Positions 1 to 64,000 of a stretch of DNA of 64,000 nt are shown here, piece after piece. The DNA is from Aspidiotus rigidus (taxonomy: Eukaryota > Arthropoda > Insecta > Hemiptera > Diaspididae), in assembly GCA_035079385.1 (NCBI GenBank), contig JAVHKY010000054.1, positions 9,649,501 to 9,713,500 of the forward strand, read 5' to 3'. The number at the start of each line of letters is the position of its first letter. The first letter of the stretch is position 1. Both the position numbers and the translations under genes were made by a program. The notes below the pieces were generated by a model. The model saw only the letters and a list, made by a program, of their open reading frames with translations, searched no databases and was not told where the DNA came from.

Positions 1-345
1 GCATTATTTCTACATTATGGCATGGTATCCATTAAAATTTAGATGTCAGAAAAGTGAAACTTCTTTATCTCTATAACAGCTTAATCAAGTTTTATAGCTT
101 CAGTCTCGCATTCTAGACATTGCCTTCGAGCGGGCTACCCGATATCGAAGTTGCATTACATTTATTTTTCTTCTCCTCTCTCTCCCTCGCACACTCTTTT
201 TTTTTTGAAGTAATTGTTTGTTTATCGTTAACAAACGAAACAATGGTGCAAAAAAACGTTGGCATTGCTGAACTTTTGTCGCTGTTGAAATACATTGTAT
301 TTGAAAAGATAAAGGAGTACCTCACTCGTAGTAAATGAGCCAGAA
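1..345. other. Unassigned intergenic or intronic DNA
   Basis: AT-rich sequence before the first fold-back repeat arm. No coding similarity, RNA gene or repeat was recognised. Confidence 0.4.
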
Positions 346-870
346 AAAAATTCATAGACACGAGAAAGACCGCCCGATAAAAACAAGCGAAAAGAATACT
401 AAAAAATTTCTCCGATTGTCCAAAGGGTCGAGGGGCCTCACCTCCAAAAATTGATGAAAAAATATTTTGTGTTTTTTGGAAAAATCTCAACGAGTTCCGA
501 AATAGAATTTAGCGCGAAATCCGGGAAAGATGATGAAAAAATTCCTATGGCCTTCGGAGTGGGTTAAAGGGAACACAAACCCTGAAAAGTGATGAAAAAA
601 CTTTTGCATTTTTTTTTCAAGTTCAACAAATTCTTATGTAGAATTTACCGTAGAATTCGGAAAAAATAGTAAAAAAAAATCCTGGAGGTCTCTGCGAGGC
701 GGTAAGAGAACTCAAACCCCCAAAACTTGAAGTAAAAAATAGGCGTTTTTGAGAACATTCAAATGGATTTTCGTGTGACAGAAATAATCCTGAAAAAAAT
801 CTCATGGCTCTTCGAGGGGGCCGGGAGGAACATGAACTTCTTTGGGAAGAGTTGTAAAATTGTAGAGTTA
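346..870 (+). repeat. Left arm of fold-back repeat, split by PLE-A
   Basis: This block recurs as an inverted copy at about 4735-5495 and again in both arms of the element at 45412-46645. Shared text includes the segments around 'gaatttagcgcgaaatccggg' and 'ctcatggctcttcgagg'. The left and right arms here are separated by PLE-A, which suggests that PLE-A inserted into the middle of an existing fold-back element. Confidence 0.65.
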
Positions 871-1456
871 CATCTTTATAACTCATGTAAACTGCATTTT
901 CTGTTGGTTCAAAAGTGTCTCTTTCCTGACGTCATTTCAATCTTCCGTCCTCTTCAAATTTGGCGCCCATTTCATATAAATTATCTATTTTATTAATTCT
1001 ATTCATGGCGATGAGGTTATAAGTAAGGTTTCGATCCCACCTACCCAAGATGCTCTCCAACAGCACTGTCTTCGCGCTGTGTATCAAAATTTCCACGTGT
1101 GGGACAAGTGTCTGAAGAAGATTCAAAAATTGCCACATTCGCAAGAATGGGGTTGGAAGCGAGCGGCTGATGAAATACTTTGGGACTCTTTATGGACCCT
1201 TCAGACACCTGTCTATATGGCATTGAACATTCTCGTGAAATGCGGCTGCCAGAAATTTGTACGTGGGCGTTATAGAATTGTCGTCAGGTTTGAAATACTA
1301 TGTTGGTGAATTTATTAAAGTATTTTGAGGTTTTCAAGTTTCTGAAGACCAAGGTCAAACTAAGAGTGACACATGTGAAGATTTGGTTCAATAACGAATG
1401 CACGAGGCATTATTCCCAACTATGCGACTATCAGGCTACCAGGAAACAGCGCAGCA
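871..1456 (+). other. Presumed 5' region of PLE-A
   Basis: Between the fold-back arm and the reverse-transcriptase frame. Short open frames exist (for example 1079-1309) but none is recognised. It may hold the 5' part of the retroelement. It contains one exact TGACGTCA octamer at 927-934. Confidence 0.35.
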
Positions 1457-3694
1457 GTGAAACGCACCAAGATGCAAGCCGAAAGATTGAGAGTGAAACA
1501 CAAAATAGGTGAACTCTACAAGAAAGTCACCAGGCTGAATGGTCTACTGTATGATCGATATTTCCATCTGTCCAGGTTACTCCACCCGCAAGAAGTCAAA
1601 GAAATGATGTTCGAAAAAGGAGAAGAGGGGAAGAAAGGAGAAGACTATGTGGAAAAACGAGTGGAAGGCCAAACAAAACAGATCAAGAAGAAGCTTGCCG
1701 AACTGACCCGGAAGAAAGAAGAAAGAAAGGAAGAGACAGCGAGAGTTGAGCACAAATTTGCTCCCAGAACCGAGAACCTATCAAGCGTCACCTTCACAGA
1801 AGAAGAAAGAAGACTGCTGGACAAAGGCATCAAGTACGTGCAGCCAGAGAGGCTGAACCAGTGTAGGCTTGAAAGCATGGCCATTAGCTGCGAACAAGTA
1901 ATCCAAACTATGGAACACGACGTGAGACCAGAAGCCCGGACTAAAATTGGGAAAGTGCTGTTGGACATCAAAGAGGATATGTGCCGAACCTATGACAGAA
2001 CGCAAGTAATGCAGAGGAAGGTCACAAATCTAAAAAAGAAGATCCGACGGAACAACCTGATTTTGACAAAGGCGGACAAGGGCAGCACGGTAGTGGTAAT
2101 GGAGAAGGAGGACTACACCCAAAAAGTGGAGTCGTACATCGCAGTTAATGGATACCAAGAGCTGGCAAGGGACCCAACGCGAAAATACCAAGATGACCTG
2201 AAAGCTGTGTTGAAACGGAACAATGTACCCGGCAATGGAAGGACGCTTCAGATGAACCCGGTTGCACCAAAACTCAAGGGGCTTGTAAAACTCCACAAAG
2301 CGAACCGTCCGATGAGACCCCTGGTCAACAGCATTCAATCACCATGCTACAAGATAGCAAAGATCGTAGCCACATTCCTGAAAGAAAACTACCAGTTTGC
2401 ACCCAGACGAAGTATCAGAAACAACGGAGAGCTGATTGAGCAACTGGACAAGTTGGAAATCAAGAGTAACGACAAGCTGATATCCTTTGACGTGACTAAT
2501 ATGTTTGGTACCATACCGAAGGAGGAACTTCTCACCTTGCTCAAAAGCAACAGATACCATGGGAACCCCGATGGGTCGAAGTACGCCAACATAGTGGAGG
2601 ACATCTTGAGCCAAAATTACTGCCGCTTCAATAACAGGTTCTACAGTCAGGAAAGGGGACTTGCGATGGGATCACCGCTGTCACCAATACTGGCGGAGAT
2701 ATTCATGAATGATATGGAAAACAAGATATTGAAGGGCAGCAAGTTCAGAAACTCGATCAAAAACTGGGCCAGATATGTAGATGATATCCTAATTGTGTGG
2801 ACAGGCACTGATAGACAGATGGATCTATTCCTTTCAGAAATGAACGCGATGAATGAGAGCATCAAATTCACAGTAGAAAAAGGCAATGAGACCATTGACT
2901 ATTTGTACCTTACACTCACAATGGAGAACCACAGGATAGAATACAAAATCTACAGGAAGCCGACGCATACTGACACCATCATTCCAAATGACTCCTACGA
3001 CCACCCCAGGCACAAGTTAGCGGCAATCCAGAACTACTGCTATCGGGCAATTTCTATCCTCAAGAACAACGAAGAGAAGAGGAAAGAGATCGAGATAGTA
3101 AAGTAGATCGCAGAAGTCAATGGCCACCGCAGATGTGTGGTGGAGGGAGTCTTTAGGAAAATGGAAACAAAGAAAGGAACCCATGATAGCATAGTGAGAA
3201 AGTACTCCGGATCGATACCATATATAGGAAAGTACACAAACAAGGTGATAAAGGCGTTCAATGGCTACGATGTGAATGTGGGTATCCAGAATAACCAACC
3301 CATGGTGAAGAGAATCAGCAATGAACAGACGGAACAAAAGGACAAGGAAAGCTTAAGCGGAGTGTACAAGCTCAGTTGTGAACAGTGCGAGGGGATCTAT
3401 ATCGGTGAGACTAGGAGAAAGTTTGAGATCAGGAGAAAGGAGCACAAAACGTCGAGGGAGAAAGAAGATGGCAAGTCACTGTTTGGGAAACACTGTAACG
3501 AGGAAAACCACGATGGAGAGGGAATATTTGAAGTCATACACGTAGAGAATCGCACAAAGAGAAGAAAACTCTGGGAACAAATGGAGATTGCAAATGCCAA
3601 GAGGAAGAAAAAAAAATTTTTTTGGAATGGCCAAATAAATGAAAACCATGTTCCATGTCTTTTATATTTTATCAGTCATCTTGAAATATTTTAG
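1457..3694 (+). pseudogene. PLE-A: Penelope-like RT + GIY-YIG endonuclease, one nonsense codon
   Basis: One reading frame of about 745 codons, broken once by TAG at 3104-3106. RT motifs in order are L-T-K-A-D-K-G (about residue 200), K-L-H-K, R-P-L-V-N-S, S-F-D-V-T-N-M-F (motif A), A-M-G-S-P-L-S-P (motif B), Y-V-D-D-I-L (motif C, catalytic Asp pair) and Y-R-K-P-T-H-T-D. After the stop, the same frame carries a GIY-YIG nuclease (G-V-Y-K-L, C-x-x-C, G-I-Y-I-G-E-T-x-R). The order RT then GIY-YIG is diagnostic of endonuclease-bearing Penelope-like elements, which prime reverse transcription at nicked target DNA. The N-terminal part is highly charged (K/E-rich, likely coiled coil). The last codons run into the MITE starting near 3647, so the natural C-terminus is probably lost. 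It is dead unless the TAG is read through. Confidence 0.92.
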
Positions 3695-3955
3695 TCTAGG
3701 CTTCTACTAGGTCAAGTGTTCGTGAGATATTATTCGTTTACCCCTTTACCTATCTTGGCGTCGTATAAGTCTTCTATGAGAAATATGAGGTAGCGCGAAC
3801 TCGCTCCGCTCGTTCGCCCCCTGTCTCTTTGTTGTATTGGAATGGTATGAGACAATTCAAGTCTAGGGGACTTGAAAAAATTTCGACTATCCAGCCATAT
3901 GTGATAGGAAGAGGGACTTAGAAAATTTTCTAATTATTAATTATATTAATTATTT

Positions 3956-3993
<38 letters not shown>

Positions 3994-4268
3994 TTATTTA
4001 ATTATTTAATTATTTAATTATTTAATTATTTAATTATTTATTTATTCATTTATTTATTTGTTTATTTATTTATTTAATTATTTAATTATTTAATTATTCA
4101 ATTATTTAATTATTTATTAATTAATTAGTATAATTATTTATTATCATTAAGCGGGGTGTACTCGCGAATTTCTGAATCACCCACGGGGTAGAGATTTCTC
4201 TTGAGGGGGGGGGGGGTACCCGCGAGTTTCAAAATCGGGGTCCGGCGAGAGAAAAGACATGGAACATG
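3647..4268. mobile_element. MITE-like element, copy 1, with AT-rich minisatellite
   Basis: Bounded by a 17-bp perfect inverted repeat, CATGTTCCATGTCTTTT at 3647-3663 and its complement at 4252-4268. The interior holds a fragment of the 46-bp satellite motif and a long (TTTA/TTAA)n tract (about 3950-4135). A second copy is at 49366-50464. Identity between the copies continues about 16 bases left of the inverted repeat and about 6 bases right of it, so the true termini may lie slightly outside. No target-site duplication was resolved. No coding capacity. Confidence 0.7.
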
Positions 4269-4321
4269 TCAAAAGCCTGTCTCTTGAACAATGTAATCAC
4301 ATTTGACAGTGAAAAATTATT

Positions 4322-4560
4322 CGGCCTGGTGATTGGACTAGAGAAGAAGAACGGAACCAACCAATGAGACGGCAGGAATCCAGGTAGGCAATAGGAACGC
4401 AGCATTTAGAACAATAGATCGAACCAATCACAAAGCAGTATGTTTTAGCCAATAAGAACACAATGTCATATTATTGTAAGAATAAGTTTATAAGAAGTGA
4501 ACCAATCACAACACAGCATTGTAATAGCCAATAAGATCACAGTGTTATACTACAAAAACT
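4322..4560 (+). promoter_or_regulatory. CCAAT-box cluster in PLE-A 3' region
   Basis: CCAAT occurs at 4361, 4424, 4449, 4502 and 4528, plus ATTGG at 4332, spread over an imperfect tandem duplication of about 78 bp ('gaaccaatca'...'agccaataag', twice). It lies just upstream of the hammerhead ribozyme. In tandem-arranged PLEs this region would serve as promoter of the next unit. Promoter function is inferred. Confidence 0.45.
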
Positions 4561-4581
4561 CATGGTTAAGGCCTTGTTCTC

Positions 4582-4640
4582 CAGTTGCGACACAACTGAT
4601 GATGGGATAACACCCGAAAGTACTCTTGTATAAGCAATTA
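4582..4640 (+). ncRNA. Hammerhead ribozyme (PLE-type, short stem III)
   Basis: The core CUGAUGA is at 4596-4602 and GAAA at 4616-4619. Stem II is GGG/CCC (4604-4606 with 4613-4615) closed by AUAACA, with one extra U after the CUGAUGA box. The last A of GAAA pairs with U4624 around the palindromic loop GUAC, so cleavage is expected after C4625. Stem I pairs ACAA (4592-4595) with UUGU (4626-4629) and, past an internal loop, UUGC (4585-4588) with GCAA (4634-4637). Hammerheads with a one-base-pair stem III and a palindromic loop are known from Penelope-like elements and are thought to act as dimers. Confidence 0.85.
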
Positions 4641-4734
4641 ATAAAGTAGATTTGTACAATTGAAAAACCCTTTTCTAATTTAAAAGTATATCCATTTCAC
4701 GTTCTATGCAACAGGAAATTCTACACAATATTTC

Positions 4735-5495
4735 ATGAAAGTTAAATCATGGAAATGTAGTTCCACAACTTCTGTTCCAAGACGTTTATATTCCTCCCGG
4801 TCCTCTCGAAGGGCCATGAGATTTTTTTCAGGATTCCTTCTGAATTCTACGGTGAATTTCACACAAGAATCCGTTTGAATATTGTCAAAAACGCCTATTT
4901 CTTACTTCGAGTTTTGGGGGTTTGAGTCCGCTCACCTCCTCTCAGAGACCTCTACGAATTTTTTTACCATTCTTTCTGAATTCTACGGTAAATTCTACAT
5001 AAAAATTTGGTGAACTGTGGAAAAAGAATGCAAATTTTTTTTTATCCATTTTCAAGGTTTGTGCCCTCTTTCACCTCCTCCGAATGTCCCAGGAATTTTT
5101 TCACCCTTTTTCCCAGATTTCGCACTAAATTCTATTTCGGAACCCATTAAAATTTTTCCAAAAAATACGGAATATCTTTTCCACAATTTTTGGGGGTGAG
5201 GCCCCTGGGCCCTTTGGACGGTCGGAGAATTTTTTTAGTATTTTTCCCAAATTCTATGGAAAATTTCATGGGGATATTTGTGAAAATATGTTGAAATATG
5301 TCTTTTCAATTTTACTTCTATTTTAGGGGTTATCAGCCCCTCGGCGGCTCTAAAATATCGGAATAAATTTTTTGATAATTTTTTCCGAATTACATAAGAA
5401 TCCACATAAATCGCGAACCAAAAGAAATATTTCGGTCAATTATAGGCAAGAACTCCTTCCATAAGGCAACCCGTCATTATGGGGCCCCTATGGGA
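4735..5495 (-). repeat. Right arm of fold-back repeat
   Basis: Inverse complement of the 346-870 block and homologous to the right arm at about 46230-46645. It ends in a conserved terminal stretch ('aagaactccttcc...caacccgtcattatgggg'). In the fold-back element at 45.4-46.6 kb the same stretch occurs at both ends in inverted orientation. Confidence 0.65.
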
Positions 5496-5847
5496 CTTGG
5501 ACCGTGACGCTTTGCTCAAATTGTTCGTTCAAGTGTCCTAAACGTTCGTTCCAAATTTCATAATTTTGCCCCAAGGTCGAATTGTCTACCTCCTGGACTA
5601 AACACCACAAGACTCAAAACTCCATAAAACAGGTCCTCTGCGTCCCCTCGCCTCTTTCATCATATTAGCCTCGAGAGTAGAAATTGAAATGCAAGGTTGA
5701 ACTCGTAATTTGCACTAAGCTGCCGGACAACTAGGACAACAATGACAGCGAACGAACACAACGAGTGAGCCCGCGAGCCATTCAGTCTAACATCTGTATA
5801 AGGGTAAGAATGAGCCCCTCAATGTACATGTAGATACCATCTCTTAC
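5496..5847. other. Repeat-derived intron DNA next to Pde8 exon 10
   Basis: About 5540-5690 is paralleled by 46660-46815 ('ctacctcctggactaaacacc', then a single satellite-like unit). The shared neighbourhood shows that the fold-back element was duplicated together with its flank. No gene seen. Confidence 0.5.
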
Positions 5848-6126
5848 CTTGATCGTCCAGGATGGCCAATGTCGTGAGTAATAGCCGCAATCAAACAGGT
5901 AGCGCTGTCGAACTCGTCTAGCAATTTTCTAACTTTATCCTTTTTCAAAAAGACGGCGATCGCCTGCAAAACGTCGGCCGCGTGCGTCGAATTGTGGTAC
6001 GGATTTCTGGCGTAATAATTTCTCTCCACTTCGATCAACCAATTTTGTATCACACGTTCGTCCACGTTCAAAGTTTTTGGCAATTCAAAGTTCAATAGTA
6101 TATTCATTCCTAACGAAGAAAGCGGT
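5848..6126 (-). CDS. Pde8: Pde8 exon 10 of window: catalytic domain with metal-binding His motifs
   Basis: 279 nt reading P-L-S-S-L-G-M-N-I-L-L-N-F, then W-L-I-E-V-E-R-N-Y, N-P-Y-H-N-S-T-H-A-A-D-V, and I-A-A-I-T-H-D-I-G-H-P-G-R-S. HNxxHAADV and HDxxHPG are the diagnostic class I phosphodiesterase signatures; their His and Asp residues bind the two catalytic metals. The acceptor is TCTTTGTAG and the donor is AG/GTAAGAG. The remaining catalytic domain (about 250 residues in the family) must lie left of the window. I find no further Pde8 exon between 1 and 5847. Confidence 0.95.
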
Positions 6127-6562
6127 CTACAAAGAAACAATTCGCAAAAAAAAAAAAAAAAAAAACATAACATAAGTTACAGTTTATAATAAAGCCAGTA
6201 TAAGCTACTCTTCCGTTCGTTTTCCGCCGACAACTCGCGCACGTTCATTTGAAAAACTTATCGTCCTTAATGAGCTTTTCAACTTCTGAAATCAAACGGA
6301 GATTGAAGTAATCGTAACAAACGAACCGAAACGAAATTCGACAATAATATAACTTGAGAAACGACGTGTACCAAACGCGCGTACGTGTTTTGTCGACAGA
6401 AATCTTTTCTATTTTACAAAATTAAGAAGAGCGAAAACTTTTCTCGCTGTACGGGATGGGATAACATCATGGGCGGATTTCGTTTGTTGAAAAGGAACTA
6501 CGAGTAGCGTGAAAGAACAAGTACGCAAGTATAGTATATTTTCTAAAGGTTTTCCAAACTAC
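6127..6562 (-). other. Pde8 intron, 436 bp
   Basis: Short intron between the two catalytic-side exons. It contains a run of about 19 A on the plus strand near 6148-6166, next to the acceptor of the downstream exon, where it reads as a poly-T tract. Nothing else is recognised. Confidence 0.7.
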
Positions 6563-6747
6563 CGTTGAAGAGAAAGACGCTCCAGTTTGAATATATCGAA
6601 ATCCCAGGTGAATGGATTCTCCAGAACATCTTTTACGGGCGGATTGAGCGATAACTGCAGAAGAACGTTTTTCACGCCGACTTGCGCTTTGATGGTGGAA
6701 TCGTTCGAGCTCCGTCGTCTAGGATATGATGGTGGCACAGGACCTGG
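6563..6747 (-). CDS. Pde8: Pde8 exon 9 of window: start of catalytic domain
   Basis: 185 nt reading P-G-P-V-P-P-S-Y-P-R-R-R-S-S-N-D-S-T, then P-P-V-K-D-V-L-E-N-P-F-T-W-D-F-D-I-F-K-L-E-R-L-S-L-Q-(R). The pattern W-D-F-(N/D)-I-F-x-L-E is the conserved entry to the PDE catalytic fold. The start at 6747 was chosen because only that AG keeps the phase-0 join to the previous exon; an AG four bases further in breaks the frame. The donor GTAGTT is weak but gives the phase (CG plus A, Arg) needed by the next exon. Confidence 0.9.
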
Positions 6748-7718
6748 CTGTAAATTCGAAAAGTTTACAGAAATAAAAGATAAGATTCGTGTCATATTTA
6801 GTTGACTAGAGTGTAGACTGTACATTAAAATGAATTTTGGGCAATTTCTACTGGTATAGTGATCACAAAATGCACTGAAACATCTGCAGTATACAATCTT
6901 CACATGAATTCAAAGTATGAAATCGTACCTATAAATTTTTATAATTTTCCCCCCTTAGTTATAGAGAAAATATTCCTGCGGATCACATAATTTTACTGAT
7001 AACATATAGGAACCCCCTTATCTACGTTACAGCATGATTACGACACTTTACATAACGTACGTGAGGGTTGAATGAATAGTTGAACAAAGCTAAGAAATAA
7101 TTTTGTGAAACCTACCCTCATCCGCCACACCACGTACAAATTTGCCAAATAATTTTAATACTTCCAAGATAGATTCGTTGTCCTTGAATGAAAAGATTAC
7201 GAAAAGGTGACGAAACTCAAATTTCCTCCCTCCAAGAACAACAAATTAGAGATGGAAGTACGAATTCGTAGTCCCGAAAGCCCAAGGAGCACGAACTGAA
7301 GACTATAATTTTTGACACTAAAATAAACCCAAAAATACAATTTAGGAGAAGAAGGCTAGTTTCCTTCTCCTCACTCGCCAGACAGATTTTCATACAAAGA
7401 GACAGGGAATTGGCAGCCCAAATTGACAGTCAACAGAGCAATAACCTTAGGGTATTCTGAACAAGTTCATTGCCCTTCAATAGACATCAAACAACTCCAT
7501 TCATCCCCCGCCACAAAAAAATGGACAGATGCCATTGCAAACTGTGCAATGGCAGCGGGGAATCCGCAAGCTTCGCAGTTCTGTGGGAAACGGCTCATCT
7601 AATGAGTGTACGCATTAGGTGTGATCGAGAGTTCGAGCTATAGGAGTCCCTAAAACAGGTGAAGGTCACTGATGACGTTAGATTTAGAGTAGGTCCAGGC
7701 CTCCTTTCTACTAGTTTC
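6748..7718. other. Pde8 intron: old degenerate repeats
   Basis: No exon recognised. Around 7190-7520 are diverged units ('...agcacgaactgaagactataatttttgacac...') that resemble the degenerate array at 9.4-13.3 kb, suggesting that the satellite element at 7719 inserted into that array. Confidence 0.4.
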
Positions 7719-9252
7719 AACAGGGAACCTGTTTTATGGGAGGCTATTTGAGAAATCTGCCGTGCGCCGTCCGCCGTCCGCCGTGCGCCGTCCAGCGAAA
7801 AACTTAGAAAAATTTCGACCCTCGAGCCATATATGATAGGAGAGGGACTTGGAAAAATTTCGACTCTCGAGCTATATATCATAGAAGGGGGACTTGGAAA
7901 AATTTCGACTCTCGAGCTATAGATGATAGGAGGGGGACTTGGAAAAATTTCGAATCTCGAGCTATAAATGATAGAAGGGGGACTTGGAAAAATGTCGACT
8001 CTCGAGCCATATATGATAGGAGGGGGACTTGGAAAAAATTTCGACTCTCGAGCTATAGATGATAGAAGGGGGGACTTGGAAAAAATTCGACTCTCGCGCC
8101 ATATGTGATAGGAGGGGGACTTGAAAAAATTTCGACTCTCGAGCTATATATGATAGAAGGGGGACTTGGAAAAAGTTTCGACTCTCGAGCTATAGATGAT
8201 AGACGGGGGGACTTGGAAGAAATTCGACTCTCGCGCCATATGTGATAGGAGGGGGACTTGGAAAAATTTCGACTCTCGAGCTATATATGATAGAAGGGGG
8301 ACTTGGAAAAATTTCAACTCTCGAGTCATATATGATAGGAGCGGGACTTAGAAAAAATTTCGACTCTCGAGCTATAGATGATAGGAGGGGGACTTGGAAA
8401 AATTTCGACTCTCGAGCTATATACTGTATATAGGAGGGGGACTTGGAAAAATTTCCACTCTCGAGCCATGTAAGATAGGAGGGGGACTTAGAAAAATTTC
8501 GACTCTCGAGCTATAGATGATAGGAGGGGGACTTAGAAAAATGTCGACTCTCGAGCCATATATGATAGGAGGGGGACTTGGAAAAAATTTCGACTCTCGA
8601 GCTATAGATGATAGAAGGGGGGGACTTGGAAAAAATTCGACTCTCGCGCCATATGTGATAGGAGGGGGACTTGGAAAAATTTCGACTCTCGAGCTATATA
8701 TGATAGAACGGGGACTTGGAAAAAATTTCGACTCTCGAGCTATAGATGATAGAAGGGGGGACTTGGAAGAAATTCGACTCTCGCGCCATATGTGATAGGA
8801 GAGGGACTTGGAAAAATTTCGACTCTCGAGCTATATATGATAGAAGGGGGACTTGGAAAAATTTCAACTCTCGAGTCATATATGATAGGAGAGGGACTTA
8901 GAAAAAATTTCGACTCTCGCGCCATATGTGATAGGAGGGGGACTTAGAAAAATTTCGACTCTCGAGCTATATATGATAGAAGGGGGACTTAGAAAAATTT
9001 AGCTATATATGATAGAAGGGGGACTTAGAAAAATTTCGACTCTCGAGCTATATATGATAGGAGAGGGACTTAGAAAAATTTCGACCCTCGAGCCATATAT
9101 GACTAATAGTTGATCTAGGCCTTTTTTTTACTACCTTTGTCCAAATCTAGGCTTCCTTGTTATCCTAGGTTTAGTCACCCTTGAATTCTCAAAACCGAAT
9201 CCATTTTGACTCATAAAACAGGTTCCCCGCGTTTCGTTAAGGAAGCCGTCGT
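7719..9252 (-). mobile_element. Satellite-bearing element, copy 1
   Basis: Starts with the self-complementary AACAGG-GAA-CCTGTT and ends with CATAAAACAGGTTCCC followed by the ~38-nt tail ending GCCGTCG. The subterminal 16-mer GGGAACCTGTTTTATG is inverted at the two ends. The interior is about 1.3 kb of a ~46 bp tandem repeat. The same unit recurs at 23911-24249, 24408-24915, 25198-25556, 32161-32821, 40763-41675, 47382-47591 (broken) and 63239-63555. No ORF other than repeat translation, so it is non-autonomous. Confidence 0.75.
7795..9105 (+). repeat. ~46 bp satellite array
   Basis: About 28 head-to-tail units built on 'GACTTGGAAAAATTTCGACT', 'CTCGAGCTATATATGATAG' and 'GAGGGG'. The units differ mainly in the length of the G and A runs, in AGC versus GCC after CTCGAG, and in CTCGCG variants. 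The unit length is not a multiple of three throughout, and open frames across it are repeat translation, not genes. Confidence 0.9.
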
Positions 9253-10440
9253 TTTTCTAAGTCCCTCGCCTGTCATTTTGTAGCTCGACAGTCGAAATTT
9301 TTTGCCCCTCGTGATGTCATCAACCTCGGACCGCTCGCGCTCGCGAACGCAAAAATTTCCTGAAGGTAACGCCTCTCCAACAAAAGGGATAGCGGACTCC
9401 CCACTAAAAAAAATTCGCCTGGTCAGTTATAAAATCGCCCCAGATGGGAATGTCGGAGTAAACTTTTGGGTAATCAAGCTCAACAGGAACAAATTAAGGA
9501 GTCGACACCCAAGCTCAAGGAGCACAAATTGAACACAAATTTCCATCGCCAATATCGTTCCTAAAAGACAATTCGCAGGTAGAGAGCTAGTTTCCTCCTT
9601 TTCACCCGCCAGATTGACTTTCACAAAGGAGTAAAAAAAAGTATAAATTCTGGTACTTCAAAGTATCAGAAAGTTGAACTGAAAACTGATTTTTGGCACT
9701 GAGATTCTATAAATTCTTCTTCGAGCAAAGATCAAGAATTTCCATTGATTTTCAAACAGTCTGCTGAAAGCTTGCAATCGCTTCAATGTATTTTGACCAC
9801 TATTATTGCCCCACAATAGACGTCAAAGTACCCCATGTACCCCCAAATTTCTCCTATATACTTAAAATCAACTGTAAATTCCACAGGGTTCAAAAGAGAG
9901 GTTGGCTCTTCTGCAGCTTTCTTAAACTGATTCACTGATTCCCGATTAGCGAATCAGAGAGACGAACACAAAATCGACAAGAAAAGAAGCCCAAATTCCG
10001 GGACTTGCGGGTAAACGAAGCAAATTCTATCTAAGTTCTCTTCAGATCCTTTCACCCTTCTGGATAAATTCTGAAACAGCAAGTCGGGAAATTAAGTCTC
10101 ATACAAGTTTGCTTGAAAAGAAAAGATGACTTTTTCACAGCTTTTCAACGTCCTCCTCCACCAGTATTTCTTGGCTTAATATAAACCTGGTATTGTGTAT
10201 GATAGGCTGACTAACTTATTTTAGCAACATCCGTCCGCCTGAACAGCCTAGTATGGACCTAGTATAGACCTGTGACGTTATACTACGCTCCGCCTTCTCA
10301 ATCTCTGGCCTCAGTTTACTACACACTAGTAGTATGTTGGGCTAAGTAGCTGAGCCTAGTTTTTTTTGTGCACGGAGAGAAAAGGTACTACATCACTAAA
10401 ACCTAGGCGACTCGGCTCCCAACCTAACTCATTCCAGACT
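9253..10440. repeat. Degenerate repeat DNA in intron
   Basis: Diverged units with the recurring theme 'aattc..gga/cttgggagtacaaagcacaaattgag' are seen here and continue to about 13340. No exon or element terminus recognised. Confidence 0.4.
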
Positions 10441-11717
10441 TAGCGCCATTTAGACCTCCCTACGGACGCTACTATCAGCTTGCTCCCAGCCATCGTCAGA
10501 TCTATCAGCACCGTCATTTGTCTAAGTTCCCTCCTGCAGTCACAGTTCAGGCAACTGCTCGCACCCCTGCGTTCCAGTCATGGTCGCCCCTTGCGTGCCA
10601 GCTGCCCTCCTGAAGTTGCGTGTGCCATCGTATGCAGTCAGTTTTTGACTTGGCCTGGTTTATAGAGTTACCTACCCGCTCCATCCAGTTCAAGTCTCTT
10701 GAGTGGGAGGGTTCAGCCCGGTCCCTACCCCCCGAGCACGCCGACCCAGTCTCTTCTTTCCTTCTACCTTCCTCTGACCCCCATCCCCTCCGCCGGGGAA
10801 TGGAGGCCAAGCAGATTGGGTTACAAAAATACCAGGAACTGACTAACCATTCTTTAATAGATACGTTTGACCAGCCCTGGCTAATGCAAAGTTCCTCACT
10901 CCTATCTCTACTACTTTCCACTATTGCTAAGACTGTCCGTTGCCTTATCATGGAGACTTGTTGCAACCGACCATATAGAGGGCCCTCATGATTTCCTCTG
11001 GGGATAGGTTGTTAGAAAAGCCAAATTTCTGCACTAGCTGAGCCGCGGAGTTAGGTTTTACCTGGGTTTTGCATCCGTTTCCTGTTCTCTCCTTGGAATA
11101 GGAAGGAGGAATGAGTGGGTTGACCAAGCGCTTTCTTTTACTGTACGCAGTGACCCACTTGCATAACTCTTGGCCTCTCAACCTATTCCGGGCATCTCCT
11201 TCCCAATCATTGGCTCCTCCACTCATCCTACCCTCACTTGTCGAATGGAATTGTGGAGGCTCCCAACTTTCCCTAACTCCAGCCTTCTTTCTCTGTACGC
11301 AGTGGGACATTTGCTGACTGGATTCATTCCTCCTCCTAGTTGTCTCATGTCCATGCCGATTCCCCATCCCAGGCTGGTAGGCCCTTCTCCTTGCAACACT
11401 GGACCTTCCCCCTGCTCTGCCCTCGCATTGGTACAACATTGCCTCGTTTCTCTGTACGCAGCGCGCCACTTACCAAGCTAGTCATTCTCAATTTAATGGA
11501 AAGTCCTACTGACACCTACTTCCCTATCATTAACACCTGCAGGCCAAGGGGCCCAACTTGCACCTTACTCCCCCCATCTTGGGCGCCCCATTTTCCCCGT
11601 TCCCTAATATCCCCTGTCATACCCCTTCCTCTTGCGCCGTTCAGCTCTTGTTTAATAACACCCTCACAACGTTCCTTATCCCCTGTCCCCCGTTATGAAA
11701 TACTACTTTCACATTAG
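10440..11717. repeat. GC-richer block with ~160 bp repeats, stop-poor on both strands
   Basis: Unlike its AT-rich surroundings, this block is C/T-rich on the plus strand and open in several frames on both strands (for example minus 10948-11469 and 10547-10966). A motif 'ctgtacgcagtg' recurs near 11141, 11293 and 11453, so part of it is a diverged ~155-160 bp tandem repeat. No domain recognised. The peptides differ from unit to unit, which argues against a conserved protein. Confidence 0.45.
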
Positions 11718-13340
11718 TATATTATTCTAGTATATTATAGCCCAACTTATGCAACTTATAAAGTAGGCAAGGCCAAATTCTTAGAAAAGGTCAAGGTTAC
11801 TGATGACGTCATCAAGCGGGACAAAAACAGTGACGGTTTCTCCAACGAGAGTAGTCCCAATTTCATAAGCATATAAAATTCTAAAAAAAAACTAATGAAA
11901 CACTTTTCGACCCCGATATCGATTCTGAACAATTCGGAGGTAGAAGACTCTCTCCTTCCTGCTTCAAGAATGATCATAAGATGATAAAACAGAGAAAGAA
12001 GCTCATATTTTGCGAATCGGGTGTATAAGGAGGCACAAACTGAGCACACAATTCTAGGACCAAAATCGACTAGTGCGTCTTCAGGCCTCTTCCCCTCATA
12101 GATCCTCAAACAGCAAATCGACAAAATAAATCTTAAGCCCAAAAGCTCGTTTTTTCCGGCTTCCGATCGTTCCACAAGTAGCGAGTCAAAGGAAAAAGTA
12201 CAAATTCTCGAACGTGGAAGTACAAAAAATCGACAATCCGAATGTTGATTACGAATTTTGATTCGAAGGTAAAAGACTATAGTACCGTTCTTAAGAATGA
12301 TCTTCAAATGGTAGGACAGGAAAAGATGCTTAAATCCCGGGACTTTGGAGCGAGGAAAACACGAACTACGCAAACAATTTAGGCACCAAAATCGACGATA
12401 AATTTTACTAACTTGCCTCCGAATTCCTTCCCTCTACTCTGGGTAGATTCTCAAACAGCGAGTCAGGAAATTAAATTCCAAGGAAGAAGCACAAAAACAC
12501 AAATTTTTACGGTCGTGGACGAAGAAATCTAATTGGACGCGAATTTATGACCCTGACATCCATTCCATAATATAATCGGGTGGTAGGAGACTAGGATTTG
12601 ATTTTTGAAAAAGGCCATGAAAGAAAGGCCGAATTCTGGAACTCGGGAGTGAAAGAAGCACCAACAAAATTGAATGTTAACCTGACTAACTCTTTTCAGA
12701 CCCCTCTCCTCCCTAGATAGACCCTCAAACGACAGGTCAGAAATCAAAACTTAAATTTGCTTTCAACGAGAAGCAGACTCTTCTACAGCTACTTGAAATT
12801 TAGTCAGGAAGATGAAGCATTAATTCTTGGGCATGAAAGTACAAGAAACACGCTCAAATTCTGAAACTTGGGAGTACAGAAAGCACAAATTGAGTACCAA
12901 TATCGACCATGAACAGAAGGCTAGTATTTCTGTATCCCTCTTTCTTGATATGATTGATCCACAAAAGGGCAATTCAAGGAATCGACTCCCAAGTTTGATC
13001 CAACCAGAAATTGTTGTTGGGATCGCTGGGAATGAAAGCACAAGAAGCACGATTTAAATACGAATTTTTGACCCATTTTCCGACACCAGGATACATCTGC
13101 TTCTCCCCTTTCCCAAAGTCGATCTCCAATAATAGTGGAAGGTGCCTAAATTCTTACAAGAAGCGAGAATGAAGCAGAGATGAGCACCAAAATGGACTAT
13201 AAATTCTACTAAGGGAAGAGTGCTAGTATTTCGGACCCCACCTACTTTGATAAACATTAAAATGGCGAGCCAGGTAACAAAGAACAAATTCTCGAATTTC
13301 AAAGCACCGAAAGTACAAATCACCTATTCAAAAATTTACT
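11718..13340. repeat. Old degenerate tandem array
   Basis: At least eight diverged units of roughly 120-180 bp share 'gggactt/cttggagtg...agcacaa', 'ccaaaatcgac' and 'aggctagtattt'. Divergence is high. No ORF of interest. It contains one exact TGACGTCA at 11804. Confidence 0.45.
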
Positions 13341-13835
13341 TTCAGTGCCGTAGAAAATAATACGTGTTCCCTCCTCCTCTTTGACTTTCTATCTGAGAAT
13401 AGTTTTCTACAATACAGTCAATCGTCGGAGGGTCATTTCCTACCCTCAAAGCAGACATACCGGCCTCTAGAAACGTAAGTCAGCCAGTCGACCAAACCAT
13501 TCTCCTTTTGATGACCATCTATTGGCATCTGGACACACCTATTCGACTAAGATAAAAGTGACTGAAAAATTCAGTCCTCCTCCAAGATTTCTTAATTTCA
13601 TCATCCTGCAGGATATCAGATACAAAGCTCGGTCAATTTGGACTGACGGATGGATTCAGCTCTGAGGAAAAAAATAAGCTTGCAAAAATTGTAGTTTTAC
13701 GCGAAAACTTCCGAGCTCCTCCGACTTTTACCGAAGTCGCGAGCACAATTATGTACATCAGATGAGTTCGAAAATACGTTCGCCCAAACTTTATCTTAAT
13801 GTACACATACAATTTAAATGAGCTAGGGCACTTAC
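13341..13835. other. Intron DNA, nothing recognised
   Basis: Runs up to the donor side of Pde8 exon 8. No repeat family, RNA gene or exon seen. Confidence 0.4.
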
Positions 13836-13943
13836 CGTGATAAGAGCTCCGATCAGATCAGACGTTACAGGATCTTCAAACTTGATACTTTCCGACTTCA
13901 CGTGCGACGAATACAACTCGGTCGTGCGAAGAATATCAACTAC
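13836..13943 (-). CDS. Pde8: Pde8 exon 8 of window
   Basis: 108 nt, 36 codons, phase 0 at both ends. It reads V-V-D-I-L-R-T-T-E-L-Y-S-S-H-V, then F-E-D-P-V-T-S-D-L-I-G-A-L-I-T. The blocks E-I-L-R-T-T-E-L-Y-S and D-P-x-T-S-D-L-V-G-G-L are classical PDE8 sequence directly following the E-A-P-I-T-K-V block of the previous exon. The acceptor is CTTGTACAG and the donor is ACG/GTAAGTGCC. The 401-bp intron to the previous exon is free of obvious repeats. Confidence 0.93.
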
Positions 13944-14344
13944 CTGTACAAGAATATTAAATCGATTAATGCACGCAAACTTTTCGAACCAAAAAGGATG
14001 TCCGGTACAGCATCGATCATTTCTAAAAGTTTGGCGTCTTTCATCAGCCATCCGCGCGACGTCTCGACGACTGACATCTCATAAAAGTGATTAGTTCGGA
14101 AGGATTATTGAATTTTATTTCGAACAAAGATTAAAGTCAGTCTATAAGTTAACCTAGCGCGCATAAATTAAGGTGTACACGGGTACAGAGAGTATAATAT
14201 AATTTTATTACGATATATGAAACATCTACTTTATACACGGAGAGGTGCGGATATTATTCGCGGGACCAAAGATGAACCTCGGGAGAAAGAGAGGAATAGT
14301 ACGCGTAGGCTATACGAAAGAGACCTATTAGTAAATATACTTAC

Positions 14345-14481
14345 TTTATCCAGAACTTGGGACACATTTTCATTTGAATTTTCTTGCGCTTTCGTAATTA
14401 ATGAGATAACTTTCGTAATTGGCGCTTCTAAAGGTAAGTTATTCAACTTGGCCAAACTTTGTCGACGCGCCGATTGAGCTC
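14345..14481 (-). CDS. Pde8: Pde8 exon 7 of window: linker into catalytic region
   Basis: 137 nt reading (G)-A-Q-S-A-R-R-Q-S-L-A-K-L, then L-E-A-P-I-T-K-V-I-S-L-I-T-K-A-Q-E-N-S-N-E-N-V, ending V-L-D-K in phase 0. The block E-A-P-I-T-K-V-I-x-x-I-x-x-A-Q-E-N-S is a strong PDE8 hallmark just before the catalytic domain. R-R-Q-S matches the basophilic PKA consensus R-R-x-S and sits where PDE8 linkers carry phosphorylatable serines; phosphorylation is inferred, not shown. The acceptor is AATACAG and the donor is GTAAGTATA. Confidence 0.92.
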
Positions 14482-15136
14482 CTGTATTAAATTCACGGGC
14501 TTTATCAATTGTAGAATATATAAATACAGGTTTACTGAGTATATTATCGCACTCGGCGAAAAACAAGGTGGTGACAGGTCATGAATATAGGCGTGCGAGG
14601 ATTTTATCGAGATGAAATAATTTGAATTACGTCTATAGAGACGAGACGGGCACTCGATCCTGTCACACGAATTTCGGTACAAGCAGGGAAAATATTTATT
14701 ATCGAGATATAATGGTGAGAGGTAATCAGATCTAACTTAAGTGGATTCTTCATAGAGAAGAGAGTCAAAGGATGATGAATTGAATATTACAAAAGCAAGA
14801 TTAAACATTGAGCAATTATGCAACTCCTCCACCTTCCACGTTGAAGCTGATTAGTCATATTGCCTACCTCTTGGAAATCAGAGATTAAAAAAAGGCTCGC
14901 CATAAATGGCACCAATCTACGTTACCTAGCCATGAATCTACTCTGAAAACTCTTTGAATAAAGCTGAATAAGAAACTAGAACAGCACAAAAATAAATCCC
15001 TGCAAGAGTTTCTCGAGAATTCATCCTAGCCATGAATCTACTCTGAAAACACTTTGAATAAAGCTGAACAAGAAACTAGAACAGCACAAAAATAAATCCC
15101 TGCAAGAGATTCTCGAGAATTATCTGCCCAGTGCGC
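14482..15136. other. Intron with a 100-bp direct duplication
   Basis: The segments 14925-15024 and 15025-15121 are near-identical head-to-tail copies with a 100-bp period and only a few differences. The rest is unremarkable. Confidence 0.75.
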
Positions 15137-15409
15137 CACTGTGGGGTGAAACGCAAATTTAGCTGGACAAAAGTGAAAAAAAAGGATATCTAGGAACAAC
15201 TTTCATGTTGTTAGATTTGGTTTGCAGGTGAAATTAGCAACGGTATCAAGCAAAAGCCATTAATCGCTAAAGCAGCAGAAGCAGCCAATCTTTGATTGGC
15301 TTTTAAGCTGATGAAAAGCCAGTCAATGATTTTTTCATTCAGCCGTTAACCAATCAAAAGCAAATATACTGATCAGCTGTTTTTCACTTTTTTTTTTACT
15401 TCAGTTTAG

Positions 15410-15600
15410 CTCCGGAGTTAAGATTTATGGTTCATCCGCTCCGGAACGATTTATTCCGCTCCAGAGTTGTATCATTCAGCTCCGGAGTTGAGATTTATAG
15501 TTGATTTATCATTTAGCTTTGGAGTTGACATTTATGGTTCATTCCGCTCCGAAACGGTTCATTCCGCTCCGGAGTTTTATTATTCTGTTCCGGAGTCAAG
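15410..15600 (+). repeat. Short repeat with GCTCCGGAGTT motif
   Basis: About seven loosely spaced variants of 'GCTCCGGAGTT' alternate with 'gatttatggttcattc'. CTCCGGAG is a palindrome. Function unknown. Confidence 0.6.
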
Positions 15601-16828
15601 CTAATAGCGAATTGTTTAGTAGCCAATAAAATGACAAAAAAAGCAATAGCCAAGTTTTCAGCCAATCGTCGGTAAAGCAAGAAGCTAAAAGCTAGTTTTA
15701 AGTCAATCAGCATTTGCTTGACACCTCTGGAAATTAGAGACCTCGTTCACTGTGTGGTTCAGTGAAATAGTCGACGCGTTGCCATGATAACGCGTCAAAG
15801 TAGACTGCATGACGACTAGTTTAGTGCTATGATTGACATGCATAAGTCCAGTTCTAGTTGCAGCTTGGTTGTATGTGGTGAATATGACTTGTATTGTGTT
15901 TTTTTCAAAGTTTATTCCGTACTCTTTGGATACAAAATTTGTGGGTGAAATTCTTATCGTTGTGTTGAATGTAACTTTATAAATTGGAGTAGGGAAAAAA
16001 AGTTTTGAGTAGTTATGACAAAGCTTGAGTGCGAATCCCTTTGTCAGATACCACACTTTAAACTGTAAAATATTCAATCGCCGGAATTCACCGTTCTCGA
16101 GTTTCGACTAACATTTTGGTGAATTATACCTGGCAAGCGTTATAAAATACCTATAGCAAAATGAAAAGAACCATTTTACTGTTCCATGGAAATTGAGTTT
16201 TTTCGTTGATAAGTTTTGAACTAAAATTCGAGTGTACCTTCAACACTACTGTTTCAAAAAAAAATTTTAGTTTTGATTTGAGCCAGAAAGGCTCTAGCCG
16301 GGTAATAAGAGTGATCCGGCCTTAGTCGGGAATCTACAATTCAACTATCGGAAGTTGTTGGGGATAGAATAAAACTCTTATTTTCAAATTTTCAGCCACC
16401 TAAGTCTATTCTATCCTCTGTGATATTTAAAAATTGTTATTTTATTACATATAAAAATTCTACAGCTTGTAATTTTCAATGAATCCTCTTGTGCAAAATC
16501 GTGCTTTGGAAGGAAAATGAGTCATCTCAAGGGCCATTCGATATTCTTCCAAACGCCAATGGAAAAAAAAAAAAAAATTCCATATAAAATGCAAATTTTC
16601 TAATTAAATTTGTTTTTTCACGTATGTTGTTACAGAGGGTCCAAGCTAGAAACAATATATATGAAGTATTGGACGATCACCTAAAACATATATTTTTTTC
16701 AGAATTTTTGAAAGGGTGGAAGACCACCAAAAATTGAGGTTTGTAAACAGTTGCCGAGTCTCGCTGATAACGTCGCGTTACATCGTTTTCGGATTTGGCT
16801 TCGCACTCCTCGAATTTTTTACCATCTC

Positions 16829-18915
16829 CAGAGTGTTACAACGACTGGAGGATTTCTTTAATACTTTTTACAAACTTGGCGGACGTCTGTAAATAAGAAT
16901 CGACCTTATCGATAAACGAAGTACTAATTTTCAGTATTCTCCAGCATAAAAAAGTATATTTTCTCAATTTTTTTTTATTTCTAGATCGTTCCAGTGACTG
17001 GAGAATTTTTTGAATAATTTTTTTGATCTCGTCGAACGAGTTTACATAAGAGTGCACCTAATCGAAAATTGAAATACAAAGAATCAGAATCCTCCAGGTT
17101 GAAAAAATGGATTTTCTCGATCTTTTTGGGTTTCTAGACCGTTCCAGTGGCTGGAGAATTTTTTAACTAACTTTTTCAAACTCGGCGGACGTCTGTATAT
17201 AAGAATCGACCTTATCGATAAACGAAATACTAATTTTCAGTATTCTCCAGAATAAAAAAGTATATTTTCTCGATTTTTCTTTATTTCTAGATCGTTCCAG
17301 TGACTGGAGAATTTTTTGAATAATCTTTTTGATCTCGTCGAACGTGTTTACATAAGAATTTACCTAATCGAAAATTGAAATACAAAGAATCAGAATCCTC
17401 CAGGTTGAAAAAATGGATTTTCTCGATCTTTTTGTGTTTCTAGACCGTTCCAGTGGCTGGAGAATTTTTTAACTAACTTTTTCAAACTCGGCGGACGTCT
17501 GTATAATATAGGAATTGACCTTATCGATGAACGAAATACTAATTTTCAGTATTCTCCAGGTTAAAAAAGTATTATTTTCTCGATTTTTTCTTTTCTCTAG
17601 ATCGTTCCAGTGACTGGAGAATATTTTGAATAATTTTTTTGATCTCGTCGAACGTGTTTACAGAAGAATTCACCTAATCAAAAATTGAAATACAAAGAAT
17701 CAGAATCCTCCAGGTTGAAAAAATGGATTTTCTCGATCTTTTTGTGTTTCTAGGTAGATCGTTCCAGCGGCTGGAGAATTTTTTAACCAATTTTTTCGCG
17801 AACATCTGTATAAGAATTGACCTTATCGATGAACGAAATACTAATTTTCAGTATTCTCCAGGTTAAAAAAATATTTTTTCTCGATTTTTCTTCATTTCTA
17901 GATCGTTCCAGTGACTGGAGAATTTTTTGAATAATTTTTTTTATCTCGTCGAACGTGTTTACATAAGAATTTACCTAATCGAAAATTGAAATACAAAGAA
18001 TCAGAATCCTCCAGGTTGAAAAAATGGATTTTCTCGATCTTTTTGTGTTTCTAGACCGTTCCAGTGGCTGGAGAATTTTTTAACTAACTTTTTCAAACTC
18101 GGCGGACGTCTGTATAATATAGGAATTGACCTTATCGATGAACGAAATACTAATTTTCAGTATTCTCCAGGTTAAAAAAGTATTATTTTCTCGATTTTTT
18201 CTTTTCTCTAGATCGTTCCAGTGACTGGAGAATATTTTGAATAATTTTTTTGATCTCGTCGAACGTGTTTACATAAGAATTTACTTAATCGAAAATTAAA
18301 ATACAAAGAATCAGAATCCTCCAGGTTGAAAAAGTGGATTTTCTCGACTTTTTCATCATTTCTTGACAGTTCCAGCGACTGGAGAATTTTTCGACTATTT
18401 TTTTCGAACTCAACAGACATGTTTACTTAAGAATTGACCTAATTGATGAACGATAGACCAAAACTCACGGTTCTCTAGGTTGAAAAAGTGGATTTTCTCG
18501 CTTTTTATCATTTTCAGACCGTTCCAGCGACTGGAGAATTTTTTGACTATTTTTTTCGAACTCGACGGACATGTTTACTTAAGAATTGACCAAATTGATG
18601 AACCAAATACGAACAATCACGGTTCTCCAGGTTGAAAAAGTGGATTTTCACGATTCTTTACTGTTTCCAGAACGTTCCAGCGACTGAAGAATTTTTTGAC
18701 TACTTTTTTCGAACTCAACGGCCATGTTTACTTAAGAGTTGACCAAATTGATGAACGAAACACAAATAATCACGATTCTGCAAGTTGAAAAATTGGATTT
18801 TCTCGATTCTCTACTATTTCCAGAACCTTCCAGCGACTGAAGAATTTTTTGACTATTTTTTTTTTGAACTCGGTGGACGTTTTTACATAAGAATCGACCT
18901 ATTTGATAAACGAAA
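16829..18915 (-). repeat. ~170 bp tandem array with two-unit (~345 bp) higher-order period
   Basis: About 12 units share 'GTTCCAG(T/C)GACTGGAGAATTTTT', 'CTCGTCGAACG' or 'CTCGGCGGACG', 'CTATTGATAAACGAAATAC'-like text and 'CTCCAGGTTGAAAAA'. Two alternating subtypes give a higher-order repeat in the left part; right-hand units are more diverged and single. The GTTCCAGTGACTGGA-type core is an imperfect inverted repeat. Short ORFs here are repeat translation. Confidence 0.8.
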
Positions 18916-18969
18916 TACATACTGAAAATAGATTCTTGTCCAGCTAAATGTACGTTTCATCCCACATTG

Positions 18970-19631
18970 CAAAATTAGGTGATGACTTCTCTTTGTGGAA
19001 AGCCACAAGGGGAACCTATCGCCCTGTTTTCTAAAAATTCCTCCTGGACTTCCAATAACCGATGGCCTATAGTGCAAAAGAAAAAGCCGATATCTTTCCA
19101 CTCCAGCCAATATGCTCGTAAATCTTCCAATCCTACCCAACCCAAGGTTCGAAATCCTATCCGTAACATGGAAAGAGAGAGATATAAAGATATTCAGCAG
19201 ACCTTTTGAGATTATAGAAGCGATTACGATTAAGAAAAACCTTACAAAGTGAAGAAAATATGGTCAAGGAAGAAATTTTTAGACGAAGTTTGGTGAGGAG
19301 GACTCAGAAAGGTAGCCTGAGCAGAAAAGTACCATTAACAGCATAGGGAGGAGGAAATTTCGTAGAAATATCGATACTAAAACTCGAGGAATAGCCCCGT
19401 GAAAGGGATTCAAACTTTGATGTGTTCCAGAGGATTTTTCAATTACAGTAGCTTCATGTCTTCAGGATGTATGCACAGCCTCATAGCGATTCATGTCTCA
19501 GAGAATTGTAAGATTGTCGTGGGAATCAGACTTAGGGCACATGTGGTCAACATCACAATGTCCGTTACGGTAAGCGGTAGCAATCGTTTTAAAGTTTCTT
19601 CTGGTAATCCCTCTCCTAAACAAGTACTCAC
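18970..19631. other. Intron DNA before Pde8 exon 6
   Basis: Not recognised. Small open frames on both strands at 18975-19209 have no family signature. Confidence 0.35.
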
Positions 19632-19690
19632 CTTCACTTGTTAATGACTTCAGGTCGTAAGACCCTTTTCGTACGGAACATATACTACCT
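19632..19690 (-). CDS. Pde8: Pde8 exon 6 of window: post-PAS linker
   Basis: A 59-nt exon reading G-S-I-C-S-V-R-K-G-S-Y-D-L-K-S-L-T-S-E-(G). It joins in phase on both sides: its first A completes the Lys codon of the PAS exon, and its last G completes the Gly codon with GA of the next exon. The acceptor is TTTCCTAG and the donor is GTGAGTAC. The peptide falls in the Ser-rich linker between PAS and catalytic domains, which is poorly conserved between species. The assignment therefore rests mainly on the splice borders, the phase and the position. Confidence 0.72.
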
Positions 19691-19844
19691 CTAGGAAATA
19701 TATGACTATCCAACTGAGGATTTTCGTGAACATAGATATAATGCGATGCTTCTCTAGATGTGACACATAAATACACATAATATGAGTAAAGCATTAACAT
19801 ATTGCAGAACCCTAAAATAAAAATACATACTCAAAAATACTCAC

Positions 19845-20059
19845 TTTCCAAAAGGTCGATGAGGCGAGGCTTTACAATTAGCGTGTATTACATCACCGTT
19901 TTTGCATTTCCATGCAACTTTACCTTCCCACTCGAAGCCACGATCTAAATGTCTCATTATTTGATCGGCGCAAGAAAGTTGGTCGAAATTTCGAATTGGC
20001 TTATTTATTACATCCTGCACTGTGTATCCGAGTATAGACAAACACGATTTGTTCATATA
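19845..20059 (-). CDS. Pde8: Pde8 exon 5 of window: PAS domain core
   Basis: 215 nt beginning Y-M-N-K-S-C-L-S-I-L-G-Y-T, the typical PAS 'YxNxxxxxxxGY' start. It continues through R-G-F-E-W-E-G-K-V-A-W-K-C-K-N-G-D-V, which matches the PDE8 motif K-G-K-E-W-Q-G-x-x-x-x-R-R-K-S-G-D. The PAS domain of PDE8 binds partners and tunes enzyme activity. The acceptor is GTGCTTCTAG and the donor is AA/GTGAGTATTT. The last codon (AA plus A) is completed by the exon at 19690, giving Lys. Confidence 0.9.
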
Positions 20060-20144
20060 CTAGAAGCACAATAGACGAGAAACTCTCCATACATAAACGA
20101 AAAGCAACGTATCGAAGAGAGGATGATAGGAAAACTCGACTCAC

Positions 20145-20312
20145 ATTAATAATGTGATTCTTATTGGTAATCATAATATAATCTCGTGATTTTTCGACCG
20201 CAGCGCAAATTGCTTCGTTTTGTGCTAGAACCGAATGGAGCGAAACCTCCCCGTTGTGTATCTCAGTCAATTTGTACATCCAATAGGAACGAAGTGAACA
20301 TTCTGGTAACAC
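20145..20312 (-). CDS. Pde8: Pde8 exon 4 of window: pre-PAS helix and first PAS half
   Basis: 168 nt, 56 codons, phase 0 at both ends. It begins V-L-P-E-C-S-L-R-S-Y-W, then reads K-L-T-E-I-H-N-G-E-V followed by A-I-C-A-A-V-E-K-S-R-D-Y-I-M-I-T-N-K-N-H-I-I-N. In PDE8 the segment H-G-E-V, A-V-F-T-A-L-E-K-S and I-x-I-T-x-x-x-x-H-I-I leads into the PAS domain. The acceptor is CGTTTGCAG and the donor is GTGAGTCG. It is separated from the second PAS exon by only an 85-bp intron, one of the shortest in the gene. Confidence 0.88.
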
Positions 20313-22200
20313 CTGCAAACGACGAACGATTGTTTATCGACCGCGATTCCACTGAGGTAAGACTAGGCATTTGCATCATTCAGAGCATAGGACTTATGTA
20401 AAATCAGAATCTACGAGGACAATTCGAAAGAAAACGTGCGACGAGGGGGAGAGAAGAAAAATTCTATGATGTTCAGGAGAACAAGATCAACTTTAAACTA
20501 ACCCAGCTGCTATCGAGGAGGACGACTATTTTCGTCTATCGACTTGACAGAAATGGATATAGTTTAGAGACATTCGGGAAAATGCAGGCCAACGATTTTG
20601 GAGGTGGAGAGAGAGGAGCGCTTAGAAAAATCCTATCAATTGAGCTTCATAGACGGAAAAATTTTTCAACGGCTATCGAATTCGGAATCAAAAATTTTTC
20701 TCATAAAACCGATACCCAGCTCTCCTCAATAAACCCTATCTAGTTTTCCAGCGTAAAATCGCCATTCCTTTTTTTTTTTTTTGAGGGTACATATCTTTCT
20801 AGCCCGTAACCAGAGTCAATTTGTAGTAAGGAATCTATCAAAGTTTGGAAGCCAAACTCTCCTCACCGTCTTTTTTTCAGGGAAACTATGATGTCTCTAT
20901 TTCTGCGTCCGCGTCTGGCTGTCCGGAAACTTAGCCTAATAATATAGGAACCTAGGAAACATGACTTTTCGAACTTTGAGATACCAGGAAAATGACTTGG
21001 AAAAAATTTCGACAGACGAATATCTGATGTTGGAAGATGATTTTCGGTAATCGAGGACTCGAAAAAATGGCTTTATTGTAAGAATCTTTACAAAAGGAAG
21101 TCATTAGGGGTCTTTGGGAGGTAGCACAATTAAATCTCTGTAGAAGAGACGGGCACAATATCATCAAGAGATTTAGAAAATAATGGGTGACTTGCTGATC
21201 GAGAGGAAAGGGGGCGGAGTGGGACAAGGTGTGACGTCATCAGAGGTGAAAACATTTTCAGTATAGCGCAATTATTGAAGGAGATGGGTGAGGGAGAGAA
21301 TGGAACAATTAATATCGACTATTTTCATTTTTCTCGGCGTTTCTAATCGAGATACCAGTTTGATAGAGTTCGATCACTAAAATTTTGGTGACATACGTTG
21401 AATTGGTCCCCCAATCAAAGTCTATGGATCATTTTGTACGAGTGTTTTCCGAGATAAATGCATACGTAAGCAAGCCTCCTCCTCTCATCACGACTCAAAT
21501 ATTCCCTAAATTGAGCTTAAATCGTTTGTGTTGGTGTTTCCTTCGACTAAATTATGCTCAATTTTGAGATCAACTTGTGGGAACTAGCATACTTCCCCAA
21601 AATTGGGCTTGCTCTTTAGCGCTGGTTCGAGGTGTTTTGATACGCCCACTTTTGAGGACCTAGACGGATTTATTAAGACCAATTTTAATGCAGGGCGAAA
21701 TTCGACTCGGGTTAGTTGTCCCTTCCACACCTTGTATATCCCGGCAGTGGAATTAGCATGGAGACGGAGAACACGAAATATTTTCCGTTTTCAATCCTTC
21801 AACGTGGTTGGAATTTTTGGAACTCCCTCAAGTTTCCTTTCCATATAGTCTACAAAACTATCGTAATTTTTCTTGACATCACGTTATGATTTTGGTAAGC
21901 CCATCCTCTACAAGGATTATAGCTAAACATTATTCCTTGGTGAGGTCAAGGATTTTAAGAGATGTCAAGCCCTCGTGATATCATGTCTCAGCGCTTATAA
22001 CTTTTTCACGTCCCCCTCTATCCCATTTTAACTACATTCGCGCCCTGCTATAACTTGTATTTTTTCTTCACAGTCACTATAAGCCAAGTGTGCAAAAGTG
22101 GGTTCTTAAACGGAGTAAAATGAGGAGTGGTAGGAAACCTGTTTCATGGTACATGTGGGAACTGAATAACGTAGATTGTGACGTCGCAAGGCTGACTTTT
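20313..22200. other. Intron DNA, no gene recognised
   Basis: Unique-looking AT-rich sequence with some single satellite-like words. It contains one exact TGACGTCA (21232). No exon, RNA gene or complete element seen. Confidence 0.4.
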
Positions 22201-22960
22201 GACGCATCAACCTATGACGTCAGAGACAATGCCCCCTAAGCTACATATGATAGGAGAGGGGCTTGGAAAACCGACGCGACGGTTTCATTAACGATGTTCA
22301 ACGAAGAACGCAGGGAACCTGTTCTATGAGTTGAAAAGTAATACATTTTAAGAGTCGCATTAGGATTCCCCTTCAAGTAACTAGACATGCAATGCTTTGT
22401 ACACCAATTGGCTTCGCCCCTTCAGTGAGCCAAATATGCAATGCTTCAAACACCACAGGTCCCCCTACTGTCATGACAGGTCGCGAGTCGACATTTCTTC
22501 AAGTGCCCCGCCTACCGTATATAGCTCGAGAATGGAAATTTTTTTAAATCCTCCTCCTAGCACGCAGCTCGAAATTTTTCCAAGTTGACGTCATATCCTC
22601 ATAGGTTAGCCTTGTGGTGCCACAATCTGATGCCGTCATAGATCAATTTCATTTCAAGTCCTCCTCCTTTTATATATAGCTTGGGAGGGGGCTGTGACGT
22701 CACAGTTTGATGACGTCATAGGTCAGCCTTGTGGTGCCATAATCTGATGATGTCATAGATCAGTTTTTTTCAAGTTTCCCTCCTATTATATAGCCATAAA
22801 GACCAGGTCTGTGATGTCACAATTTGAAGACGTCATAAGTCAACCTTGTGACATCACAATCTACATTTTTCAGATCCCACATGCCCCATAAAATAGGTTC
22901 CTTGCGACCCCTCATTCGATTCCGATAAAGAAACCGTGAAAACATGTTCTATGGTTTTTT
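22201..22960 (+). repeat. Repeat block rich in CRE octamers
   Basis: Exact TGACGTCA occurs at 22215, 22586, 22695 and 22711, with one-base variants at 22812 and 22830, in a diverged ~100 bp repeat containing 'ataggtcagccttgtggtgcc'. The edges show words of the satellite element (GGAACCTGTT, AGGTTCC), so this may be an old, expanded member of that family. Confidence 0.6.
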
Positions 22961-23082
22961 TTTTTTTTTTTGGAAAAATTTACCGCCCAACGTCCGACGC
23001 CCAAACATAATAGACTTGAAAAATTTGGCTTCTTTTCTTGAGCTTTATATGATAGCAGGGGAATGATAGGAGGGGGACTTGA

Positions 23083-23250
<168 letters not shown>

Positions 23251-23910
23251 TATAGGAAGGCAAGTTCCCCGTCATGAATATTAAGGAGAGGACTTGAAAA
23301 ATTTTGAATTCTTTTCATTTATATAATAGATTTTGGAAAATTGGTATTTTCTCAATTCAGTTCCACACAACTTTGGCCTGTAAACCTCATTAGTCATTAC
23401 TAAAACAAATTCGACGTATCGCACAGATTCCTTGCATTCCTTGTTTAACATCGTTAAGGAAGCCTTAATTTTGCCAAGTTTCTCGCCGGACGCTGGACGA
23501 CGAATTTCTCAAAAAAAAAAAAAAAAAAAAAAACACAGAAAAGGTTCCCCAAGTTCTCAAACTCCGAGCTTTCTGAACCCCCCTCCCCCCACAATAAAAC
23601 AGATTCCCTGTTAAAACCGATTAGTCCCCTGCGTTCCTCGTCCAATTTCGTTAAAGTAAGCCATCTATTTTCCACTTTTCTCACCATTTTTCCACTTTTT
23701 TGGTGTCGGAAGGGAAAAATTGTGACTATCAAAGGAGTTGAGCTTGATCAAATTTCGGATATCGAGCTATACTGCACATCACAGAGGGTGATTCAGAAAA
23801 ATATCGACTTTTAAGAACTCCAATTTCAACAGGGATCGGAAAAAATATCACCCGTCCGCCGTCCGGCAATCTTAAGGTCGTATCATATATAGCTTGGAGG
23901 TCGAAATTTT

Positions 23911-24249
23911 AACAGGGAACCTGTTTTATGGGGGGCTTTTTGAGAAATTTTCCGTGCGCCGTGCGCCGTACACCGGCAAAAAACTTGGAAAAATTTCGAC
24001 TCTCGAGCCATATATGATAGGAGAGGGACTTAGAAAAATTTCGACTATCGAGCTATCATATATAGCTGGAGATTCGAGAAAAATTTAGACTCTCAAACTA
24101 TATTATACTAGGCTTATAGTAGGTCTAGGCCTTCTTTATACTAGCTTTATCTAGGTCTAGGCTTCCTTGAATTTTCAATACCAAATTCCATTTGACTCAT
24201 AAAAAAGGTTCCCTGCGTTCCTCGTTTACCTTCGTTAAGGAAGCCGTCG
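23911..24249 (-). mobile_element. Satellite-bearing element, copy 2 (short)
   Basis: Starts AACAGGGAACCTGTTTTATG and ends ...AAGGAAGCCGTCGT, with only about two satellite units inside. It also has the 'ctaggcttatagtaggtctaggc' segment seen in copies 1 and 3. Confidence 0.7.
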
Positions 24250-24407
24250 TTTTTCCACGTCCCCCTTTATCATATATAGCTCCAAAGTCAAAGCCTATGA
24301 CGTTACAATTTTATGACGTCCTACATTCTTCAGATCCCACCCAGCCCATAAAACAGGTTCCCTGACATGCCACCCCTCGTTCAACTCCGTTAAAGAACCC
24401 GCGAGTT

Positions 24408-24915
24408 TTAACAGAGAACCTGTTTTATCGAAAGCTTTTTCGGAAAAAATATCAACCGTCCGGCCGGCCCACATCCTTCTAACCTTTCCAAGTACATAGT
24501 TCGGGAGTCAGAATTTTTTCAAGTTCCCCTCCTCTCATATATAGCTCGAAAGTTTCATCATATATAGTTTGAAGGTCGAAATTTTTCCAAGTTCCCTCCA
24601 TCATATACAGCTCCGAAGTCCGGGCCTGTGACGTCACAATTTAATGACGAGGATCAAAATTTTATAATTTTTCTGGGTCCTCCCTGGAAGCACTGTACCA
24701 AGTATACCTATCGTATAACTTCAAAAATGATCAAAATACGTCAACATTTTTCAGATCGTACGTGCCCCATAAAACAAGTTCCCTATCCCTCTTGTTTGAC
24801 GCCGTTGAAAAACCCTTGCGTTTTCGAATTGAATTCTCCATGTCAAAACCAAATTCGTCCCATTGAACAGCTTTCCTGAATTCCTCGTTCAACTTAGTTA
24901 AGGAACCCGCCGTTT
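24408..24915 (-). mobile_element. Satellite-bearing element, diverged copy
   Basis: Starts AACAGAGAACCTGTTTTATC and ends ...TTAGTTAAGGAACCCGCCG. The interior carries diverged satellite words and an exact TGACGTCA at 24629. Confidence 0.55.
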
Positions 24916-25174
24916 TCTCTTAGAATACCCCCCTTCAATAAAACAGATAGTAGGTTTCTCACTAAGAGACATCAGCACAAATCAGTTCTGGAACGATCAC
25001 GCCAGGTTTGGAGGAAATCCGAGTCAGGGGAGTTCCTTCTCGTGTATCTCCAAAATGGGAAGAGTACGAAAACCAACACAAACGTAAACCAACCAATTAA
25101 GCCTGACTTATAGGAAATTCACGGTTGTTCAAATGGACCCACCAGAATCCAGTTTCTGAAAGTTTTTACATAAT

Positions 25175-25692
25175 ATATCGCGACTCTAGTTCCAAAACGA
25201 CGGCTTCCTTAACGAAGTTAAACGAGGAACGCAGGGAACCTGTTTTATGAGTCGAATGGGATTTGGTATTGAAAATTCAAGGAAGCCTAGACCTAGATAA
25301 AGATAGTATAAAGAAGGCCTAGACCTACTATAAGCCTATCATAATATAGTTTGAGAATCTAAATTTTTCTCGCTCGAGAGTCGAAATTTTTCCAAGTCCC
25401 CCTTCTATCATATATAGCTCGAGAGTCGAAATTTTTCTAAGTCCCTCTCCTATCATATATGGCTCGAGGGTCGACATTTTTCTAAGTTTTTCGCTGGACG
25501 GCGCACGGCGCACGCCAGATTTCTCAAATAGCCCCCCATAAAATTGGTTCCCTGTTAAAATCTCGTAAGTCCGAAAAACCCAAAATTTGTTCTATCAGTC
25601 TCAACTGATTCAGAACAGTGCAGTGTAGGAAATAAGAAAATACAAAAACCCCAAAATTGATAAAAATGGACTTACGACTAGAGTCGCGATAT
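25175..25692. repeat. Inverted-repeat element split by a satellite element
   Basis: ATATCGCGACTCTAGT (25175-25190) is exactly inverted at 25677-25692. A second pair (CGTAAGTCC near 25565, inverted near 25668) continues the arms once the satellite element at 25198-25556 is removed, so the original was a ~160 bp hairpin-type element. Confidence 0.55.
25198..25556 (+). mobile_element. Satellite-bearing element, copy 3
   Basis: Begins CGACGGCTTCCTTAACG and ends GGTTCCCTGTT, followed by AAAA as in copies 4 and 5. About three satellite units inside. It is inserted in the arm of an inverted-repeat element. Confidence 0.75.
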
Positions 25693-26448
25693 GTAGAATG
25701 CAACTAATTTCGTTGACCGTTTCCAAAAAATCGTCTTATCATAAGTAGGTATCTGAAGACAGACGTGCTTATGCAAGAACGCAGTCATCCTTGAACAAAT
25801 CTTTCTAACGCTAATATAATAAAAATTACGTGAAAGAATTCTCATTACGATTTTCTCGTGGACTCGGAGAAGAAGAAAATTCGAACAGTTCGACCGAGAA
25901 ATATTTGTCAAAAGCTCGCGCTATTCGCTGCACAAACTTGCTCGCGAGCTTTCATCAGGTAAGATCTCATTTTCTCCAAACTGTCATTCGTAAAAGTAAT
26001 TTATTTCGCACGAAAGAGGACGCAGTTCGTATCGTGATGATAACGTGTACGTGTACACGTCACACCTTTGCGATATACAGTACCAAATAGACAAAAAAAA
26101 ACCATTAACTCTCTTCCTTTGTCGCTGGCTCTGCACATTTTTCGATTAATCACCTATCCATTTTTCACTCCGACCTTACAATATCCGATTTAATAATGCG
26201 CTAACATATTCGTCCCCGGTCTTTAAAGTGAGTATAACTGTATTGTCTACCCAAACCCTATGCCAAACATTCAAAACAAATGGAAGAAGAATAGAAGTAT
26301 AATTTGAGCTACCATCCTTTATAGATGTAGACTTCTTATTTACATCTTGTTATACTCTCGCCGAAAAAACAAAAGTTTCTTTCGTTATATTCAAATTTAT
26401 TGACCTCATTAGAATTTTTAAATCTGAAAATGCGAAATTAATACTTAC

Positions 26449-26503
26449 TCTGTTGAAACCGGCGGCTAATAATGCTTTCGCATTGTTAGTATCTTTATCT
26501 AAG
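26449..26503 (-). CDS. Pde8: Pde8 micro-exon 3 of window
   Basis: A 55-nt exon reading (S)-L-D-K-D-T-N-N-A-K-A-L-L-A-A-G-F-N-R. The tail L-L-x-A-G-F-N-R is a recognisable PDE8 signature at the end of the receiver-like domain. The acceptor is GTTGCAG and the donor is GTAAGT. One base completes the Ser codon split from the previous exon, and the exon ends in phase 0, which matches the next exon. It lies alone in 16 kb of repeats, between the satellite-element cluster and the minus-strand PLE cluster. Confidence 0.85.
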
Positions 26504-27829
26504 CTGCAACACAGAAAGAACGAAACGACTTTAGTGTATTAAAAAAAAGAGGCTCCTCTCATTTTATGTAAATAATGGATTGATATTAAATATTTTTAAT
26601 CGCAATAATGCTAACGCTGAACATTCTTTGTACTTTAAATCGTACCCTTCGAAAGAATTAGAATATTACAAAATACAGGTCTAGATTTATATATAGGTAC
26701 CCAAAAAGACGCGCGTTCAGTCATATTTTTTCATATTTCGTTCCAGACATCTCACGTATTTCAATGTACCGTGCACCGCTCCAGCATTCGAGAAAACTCA
26801 TTTTCCACTTTCAAATTAATGCAAAAGCTATAATATTAGCGGCGTACGTATTTTGACATATTGTCGTCATAGTACTTCGCAGCTCAGACAGTAAGCCAAT
26901 TACAGTTTCAGGGAAACCGACACACCGAGGCAATAAAACAGAAACCAAAATACGGTAAAGAAGTGATCCGCTCGTAGTCTACGTTGTTATTATACAGTTC
27001 CTCGTTAATGTATTAGGTTGAAACGGGAGTACGTTTTCTTATAAGAAGAATACGATTAACTTCACCGCCGACGAGGGAAAGCGTATAAGACATCGCAGGT
27101 GAGAAGAGATAAACTAGAAGGCGGATAATTTGAAACAAGTACCTACGGTAAAAGGTGTAAGGATGCATACTAAATGACTCCGGGTACTTTGCACTTCAAT
27201 GGCTTCATCTTTTCTTAAGCAATAGATTTTCCATTTATATTTATTTCGCAACAAACAAGTAAGTATCGCACGAAATACGCGATAAATCGGATGCCAAAAA
27301 TCTTCTCACCTGCTCGCGCGAAATTAAAAATTTAAATATTCGAAATTCATTACTTTTTTTTATGACACTTGCTATAATTTTTCACGACTCGAAATTTTGA
27401 TGATAAAAGAAAATGAAAGAAAAAGAAACGTAATAATTTTGTTGGTATATTAAAACATTCGACCTTTGCCGGATCAATGTTTTATCCAAAAGCGTTGGAA
27501 GTGAAAACTGTATACTTGTCCAACGAGTCTACCAAAAAAAAAAAAACAATTCCTAAAAACTGTAATTACCAAAGGCTGTTGACTCTAGCGATAAATTTTC
27601 ATGAGCAATTTCTAATGTATTGAGCAGAGAAACGTTAATACCTATACCATGGTGTATTCGAGGAAACATTTTCGATGAAAAACGAATTTATTACCAGTCA
27701 CTTCTTTTTTTGTCTTTCTCCATAACGACAAGAAGGATAACCATTCAAGAAGACTCATTGAATAACGATGATACTCGAAAGAGTAACACAGAAGAGAGAT
27801 GCAAAAGACGGCACGATAATTGAAAACAC
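26504..27829. other. Intron DNA, nothing recognised
   Basis: Between Pde8 micro-exon 3 and the minus-strand PLE cluster. Low-complexity AT-rich sequence; no exon, RNA gene or element terminus was found. Confidence 0.4.
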
Positions 27830-27895
27830 CAACGCTTTCGGCTAAAACCCAGCACCGACAAGAACAAGCGATATCAAACGAAATCATGACCGAAG

Positions 27896-28582
27896 CTACG
27901 AGTCAACGAAATGTGAATCATTCCCGTAGACTAATTCGATCAATCCTTCTTCAGGAATGTACCTGTTGAAAACGGTAACGCTACTATTATTCTGATGTCG
28001 GAGGATTTCCATTTCCGCAAGGGCCAGACGCTGGAAAAAAGAGTTTTCCCAAAGAAGGAGGACTTCGGACCCCTCATTAAAGTTGTGACCACTTTTGATC
28101 AAATGATCAGCAAAGGCTGACTCCCCTACTTTCTTTTTCCTCCAAGCTTTTTTATGTTCGTCAACTCTAATTTGTAGCTGACGCCTGGTCATTCCTATAT
28201 AGACGCTAGGGCAATCTCCACAAGCCACCCTATAAACCCATCCCCTCTCGGCCACTGGGATAGGATCCTTTAGTGTGACGAAAAGGCTCTTAACCGTGTT
28301 TACATTATAGAAGGCCGGTAGAAAACCGAAGGGGCGGAGGATACAGCCCAACTCCGATGAAAACTAGCCCAGAAACGAGAGCTTAATCCACCGTTTCCTA
28401 CCATCTTGGTGTAAATCCCGGGGGAGGGAGGTCGTAGAGTCGAGGCGTTTCCTTGTGAGCCTCCTACGAACCATAAGGTCAACATCAACCCTGACCTGGT
28501 TGACTCTAGCCAGATGCTTTATAATCGAATTAATTCGGTTTTCTAAAATATGACCAGAAACATCTAACGACGACATACTCAA
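27896..28582 (-). pseudogene. PLE-B1: RT-deleted Penelope-like unit (leader + GIY-YIG), one nonsense codon
   Basis: A single frame starts M-S-M-S-S-L-D-V-S-G-H-I-L-E-N-R-I-N and jumps directly to I-I-K-H-L-A-R-V-N, the segment that follows the RT domain in full-length relatives. It then runs through the connector (L-R-P-F-G-F) into a GIY-YIG nuclease (V-Y-R-V-A-C, C-x-S-V-Y-I-G-M-T-R-R) and ends G-L-I-E-L-V-Y. Roughly 500 codons of RT are absent. One TAG at about 28364 interrupts it. It lies just downstream of PLE-B2 and the hammerhead at 28632-28671. The sequence differs clearly from PLE-B2, so it is not a simple duplication of it. Confidence 0.85.
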
Positions 28583-28631
28583 CGATTAAAACGTACGGAG
28601 TAATTTGAATAGAGCCACAGAAATGAAAATA

Positions 28632-28671
28632 CACCGGAGCGCTTTCGATTAAAAAACCATTGTCAACGGGG
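28632..28671 (-). ncRNA. Hammerhead-like ribozyme with U3-A8 core variant
   Basis: Minus-strand core UUGACAA (28660-28666), stem II GGUU/AAUC, GAAA, palindromic loop GCGC closed by the A-U pair, and the predicted cleavage site GCGCUC/CGG. Stem I is CCG/CGG. Relative to the canonical CUGANGA box, both C3 and G8 are changed, to U and A, which keeps them complementary. It sits between the stop of PLE-B2 and the ATG of PLE-B1. The core is identical to that at 42136-42175. Confidence 0.65.
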
Positions 28672-28711
28672 ACGTGAAAGCAACTGAACCAACTCCGGCC
28701 GGCAACAAGAA

Positions 28712-31120
28712 CTACCGAGGAGGACATGACTGAACTAGCGAGTCGTCACAATGTGAATCATACTCGTAAACTAATTCAATCAAACCCTCATCAGGTATGT
28801 ACCTGTTGAGCACATTTAGGTTATCGTTATTCAGATGGCGAATAATTTCGATGTGTTCTAGCGTGGTACGCTTGAAAGCCGAGGACTCTCTATGGAGGAG
28901 GGACTCAGATCCCTCTATGAAATCATGGCCAGTGGTAATAAGATGGTCTGCAAATGCCGAATCACCCAATTTCTTCTTTTCCCACGCCTTCCTATGCTCA
29001 TCTATTCTAATTTTGAGCTCACGTCCAGTCTCGCCTATATAGATTCCATTACAATCATTACACTAAATTTTGTAAACCCCGCTTCTTTCGACCAGTGGGA
29101 TGGGGTCCTTTAACTTAACGAACAAGCTTTTTACAGTGTTAAGATTGTAAAACACTGGCCGAAACCAAAATGGGCGGAGGACACGACCTAATTGGGAAGA
29201 AAATTTCCCCAAAAACGGAAGCCTAATCCAACGTTTCCTACTATCTGACGCTGGATTACGGGGGAGGGAGATAGTGGAATCAAAGCATTTCCGAGTCAAT
29301 TTCCTATGGACCATCAAGTCAATATCCAAGCTGATCTCGTTCACTCTGGCCAAGTGCTTTATAGTCGAGAGCTCCTGTTGAAAAGCGAGCTGACCTAATG
29401 GAATACTCGTCAACCGGTGGATATAACTATTAAAACCGGCATATTTGTGAGCAACAGGGCAGAAAGATCTGCCGTGGACAGTAATATCGGTCGAGGTATC
29501 TTTTCTATATATGGCGAATTCGTGGGCACCTTCTCTATTAGAGATAGTAAGGTCCAAAAAAATTATAGTTGAACCGCCTACTTCCAACATGAATTTGATG
29601 GATGGGTATAAACTGTTAAGATACCTGAGAAACTCCAAAAGGAGATCCCGTTGACCGGTCCACAAACACAACACATCGTCGACGTACCTGTGCCAATAAT
29701 ATATAATATGACCCAAAAACCCCTGACCAGAGGAAAAGAGATCAAGCTCAAATTTAGACATGAAAACCTCCGAAATGAGGAAACCCAGAGGAGAGCCAAT
29801 AGGGACACCTACCTCCTCGAGAAATTCGAAAAATTTGCCTTCAAATTTGCAAAAGTTGGGAGACCAACAAATATTGAGTAAATTTAAAAATTCTGCCAAC
29901 TCTTCGTGACAGATATTAGATTGGATCAAAAGGTCTCCCATATGTTGCATGGCAGTAGCTCTAGGGATACTCGGAAATAAGCCGACAACGTCAAAGGAGC
30001 ATAGGGTTGAATCAGGCGGAAGAATGTCATCCTTAAGCTTATTAGCCAAAGAGACCGAATTCTTCACAGAGTAGGATGACTCAAATTCCACTCTAGATTT
30101 GAACCAACGGTCCAAAAATTTCGCCAAGAAGTACGTGGGGGAAGACACGAAAGAAACGACCGGCCGCATCGGGGTGTCCCTCTTATGAACCTTAGGTAGC
30201 CCGTACAAGAGGGGCGGCACTGGATTGGGCTCAAGAAGCATTCTTTTAGGCTTAGGGGTCTTAATAATAAATTCACAATTATTTATAACACGTCTAACTT
30301 CTTTGACGTGATTTGGAAAATTGAAATCCGCATTTTCCTTGGCGCCACACTGGTCGAGAACGTCGTAGACCTTGGAGACGTAAGAGGACTTATCCATAAC
30401 GACAATGGCATTCCCTTTATCAGCCTTAGTAATGGTTAAGCTCTCCTCCCTGACTTTCCTCTTGATCCTCTTAATCACCTTAAAAGCCAGATCATTTATA
30501 CGAGGGAGGGGGGTATGGCGGACAAGGGCGGCACACGCTTTCTGAGTATTAACCCCAGGCCCAATTTTTATTTCGAGGTCCGCAACAACATTGGCCAAAG
30601 TGTTAGCATTATTAAGAGGGGGTAACCCGAATTTTAACCCCTACAACTCGTCACTCTCAAACTCAACATTACTACAATTTATAATCTGCGGTTGAAACTT
30701 TTGGATAACGCTGACGTCAGTACTCACTTCCTGGACAGCGGAGGCATTCAAATTTAGGAGGGAGCTAAGCTTCTTATTTTTCTTACGTTTCAATTTAGCC
30801 TCAAAAGACCGACATTTAAGGTTAACCGACTTAATAAACAGATCCAACTCACCCGGCGAAAGTAAACCAGAAAGCTTAGAATGGACCAACAAGTTCAACC
30901 TTGTGGTGATATTCAGCTTCCCATGCCACCTCCGCAACTCAGTACGGATCCATTTTTCTGTCAAAAATTTTTCCAGTTTCCTGGTGGTCTGAACACAATT
31001 GGAAAACAGCCGAAATTTGATAAACTTGGGTTTCACATGCAATTTTAAACACTTATTAAGAAACCAAATATGGAATGAAAACGACAACCGTTGGTTATTT
31101 TTGTGAAGTTTCGTAACCAA
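28712..31120 (-). pseudogene. PLE-B2: near full-length Penelope-like RT + GIY-YIG, two nonsense codons
   Basis: One frame of about 803 codons with TAG at 30641-30643 and TAG at 29063-29065. The N-terminal third is basic and helical. RT motifs: T-I-T-K-A-D-K-G, K-V-H-K-R-D-T-P-M-R-P-V-V-S, C-S-F-D-V-V-G-L-F (A), G-V-P-I-G-S-P-L-G (B), Y-V-D-D-V-L-C-L-W (C), F-L-D-L-T-I-S (D). Then comes the GIY-YIG segment G-I-Y-I-G-E-T-G-R and a C-terminus ending V-Q-S-C-P-P-R. PLE-C carries GAG where this copy has the second TAG, so that stop is a point mutation. The copy is 5'-truncated: the M-S-S-L-D leader is absent, and it ends in an inverted-repeat junction with PLE-B3 at 31084-31127. Confidence 0.93.
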
Positions 31121-31127
31121 CGGTTGT

Positions 31128-31886
31128 AGGCTATTAAAAGTAGCAACTTTGTGGGAAACAGGTACGAAGACGACCCGTGGATAGTAATATCGGTCGAGGT
31201 ATTTTTCCTGTAAATACCAAATTGATGGACGCCGTCAGTGAGGGAAATACACAAGTCCAAACAGTTCATAACGGAGCCACCAACTTCCAATGTAAATTTT
31301 ATGGAAGGATAAAGGCTGTTTAAATAATGAAGAAACTCGCTAAGGAGTTCTGTTGGACCGGTCCACGCACACAAAACGTCGTCAACGTACCTGTGCCAAT
31401 AATGTATACGACTCACGAACACCTGGCCTGAAGACAACAGGTCGCCCTCAAATTTAGACATGAAAACTTCTGGAATAAGAGAACCCAAAGGAGATCCAAG
31501 AGGGATTCCTACCTCTTCAGGAAACTCGTAGAATTTACCATTAAATTTACAAAAGTTCGGGAACCAACAGACCCTCAATAGGTCAAAGAATTCGCCATTT
31601 ACTCGTGCGGGACACCAGATTTTACAAGTAACTCGCCCATCCGCTGCATAGTAGCAGCCTTTGGGATGTTGGGAAATAACCCCACCACGTCGAAGGAACA
31701 TAAAGTTACGCCTTGAGGGAGGGAAACATCCTTTAGGTTGTTAGCGAGGGTACACGAATTCAATACAGAATGGGGCGACTCGAACTCCACTCTAGACTTG
31801 AACCAGCGATTGAGAAATTTTAAGGGAGTAGGTCGGAGAGGCGACAAAAGAGACTACGGGTCGCATAGGTACTCCTCCCTTATGAA
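31128..31886 (-). pseudogene. PLE-B3: truncated Penelope-like RT fragment, frameshifted
   Basis: Starts in M-R-P-V-V-S-F and contains motifs A (C-S-F-D-V-V-G-L-F), B (G-I-P-L-G-S-P-L-G) and C (Y-V-D-D-V-L-C-A-W), ending in Y-R-K-N-T-S-T-D-I. The frame changes near 31605. The 5' side is cut by the AAACATGTTT-type minisatellite and the 3' side by PLE-B2. Its sequence is distinct from PLE-B2, so it is a separate lineage. Confidence 0.88.
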
Positions 31887-32950
31887 TATGTTTCTAAACA
31901 AAAAAAAACATGTTTTACAAAAAAAACATGTTTTTAAACAAAAAGTTATGTTTTTAAACAAAAAACATGTTTTTAAACAAAAAACATGTTTTTAAACAAA
32001 AAACATGTTTTTAAACAAAAAAAACATGTTTTCAAACAAAAAACATGTTTTCAAACAAAAAAACATGTTTTTAAACGAAAAACTTGTTTTTAAACGAAAA
32101 ACTTGTTTTTAAACAAAAAAACTTGTTTTAAAACAAAAAACATGTTTTTAAACAAAAAAATGACGGCTTCCTTAACGAAGTTAAACGAGGAACGCAGGGA
32201 ACCTGTTTTATGATTCGAATGAGATTTGGTATTGAAAATTCAAGGAAGCCTAGATCATATATAGCTCGACAGTCGAAATTTTTCTAAGTCCCTCTCCTAT
32301 CATATATAGCTCGAGAATCGAAATTTTTCCAAGTCCCCCTTCTATCATATATAGCTCGAGAGTCGAAATTTTTCCAAGTCCCCCTCCTATCATATATGGC
32401 TCGAGAGTCGAAATTTTTCTAAGTCCCCCTTCTATCATATATAGCTCGAGAGTCGACATTTTTCTAAGTCCCCCTCCTATCATATATAGCTCGAGAGTCG
32501 AAATTTTTTCTAAGTCTCCCTCCTATCATATATAGCTTGAGAGTCGAAATTTTTCTAAGTCCCCCTCCTATCATCTATAGCTCGAGAGTCGAAATTTTTC
32601 TAAGTCCCCCTCCTATCATATGTATATAGCTCGAGAGTCGAAATTTTTTCTAAGTCCCCCTCCTATCATATATAGCTCGAGAGTCGAAATTTTTCTAAGT
32701 CCCTCTCCTATCATATATGGCTCGAGGGTCGAAATTTTTCTAAGTTTTTCGCTGGACGGCGGACGGCGGACGGCGGACGGCAGATTTCTCAAATAGCCCC
32801 CCATAAAACAGGTTCCCTGTTAAAAAAAACATGTTTTAAAACAAAAAAACATGTTTTTAAACAAAAAAACATTTTCAAACTGAAAAAATATTTTTTCAAG
32901 CTAAAAAACCTGTTTTCAAACTTAAAAAATATGTTTTTGAACTAAAAAGA
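31887..32950 (+). repeat. ~17-19 bp minisatellite (AAACAAAAAACATGTTTTT), split
   Basis: Units built on 'AAACAAAAAACATGTTTTT' occupy 31887-32160 and resume at 32822-32950 after a satellite-bearing element. Each unit contains AAACATGTTT, which is self-complementary. The last units diverge into 'tttttcaaactaaaaaa'. Confidence 0.88.
32161..32821 (+). mobile_element. Satellite-bearing element, copy 4
   Basis: TGACGGCTTCCTTAACG at the left end, GGTTCCCTGTT at the right end, and about ten satellite units inside. It is inserted inside the minisatellite, flanked by A-runs on both sides. Its termini match copy 5, whose insertion is independently datable. Confidence 0.85.
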
Positions 32951-33028
32951 CTTATCATTGAAGTAAGAAACATTGAAAGATGACTCACGTTGAACAGTCA
33001 AGTTGATCATTTTACGGCACTTTTTCAC

Positions 33029-33098
33029 AAATAAACAAATAAGAAATGATTTTGCATTTTGTATATGGTATGCAAAATCATTTCTTATTTGTTTATTT
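33029..33098. repeat. Perfect 29-bp inverted repeat (12-nt loop)
   Basis: Arms 33029-33057 and 33070-33098 are exactly complementary, and partial pairing (ACTTT/AAAGT) continues outside. RNA from either strand would form a long hairpin. It may be the core of a small palindromic element. Confidence 0.85.
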
Positions 33099-34844
33099 GG
33101 GAAAGTATGACTGTCAACATGACCGCTATGACCATTTTAACCGAAATATTTATTGGTCAAACGGTCACGGTCAATGTAGTAGTTTCCTTAATCAGAATGG
33201 TTATCTGTCAATCGGTCATTTCTCTATTGGTCATCGGTTATAACAGTTATATAACTGAGGACGTATCTATAAACGGTTTTTTTTTTTGTATGGGATTTTA
33301 CCCATCTCCGTAAGAAGGGCCTCCACGTCATCTCTTCTCTCCCGTTTCCTCTGAATTCAATATTCAACAGATTGATAATGTATTATTGCATCTTATAGAA
33401 AAAGAGTTGCCCTTCAATTTTTGTTCTTACACTTTTTTTGATTGAACTTATTGTCATAAAGTTATATCCACTCAAAACTTCAAATTCGTTTTTCTATGTT
33501 CAATATTTTCTTGCGGAGGCCTTTTTTACAGATACATCCTCAACAGTTATTTTGCAAACCCACTGTAGCCAACTAAAAACCAAAGCCAAATTCAACCAAA
33601 TTTTCAAGGACTTAAGAGGTATTCTTGCAAATAAGAACAAACATGGCGAGTGAATTGGTCTTGCTGTTGGGGCCGCTGAACCTCTTCACCCGCCATGTTT
33701 GTTTACAATAGCAATCTCACTGATGAGAGAAAAGCTGAAAGCTAGCTTCATTTGCAACTTCACGGGCCAAAAAATAATACAGTATGAATTGTAATCCAAC
33801 TTTTTATTGACTTCCCCAATTCCCACAAATGGGAAAATAATGATGACTGCTGAAATGTTCAAGTTCGACTGCTCGACTCTTGAGGCCGAACAGAAATAAC
33901 AATACAGAGTTACAGACAGAAATTCGGTGGTTCAGCAATCAGCAATCAGGACTGAATCCTGCAATAGCCCCGACACGGCGCGAGGTTTCTTGGCGCTAAT
34001 AGCAAAACTAAATTTTCCCCAAAACAGTAGGTTCAAGATTCTCAATAATAATTTTAATGGTGATTTTCCGTCGTGATATTGTCGTCCCTTGTACTTGTCG
34101 TTACAAGCAGCCGTTGCTTTGCCTGTCTGTAACCACGACCTGCTCTGAGGGTAATAGAGGCAAGGTTAGTCCATTCGCGATGCAATCCGCAATAATGACG
34201 TCACTGTAGACCACCACGTACAACGGTCATGGAACTATACAAATTCAAACCAAAATATCTCGAGAAATATTGATTTTCTCGAAAAAGTCAAAGGAACAAA
34301 ATTTATTCGATTTAAACTTTCAGATGTGGTATCTTTCAGAATTTTTCTATCAAATTTTGAAGTTAATTTTTTTTTTGACTAGATTTTGTTCGTAGACCCA
34401 GGGTTGCGCCTGGCAAAGTGAACTAACCTTCCCTCTATTACCCTTGGACCTGCTCTGTAGAAGGCCTGAATGTAGAAAATGGCAACAGAGCGCAGTGGAT
34501 TCTTATCACTTCGTGACGTTTCGGGGCGGTTCATGAAACTGTACATGAATTGTACCGCATTTTGTACCCTCCTATCTGATTTTTAATTTTCAGACGATGA
34601 TAACTCCTCTTGTACTGCACCAATTTTACCAAAATAGGGTTTGAAAAATAGAAATCGTTTGATCTTTAAAAATTATATTCTTTTCATTTTTTCCCAAACC
34701 CCCGTTTTATTTGCGTACAAATCAAAATATTGGATTTTTTTCATTTTTTCTCATAAGCGGCTATGTAAATCTGTATCCACTGATCGCAACCTTCCGGCTT
34801 TGTAAAGAGTAGGCCATGCTGTAGCGCCGGGGCTGCCTGCAATC
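33099..34844. other. Intron DNA with a short hairpin
   Basis: One inverted repeat pairs 33635-33654 with 33685-33704 ('aacaaacatggcgagtgaa' type, one or two mismatches). An exact TGACGTCA lies at 34196. Nothing else is recognised. Confidence 0.5.
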
Positions 34845-35258
34845 ATCCAATCAAGATGAATATAAACTGGAGAAGAGGTATCTTTTACAAGTGGAACACA
34901 ACCCCAATTCTCATGATCGTTCCTTCTGTACTTACATATTATAACATTGTTGAGACAAACCTCGAAACACCAGCTAAATCAAGCCAAAAGTCAACTGAAC
35001 TTTTCTAAAAGCCAGATTTCTCAAGATTTCAAATTCAAGCTGAAAAACGCAAAATTTCAGCACTGCATTTCGGCTTCAATTAATGTTCTTAAAAGATTTT
35101 GGCTTTTGGAAAAATTCAGCTGGTTTAATTCATCTCATTTGCAGTTGATCAATGTGGTGACGAAATATATGTCTGAATGAAACGATCAGGAGAATTGGGG
35201 CTTTATCGTACTTGTAGAAGGTACCTATTCTCCAGTTTAGATTCATCTTCATTGAACG
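34845..35258. repeat. Inverted-repeat (MITE-like) element, ~80-bp arms
   Basis: Arms 34845-34924 and 35178-35258 are about 80 percent complementary by eye, sharing 'gatgaat.taaactggaga' and 'ccccaattctc.tgatcgtt'. The interior is unremarkable, with no coding capacity. Confidence 0.65.
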
Positions 35259-36850
35259 ACACTGCACTACAGGCTTCTATGCTGACCGGCTGAACTGAAC
35301 CGGAACCAAGTTTTCCTAAACTCCGTAATCCTTTGGCCAAATCCGTCTGGCCTAAAGAGTGAAGCAATTGAACTTGAAATTTGTACACTACAGCAGTGCA
35401 TCTTCCTATTTTGCAGGAATCAGGAAAGATAGAAAAAAAAGGCTCAAAGAAATTGGTTCATTTTGACTTTTCGCTTATAAAGGTTTATATAAAGCTGGCG
35501 TTCAGCTCCCCTCTTATCAGCACAAATTTGGCTAAATTCGGTCTCTCGCGTTCAGCTGGCTGCAATACTCTGAAATTTTGGGATGCAATACTCTAAAATC
35601 CAATATTCTGTCATTCCTGTCAGCTTTTATCAATCTTCGGTCTTTCAATAGATTACTGACGAGGAAAGCAGGGAGCAACCCTGGTTTTGGAAGTCATTTT
35701 CTCAGCGCGTAACGCTCATCTCTTTGATAAAGAACGCTAGTCCTCCTCAATTCACATCACAAATATGATCAACCTGACTGCTGACGCTCCTTGCGGATGG
35801 CCGGTCCTAATATTTTATACAAAATCCATCTCGGAAAAGAAGTCTACATCATGGAAATACAGTCATGCTACAAGGTGACCACTTTCTGATTCATAAAAGA
35901 TTTCCAGACTGGTTTTCAAGTTTGCATTTCAATGATGATTTTGGAAGCAAACAAAGATCTATCATCTAATCAATCATTGGCTAGAGGAGTTGGAAAGAAA
36001 AGTGCACAAACTAATAATATGAAACAAACAGCAATACGGCTGCTATTGAAGAATAAAGGCCTAGCTGAAATTTCAAAGGCTCCTGGAGGCTTGTAGGCAC
36101 CTCCAATGACCCTTTTGGAGGCATCTGGAGCTACCTCCAAAAAGCTTCCGGAGGGCTATAGTGAGGATTCAAACCAAGGTGATGGAGGCTGCAGCATTTT
36201 GCCTCCGGAGGTACCTTGCTTCCACCTAGAGGCTCGGAGGTGCTTCCAAAGACCCTTTAGGAGGCTTTTTTTTTCAACAGTAATCTATTCCTTGAAACCT
36301 CATCCAGCCACATTGCTGCTAGTGCTGCTCGGTTCAAATACCTAAAAGCCAAAGTTTTAAATACACCTTCTGAATATCATCTGTCATCTGGTAACACTGA
36401 TAGGCCAATATGCTACATCTGGTCACACTGATCAACGTTACAAGTACCTCTGGAGGCATTTTCTCCAATATTTCAGTAATTGAGCTGGAGGCACTTGGAG
36501 GTACCTCCAGAGACATACTTTGGAGGTCAGGAGGCGCCTGCAAACGTGTCCACTGGAGGCAACCGGAGTCGGAGGGTAATTTTCTGTACTCGTTCCGGAG
36601 GCGGAGACCTTCAAAAATAATTATGCCTCCAACACCCTTACCAACAAAAGAACCTCACATGGCTGCATTACATACGAAAAAAAAACACCGCGAAATAACG
36701 ACACTGAACAGCCTCTCAGAAATTCCTTCTTCTCATAAGTACAGTTAAAATGCACTTCAACCAGCAATTGTGCTTAAATCATCCTCAGCTGAGCTGTAGG
36801 TAAGGAAAAACCAGACAGGATAATTATTACAATAATTGTACTCAACTTAC
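35259..36850. other. Intron DNA with GGAGG/CCTCC-rich segment
   Basis: From about 36080 to 36640, GGAGG or CCTCC appears around 25 times, including the perfect 12-bp palindrome GGAGGTACCTCC near 36504. The remainder is unremarkable up to the Pde8 donor site at 36850. Confidence 0.6.
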
Positions 36851-36910
36851 CTTTTTTTGAATATGGCAACTAAAACTGCGTGACGGCTGCGATTCAATGC
36901 CCGTATATTT
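36851..36910 (-). CDS. Pde8: Pde8 exon 2 of window: end of receiver-like domain
   Basis: A 60-nt exon too short to stand out as an ORF. It reads (K)-N-I-R-A-L-N-R-S-R-H-A-V-L-V-A-I-F-K-K-(S). The pattern S/N-I-R-A followed by a hydrophobic V-L-V-A-I strand and basic residues is what PDE8 proteins have after the E-K/A-L-C segment. The acceptor is GTTCCAG (AG at 36911-36912) and the donor is AAAAAAAG/GTAAGTTGAG. Phase 2 at entry and phase 2 at exit fit both neighbours exactly. It sits 26.8 kb downstream of the previous exon, across an intron holding the NUMT and the plus-strand PLE cluster. Confidence 0.82.
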
Positions 36911-39054
36911 CTGGAACATCAAATTAGATTCGAGAATTTTAATCAACAGAATTCATAACAGTTTCTTGTGAAATGAATAAACGATCGTAAATCATATACT
37001 TTCTGCAAATAATGTGTAAGTACGAAGATAAAAGAGACCTAAAAGCATTATGGGTTGTGGTTGTACCTAAGAAAGCTAGAAAGACTGAATAATTGCATCG
37101 ATTTCAGTGGCAGGGGGCAGTAGGAGACCCCCCACATCTTAATTCAAAATGAGTCGAAATTATCTCGAGTGCCTCTCTTCGTATATAGCTCCTTCAAGTA
37201 AAGTGTCTCCCTTTCGTTCTTTACTCAAAATTTTTCCGTCTCAAGTTCTCATGATTAAGTCACACTGCAATGACATCATGTATCTTTCTCCTGGTCAATG
37301 ATCCTATTTTCCCGTTCGTCAAAATTTTTTCAAGTTTCTCAGCCATCGCTCCACCTGGGTAAAGACTAATATGTTTGGGCTCAATGGTAGATTCTCCGAT
37401 GATCTCATTTATACGAATACAAATCAAGAACTAGGATTTGAGACGAATTCACCGTGTTTGGATACCAAAAATGAAAATAAAATCGAGAAAATAATGTTCT
37501 TTCTCGTTTTAGGTCTCTGCTAAGATTTTGAGATTTCAGTTCTATAAATTTCATCGAACAAGTAACGATTAAAAAATAAAGTGGATATATTATTTGGGCC
37601 AGTTAGGAACTATGGCTACTCTGGCGTCTATATTTTTATGCAGGAGAAGATTGCGTGTTCTAGAGCCTGCCCTCCCAAAGATGAAGCGGAGAAATCCTTA
37701 ACGAGCGCTATCAATAATTTATTTAATGGCTTATATAGTGGAAACACGTTCTTATGGACATATTTACTTCTCATCCTTTTCATTACGTTTTTCACATAAA
37801 CATAGTGTTAAACTGTCGATGTCATGCACTATCATAGAATAAAAATACCACAAACAGTTATCTTTCTTTTATGTGTATTATTTCGACTTAATGACTCGTA
37901 CTTATTTCACGAAAAATACTTTCTTTATACGGTATTTTCAAGTTGGTAAATCAGAAGTTGGCTTGTCGAGTTGGACGATTGATAACGATACAAAAAACCT
38001 GCAAGAAATACCCGACATTCAATTTACGATTACAACATCCTTATTATCCTCAATTATCAGCGCAATAGAACAGGGATCGTAAGTAGGTACTACCGTAAGT
38101 AAGAAAGCTGTAGCAGTGGTATAAACAACAAGGAAAACATCGCAGCGCCAATTAATGGTACTGCGATCGATTCTTTTTCCATCGAGATATTCGTGAAAAT
38201 CCTTTTCGAAAATTAAGTTTTCTCAATCTATATACAGACGTCAAATTTCCATTCAAAAGCAATCATACACCAAGTACTAGTACAACGTGGTATACCTGCG
38301 TTTCAGAGGACAGTAGGTAGGTTCTCGAAGGAAATTGATGTAGTAAAAACTAATTTCATATTCTCTGTTTTGTATACATAACGCGCTGTACTGCTGAACA
38401 TCTATTTCCTTTATTTGCGCTCATAACGATGCATTCTACAATCTCGAGTGCTGTCGTATTTTGAGTCAACGACCGACGCAAATAAATTGACTATCGCCAT
38501 TTCTTTATCCGCGCCCTCCCTGAATACAATCATCATCTTTGCGCAATAATTCCAGTACCTCCGTCACTGGATGTAACGAGAATCCAAATTATCTAATAAT
38601 TGTGTGTCACGAGTTTTTCTTTTGAAAATACAATAAGATTAAATACGAAAAATATAACGATCATCCTTTCAATTGGGAGAAAATATACTTGAAGGTATCA
38701 AAAAGTATGAGATAAACTGAAAGTTCTCTCACAGTTTTCTATATTTTCTTTCTTTCTAATTGCACTAGAGATATAAACTTTTAGGAAAAATTGGCGAGAC
38801 AGGAGAGGATGTTATGGATGGAAGAAAGAGAGATGAAAAAATTTGGTAGATATTGAGGAAAGATACTTGGATGGGACAAGCGAATATGTGACTGGCTGAT
38901 AGGGTGTAGTCCAGGTTGCAATGTTCGCACGAGCGAGATAAACGTTGGAAAGGGGTAAAAAAATATGACCTTGACCGTACATGGGGAATAGGACAATCCT
39001 CTAGAGAGAGGACTTAAAAAAATTTCGAGCTGTGAACTTTCATTAAATGGAAGA
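36911..39054. other. Intron DNA, nothing recognised
   Basis: Start of the 26.8 kb Pde8 intron (3' side). Unique-looking AT-rich sequence with a few small open frames but no family signature. Confidence 0.4.
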
Positions 39055-39335
39055 GAAATAAACGTGAAAGACGAATACTCCGACGTGGAGTAAAACATGC
39101 AAACCGCAGAAAAATAAAAGACGACGAGTGCTTTCGGTTAAATAACTATCTTCAAGCCTGAAATAAAAGCAACTGACGAACAAAAGAGAAGAACGAGGTA
39201 TTAAGATCGTCCAATGGAACAATTGATTCGGTTCTCTAAAATATGACCAGAAACATCTAACGACGACATACTCAACGATTAAAACGTACGGAGTAATTTG
39301 AATAGAGCCACAGAAATGAAAATACACCGGAGCGT
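39055..39335 (-). mobile_element. PLE mini-derivative: leader + 16-codon start + 3' ribozyme region
   Basis: On the minus strand: the leader identical to that of PLE-D and PLE-B1, then ATG with M-S-S-L-D-V-S-G-H-I-L-E-N-R-I-N, then directly the 3' untranslated part seen after PLE-D (43070-43215), including a hammerhead-like core. All RT and nuclease coding is gone. It points away from PLE-C and joins it head to head at 39335/39336. Confidence 0.75.
39120..39161 (-). ncRNA. Hammerhead-like ribozyme, U3/G8 variant
   Basis: Minus-strand core UUGAAGA (39149-39155), stem II AGUU/AACC-type, then GAAA and loop GCAC before UC. It corresponds to 43118-43158, but its loop is not palindromic here (GCAC versus GCGC) and stem II has one weaker pair, so it may be decayed. 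Confidence 0.5.
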
Positions 39336-42095
39336 GGGGTTAATACTCAGAAAGCGTGTGCCGCCTTTGTCCGCCATACCCCCCTCCCTCGTATAAATGA
39401 TCTGGCTTTTGAGGTGATTAAGAGGAACAAGAGGAAGGTCAGGGAGGAGGGCTTAACCATAACTAAGGCTGATAAAGGTAATGACATTGTCGTTATGGAT
39501 GAGTCCTCTTACGTCTCCAAGGTCTATGACGTTCTCGACCAGTGTGGCGCCAAGGAAAATGCGGATTTCAATTTTCCAAATCACGTCAAAGAAGTTAGAC
39601 GTGTTATAAACACTTGTGAATTCATTATTAAGACCCCCTAAGCTTAAAAGAATGCTTCTTGAGCCCAATCCAGTGCCGCCCCTCTTGTACGGGGTACCTA
39701 AGGTTCATAAGAGGGACACCCCGATGCGGCCAGTCGTTTCTTTTGTGTCTTCCCCCACGTACTTCTTGAGGAAATTTTTGGATCGTTGGTTCAAATCTAG
39801 AGTGGAATTTGAGTCATCCTACTCTGTGCAGAATTCGGTCTCTTTGGCTAATAAGCTTAAGGATGCCATTCTTCCGCCTGATTCAACCCTATGCTCCTTT
39901 GACGTTGTCGGCTTATTTCCGAGTATCCCTAGAGCTACTGCCATGCAACATATGAGAGACCTTTTGATCCAATCTAATATCTGTCACGAAGAGTTGGCAG
40001 AATTTTTTAATTTACTCAATATTTGTTGGTCTCCCAACTTTTGCAAATTTGAAGGCAAATTTTTCGAGTTTCCTGAGGAGGTAGGTATCCCTATTGGCTC
40101 TCCTCTGGGTTCCCTCATTTCGGAGGTTTTCATGTCTACATTTGAGCTTGATCTCTTTTCCTCCGGTCAGGGGTTTTTGGGTCATATATATTATTGGCAC
40201 AGGTACGTCGACGATGTGTTGTGTTTGTGGACCGGTCAACGGGATCTCCTTTTGGAGTTTCTCAGGTATCTTAACAGTTTATATCCATCCATCAAATTTA
40301 CGTTAGAAGTAGGCGGTTCATCTATAAATTTTTTGGACCTTACTATCTCTCATAGAGAAGGTGCCCACGAATTCGCCGTACATAGAAAAGATACCTCGAC
40401 CGATATTACTGTCCACGGCAGATCTTTCTGCCTGGTTGCTCACAAATATGCCGGTTTTAATAGTTATATCCACCGTTTGACGAATATTCCATTAGGTCAG
40501 CTCGCTTTTCAACAGGAGCTTTTGACTATAAAGCACTTGGCCAGAGTGAACGAGATCAGCTTGGATATTGACTTGATGGTCCATAGGAAATTGACTCGGA
40601 AATGCCTTGATTCCACTACCTCCCTCCCCCGTAATCCAGCGTCAGATAGTAGGAAACGTTGGATTAGGCTTCCGTTTTTGGAGAAATTTTCTTCCCAGTT
40701 AGGTCGTGTTCTCCGCCCATTTGGGTTTCGGCCAGTGTTTTACAATCTGAACACTGTAAAAATGACGGCTTCCTTAACGAAGTTAAACGAGGAACGCAGG
40801 GAACCTGTTTTATGATTCGAATGAGATTTGGTATTGAAAATTCAAGGAAGCCTAGATCATATATAGCTCGACAGTCGAAATTTTTTTCAAGTCCCTCTCC
40901 TATCATATATGGCTCGAGAGTCGAAATTTTTCTGAGTCCCCCTCCTATCATATATAGCTCGAGAGTCGAAAATTTCTAAGTTCCCCTTCTATCATCTATA
41001 GCTCGAGAGTCGAAATTTTTCTAAGTCCCTCTCCTATCATATATGGCTCGAGGATCGAAATTTTTCTAAGTCCCCCTTCTATCATATATAGCTCGAGAGT
41101 CGAAATTTTTCAAGTCTCCCCTCCTATCATATATAGAAAATTTTTCCAAGTCTCTCTCCTATTATATAGCTCGAGAGTCGAAAATTTTCCAAGTCCCTCT
41201 CCTGTCATATAGCTCGAGAGTCGAAATTTTTCTAAGTCCCCCTTCTATCATATATAGCTCGAGAGTCAAAATTTTTCTAAGTCCCTCTCCTATCATATAT
41301 GGCTCGAGGATCGAAATTTTTCTAAATCCCCCTTCTATCATCTATAGCTCGAGAGTCGAAATTTTTCTAAGTCCCCCTCCTATCACATATGGCTCGAGAG
41401 TCGAAATTTTTCTAAGTCCCCCTCCTATCATATATAGCTCGAGAGTCGAAATTTTTTCTAAGTGCCCCTCCTATCATACATAGTTCGAGAGTCGAAATTT
41501 TTTCCAAGTCCCCCTCCTATCATATATAGTTCGAGAGTCGAAATTTTTCTAAGTCCCTCTCCTATTATATATGGCTCGAGGGTCGAAATTTTTCTAAGTT
41601 TTTCGCTGGACGGCGCACGGCGGACGGCGGACGGCAGATTTCTCAAATAGCCCCCCATAAAACAGGTTCCCTGTTAAAAGCTTGTTCGTTAAGTTAAAGG
41701 ACCCCATCCCACTGGTCGAAAGAAGCGGGGTTTACAAAATTGAGTGTAATGATTGTAATGGAATCTATATAGGCGAGACTGGACGTCAGCTCAAAATTAG
41801 AATAGATGAGCATAGGAAGGCGCGGGAAAAGAAGAAATTGGGTGATTCGGCATTTGCGGACCATCTTATTACCACTGGCCATGGTTTCATAGAGGGATCT
41901 GAGTCCCTCCTCCATAGAGAGTCCTCGGCTTTCAAACGTACCGCGCTAGAACACATCGAAATTATTCGCCATCTGAATAACGATAACCTAAATGTGCTCA
42001 ACAGGTACATACCTGATGAGGGTTTGATTGAATTAGTTTACGAGTATGATTCACATTGTGATTACTCGCTAGTTCAGTCATGTCCTCCTCGGTAG
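39336..42095 (+). pseudogene. PLE-C: 5'-truncated Penelope-like unit, frameshifted, interrupted by satellite element
   Basis: Very close relative of PLE-B2, starting at its V-N-T-Q-K-A-C-A-A segment. All RT motifs are present (C-S-F-D-V-V-G-L-F, G-I-P-I-G-S-P-L-G, Y-V-D-D-V-L-C-L-W). An extra C in the C-run near 39638 shifts the frame. After N-T-V-K at about 40762 the frame is broken by the satellite element 40763-41675 and resumes S-L-F-V-K-L-K-D-P. The GIY-YIG part (G-I-Y-I-G-E-T-G-R) follows intact and ends V-Q-S-C-P-P-R. Where PLE-B2 has its second TAG, this copy has GAG. Confidence 0.93.
40763..41675 (+). mobile_element. Satellite-bearing element, copy 5, inside PLE-C
   Basis: Left end TGACGGCTTCC, right end GGTTCCCTGTT, about 15 satellite units inside, 913 bp in all. 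The uninterrupted homologous site in PLE-B2 (near 29140, minus strand) reads ACTGTAAAAAGCTTG. The filled site reads ...GTAAAAA / element / AAAAGCTTG, consistent with a 4-bp AAAA duplication. This is the clearest proof that the satellite block moves as one unit. Confidence 0.9.
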
Positions 42096-42135
42096 TTCTT
42101 GTTGTCGGCCGGAGTTGGTTCAGTTGCTTTCACGT

Positions 42136-42175
42136 CCCCGTTGACAATGGTTTTTTAATCGAAAGCGCTCCGGCG
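42136..42175 (+). ncRNA. Hammerhead-like ribozyme between PLE-C and PLE-D, U3-A8 variant
   Basis: Core UUGACAA (42141-42147), one extra U, stem II GGUU/AAUC (42149-42152 with 42157-42160), GAAA (42161-42164), palindromic loop GCGC, expected cleavage after C42170. Stem I pairs CCG (42138-42140) with CGG (42171-42173). Its position between two tandem PLE units is where PLE hammerheads are known to lie. Confidence 0.65.
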
Positions 42176-42224
42176 TATTTTCATTTCTGTGGCTCTATTC
42201 AAATTACTCCGTACGTTTTAATCG

Positions 42225-43077
42225 TTGAGTATGTCGTCGTTAGATCGTCCAATGGATTTATCGATCTCTATTGTAGACGGTATCCATGAGTTTGGAATTT
42301 ACAGGGAAGATACTAGGACCGATGTTTTAGTCCACGGTGGTTCGTTCGGTCCTGTTGCTCACAAGATGGCTGCTTTTCATAGCCTAGTTCACAGATTGAC
42401 TCGTATTCCGTTGAGTCAGTCTGCCTTCAAGAAAGAGTTAATCACAATAAAACACCTGGCCAGAGTGAATGGGGTCAATGTCGATGTTGACGTGATGGTT
42501 CGGAGGAAAATTACGAGGGGCCTCCTGGATTCCACGACCTCCCTCCCCCAAGACACGATCCGTGATCGCCGTTTGCGTTGGATCAGTCTCCCTTTCTTGG
42601 GGAAGTTCTCCCAGCAATTGGGTCGGGCCCTTCGCCCGTTTGGCTTCAGACCCGCGTTTTACAACCCTACCACAGTCAAGAGGTTGTTTGTGAGACTGAA
42701 GGACCCCATACCTGTCGATGAGAGGAGTGGTGTGTATAAGTTGGAGTGTGAGGATTGTGGAGGCTTTTATATTGGTGAGTCCAGCCGCCAAATGAAAGTT
42801 AGAGTAGCTGAGCACCTGAAGTCTTGGAAGAAGGGACACTTACGGAGTCAGCTTTTACTGATCACTTAATGAACAGTGGCCACAGCCTCCGCGAGGGATC
42901 CGGAAAGCTCCTCCATAAGGAGAATTCCTACCGTAAGCGTATCGCCCTCGAGAATATAGAGATAATTCGTCATCTCCCCCTGACGGTATCACTGTACTCA
43001 ATTCGTACATTCCGGAAGATGGCCTGATCGAACTGATTTATGATTCGCACCGTGTTTTCTCGTTTGGACAATCTTAA
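42225..43077 (+). pseudogene. PLE-D: RT-deleted Penelope-like unit with frameshift in GIY-YIG part
   Basis: Starts M-S-M-S-S-L-D and passes straight to M-D-L-S-I-S-I-V-D-G-I-H-E-F-G-I-Y-R-E-D-T, which is RT motif D onward. It continues I-K-H-L-A-R-V-N, the connector R-P-F-G-F-R-P-A-F-Y, and the nuclease G-F-Y-I-G-E-S-S-R. The frame shifts near 42835 and the C-terminal part (F-T-D-H-L-M-N-S-G-H-S) continues in another frame to about 43027. RT motifs 1 to C are missing. It follows PLE-C and a ribozyme in the same order seen for PLE-B2 and PLE-B1. Confidence 0.85.
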
Positions 43078-43117
43078 TACCTTGCTCTTCTTTTCTGTTC
43101 GTCAGTTGCTTTCATTT

Positions 43118-43158
43118 CAGGCTTGAAGATGGTTATTTAACCGAAAGCGCTCGTCTTC
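43118..43158 (+). ncRNA. Hammerhead-like ribozyme after PLE-D, U3-G8 variant
   Basis: Core UUGAAGA (43123-43129), extra U, stem II GGUU/AACC closed by AUUU, GAAA (43143-43146), palindromic loop GCGC, cleavage expected after C43152. Stem I pairs AGGC (43119-43122) with GUCU (43153-43156), with one G-U pair. Only the U for C at position 3 departs from the usual box. Confidence 0.6.
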
Positions 43159-43534
43159 TTTTATTTTTCTGCGGTTTGCATGTTTTACTCCACGTCGGAG
43201 TATTCGTCTTTCACGTTTATTATGGATAGCCGTAACTTGAAGGGACGGATTCGTTTAAATGGAAGAGACTTGAGAAATTTTGAGCTTTGAATCTTTCGAG
43301 GAGAGGAAGAAGTTTTACTAGGCTATAACTCTGACGTGTTAAGCTGGAATGGAGTTAAGAATCGAGTTTCAGATTGAACATAAGCTAGGTCCAGTAAAGA
43401 ACTTTACGGTAAAACTTGATATTCGGACATGTCAATAGGTTAGAATATTCAATTTCGAAACCAACCACAGCCACGGAACAATAACGAATTTTGTACAACC
43501 GTAGCCGAAAATGATACTAATATGGTCCTCTTAA

Positions 43535-44034
43535 GGGTGTGCTTTACTTGTGAAAATATGCTCGTAAAACATGGTACCGAAAATCACATTTTACTGCTCG
43601 AATTTTCAATGGATCTTTCTGAGTAATTGAAATGCTTACCAGAAAGGTTCAACCAGGGGCGCTATCGAAGCGGAATTTTAAAATGTTTTCTTATACTTTC
43701 TCAATTGAACGTCGAAATTGAGAAAAATTCGTCTATCTTCTGATGAGAGTGAAATTCTTCTGGAGCCAAAATTCATGATTCTGTTCCAATAGCGCCTTCC
43801 GTTGAACCCTCCTGTACAACATTTCCGAAGATCGAAAAAATTCGTCAGAAAATAGAGTCCTGAGATGTGACCTTGCAAAATCATTCCTCGTCATTTGTTA
43901 CGAGGACTACCCACGCACACCCGATAAGCGCCGCGTAATGACCGCTGGCTTCCCGAACCTTGCAGGGTTTTTGGGGATGTTTATGCAACTTATTGTACAC
44001 TGTTTCGGAGTTTCCAAACAAGTAAAGCACACCC
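43535..44034. mobile_element. piggyBac-type MITE, 500 bp, TTAA target
   Basis: Terminal inverted repeat GGGTGTGCTTTACTTGT (17 bp, perfect) at both ends, flanked on each side by TTAA (43531-43534 and 44035-44038). TTAA duplication plus GGG/CCC termini is the piggyBac signature. A sub-terminal inverted pair around 'ggcgctat' and 'atagcgcc' lies inside. No transposase, so non-autonomous. Confidence 0.9.
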
Positions 44035-44160
44035 TTAATTGAAACGCATTACTTACGCGGCTCAACAAAACCATACGTCCCAGGCTGGAATGCTGTATGC
44101 AGCCAGTGCAGCGTAATACTAGTCCAGAATTATATAACTCACTCACTTCGAACCGCCCGA

Positions 44161-44340
44161 CATGAAAATATCAAGGCCACACAAATCAATGAAATACGTG
44201 TATACCCCTCCCTGAACGAGGACAACACCACAATCGTCGCAACGACCAACTTCAGTATAATGATGGGAGGAGATTTTGATTGTACATCACAAATACCACA
44301 GGCTACCACACCAACGACAGAGGAAAAAGCATTGAAATGA
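44161..44340 (+). pseudogene. LINE endonuclease fragment
   Basis: About 60 codons including I-M-M-G-G-D-F-D-C-T-S. The G-G-D-F-N-C-type motif is typical of the APE-like endonuclease of non-LTR retrotransposons. The frame ends at TGA 44338 and related residues may continue out of frame. Highly decayed; family not assigned. Confidence 0.4.
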
Positions 44341-44699
44341 TGCTGTTTTAAACTACAAAATACATCAACCCCGACTTTGCTTAGAGACAACTTCAAAAGC
44401 ATCAACGATCATTTATACACCAAAAGAGTAGAAATCCAAAACTTAGAAGTTCTTTAGATCAAGACTCCTTATACGTTTGCTATTGAAAGTTGAATTACCA
44501 CTTACAGTACTCAAATTTTCTAATTTCATTTTTTTTTTTCTCAATATCGCTTAGATACTGTTTTCAGAATCGCTTTTTCTTTTTCCGATGTTTTGACTTC
44601 TTCAATGTCATCAAAAGTATTTATCTTTATGTTGGAGAAAAAAAGGGGAAAAAATTGATGGAAGACAGGACGGAGGACCCTTCAAAAAATAAATAAATG

Positions 44700-45136
44700 T
44701 TAAACCACAAAACAGGATAAAAAAAAACTTGCAACGGCGAGCGGAGAACCCGCAAGACCCTCATACCACTGTGGAAGGCTTAGCCCCTTCAATAAGCCTG
44801 TTATGCAACTAGTCCGGCGGCTTAGTGCAAATCATGAGATCAACCTTGCACTTCATGTTAAAATCATGAAATTTTTTTTTTTTATTACATCCAACCATAG
44901 AAAAAAATTATTAAAAAAAAAAAAAAAAGTGAAAACCATAATACTCCTGCATAGCAATCCGTTGTAAGAACTGGAGCCGAGTTTGATTTCTTGTATTAAA
45001 AGAGTATGATTTAATCGCTATTTAGAATTTAAAGAAAGTAAATCATAAAAAAAAAAAGAAGAAGAAAAAGGGGGGTTGGAAAGAGGATGGCTACTGGGCC
45101 TTACCTCGAAGGAAAAACGGAAAAAATGAATTGAAT
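44700..45136. other. Low-complexity intron DNA
   Basis: A-rich and GA-rich stretches (around 44870-44930 and 45040-45110) with no gene recognised. They could be remnants of retroelement tails. Confidence 0.35.
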
Positions 45137-45409
45137 TTAAATGTTGATGGAAGGAGGTAGGTCAGAGATAAATTTGAAAATGTGTGAGAAAATTGAAGGG
45201 TTTTCTGATGATAGGAGGTCGGTGGCTCTGAGTGGGGTAGCGAATTGTAGATTGATGGCTTCTGAGTATAGTATTTGTCTAATGTTGGATATTTCTGGAC
45301 ATTCGAAAAGATAATGATTGATGTCGCCTTTAGAAGGATTGTCTTGGAACGAATATTTAAAATGCTTGAATGAAAAATCTGAGCCTTGGCGCCACGGTCC
45401 GAACCGCAT
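45137..45409 (-). pseudogene. LINE 3'-end fragment (Cys/His motif after RNase H)
   Basis: 90 codons including G-D-I-N-H-Y-L-F-E-C-P-E-I-S-N-I-R, resembling the H-x-L-F-x-C-P segment at the C-terminus of I/Jockey-type LINE proteins. The frame stops properly at 45137. The upstream part is cut off by the fold-back element at 45412. Confidence 0.55.
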
Positions 45410-45411
45410 AG

Positions 45412-46645
45412 GGGCCCCGTAATGGCGGGTTGCTCAACTGGAAGGAGTTCTTACATACAAATGACCAAAATAAATATTCTTTTTGGTTCGCAATTCATGT
45501 GGATTCTTATGTAATTCGGACCGCCGAATTCGAAATGAATTATCAAAAAATTCTTCGAAATTTTAGGGGTACCGAGGGGCTGATAACCCCTAAAATGGAG
45601 GTAAAATTGAAGTGACATATTTAAACATATTTTCACGAATACTTTTACGAAATTTTTCGTAGAATTTGGGAAAAATAGTAAAAAAATATCCTCCGACCCT
45701 GCTAAGGACGCAGGGGCTCCCCCCCCCCCCCAATTGAGGAAAAAACATTTTGTGTTTTTAGGGAAAATCTTAACGGGTTCCAAAGTAGAATTTAGCGCGA
45801 AATCCGGGAAAAATAGTGAAAAAATTCCTGGGGCCCTCGGAGGAGGTTGAGAAAGGCACAAACCTTGAGAAAAGATGCATTTTTTATTTCAAGTTCAACA
45901 AATTCTTACGTTGAATTCACCATAGAATTCGGAAAAAATGGTAAAAAAAATCCTGAAGGTCTCTGTGAGGAAGTAAGAGAACTCAAACCCGCAAAGATCG
46001 AAGTAAGAAATACGTCAGAAAATTCGAATGGATTCTTGCGTGAAATTTACCGTAGAATTCAGACAGAATCTTGAAAACATCTCATGGCTCTTCGAGGGAG
46101 CCGGGAGGAACATAAACTTTTTCGGGAAAAGTTATTATTGCTGCACTTTCATGACGTATTAACGAGAAAGAAATAAATTATGTGGACAAATTCGTTGCTC
46201 AAGTTCATTGTACAGTTATAGAAGAAAATACAGTAAATTTCACACAAGAATCCGTTCGAATTTTCTAAAAACGCATATTTTTTACTCTGTGTTTTGGGGG
46301 TTTGAGTCCTCTTACCCCCTCTCAGAGACCTCCAGAAATTTTTTTACCATTTTTCCGAATTTTACGGTAAATTCTACATAAATTCTTTTAGTATCTCTAC
46401 CAAATTCGACGAAAACATTCATCAAGATATTCGTGTAAATATGTTGAAATATGTCACTTCAATTTTACCCCGAGTTTAGAGGTTATAAGCCCCTCGGCAC
46501 CCCTAAAATGTCGGAAGAATTTTTTGATAATATTTGTCGAATTTGGCGGTCCCATTATAAATGGCGAACCAGAAGCAATGTTTTAATAATTTATACGCAA
46601 GAACTCCTTCCAGTTAGACAACCCGCCATTACAGGGCTCCAATTT
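45412..46645. mobile_element. Fold-back element with long inverted arms
   Basis: The left end 'aatggcgggttgctcaactgg' (from about 45420) is the complement of the right end near 46610-46630, and complementarity continues inward through 'gaaggagttctt' and 'gaggggct..taaccccta'. Each arm is several hundred bases, with a gap in the right arm relative to the left. It contains a C-run at 45719-45731. The related pair of arms at 0.35-0.87 and 4.7-5.5 kb flanks PLE-A. Confidence 0.65.
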
Positions 46646-47381
46646 TTCATGCAAGCATTTTAAATATTCGTTCCATATTGCATGATTTTAACATGAAATG
46701 CAGGGTCGAATTGCCTACCTCCTGGACTAAACACCTTAAGACTCAAAACTCCATAAAATAAGTTCTCTGCGTCCTCTCGTCCTTTTTATCATATTACCCT
46801 CGAGAGTAGAAATTTTTCTAAGTTCCCCTCCTATCATAATAGCTGATGAGTCGAAATTTTTCCAAGTCCTCCCCCTCCCCCCTCTGCGTGATGTCATCAT
46901 CCCTCGTGACGTTATCAACCTCGGACCGCTCACGCTCGCGACGAAAGTTTCTAAAAGTACCTCCAACAAAAAGGATAGCACGTTCCCCGCTAAAAAAATC
47001 AGCATTTCAAAAAATTCAACAGAAATTATTCACTGTCACTTAATAATATTATTTGAAAACTAGTCCCTAAATAAATAGATAGTAATAAACAGATTTCTTT
47101 TAGAAAATTGGAGGAAAATCAAAGGCGCACTGACACAATACCTTTCTATTAGAAAATAATTGATTTTAGTTGGTGGAAGTATTTGCAAAAATTTAATCTA
47201 CTGCTCCTTCTTTTTGGAAAACCACTCACAGAAATTCATTCAATAGGAATGTATCTTCTATTATCTACTAAAATAGTAAAAATGTATCTCACCAGGTAGA
47301 GCAATAAATCTAGGGCACCCTGCACTGAGTCTTAGTGTAGGTTTCGCGGATAAGGATGTCCACATCGCTTTTTCAAAAAAA
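46646..47381. other. Intron DNA with satellite-like words
   Basis: About 46790-46870 has two diverged satellite units. The rest up to 47381 is not recognised. Confidence 0.4.
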
Positions 47382-48200
47382 CGACGGCTTCCTTAACGAA
47401 ATTAAACGAGGAACGCAGGGAACCTGTTTTATGAGTCAAATGGGATTTGGTACCTATTGAAAATTCAATGAAGAAGTCCCCCTCCTATCATATATAGCTC
47501 GAGAATCAAAATTTTGCCAAGTCTCCCTCCTATCATATATATAGCGCAATAGTTGAAATTTTTCTAAGTCCCCCTCTTATCATATATTAGACTGGTAAAT
47601 GTTTTAGAAAAACGCCTTGCTAGAAGCATTTTGTGTAACAATTGAGTAAACGATGGTTCTTGAATGTTTCGGACCCGCTGAATACAAAAATCGTTGTTAC
47701 TTTTTGAATTGACCCCCGGAAGGACCTGAAAAGAAAGGGAAAGGGGTAAAAAATTCAGTTTTTCTCAGTTTCTGCGGAAAGTATGCGTCTGAGGGGAAAA
47801 ATACCTCAGTAAAAAAATATTCCACACAAAATTTCGTACCGGATAAGATTCTTACATTTTAGGCTAGCGCGTCAGTGTTGCCAGAGAGGAGAGCGCAAAT
47901 ATAATATGAACATGAAAATACTTACTTTATCATTATTTTAGCCGAACACATACGCGGTTCTGAGGTGATATACACTGTACTGCACACATTCGGAATAGAA
48001 ATTATGAATCATACCAAAATTATTGCAATTATGACCTTTTTCACTCTCAACCAGTGCTCCCAATTATGAAGAATAATAATTCAAGCTTAATACAATGCTT
48101 GCAATTTCCATAAAATAACTATTTTTCATTAAAATGCGTTTCAATCATAAAAAATTGCCAAGAAACTCCGTAATCTATTTTTCTGAACATTATACTTTAT

Positions 48201-48350
48201 TACAAACAAAATTTAGGACAAAGGTTTTTCTGCTGAAATTTGTTCCTTGTGGTAGTCTGTACATACAGTAAACGTTCACCACCCCTAAACCCCTAGCCCC
48301 GTAAGGAACAAATTTCAGCAGAAAAGCCTTTGTCTTGAATTTTGTTTGTA
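48201..48350. repeat. 48-bp inverted repeat (hairpin, 54-nt loop)
   Basis: Arms 48201-48248 and 48303-48350 match at 45 of 48 positions. RNA from it would form a long stem comparable to a pre-miRNA or hairpin siRNA precursor. Expression is unknown. Confidence 0.8.
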
Positions 48351-49162
48351 TTGAGCTTCTATGTTTTTCTAGACTGTAACCCCACCTTGTAAATAACAAC
48401 TACCTCATAACGTCGTTATTGTAATAGGATATCAAGAAGAAAATTTTTTCAAATATCTATATTTATAAGTGCCCAAAATTGGAATTTTTTTTTTTCTCTT
48501 GAACCTGTATGTCAAAATAACATCCGCAATATTTTCCGAGTCTCCATCTGCATAGGTCTTATGACGGGATAATTTAATATAAATTATCGGACATTAGACT
48601 TAAGATAGTTCTGTTCTAGGGTAATGAGGCAAACAAGTATGAAGAGCCCTGTAGTCATTATAAATAAGACTGCAAGAAATATTGCACCCTACAGAGAAAG
48701 TTGTACTCATAAAAAAACAAGTGGGACTATAATTACAAATTGTACCCCAGATTTTGCTCTCACACACAGGCGCACATACAACCTACCTTAAAACTTTGAT
48801 TGTAAAATTCTAATTACAGTCAAGTAACAAAAATTTTTTATAGTAGATTACAGAACAGGAGAGGTAAGTAAGCAATAAGCGAGTAAGCAGTTGGCAAAAG
48901 TGACGCGCAGGAGGTTTGCTTACTTACCAATTCTGTTTTGTAAGTTATTTTAACAGAAAGGTACTGCAATGTGACTATAACCTCACTATGTAAGCAGTAA
49001 TTTTTCATAACCGCACTCATCAATTCACTAATGATATAATTGGGTCTTTACATTGTCAAAATCAATTGACGTAAAGGTACTTTACAAGTATCTTTCCGTT
49101 AAAAATATTTATTAGACATTAACGGCTCTGCCGTCCACAGATTAAAAACAAGAAAGAGAGAA

Positions 49163-49205
49163 GGGCTAACGTTTTGTAGGTTACTTCCTATATCATCAGA
49201 GGAAT
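49163..49205 (-). ncRNA. Decayed hammerhead-like motif
   Basis: Minus-strand CUGAUGA box (49193-49199), stem UAGG/CCUA, then CAAAACGUUAGC where CGAAAC would be expected: the essential G of GAAA is A. It suggests a remnant of another PLE-derived sequence inside the long-TIR element. Activity is unlikely. Confidence 0.4.
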
Positions 49206-49365
49206 AAAACCTATAAACTACATTTTTGGGGCTCTTGCCTGTGGCAAGGCTAGAGCCCATATGCATCAATTGCGAAAAAAAAGAGAACGAGAGAAAAAAA
49301 AAATTTGTAACTTGGTCATATTGTAGTATTATTAAATTTTCTGGCATAGCCAAATAAATGAAAAT

Positions 49366-50464
49366 CATGTTCCATGTCTTTTATATTTTATCAGTCATCA
49401 TGAAATATTTCAGTCTAGGCTTCTACTAGGTCAAGTGTTCGTGAGATATTATTCGTTTACCCCTTTACCTATCTTGGCGTCGTACAAGTCTTGTATGAGA
49501 AATATTTTGAGGTAATTGTGGGTGTTCTATATTTTGAGGTATCAACTTTCGGTGGGGCGAACGAGCGATCTCGCTGTTGTATTGGAATGGTATGAGACAA
49601 TTCAAGTCTAGGGGACTTGGAAAAATTTCGACTATCCAGCCATATATGATAGGAAGAGGGACTTAAAAAACTTTACCTATCTTGGCGTCGTATAAGTCTT
49701 CTATGAGAAATATGAGGTAGCGCGAACTCGCTCCGCTCGTTCGCCCCCTGTCTCGCTGTTGTATTGGAATGGTATGTGAGAATTCAAGTCTAGGGGACTT
49801 GGAAAAATTTCGACCATCCAGCCTTTATTTATTTAATTGTTTAATTATTCAATTATTTAAATATTTAATTATTTAATTATTTAATATTATTTATTTATTT
49901 ATTTATTTATTATTAATTCCTGTACTAGGTCAAGTGTTCGTGAGATATTATTCGTTTACCCCTTTACCTATCTTGGCGTCGTATAAGTCTTGTATGAGAA
50001 ATATTTTGAGGTAATTGTGGGTGTTCTATATTTTGAGGTATCAACTTTCGGTGGGGCGAACGAGCGATCTCGCTGTTGTATTGGAATGGTATGAGACAAT
50101 TCAAGTCTAGGGGACTTAAAAAAAATTCGACTATCCAGCCATATATGATAGGAAGAGGGACTTAGAAAATTTTCTAATTATCAATTATATTAATTATTTA
50201 ATTATTTAATTATTTATTTATTTAATTATTTAATTATTAATTGATTAATTAATTATTTATTTATTTATTTATTTAATTATTTAATTATTTAATTTTTTAT
50301 TATATTAATTAATTAATATTATTTATTATTATTACGCGGGTGTACTCGCGAATTTCTGAATCACCCACGGGGTAGAGATTTCTCTTGACGGGGGGGAGGG
50401 GGGAGGGGGGTGTACTCGCGAGTTTCAAAATCGGGGTCTGGCGAGAGAAAAGACATGGAACATG
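49366..50464. mobile_element. MITE-like element, copy 2, internally expanded
   Basis: Same 17-bp inverted ends as at 3647-4268 (49366-49382 and 50448-50464). It is longer (1.1 kb) because a unit starting 'cctttacctatcttggcgtc' with a satellite word and a TTTAATTA tract is repeated about three times (49460, 49675, 49960). Confidence 0.75.
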
Positions 50465-51611
50465 TCAAAAAACGAGACTGAGTCGCCATGCGCCTTAGTA
50501 TCCGGGTCTCTTGGTTTTTTTTTTCTAATTGTTCGTTACGTGACGGAAATTTATTTTTTAATTTTTTTCAAAAGATCTGGAGCTTCTTTTCCTACCAAGA
50601 TGTAGAGCTCAAGAGATTTTGATTTTTTCCATGTCAAGATAAGGAAACCAAGAGATCTGCATCTTTGTTCCACTCTGATCTGGAATATCAGAGACTTAAT
50701 ATTAGTACATACGGTAGGTATTACGATTAAGGAAGTATCGAGAGGAAGAAACTTTCTTAAAGACTGTACAGAAATTTGAAAAATGCTATGCAAAAATAAA
50801 ATCATGGGTGACACAGAACATGTAATACGTGCAGTATTAATCAAACAATATACATTATCATCAATATTGATATTCCAAGACTATCTTGGTCATCTTGGTC
50901 ACTCTTGACGAAGACCGTCCGAGAAATAAAATTTGCCAGGCAAAAATAAAAATCTCAAAAGACAGAGAATGTATATCTTGAGTGACCTGAAATTTGGAAA
51001 TTGCTATCCAAGAATAAAATCTCGAGTAACAGAGAATGTATACGTATTACTTGGAGTGACGTCACAACACATTTTTCCAGTAAGAACTTTTTTTTTCTTT
51101 TTTTTTTGCAATTGCATAGGGGCTCTCGCCTCTGGAGGCAAGAGCAGTACACTGTATATCACCTCAGAACCGCGTATGTGTTCGGCTAAAATAATGATAA
51201 AGTAAGTATTTTCATGTTCATATTATATTTGCGCTCTCCTCTCTGGCAACACTGACGCGCTAGCCTAAAATGTATGAATCTTATCCGATAGGAAATTTTG
51301 TGTGGAATATTTTTTTACTGAGGTATTTTTCCCCTCAGCCGCATACTTTCCGCAGAAACTGAGAAAAACTGAATTTTTTACCCCTCCCCCCAAGTAACAA
51401 TAATTTTTGTATTCAGCGGGTCCAAAACATTCTAGAACCATCATTTTTACTCAATTGTTACACAAAATGCTTCTAGCAAGGCATTTTTCTAAAAAATTTA
51501 CCAGACTATATAGCGCGATAGTTGAAATTTTTTCAAGTCCCCCTCCTATCATATGGCTCGAGAGTCGGATTTTTTTCAAGTTTTTTGCTGGACGGCGCAC
51601 GTCAAATTTCT

Positions 51612-51950
51612 CAAAATTCAATTCAATTCAATAGCTTTATTAGTGTACGACAATTACATAATATACTAATAAGTAAATCTAGGCCCAATAGATTGAGCAT
51701 AAGCCTCCCTCAGCCTTGTCCATTCTGTCCTGTCTGCTGCTACCTGGTGAAAAAGTTTATCATCCAGAAACCTTACAATGTCGTCCCTCCATCCCATTAC
51801 TTTTGCTCCACGCTTCCTTCCCTCTCTTAGATACCAATTGTTTATTTTATAAGTCCATTCATATGGAAAATCATCGTAGTTCATCTGACCAAGGAGAATC
51901 ATACAGGAGGGCATTGAGCCACAAGCATAAGGACATGACGTCATCGGAAC
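51612..51950 (-). pseudogene. 5'-truncated LINE 3' end with (TTGAA)n tail
   Basis: The minus-strand frame contains G-W-R-D-D-I-V-R-F, then A-A-D-R-T-E-W-T-R-L-R-E-A-Y-A-Q. The pattern W-x-D-D-I then D-R-x-x-W-x-x-L-x-E-A-Y is the C-terminal tail of an insect endonuclease/reverse-transcriptase LINE family. It ends with a short TTGAA/ATTCA repeat tail (51612-51630), as expected at the 3' end of a target-primed insertion. Confidence 0.7.
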
Positions 51951-53537
51951 TCTAAAAACGAATTTCGAATTTTAATTTTCTACTCCCGAGCCATTATATG
52001 ATACATGGGAGAGGGGGAAATTGGAAAAAATTAACGTATTTATATATTATGATGATAGGACGTGGACTCGGAAAAATTTCAACTTTTAACAGGGAACTTG
52101 TTACTTTCGATCTATACATATAATATGATAATAGAGGGGGATAAATATCGAGCTATTGCCGAGTCCCCTTCCTATCATGTAGTTCCTAAGTCAACATTTT
52201 TCCAAGTCCCTCTATTGTGACACGCACATAACTCAAGAGTCGACATTTTACCGAATTTCCTCCCCGCCCCCTCTAGCGCAGACAATCCCTTCTTCTATAG
52301 CTTGAAAGTCGACCCGAATTCATAGAGGAGATGAAGATAGCATGTCCAGTAAAACTGCATTTTTACTTGACCATTTTCGAAGACCAGATTCTCATTATGT
52401 AAGCACCTTCACAATTTTGTGTGAAACACAATTTTAACCGAAGGAGAAGAAAAATTGTTCGACAGCTGAAATTATGAGATCAAAGAATATAAGAATGATC
52501 GGCCTGGTTTGTGAGCTTTCGCAAAATCGTGTACGCGAACACAACTATAAGCCGCACGATGAAGTAACCGCAGCTGAGGTCTCATAAATACGAATTTGTT
52601 ACGAAAATGAAAAAAAACCAACATCGGTATTGTTTTTCCGTTCATGCCCCCATTCCGAACGAATATCTTGCCGGATCAAATATATAGTCTACACTCGTAA
52701 ATCTTACTTCCGATTATTAATACCCGTCAAGAAGTGTCGAGGAAAGGAGAAGATAAAGAGACGTGGTTACGAAACGAGAAGAATACAGTATCTGAATATT
52801 AATGAATCCGAAAAAAAGTATCACCTGACACGATGAAACTGATTTCGCAACACTAATTTTATCGGAGAGAGTGTATTTCGACAAACTCGAAAAATTATTT
52901 GATACATCAAAATGAAAAGCTAGTTGTCTGTTCATTTGTAAAGAAAAATGAGATAGAAAAATAATGTATTTAGTCCGCAAATGCCGCTTCGCGCCGAGAA
53001 AAATAATTGAACAAAGCGAAACGCGTACCCGGTGCTATTTTTCGTACACTCGCATTCCTTACATTCAGTTTTCCCTTCATACGAGGCCAGCCTTTCCTTA
53101 TTTTTCGAATAAAGGACGAAAACTTCTTCTTACCTGTCAGTCTTCCTTTTCTCATTTTCTCGCAACGAACAGATTTCTACATGAGAGGAATACTACGAGA
53201 ATCAGAGCGGTATTTACGCGTCGACCAAAGCAGAACAAAGTATTTGGGGCGTGAAACAAGCCCAGTTGAAAAACAGAAAGTATCGCCGGGTACGAGGAAA
53301 ATAATCATACCAGAGCACATAAAATAACATTAGATACAAAAATTACATGTGAAGGAAATCCTTACTGTAATAAAGGAAACTTGTTACCGTTGTCGAAAAC
53401 TGAGCTTCACTATCCCCCCTCTACTTCTGGTAAGATCCCTCAAAAACCACATTGAAAGCGATGTTCTGAATGAATTCCTAAAATCAGGGTAAGTTTCAAT
53501 TTTTTTTTAAACGAACTTTTGAACTATATAGGAAGGG
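51951..53537. other. Intron DNA, no gene recognised
   Basis: Scattered satellite words at 52150-52300. Overlapping small open frames at 52960-53330 on both strands show no known domain. Confidence 0.4.
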
Positions 53538-53895
53538 CAGTGGCGGATTTAACTTTTTCGCCGCCCTAGGCAGATGGCTGAGTGCCGCCCCCGTCATAAT
53601 GTAAAATTTTTTTCAAACTTTTTATTTAATGTATTACGGTAAGTATAATATTTTGAAAATAATAGAAAAATGTCACACAATAAAATAAACTTCTCGAACA
53701 TATGTAATCAGATTCTCAACCGACTTTCTTTTCAAGAATAAGTTATAAAATGTAATTACGAGTGTGCCAATTTGAGAAAAAATAAATTTTAATTTTTTTA
53801 TTGATTCATATTAGGCTATCCAAAAATTTGCCGCCCCTTGAAAATTTGCCGCCCTAGGCAGTCGCCTATGTTGCCTGTGCGTAAATCCACCGCTG
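53538..53895. mobile_element. hAT-type MITE with perfect 8-bp target duplication
   Basis: The left end CAGTGGCGGATTTAAC and the right end (complement) CAGCGGTGGATTTACG form the inverted repeat, with 'GCCGCCCTAGGCA' repeated inverted near both ends. AGGAAGGG stands immediately on both sides (53530-53537 and 53896-53903). An 8-bp duplication and a CAG-type terminus are hAT features. 358 bp, non-coding. Confidence 0.95.
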
Positions 53896-54739
53896 AGGAA
53901 GGGGGTTATTAACTCAGGAGGAAGTAACGGAGTTGTAGTATGTAAACCGGAGGAAGTTCAGAGTATATTAGTAATGGATTCCGAGTTATTAGTGAGGGCA
54001 GAAGACGTTTGAGGGGGGACAGAAAACGATTTTCTAAGGTTTAGGAGGTATAGACACGAAAGAAAATGAGGGAAAAATAATTTCTCAGCATGACAGTATT
54101 GGTATGAGAGCGTAGCGGAGAGCCCAACGAGAAGAAAGGAGTGAGTGAGGCAAGTGTGCTCAATTTTTGGAACGAGCTATAAATATTCCCTCGTGGCATG
54201 TGGAACGAATTAAAAAAAGGATCAGGTGATCGGTGATTTTTCAATCGAAACAAGTTTATTGTGGGATTAAGAGGACCAAAGCTCAAGCCATGATGCGATA
54301 ATGAAAGAACGATAATAAGATTTCACGTCATATGCCAGAGAAGGGATAGGGTCAGTGATTGAGGTTCCAGGGATTCATAGGAAGGCAACTGAAGATGGAG
54401 AGATGATAAGGTGTACAGGAGGATAAGAATGCTAATTGGAAAAGTAAGGGTCTTGCATGGCTTGGAGAAAGAGAGAAGGAGTGGGGATGGAGGAGGAATT
54501 TACAGGGAGGGGGAGAAGAGAGAATAGATGGCAGATAGTTGAACAGAATATATGCAGGCTGAGCTTATGGGCGGCGGGCGAAATCGGAGGGAAAAGATCG
54601 ATAGGCGAACGAGGATTCGTGGGTGAAGGATCTTGGACGATGGTTCGGCTGCACATCAATCGACCTGCTTCGGTTAGCAGTATCGAGGATAAATATCGCA
54701 ACATGAATCGGTAACCTCTGGAACAGAGACGGCTTATCG

Positions 54740-55125
54740 AGAAGAAGAAGAGTTTTTTAAAAAGGAGAGCGAAACTTCTCCATCCGTAAAGGGAGCGTAG
54801 CCAATCTTGGAATCCGATTTAGATCCATCTGTGAAGCACAGGTTGTGGAAGGGAAAATCATTAGATGCGTCTCATTTAGATTATGTTGGGCGATTTCGGT
54901 AAGTGAGCTAGGGGGATGCCTTAGTACGAGTGGATTTGAGACGATAGTCCGGATGGGTTTCCAATGGAAGAAGTAGTGAGTTTTGGGAGCGGAGGGAGGG
55001 GCGGGGATATAGGGAGTAGGAGAAATTGGACAGTGAACACAAGAAAGTTGGTGGTAAGCGATAATGCGTGAAATTGAAGTCGAAAAGCAAAAAATTTCCC
55101 ACAAAAATGATATTCTCAATCTGGT
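54740..55125 (-). pseudogene. LINE RNase H fragment
   Basis: Around 54800-54860 one minus-strand frame reads L-C-F-T-D-G-S-K-S-D-S-K-I-G-Y-A. The F-T-D-G-S-K motif with following G-x-G/G-Y-A is the start of the RNase H domain found in I/Jockey-like LINEs. The frame breaks soon after. Downstream minus-strand segments to about 54040 may belong to the same decayed element. Confidence 0.55.
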
Positions 55126-55366
55126 CTCTGAATCAAACTTCGGTTTCTGACAACTTCCAAGTATGTGCTAATTTATGAGCTTCGGAGTCCGCAGGTCAGC
55201 CCTCTCACATTTGTCTTGCAATAAGTCAAATAATCCAACTGAAGCACAATCATTTGTACTCTTTCATCGTCCACACTGACATAAACCTACCTATGTCTAC
55301 CTCTCACATTATTGATCACCAATAGCACTGACGTCGAGATGGAGTTTTCTTCTTACTTCATTTATT

Positions 55367-55387
55367 GGGGGGGGGGGGGGGGGGGGG
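55367..55387 (+). repeat. G21 homopolymer
   Basis: A run of 21 G in otherwise AT-rich DNA. Length is prone to sequencing error. It could form a G-quadruplex. Confidence 0.85.
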
Positions 55388-55799
55388 CAGGTAAATTTTG
55401 AGAAAAACCGAAAAATAATTAGAAGAAAAGAACTGATTCTACCGTAGTGTCTCACAAAACACGACACATCCAGGAGAATATCTCTCTCTCAAGGCGTACT
55501 CTGGCTGTAACTAGCAAAGCAGGGTGGAACATGAGCAATCTCGAGACAGACCGGGGGAACGGAATCACTAGGTAAGGAACAAACTGTCCCTGATTCTAGA
55601 CTATTGGACTAAGATGAACTTTTAAGTGACCGAATGGGTACTGCGACTCTTTCTTGGGGAAAGATAGATTACATTCTCGTCTATACACCTACGGTACGTA
55701 AACGATAAGACAGCTTGCTCCCTCTATCTCAAGATATCAGAATAGACGAATGGGAAAGAAGTACTTAAATTCACAACCAAATATGGTCATGAAATATTT

Positions 55800-56238
55800 T
55801 ATATAATTTTTAATAATTTATGTATTCATTTATTAATTTTTAATTTAAATATTAAATTTAAATTTGTTATTATTATATTATTTTTTATTAATTTATTTAT
55901 AATAAAATTAATTTTTTATATTTGATTTATTTTTATTTATTTTTTTAATATTAATTTGTCATTAAAATAATTATTTTTATTTAATTATTTTTGAATGATT
56001 AATTTATTAGGTAATTGATTTATATATGATATTAAAATGTAAATTAATTATTAAATTAATAAAATTAGAAATATTAATAATAAATTTTCATTTATTATTA
56101 TTAAATATGATTTATTTAAATTTTTTAATTAATTATATAATAAAATTTTGATTTCAATATTTAGATTTAAATTTACTATCAAATTTAATTAATAAATATA
56201 ATTATTATTTAATTTTATGAATTTTTATTTTATCTTAA
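55800..56238 (+). pseudogene. ND5: ND5 C-terminal part (mitochondrial, in NUMT)
   Basis: On the strand opposite to ND3, as in insect mitochondria. The last ~45 codons read K-F-W-F-Q-Y-L-D-L, then I-N-K-Y-N-Y-Y-L-I-L-W-I-F-I-L-S and TAA at 56236-56238, resembling the ND5 end (W-x-E-x-x-G..., then a hydrophobic tail). Further upstream W-M-I-N-L-L-G-N-W-F lies in a different frame, so there are frameshifts. Confidence 0.5.
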
Positions 56239-56401
56239 TTTTAATATTTTTATTTAAATTCTAAATAAAATATTTAAAAAGTTGAATTAATATCATTTAA
56301 AAAAAATAAAGATCTTATTTAAATTTTATTTCGAAAATATGTTTTTTTTAAACTGAAAGAATACTGATTTATTTTAATAAGTTAGAAATTTATTTTTTTA
56401 A

Positions 56402-56470
56402 ATCTTTATAAATTAATAATTAAAGATATAAATAGATAATTATTTATTGCAAATAAATTTCATTTTCTTT
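56402..56470 (-). pseudogene. trnA: tRNA-Ala(UGC)-like segment in NUMT
   Basis: Minus-strand anticodon arm ATTTA-TTTGCAA-TAAAT is perfect, with anticodon TGC in a 7-nt loop, at the place where tRNA-Ala follows ND3 in insects. The other arms are too AT-rich to judge by eye. Confidence 0.5.
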
Positions 56471-56779
56471 TATATTAATCAATTGATTTTATTATTTTTT
56501 ATTTCAATTATTGTTGTAATAAATATAAAAATAAAAAATAATATAATAATTTAAAATATTTTATAATTATCAATTTTAATTATAATTATTAAAGGAATAA
56601 TGATTATTAATTCAATATCAAATAAAATAAAAATAATTATAATATAAGTAAAATTTATAGAGAAGTTAATTTTAAAATTTGTTAAATCCCGATTCAAGTC
56701 TATTATAAAAATTTTTTAAATTATCAAATTTATTAATTATGATAAAAATTAATATAATTATTATTAGATAATTAGTAAT
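56470..56779 (-). pseudogene. ND3: ND3 (mitochondrial, in NUMT), frameshifted
   Basis: Begins with ATT one base after the ATP6 stop. Landmarks are L-E-S-G-F (equivalent of F-E-C-G-F) and, after a one-base frameshift near 56675, I-N-F-S-I-N-F, then I-L-F-D-I-E-L-I-I-I-I-P-L (equivalent of L-I-F-D-V-E-I-x-L-L-L-P). A stop occurs at 56551-56553 before the expected C-terminus. About 103 codons versus a usual length near 117. Confidence 0.8.
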
Positions 56780-56780
56780 T

Positions 56781-57152
56781 TTATTTTATGTTAATAAAAT
56801 TAATCATATTTAAAGTAATAAAAATATATGATTGAATTATAATGATAAAAATTTCAATTATTATGTATATATAAATTAAAATTTCTATTGATAATATATA
56901 TAAAATTAAATGTCCTATTATTATAATAATTATTAATCGTATTGAAATTGATAAAATTGAAAATAATAATCTATCAAATTCAATTAAATTAATAATTAAA
57001 ATTGGTGATAATGAAGTTTTATTTGGTGAAAGATTTAAAAAAATAATATTAGAAGTGTTTAAAAGGGCAAAAATTATAGTTATTAATCATAATATTATAG
57101 TTGGATTTAAAATAAATGTAATATTATGTGAAATTGAATATACTGTAATAGG
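56781..57152 (-). pseudogene. ATP6: ATP6 C-terminal part (mitochondrial, in NUMT)
   Basis: 124 codons including the stop, uninterrupted in the invertebrate mitochondrial code; one internal TGA must be read as Trp. Landmarks: S-H-N-I-T-F-I-L, L-S-P-N-K-T-S-L-S-P (equivalent of the V-P-Q-G-T-P loop), I-E-F, S-M-R-L-x-x-x-M-M-G-H-L-I (equivalent of R-L-x-A-N-M-x-A-G-H-L-L) and M-I-Q-S-Y-I-F (conserved I-Q-S-Y-V-F). It encodes membrane subunit a of ATP synthase in its native genome. In the nucleus it is not translatable. Confidence 0.85.
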
Positions 57153-57202
57153 TAATTATAATATTGAAAGAGAAAGAGAAAGAGGAAAGAGAGAGAGAGT
57201 GA

Positions 57203-59734
57203 TATCACATGTTATCCTCAGGTAGATATTTGGAGGGGGAAGGCAGAAGTTGTTTTACGATCATCGAAAAAGGGTGCAAATTTGAGGAAGGAGAAGCACA
57301 ATTACAGGTGTTGGTACATGGCCACATGAAAAGCCGCAAAAATAATGCCTCATTGAAATGAAATTCCCGAATTTGTAAATCTGGTTTTCTGTACGTATTC
57401 TTTGTGTAATTCTCCATCACTTAAAGATTTTCTTTCCAAATCCCTCTCCTCAGTACATTATTTTCTTATTTATCAGATGAAAATTGCTTTATTACAATAT
57501 TTCGATCACTTCACATATAAAAAGTCGCTCAGCTCTTTCGCGGCTGAAAACCACTACTTTTTTTTTTGTTCAGTAAATACGAAATTAAAAGCCACAACTA
57601 TACCACGACAGGCACCGCATTCCGTCTCCAACAAACTTACTGTAATTACATTTTTCCTCCTTCTTTTCTCTCCCAACTGCACCGTAATTTGTCTCATGTA
57701 AATTTTTATTATCATAATCGTGATCCCTTCGGGTACTCTTAAAAAAGAAGTTGTAAATATCAACTTTCTCGTCCAACTTTTCTTATTCGCATCCAGTCCA
57801 GTTAATTTGTCGTAGCTCGGTGTGGCATGAGAGTTCTTCTTAATTATTATGAATTTACGTTGAAAAGTAAATTAATTAATAATTTTCAGCGTCGTGTTGA
57901 CCTCTAGGCAAGAGTATGAGAAGAGTCGCGAATAGTCACGAGCTGTATGGCAAAAACTCGACTCGTAACTCAAAATTTTTCGTATAATTTATCGATGTAC
58001 ACAGCTTGCCAGTTATAGGCTTCTTTTCTCCATCTCGTCGTTTTTAGTCATAAAATATGGTAACTTAGAATAAATTTGCCTTTCGCAGTCAATAACACGA
58101 ACAGAATTTTCACTCTTGAAACGATAACACCCACGTTAAATCTCATTACGCTTCAACATACTGAAACTTGTCAACTACGTTTTAACGAATCGACATCACT
58201 TACTCACAAAGGTGGCAACAAAAGCTGAGATACTGTACCGATACCAGCTTATGCACGCATAATATGAAAAAAGATTCATTCTAGCTGCTTGCTATCTGTA
58301 AGCCTCAGAACAACAAAAGCGAATATAAAAAGTACCGTGTAAAGCGGGATAAAAATAATTGGAAACTAGCAATCGTTTTAATTTAATACCCGCCACAACT
58401 CATTGAATTATGATTCACTAAAGCCTTCATTAATCACTGTACATGTATCTATGCCTACTTTGATTTATTTCTCTCGGATCGTTGGTGCATGTGTGAGCGC
58501 GAGCTCGCGTGCGAGCAAAAGTTTGAATAAACGAGGAAAGGGTTAACATTTTATCGAAATTTCTCGCGACTCTTCTTCTGGTGTTCTTTCACAAGGACGA
58601 TACGTATTTCAGTCATGCAAAAGATAAAAGTCGGATCAGTTGATCGAAAATATTCCAGGTACTATACCCTAATTCTGACAGGAATGTTTAATTTGCCAGC
58701 TTTACTGCCTCTCGCCGAAGACCACATCGTCAGTATCCGAGGTTGAATATCCACTTCAAAACTTCAATCGCTGCCCGCGAAGTCTCTTTCATTAGCTTTT
58801 CAAAGTACGTAAAAAACGTATTTGATGGGAGTAGTGATTTGATTTCAATAATCGATTAGGGTCGATAATTTAGTCAAAATTTTGAAAGTCCTTAGGTCGA
58901 TGATTATGACTTTTCAACTCCTATTACTCAATGATCAGACCCTCCCCCTGGATGATCACAATATTTTGATATCCTGCCTCCTTCACATATTATATAGCTG
59001 GAGGTAGAATGTTAGCCGGTCACTAGACTACACACAGTAGACCAGGATGTCTATTATGGGCTAGCCTATCCTGAGTACATTAACCAAGCAAGCCTGGAGG
59101 GAGCCAGGAGACTTTCAAGAGGGAGGGAGGGAAGGAGAAACAACTGTGTATTGACCTTTGCCTATTTTCAGCAGGAAGTTTACAAATTCACATTCCTTCA
59201 CGCGAACCCTCACATTTTTAGAGAAGTTGAAAGCTTTAGAACCCAAGAATAATTGCTCCACTTCGTGAAAGAACATTGAATCTCGTATTATGTCGTCGCA
59301 CATTCCTAGGGCTGAACTTACCTATCCTGAGGTCGAGCTCCAAAAAATGCTAATTTCACGGCGTCAACAGATATTCCTTAGTCTAGTTTCCAGTACCACT
59401 ACTCAATAAAAGAAGCTAACATACTCCATCGATACTTCACCTCCAAACCCGCAGCCTTTCGCTTTCCGCGCGACTGCTGTAGGAAAACTCCTGCCTTTAA
59501 TTTATAGAGCTGGATTACAAATCCTTTCGTATTAGACTTGAACACTGTATGTTAGGCTACGCTTTTTATACAAGTTAGCCTACACAGTTTTTCTTGAAGT
59601 AGGTTGAGGTCATTGATGAAGTTGTACTACGCCCAAGTCCCTGAATTAGATTAAGGTCAATGATGACGTCATATCGTCATGTGTCTCACAGAAAACGCCT
59701 CGCTAATTGCCGACCTTACCCCTGCTTATAACGG
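57203..59734. other. Intron DNA, nothing recognised
   Basis: Unique-looking sequence. One exact TGACGTCA at 59664. Several short open frames have no family signature. Confidence 0.4.
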
Positions 59735-59737
59735 AGC

Positions 59738-59985
59738 TATACAGGGTGGGCCAGAAAGATGTTACCAGTTAAATGGGAGTTTGCGCTAAATCTGTCGTAG
59801 CGCGAAAACGCAAAACGTTAGACGTATAGTTTAAAATATGTACGAATTTCGTATCTTAATTTGAGCCGGACCCGAAATTTCTACAACTTTTCTGAGCTGA
59901 GTTATGGACCAAAATGTGCGGAAAATTCACCAAATCGTCAGGGTTCCCAAAATAGGGCTTGAAAATTAATTAATCTACAGTATTG
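59738..59985 (+). repeat. Possible MITE end ('ACAGGGTGGGCCAGAAAGAT')
   Basis: The stretch starting TACAGGGTGGGCCA is a widespread type of insect MITE or transposon terminus. The matching opposite end was not found, so only a fragment is claimed. It runs into the 140 bp array. Confidence 0.35.
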
Positions 59986-61345
59986 AACCGAATTTCGAGA
60001 ATTGTAATAATTAAATTGTTTCCTAAAAGAATTTGGACGGGGAAAACGAAAAAAATAGTAACAAAACCACAAGAAGCACCAAAATGGGCTATTGGGCCCA
60101 AAAAGGGTAAACATTTTCCCAAGGTGGAAAAACGTTCAAACATTCAAATTTTAATTCGATTTTCAAGTGGAATTTTGCGAGGAGTTCGAAAAAAATGCTG
60201 ACAGAGTTCTTCGAAGCACTAAAACGGGGTTAATGGGTCCAAAAAGGGTCAAAATTTTCCCAAATTGGAAAATTGTTCAAATTTTTAAATTTTAATTCGA
60301 TTTTTAAGTGGAATTTCGCGCTGAGTTCGAAAAAAATGCTCACAGCGTTATTTGAAGCACCAAAAATGAGTTAATGGGCCCCAAAAGAGCCAAAAATTTT
60401 TTTAATTGGAAAATTGTTCAAATTTTTTAATTTTGATTCGATTTTCAAGTGGGATTTCGCGCTGAGTTCGAAAAAAATGCTCACAGAGTTCTTCGAAGCA
60501 CCAAAATGGGGTTAATTGGCAAAAAGGGTCAAAATTTTCCCAAATTGGAAAATTGTTCAAATTTTTTAATTTTAATTCGATTTTTAAGTGGAATTTCGCG
60601 CTGAGTTCGAAAAAAATGCTCACAGCGTTCTTCGAAGCACCAAAAAGGGGTTAATAGGCCCAATAAGGACCAAAATTTTCTTAAATTGGAAAATTGTTCA
60701 AGTTTTCCAATTTTGATTCGATTTTCAAGTGGGATTTCGCGCTGAGTTCGAAAAAAATGCTCACAGAGTTCTTCGAAGCACCAAAATGGGGTTAATTGGC
60801 AAAAAGGGTCAAAATTTTCCCAAATTGGAAAATTGTTCAAATTTTTTAATTTTAATTCGATTTTTAAGTGGAATTTCGCGCTGAGTTCGAAAAAAATGCT
60901 CACAGAGTTCTTCGAAGCACCAAAATGGGGTTAATTGGCAAAAAGGGTCAAAATTTTCCCAAATTGGAAAATTGTTCAAATTTTTTAATTTTAATTCGAT
61001 TTTTAAGTGGAATTTCGCGCTGAGTTCGAAAAAAATGCTCACAGCGTTCTTCGAAGCACCAAAAAGGGGTTAATAGGCCCAAAAAGGGCCAAAATTTTCT
61101 AAATTGAAAAATTGTTCAAACGTTCAAATTTTAATTCGATTTTCAAGTGGAATTTCGCGCCGAGTCCAAAAAAAATGCTGAAATAATACTTCGGAACACC
61201 AAAATGGGTTGATGGACTCGCAGAGAATCAAAATTCCTCCAAGATGGATAATTGCGTAATCTTCAAATGTTGTTTTCAATTCTGGAGTAAATTTTTGCGC
61301 CGAGTCCAAAAAAAATACTGAAATGGCACTAGATGATTTCCAAAA
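59985..61345 (+). repeat. ~140 bp tandem array (about 10 units)
   Basis: The word GAAAAAAATGCTCACA recurs near 60188, 60329, 60468, 60610, 60750, 60890 and 61030 at 139-142 bp spacing, with diverged end units to 61345. Units also share 'CAAATTGGAAAATTGTTCAA' and 'GAAGCACCAAAA'. Alternating variants suggest a two-unit higher-order period. Minus-strand open frames across it are repeat translation. Confidence 0.9.
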
Positions 61346-61404
61346 TGAAAAATCAAAAATTCTCATTCTGCAGTAAAATTGTTGATTCAGGGGATGGAAG
61401 GAAT

Positions 61405-61870
61405 ATCCACAAGTTCGTCTTCCGTTGAGTGCTTGCGGAGTGAGAGATCGACTAGCGTCGGGTGACAGATCCGAAAGAGGAAATTGCGGAAATTCGCCTC
61501 ATTTGGGGATTGTCAGGAGACAACTTCGTCTTCCGTTGAAGGTTCGCGGTGAGAGATCGACTAGGGCTCTGCGTATGATCAAAGCAGGAAAAAGTGCGAA
61601 GGTTTTCGGCAAAGAACGCAAAGTTGATCTTCTGTTGCGTGCTTGCAATGAGAGATCAACTGACGCCCTACCAATGAGCGAAGCGGGCCACACTGCAAAA
61701 ACTCCTTGATTCAGGCAATGGAAGGATACCGCGAATTCGGTCTTGCTCGTGATGATCGATGAGCTACAGCTCATCGCGAGCCCATGAAGAAAGACGAGCT
61801 CCACAGTATCGTTCCTCCCTTCGCGGGATACTACGAGAATTTTCTCGCATCCGCCTGCCTCCGTCAAACC
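61405..61870 (+). repeat. ~105 bp imperfect tandem repeat, GC-richer
   Basis: Three or four units share 'cgtcttccgttg' and 'gtgagagatcgactag'. Frames are open on both strands but no domain is recognised. Confidence 0.55.
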
Positions 61871-63238
61871 CGGGGCTTTGATCGTTCTCTCACCGCGAGC
61901 TCATGACGAAAAACCAATTTTCTAAGTCCCCCTCCTATTACATATAGCTCGGAGGTGGGAATTTTTCCAAGTCCCCTTCCTATCATATATGGCTAAAGGG
62001 TCGAAAGTACCCCTCTCCATGACGTCATCAACCTCGTGACGTCATTAGCCTCGCTCGCGCTCGTGGATGAAAATTTCCTGGAAGTACCCCCCCACCTTTG
62101 ACTATATACCTCTTATGGCCTGAACTTCGTCCATATACTGCAATGTGAAACGAGCGTGGAAACATATATATCGTGCGGAGGACTCCAACGTAGGCAGCGA
62201 CAGCTTCTCCTCCCTCCGCAATCAACCTCGTCGCATATTTTGAGTCCTCCGCATTTTATTTTCTTATCATATCTTTCCACGGGTAAACGTCGTCTTAGCT
62301 CAGTCCATAGGAGGTATATAGTCATAGCCCCCAACAGAAGGGATAGCGGGTTCCCCACTAAAACCGCACCAAATTGTGACGTCACAGACCCAGACTTTGG
62401 AGCTGTATATGATGGGAGGAGGATTTAGGCAGTGATACGACCTCCGAGCTACACTATCTGATAGGGATAGGAGGGGGACTTGGAAAATTTTCGACCTCGA
62501 AGCTGTAATTATATGATATGACCTTAAGATTGCCGACTGGCCGGATAGCGGACATTTTTTCCAAAAAACCCCTCGATAAAACAGGTTTCTTGTTGAAAAT
62601 TTCAACCTCTGACTGCTGTAGTAGAATTAGCCTTCATTATTATACTAGCCCTAACATAAAGTAAATTGGGCTAAGAATGAAAGCGAGTGAGCCTCTCTGC
62701 CACTCAGTTGTATGTTGTTGGAATGGCTCACGCTTTATGACGTCATCAACAACCTTGACCTACTTTCAGGACTAGGAAAAATTTCAACCTTTGAACTTGA
62801 TATATTTTTTTTTTTCTTTTGCAAACTCCTAAAGACATAAATACGATTTCAATGCTTTTCCATGAAGTGGAGAAATTTAAACTTTTTTCTTCCCATCCTC
62901 TTCTTCTCCTTCTTCAGTGTTTTTCCATGAAGCAAAAGAATTGAGACTTCATCTACTCATCATCTTCTGCCTCTTCCATTTTTTCTTCTTATCCTGATAG
63001 AACGTACCTAGTTTCACACCCTTCTTTGGGCTATATCAAGCAGAACCAGCTCTATGGGAAGGGTGAATCTTTTTGAAAATTTTGGCGTCCCGCCAAAGTG
63101 ATCTACCCTAATAAGAAGTTGAAGTTGGATAAGTATCGTCTTTCGAGCTATAGTATTTGACAGCAAATTCCATAATACATATAAGATCTTATCTTTCTTC
63201 TTTCTCAAAATAGGCATAATTTCTTAATTTAAAAAATT
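61871..63238. other. Intron DNA with satellite and CRE words
   Basis: Diverged satellite units at 61915-61990 and 62440-62500. Exact TGACGTCA at 62020, 62037, 62377 and 62738. No exon recognised. Confidence 0.45.
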
Positions 63239-63555
63239 AAGGCTTCCTAAACGAAGTTAAACGAGGAATGAAGGGAATCTGTTCTATAGGTTGATTTTGT
63301 TTTGGTATTGAATTCAAATCGAAATCTTGAAGATTCTCAAGTTTCCAGGAGTCCCTTGTATCATGGTGTATGTAGCTTGAAAGTGAAGTACCTTTCCTTC
63401 CCATCATATATTATGGCTTGAAAGTCAACATTTTCTTCTAAGTCCCTCTCCTATCATATAACATAGCTCGAGAGTCAAAATTTTTCCAAAGATTTTGGTT
63501 GGACGGCGCACGGCAAATTTTTCGAAAAACCTCCTTATAAAAGAGATTCCCTGTT
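63239..63555 (+). mobile_element. Satellite-bearing element, copy 7 (diverged)
   Basis: Left end 'AAGGCTTCCTAAACGAAG', right end 'GATTCCCTGTT' followed by AAAAA. A few diverged satellite units and the 'ttggacggcgcacggcaaattt' segment inside. It lies 170 bp from Pde8 exon 1. Confidence 0.65.
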
Positions 63556-63726
63556 AAAAATCGGCAGTCCCCAGTCTGGATCCCCTATGTGAAGATGGTC
63601 TTCAATCATGAAATATTACTGTTTTTCTTACTGCGACAGGATCCAGATTTCAGATCAAAGAAGTTGAATATGGAGGGACGCTACGTTCGACCAATATTCT
63701 TCGAATTTGTAAAAGCATGTACTCAC

Positions 63727-63914
63727 TTGCATAATTTTTCGCCGTCAAAATTTCTCGACCGTACGTCAATCAGCACTAATGAATGGTAAGTATTTTGAAA
63801 CAGCATGGAAGCCCTCTCTATCGTATTCGCTGTCTCTTTATCAAATCCTAGTTTATCCACAGCCGCGTTTATTCCAACCCATGTCGCGTCTTCTTTTATC
63901 GTACATAATAACAC
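63727..63914 (-). CDS. Pde8: Pde8 exon 1 of window: receiver-like domain
   Basis: 188 nt, in phase 0, with 62 codons plus 2 nt. It begins V-L-L-C-T-I-K-E-D and ends L-I-D-V-R-S-R-N-F-D-G-E-K-L-C plus a split codon. This matches the N-terminal receiver (REC)-like domain of PDE8, where family members read V-L-L-V-F then I-I-I-D-H-R, including the Asp after the hydrophobic strand that corresponds to the phospho-acceptor region of response regulators. The acceptor is TTTATTGCAG at 63915-63916 and the donor is GTGAGT. Its two leftover bases (AA) join the first base of the exon at 36910. No start codon is claimed here. The open frame extends into the upstream intron only by chance. Confidence 0.85.
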
Positions 63915-63968
63915 CTGCAATAAAGAAAGGAAAGAATGAGATATACTTGAAAACTTATACAGAAGTTT

Positions 63969-64000
63969 TAACAGGAACCTGTTTTCTCGAGAGGGGGGGG
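63969..64000. repeat. Partial start of another satellite-type element
   Basis: TTTTAACAGGAACCTGTTTT followed by CTCGAGA and a G-run at the window edge resembles the AACAGGGAACCTGTT terminus of the satellite-bearing family. Confidence 0.4.

Follow-up and report, generated by a model that had tools for sequence, protein, structure and literature searches.

The pair formed by positions 3 and 8, C3-G8 in the canonical core, holds the general-acid nucleotide of the textbook hammerhead ribozyme. In the stretch of Aspidiotus rigidus DNA analysed here (64,000 nt of contig JAVHKY010000054.1, termed the window), a hammerhead-like motif carries U3 and A8 at these positions. This raises the question of whether the motif is a ribozyme with a compensated core, to which kind of element it belongs, and whether its unusual pair reflects a constraint on pairing, drift, or a different function of the sequence.

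Such a pair change is already known from nature and is not a new phenomenon. Perreault et al. (2011; PMC3088659) describe the compensatory change from C3-G8 to U3-A8 in several natural hammerheads and credit the activity of U3-A8 cores to earlier in vitro work, with Przybilski and Hammann (2007) as their reference 32. In the cave-cricket hammerheads of PMC2837043, position 3 is reported to be changed in 4 and position 8 in 2 of 198 sequences, so changes at these two positions are rare. The roles of G12 and of the 2'-OH of G8 are stated in PMC6155905. According to PMC7761336 and PMC6155905, the hammerheads of Penelope-like elements (PLEs) are of a minimal type I form, possibly cleave in dimers, and have a role that is unknown. 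In the PLE hammerhead studied by Frangieh et al. (2024; PMC11167929), the changes C3G and G8C abolish cleavage and the double change partly restores it, cleavage requires added protein, and the hammerhead cut site coincided with neither the start nor the end of any read. Insertion in vitro was independent of hammerhead cleavage, mutants being without effect, and PLEs are reported to carry an optional tail of 30-40 bp at the 3' end (PMC11167929). A report of U3-A8 specific to PLEs was not met in a literature search that was far from exhaustive.

Hammerhead-like motifs of the PLE type

Five small type I hammerhead motifs are present in the window, distributed across three PLE families. The motif of the element denoted PLE-1R lies at 42137-42176 on the forward strand and comprises the core U3 U4 G5 A6 C7 A8 A9 (42141-42147), an extra U (42148), stem II (42149-42160), GAAA (42161-42164), and the palindrome AGCGCU (42164-42169); the predicted cleavage site follows C42170. 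The copy in PLE-1L (28631-28670, reverse strand) has the same U3/A8 core, with TTGACAA at 28666-28660, and differs in one of the 40 nt, located in the outermost, unpaired column of the stem I 3' strand. Two motifs with U3-G8 belong to PLE-B. One occupies 43119-43158 (forward strand, box TTGAAGA at 43123), and the other, at 39120-39159 (reverse strand, box TTGAAGA at 39155), lies in the inverted tail of the same PLE-B insertion and is decayed, with an A at 10.1, GCAC in stem III, and loss of the AUG discussed below. The canonical C3-G8 core is found in a motif with a GUAC stem III at 4592-4631 (forward strand, box CTGATGA at 4596), which probably belongs to PLE-A and is taken here as the 'PLE-A' motif of an earlier note on this DNA. 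That note had described a U3/A8 motif with one copy as well as U-G and C-G states elsewhere in the window, all of which are recovered at these positions. Its statement that every other hammerhead feature is kept holds for GAAA, AGCGCT, UC, and the strands of stems I and II, which are placed as described, but it had overlooked the extra U after A9, and the decayed PLE-B motif was absent from its list.

Motifs were searched with a descriptor consisting of NTGANNA, zero or one extra base, a stem II of at least 3, GAAA, a palindromic stem III, UH, and a stem I of at least 3. It matched the window four times (4596 and 42141 and 43123, forward; 28666, reverse), compared with a mean of 0.04 per dinucleotide-shuffled window (200 shuffles), a contrast that is flattering because the descriptor was drawn up after the motif had been seen. 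It thereby recovers four of the five motifs and misses the decayed one at 39155 (reverse). The hammerhead families of Rfam 15 gave no match up to E = 1 in the whole window and none up to E = 10 over 42080-43220 and 4500-4720. As the Rfam gathering score was not reached, the assignment is to a hammerhead-like motif of PLE type and not to a curated model. A covariance model built from the five motifs (R2) lists all of them at 47-55 bits, by construction, while the next match in the window scores 11.6 bits.

Secondary structure and core geometry

The five motifs align gap-free over 40 columns, the structure being drawn from these same sequences. The layout consists of stem I (four columns), the core box, the extra U between A9 and stem II (in all five rows), stem II, GAAA, a four-base stem III loop, UC, and the second stem I strand. 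Compared with the type I core box (C3U4G5A6N7G8A9, G12A13A14, A15.1-U16.1, H17), PLE-1 deviates by its U3, its A8, and an additional base after A9, PLE-B shows U3, G8, and the same additional base, and the 4592 motif agrees with the consensus save for that base. Standard pairs fill 50 of 55 pair cells (90.9%), as against 25.5-50% if the partners are slid by 1-3 columns. Across the five rows and three families, 85% of the stem I cells and 93.3% of the stem II cells are paired; the outermost stem I pair is unpaired in three rows. Both sides have changed in three of four stem I pairs, one of three stem II pairs, one stem III pair, and the 3-8 pair, and stems I and II show the covariation characteristic of a type I hammerhead. 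None of 500 column shuffles reached the observed paired-cell share or covariation score, but 35 reached the count of both-side pairs and 31 that of pair types, and two of the five covariation measures are therefore not extreme. With three families behind the five rows, the both-side changes represent few independent events.

The stem III loop together with A15.1 and U16.1 is self-complementary in four of the five motifs (AGCGCU, or AGUACU at 4592), a property lost in the 39120 copy. A self-complementary stem III within a PLE context is the mark of the small, dimer-type PLE hammerhead. In PLE-1, stem I has just three contiguous pairs and pair 10.2-11.2 is G-U. As judged from sequence comparison, the hammerhead fold is supported by stem I, where both sides of pairs have changed, and by stem III, which is palindromic with a different sequence in different families (GCGC or GUAC).

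Folding of lone strands prefers other structures, with the constrained hammerhead fold lying 3.2-9.2 kcal/mol above the minimum free energy in the five segments; this computed preference would agree with a fold that depends on a dimer or a protein. In two-copy folding, the dimer minima of PLE-1 and PLE-B have the core paired in other ways. In the PLE-1 case, CCGUUG and CAAUGG (42138-42150, forward strand) self-pair, and the letters U3 and A8 help to form this duplex, which would compete with the ribozyme. An occluding hairpin between an upstream GCUUUC and the core GAAAGC was also considered as a regulated off state. It is unsupported by shuffles of the upstream bases: among 300 shuffles for each of the five segments, 88-235 equalled or exceeded the energy gap of the real sequence, and 67-207 its level of core pairing.

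Nested insertions of Penelope-like elements

PLE proteins match the forward strand at 1406-3682, 39330-40890, 41604-42080, and 42225-43071 and the reverse strand at 27899-28576 and 28727-31890, with arthropod PLE relatives among the matches listed. In PLE-1R, the Pfam domains RVT_1 (PF00078; within 39616-40764, 29.7 bits, cut-off 29.6) and GIY-YIG (PF01541; within 41682-42092, 25.7 bits, cut-off 22.6) are detected, so that the element shows the reverse transcriptase and GIY-YIG domains of a Penelope-like element. In the PLE-B piece 42225-42866 no Pfam family was found, though PLE proteins match there.

PLE-1R is 5'-truncated and consists of two parts on the forward strand, the reverse transcriptase region (39332-40762) and a second part with the GIY-YIG endonuclease region, the 3' UTR containing the hammerhead, and a short tail (41671-42245), separated by an insert of 45-bp minisatellite repeats (40763-41670). 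The 5' end of PLE-1R carries a PLE-1 tail in inverted orientation and in the long-tail form (39221-39334, reverse strand). A target-site duplication of 11-15 bp borders the element (left, 39204-39218; right, 42242-42256, of which the first four bases may be the element's own). The flanking repeat is exact over 15 bp; in a chance check, 9 of up to 4000 pairs of random 51-base stretches (close pairs skipped) shared at least 11 bases. PLE-1L, with limits at about 28529-31130 (reverse strand), is inserted in an older PLE that extends on the same strand over 31131-31800 or beyond and over about 27896-28528. At the insertion site of PLE-1L, 58 nt are missing against the PLE-1 sequence and no target duplication of at least 6 bp was found; at its 3' end the copy reaches 34 nt beyond PLE-1R. 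PLE-B, likewise 5'-truncated, comprises a body and tail at 42252-43254 (forward strand, boundaries approximate), interrupted by PLE-1R, and an inverted tail at 39057-39214 (reverse strand), and is bordered by a 14-bp target-site duplication (39043-39056 and 43255-43268). The coding region of PLE-A (1379-3694, forward strand) is made up of two stop-to-stop frames of 575 and 195 codons, and the 4592 motif lies ~0.9 kb downstream of it, with unrelated repeats between.

Within 39043-43268, PLE-1R thus sits inside PLE-B, at or very near the inverted junction of PLE-B itself. What had been taken for tandem PLE units in the earlier note are nested insertions instead, with target duplications of 11-15 bp at two of the three insertions. 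Comparison of the two tails within each element gives 9 differences in 158 positions for PLE-B and 1 in 80 for PLE-1R, which fits an insertion of PLE-1R that is younger than that of PLE-B. The idea that hammerhead cleavage defines the element ends finds no support, as the inverted tails start ~5 nt (PLE-1R) and ~89 nt (PLE-B) upstream of the predicted cut and not at the cut itself.

Several further repeats were observed in the window. The 45-bp minisatellite occurs at 7757-9143, 25343-25521, 32235-32779, and 40763-41670, the last copy being the one inside PLE-1R, and the copies near 25490, 32740, and 41600 run into similar GC-rich sequence (GGACGGCG...), a pattern that suggests a mobile carrier. 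Two stretches that are 95-96% alike (3615-3896 and 49334-50173) lie beside TTTA-rich repeats, and one of these two places falls between the coding region of PLE-A and the hammerhead at 4592. An AT-rich segment at 56781-57155 (reverse strand), whose translation with table 5 resembles, by eye, the end of insect mitochondrial ATP6, is probably a nuclear copy of mitochondrial DNA; taken with the arthropod PLE relatives, it hints at an insect host. Tandem arrays are located at 16739-18918 and 59962-61240, with periods of about 153 and 139-141 bp.

Origin of the U3-A8 pair

PLE-1R and PLE-1L differ by 65 substitutions over 2001 aligned columns (43 transitions) and in their 5' end, 3' tail, orientation, and host site, and they look like separate insertions. 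Even so, U3 and A8 are present in both, and a single base of the 40-nt motif distinguishes the two. Since separate insertions have U3-A8 in common, the source element of PLE-1 most likely carried this pair already, which would make it a family feature and not a product of decay after insertion. CpG decay as the cause of A8 is not favoured, given observed/expected CpG ratios of 1.01 in the window and 0.90 in PLE-1R, that is, no depletion. An ancestral CpG origin of A8 could nevertheless apply, given that CpG-type changes make up 12 of the 65 differences that separate the PLE-1 copies and that A8 is preceded by a C (C7). The codon comparison of the two copies gave no clear sign of selection on the PLE-1 coding sequence: among 382 codons of the reverse transcriptase part, 13 differ synonymously and 25 non-synonymously, and among 138 codons of the GIY part the counts are 3 and 6.

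All five rows have a standard pair at 3-8, and three pair types occur among them. PLE-1 and PLE-B are related families that have U3 in common and differ within the pair only at position 8 (A vs G). C3-G8 is seen in the window only at the distant 4592 motif; the full double change at 3 and 8 exists only relative to the distant PLE-A or to the canonical core. The copies near 42136 and 28632 are members of one family (98% over 575 nt) and are therefore counted as one event, and about two substitutions among the three families bear on the pair. Given the transition share between the PLE-1 copies (43/65), the probability is 0.44 that two changes are both transitions and 0.52 that the pair is still a standard one after a single change at each of its sites. 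The earlier proposal of natural covariation in the catalytic core is thus upheld as to the three pairable states, but these go back to about two substitutions, which would be pairable by chance about half the time. The data fit a path from C-G over U-G to U-A without showing selection for pairing. A U3-A8 covariant with the other core bases kept is present in two copies of one family, and two other pair states occur elsewhere; pairing at positions 3 and 8 may have been kept by a constraint on the pair instead of by chance.

A conserved island around the motif

Between PLE-1 and PLE-B, 41 of 51 positions are identical in an island at 42120-42170, compared with 52 of 116 in the non-coding sequence on its flanks (Fisher p = 1.3e-5, an optimistic value because the limits of the island were taken from a BLAST match). 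Together with the changes in stem I, this island backs the fold more strongly than the 3-8 pair does. Of the ten differences within the island, stem I accounts for four and the linker for two; the others affect N7, position 8, loop II, and pair 10.2-11.2. Upstream of the hammerhead, TCAGTTGCTTTCA (42120-42132, forward strand) is kept in PLE-B too and contains an initiator-like TCAGTT. The initiator-like sequence TCAGTTGC is seen at 42120-42127 and 43102-43109 (forward strand), and CCAGTTGC at 4581-4588 (forward strand) precedes the 4592 motif. The distance from the A of the initiator-like sequence down to the core box is 19 nt in PLE-1 and PLE-B and 13 nt for the A at 4583.

The downstream promoter element (DPE) has the consensus RGWYVT. 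TCAGTT occurs 44 times in the window, and a DPE match at +28 is found in two of these cases, both of them PLE-B motifs, the base rate being 0.0044 in what is a post hoc test. The DPE-like GGTTAT of PLE-B coincides with stem II, and PLE-1 has GGTTTT at +28, a mismatch to the consensus. A TCAGTT/DPE signal in these elements is suggestive. The extra U in addition turns A9-U-G10.1 into an AUG and opens a frame of 2-3 codons inside the hammerhead, namely ATG GTT TTT TAA in PLE-1 (42147-42158), ATG GTT ATT TAA in PLE-B (43129-43140), and ATG GGA TAA in the 4592 motif (4602-4610), all on the forward strand. An AUG followed by one or two codons and UAA is found in all three families and in four of the five copies; the decayed copy has ATA (39149). 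The AUG with its short frame and the upstream TCAGTT of PLE-1 and PLE-B had been missed in the earlier note.

Motif and PLE searches in other genomes

No PLE match was obtained in viral contigs, where the alignment query yielded 26 pattern stretches, none of them confirmed. Genome contigs from GTDB yielded three distant loci. One of these (L001) has a TTGATGA descriptor match, with the palindrome requirement dropped, antisense inside its reverse transcriptase match; the covariance model does not list it up to E = 1, and it is taken as a chance occurrence. The unbiased motif pattern gave 21 stretches in viral contigs. When the descriptor was run over all 24 loci, matches appeared in 4 of the 21 viral loci (L007, L010, L011, L014), none at the pattern match, and the model scores at the viral pattern matches reached up to 22.9 bits, compared with 47-55 bits for the motifs of the window.

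Discussion

We consider it probable (roughly 0.62) that the PLE-1 motif is a small type I PLE hammerhead with a palindromic stem III in which C3-G8 has been replaced by U3-A8. The hammerhead would sit in the 3' UTR or pseudo-LTR of Penelope-like retrotransposons, and the likely path of its pair would lead from C-G over U-G to U-A, with the U-G state persisting in the sister family PLE-B, where U3-G8 may be weakly active. In the predicted fold, stems I and II would be joined by a stem III that the AGCGCU palindrome forms between two molecules or in tandem, and the cut would follow C42170. Position 8 would contribute its 2'-OH to catalysis, its base being free to change as long as it pairs with position 3, and the 3-8 pair could thereby move to U-A at little cost. 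Cleavage of the RNA would presumably take place in a dimer or with the help of the element's protein. Several observations weigh against this reading: the small number of substitutions at the 3-8 pair, the rarity of changes at these positions in cave-cricket hammerheads, the possibly weak activity of U3-G8, the preference of lone strands and dimers for other folds, the inverted PLE-1 tail that begins ~5 nt before the predicted cut, and the Anolis PLE, in which insertion in vitro was indifferent to hammerhead mutations and reads showed no ends at the cut.

Other explanations have to be weighed against this one. A mere chance resemblance to a hammerhead might be argued from the shortness of the motif and from its not being reported by the Rfam models, but it is exceedingly improbable in view of four descriptor matches against 0.04 per shuffled window, all located within PLEs or ~0.9 kb downstream of one, and of motif changes that are consistent with the fold. 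Unlikely, yet to be taken seriously, is a relaxed constraint, under which the hammerhead is not or only weakly needed for movement and its core drifts, U3-G8 and U3-A8 being transitions that happen to stay pairable. Such drift agrees with the history of two events and a chance of 0.44-0.52 of staying pairable, with the visible decay of the inverted PLE-B copy, with the lack of a clear coding constraint between the PLE-1 copies, and with the Anolis PLE, in which hammerhead mutants had no effect on insertion in vitro (PMC11167929). Moreover, PLE-1R, PLE-1L, and PLE-B each retain an uncut 3' hammerhead, and the templates in these cases thus escaped cleavage. What drift does not readily explain is that the PLE-1 copies and the PLE-B copy at 43119 retain stem II, the palindrome of stem III, and all core bases apart from 3, 7, and 8, that the island is better conserved than its flanks, and that stem I has changed on both sides.

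The conserved island could also be kept mainly as a DNA or mRNA signal, with TCAGTT as initiator, stem II as DPE, and the AUG as start codon, ribozyme activity being secondary or lost. Conservation of TCAGTTGCTTTCA outside the hammerhead, the DPE match at +28 in only the two PLE-B motifs among 44 TCAGTT, the AUG with one or two codons and UAA in all three families, and the naming of TCAGTT as a functionally important Drosophila initiator in PMC10290830 speak in its favour. We nevertheless regard it as improbable: neither a promoter nor a reading frame accounts for the both-side changes of stem I and the difference between GCGC and GUAC, which a ribozyme explains, PLE-1 mismatches the DPE consensus with GGTTTT, and the DPE test was made post hoc. 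A combined reading, in which the island of ~50 bp fulfils four jobs (initiator plus DPE, start codon formed by the extra U, dimeric or protein-assisted hammerhead, and stem III palindrome) and protein-aided folding lets the 3-8 pair walk from C-G over U-G to U-A in one genome, is rather doubtful; if it were true, the window would hold a natural series for reading out the catalytic role of the 3-8 pair.

For the preferred reading, a PLE hammerhead with U3-A8, the principle has already been published; what the window adds is no new rule but an example that is well placed and whose insertion history can be read. A U3-A8 family beside a U3-G8 sister would provide a natural test of which core pairings are tolerated and of whether help by a protein relaxes the core.

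The change in PLE-1 is the same C3-G8 to U3-A8 change that Perreault et al. (2011; PMC3088659) give for natural hammerheads; U3-A8 is placed here in a PLE family beside a U-G sister. The motifs resemble the small dimer-cleaving PLE hammerheads of Lunse, Weinberg and Breaker (2017) and Cervera and de la Pena (2014), as papers citing these studies describe them, in being of type I, with a tiny stem III, a palindromic loop, and a PLE context. The Poseidon PLE of Anolis carolinensis (PAc; Frangieh et al., 2024; PMC11167929) has C3-G8, whereas U3-A8 or U3-G8 is found in PLE-1 and PLE-B, and its AUG, at the start of stem II, opens the main frame, whereas the AUG described here opens a frame of 2-3 codons. 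The extra 34 nt at the 3' end of PLE-1L, finally, match the optional tail of 30-40 bp known from PLEs (PMC11167929).
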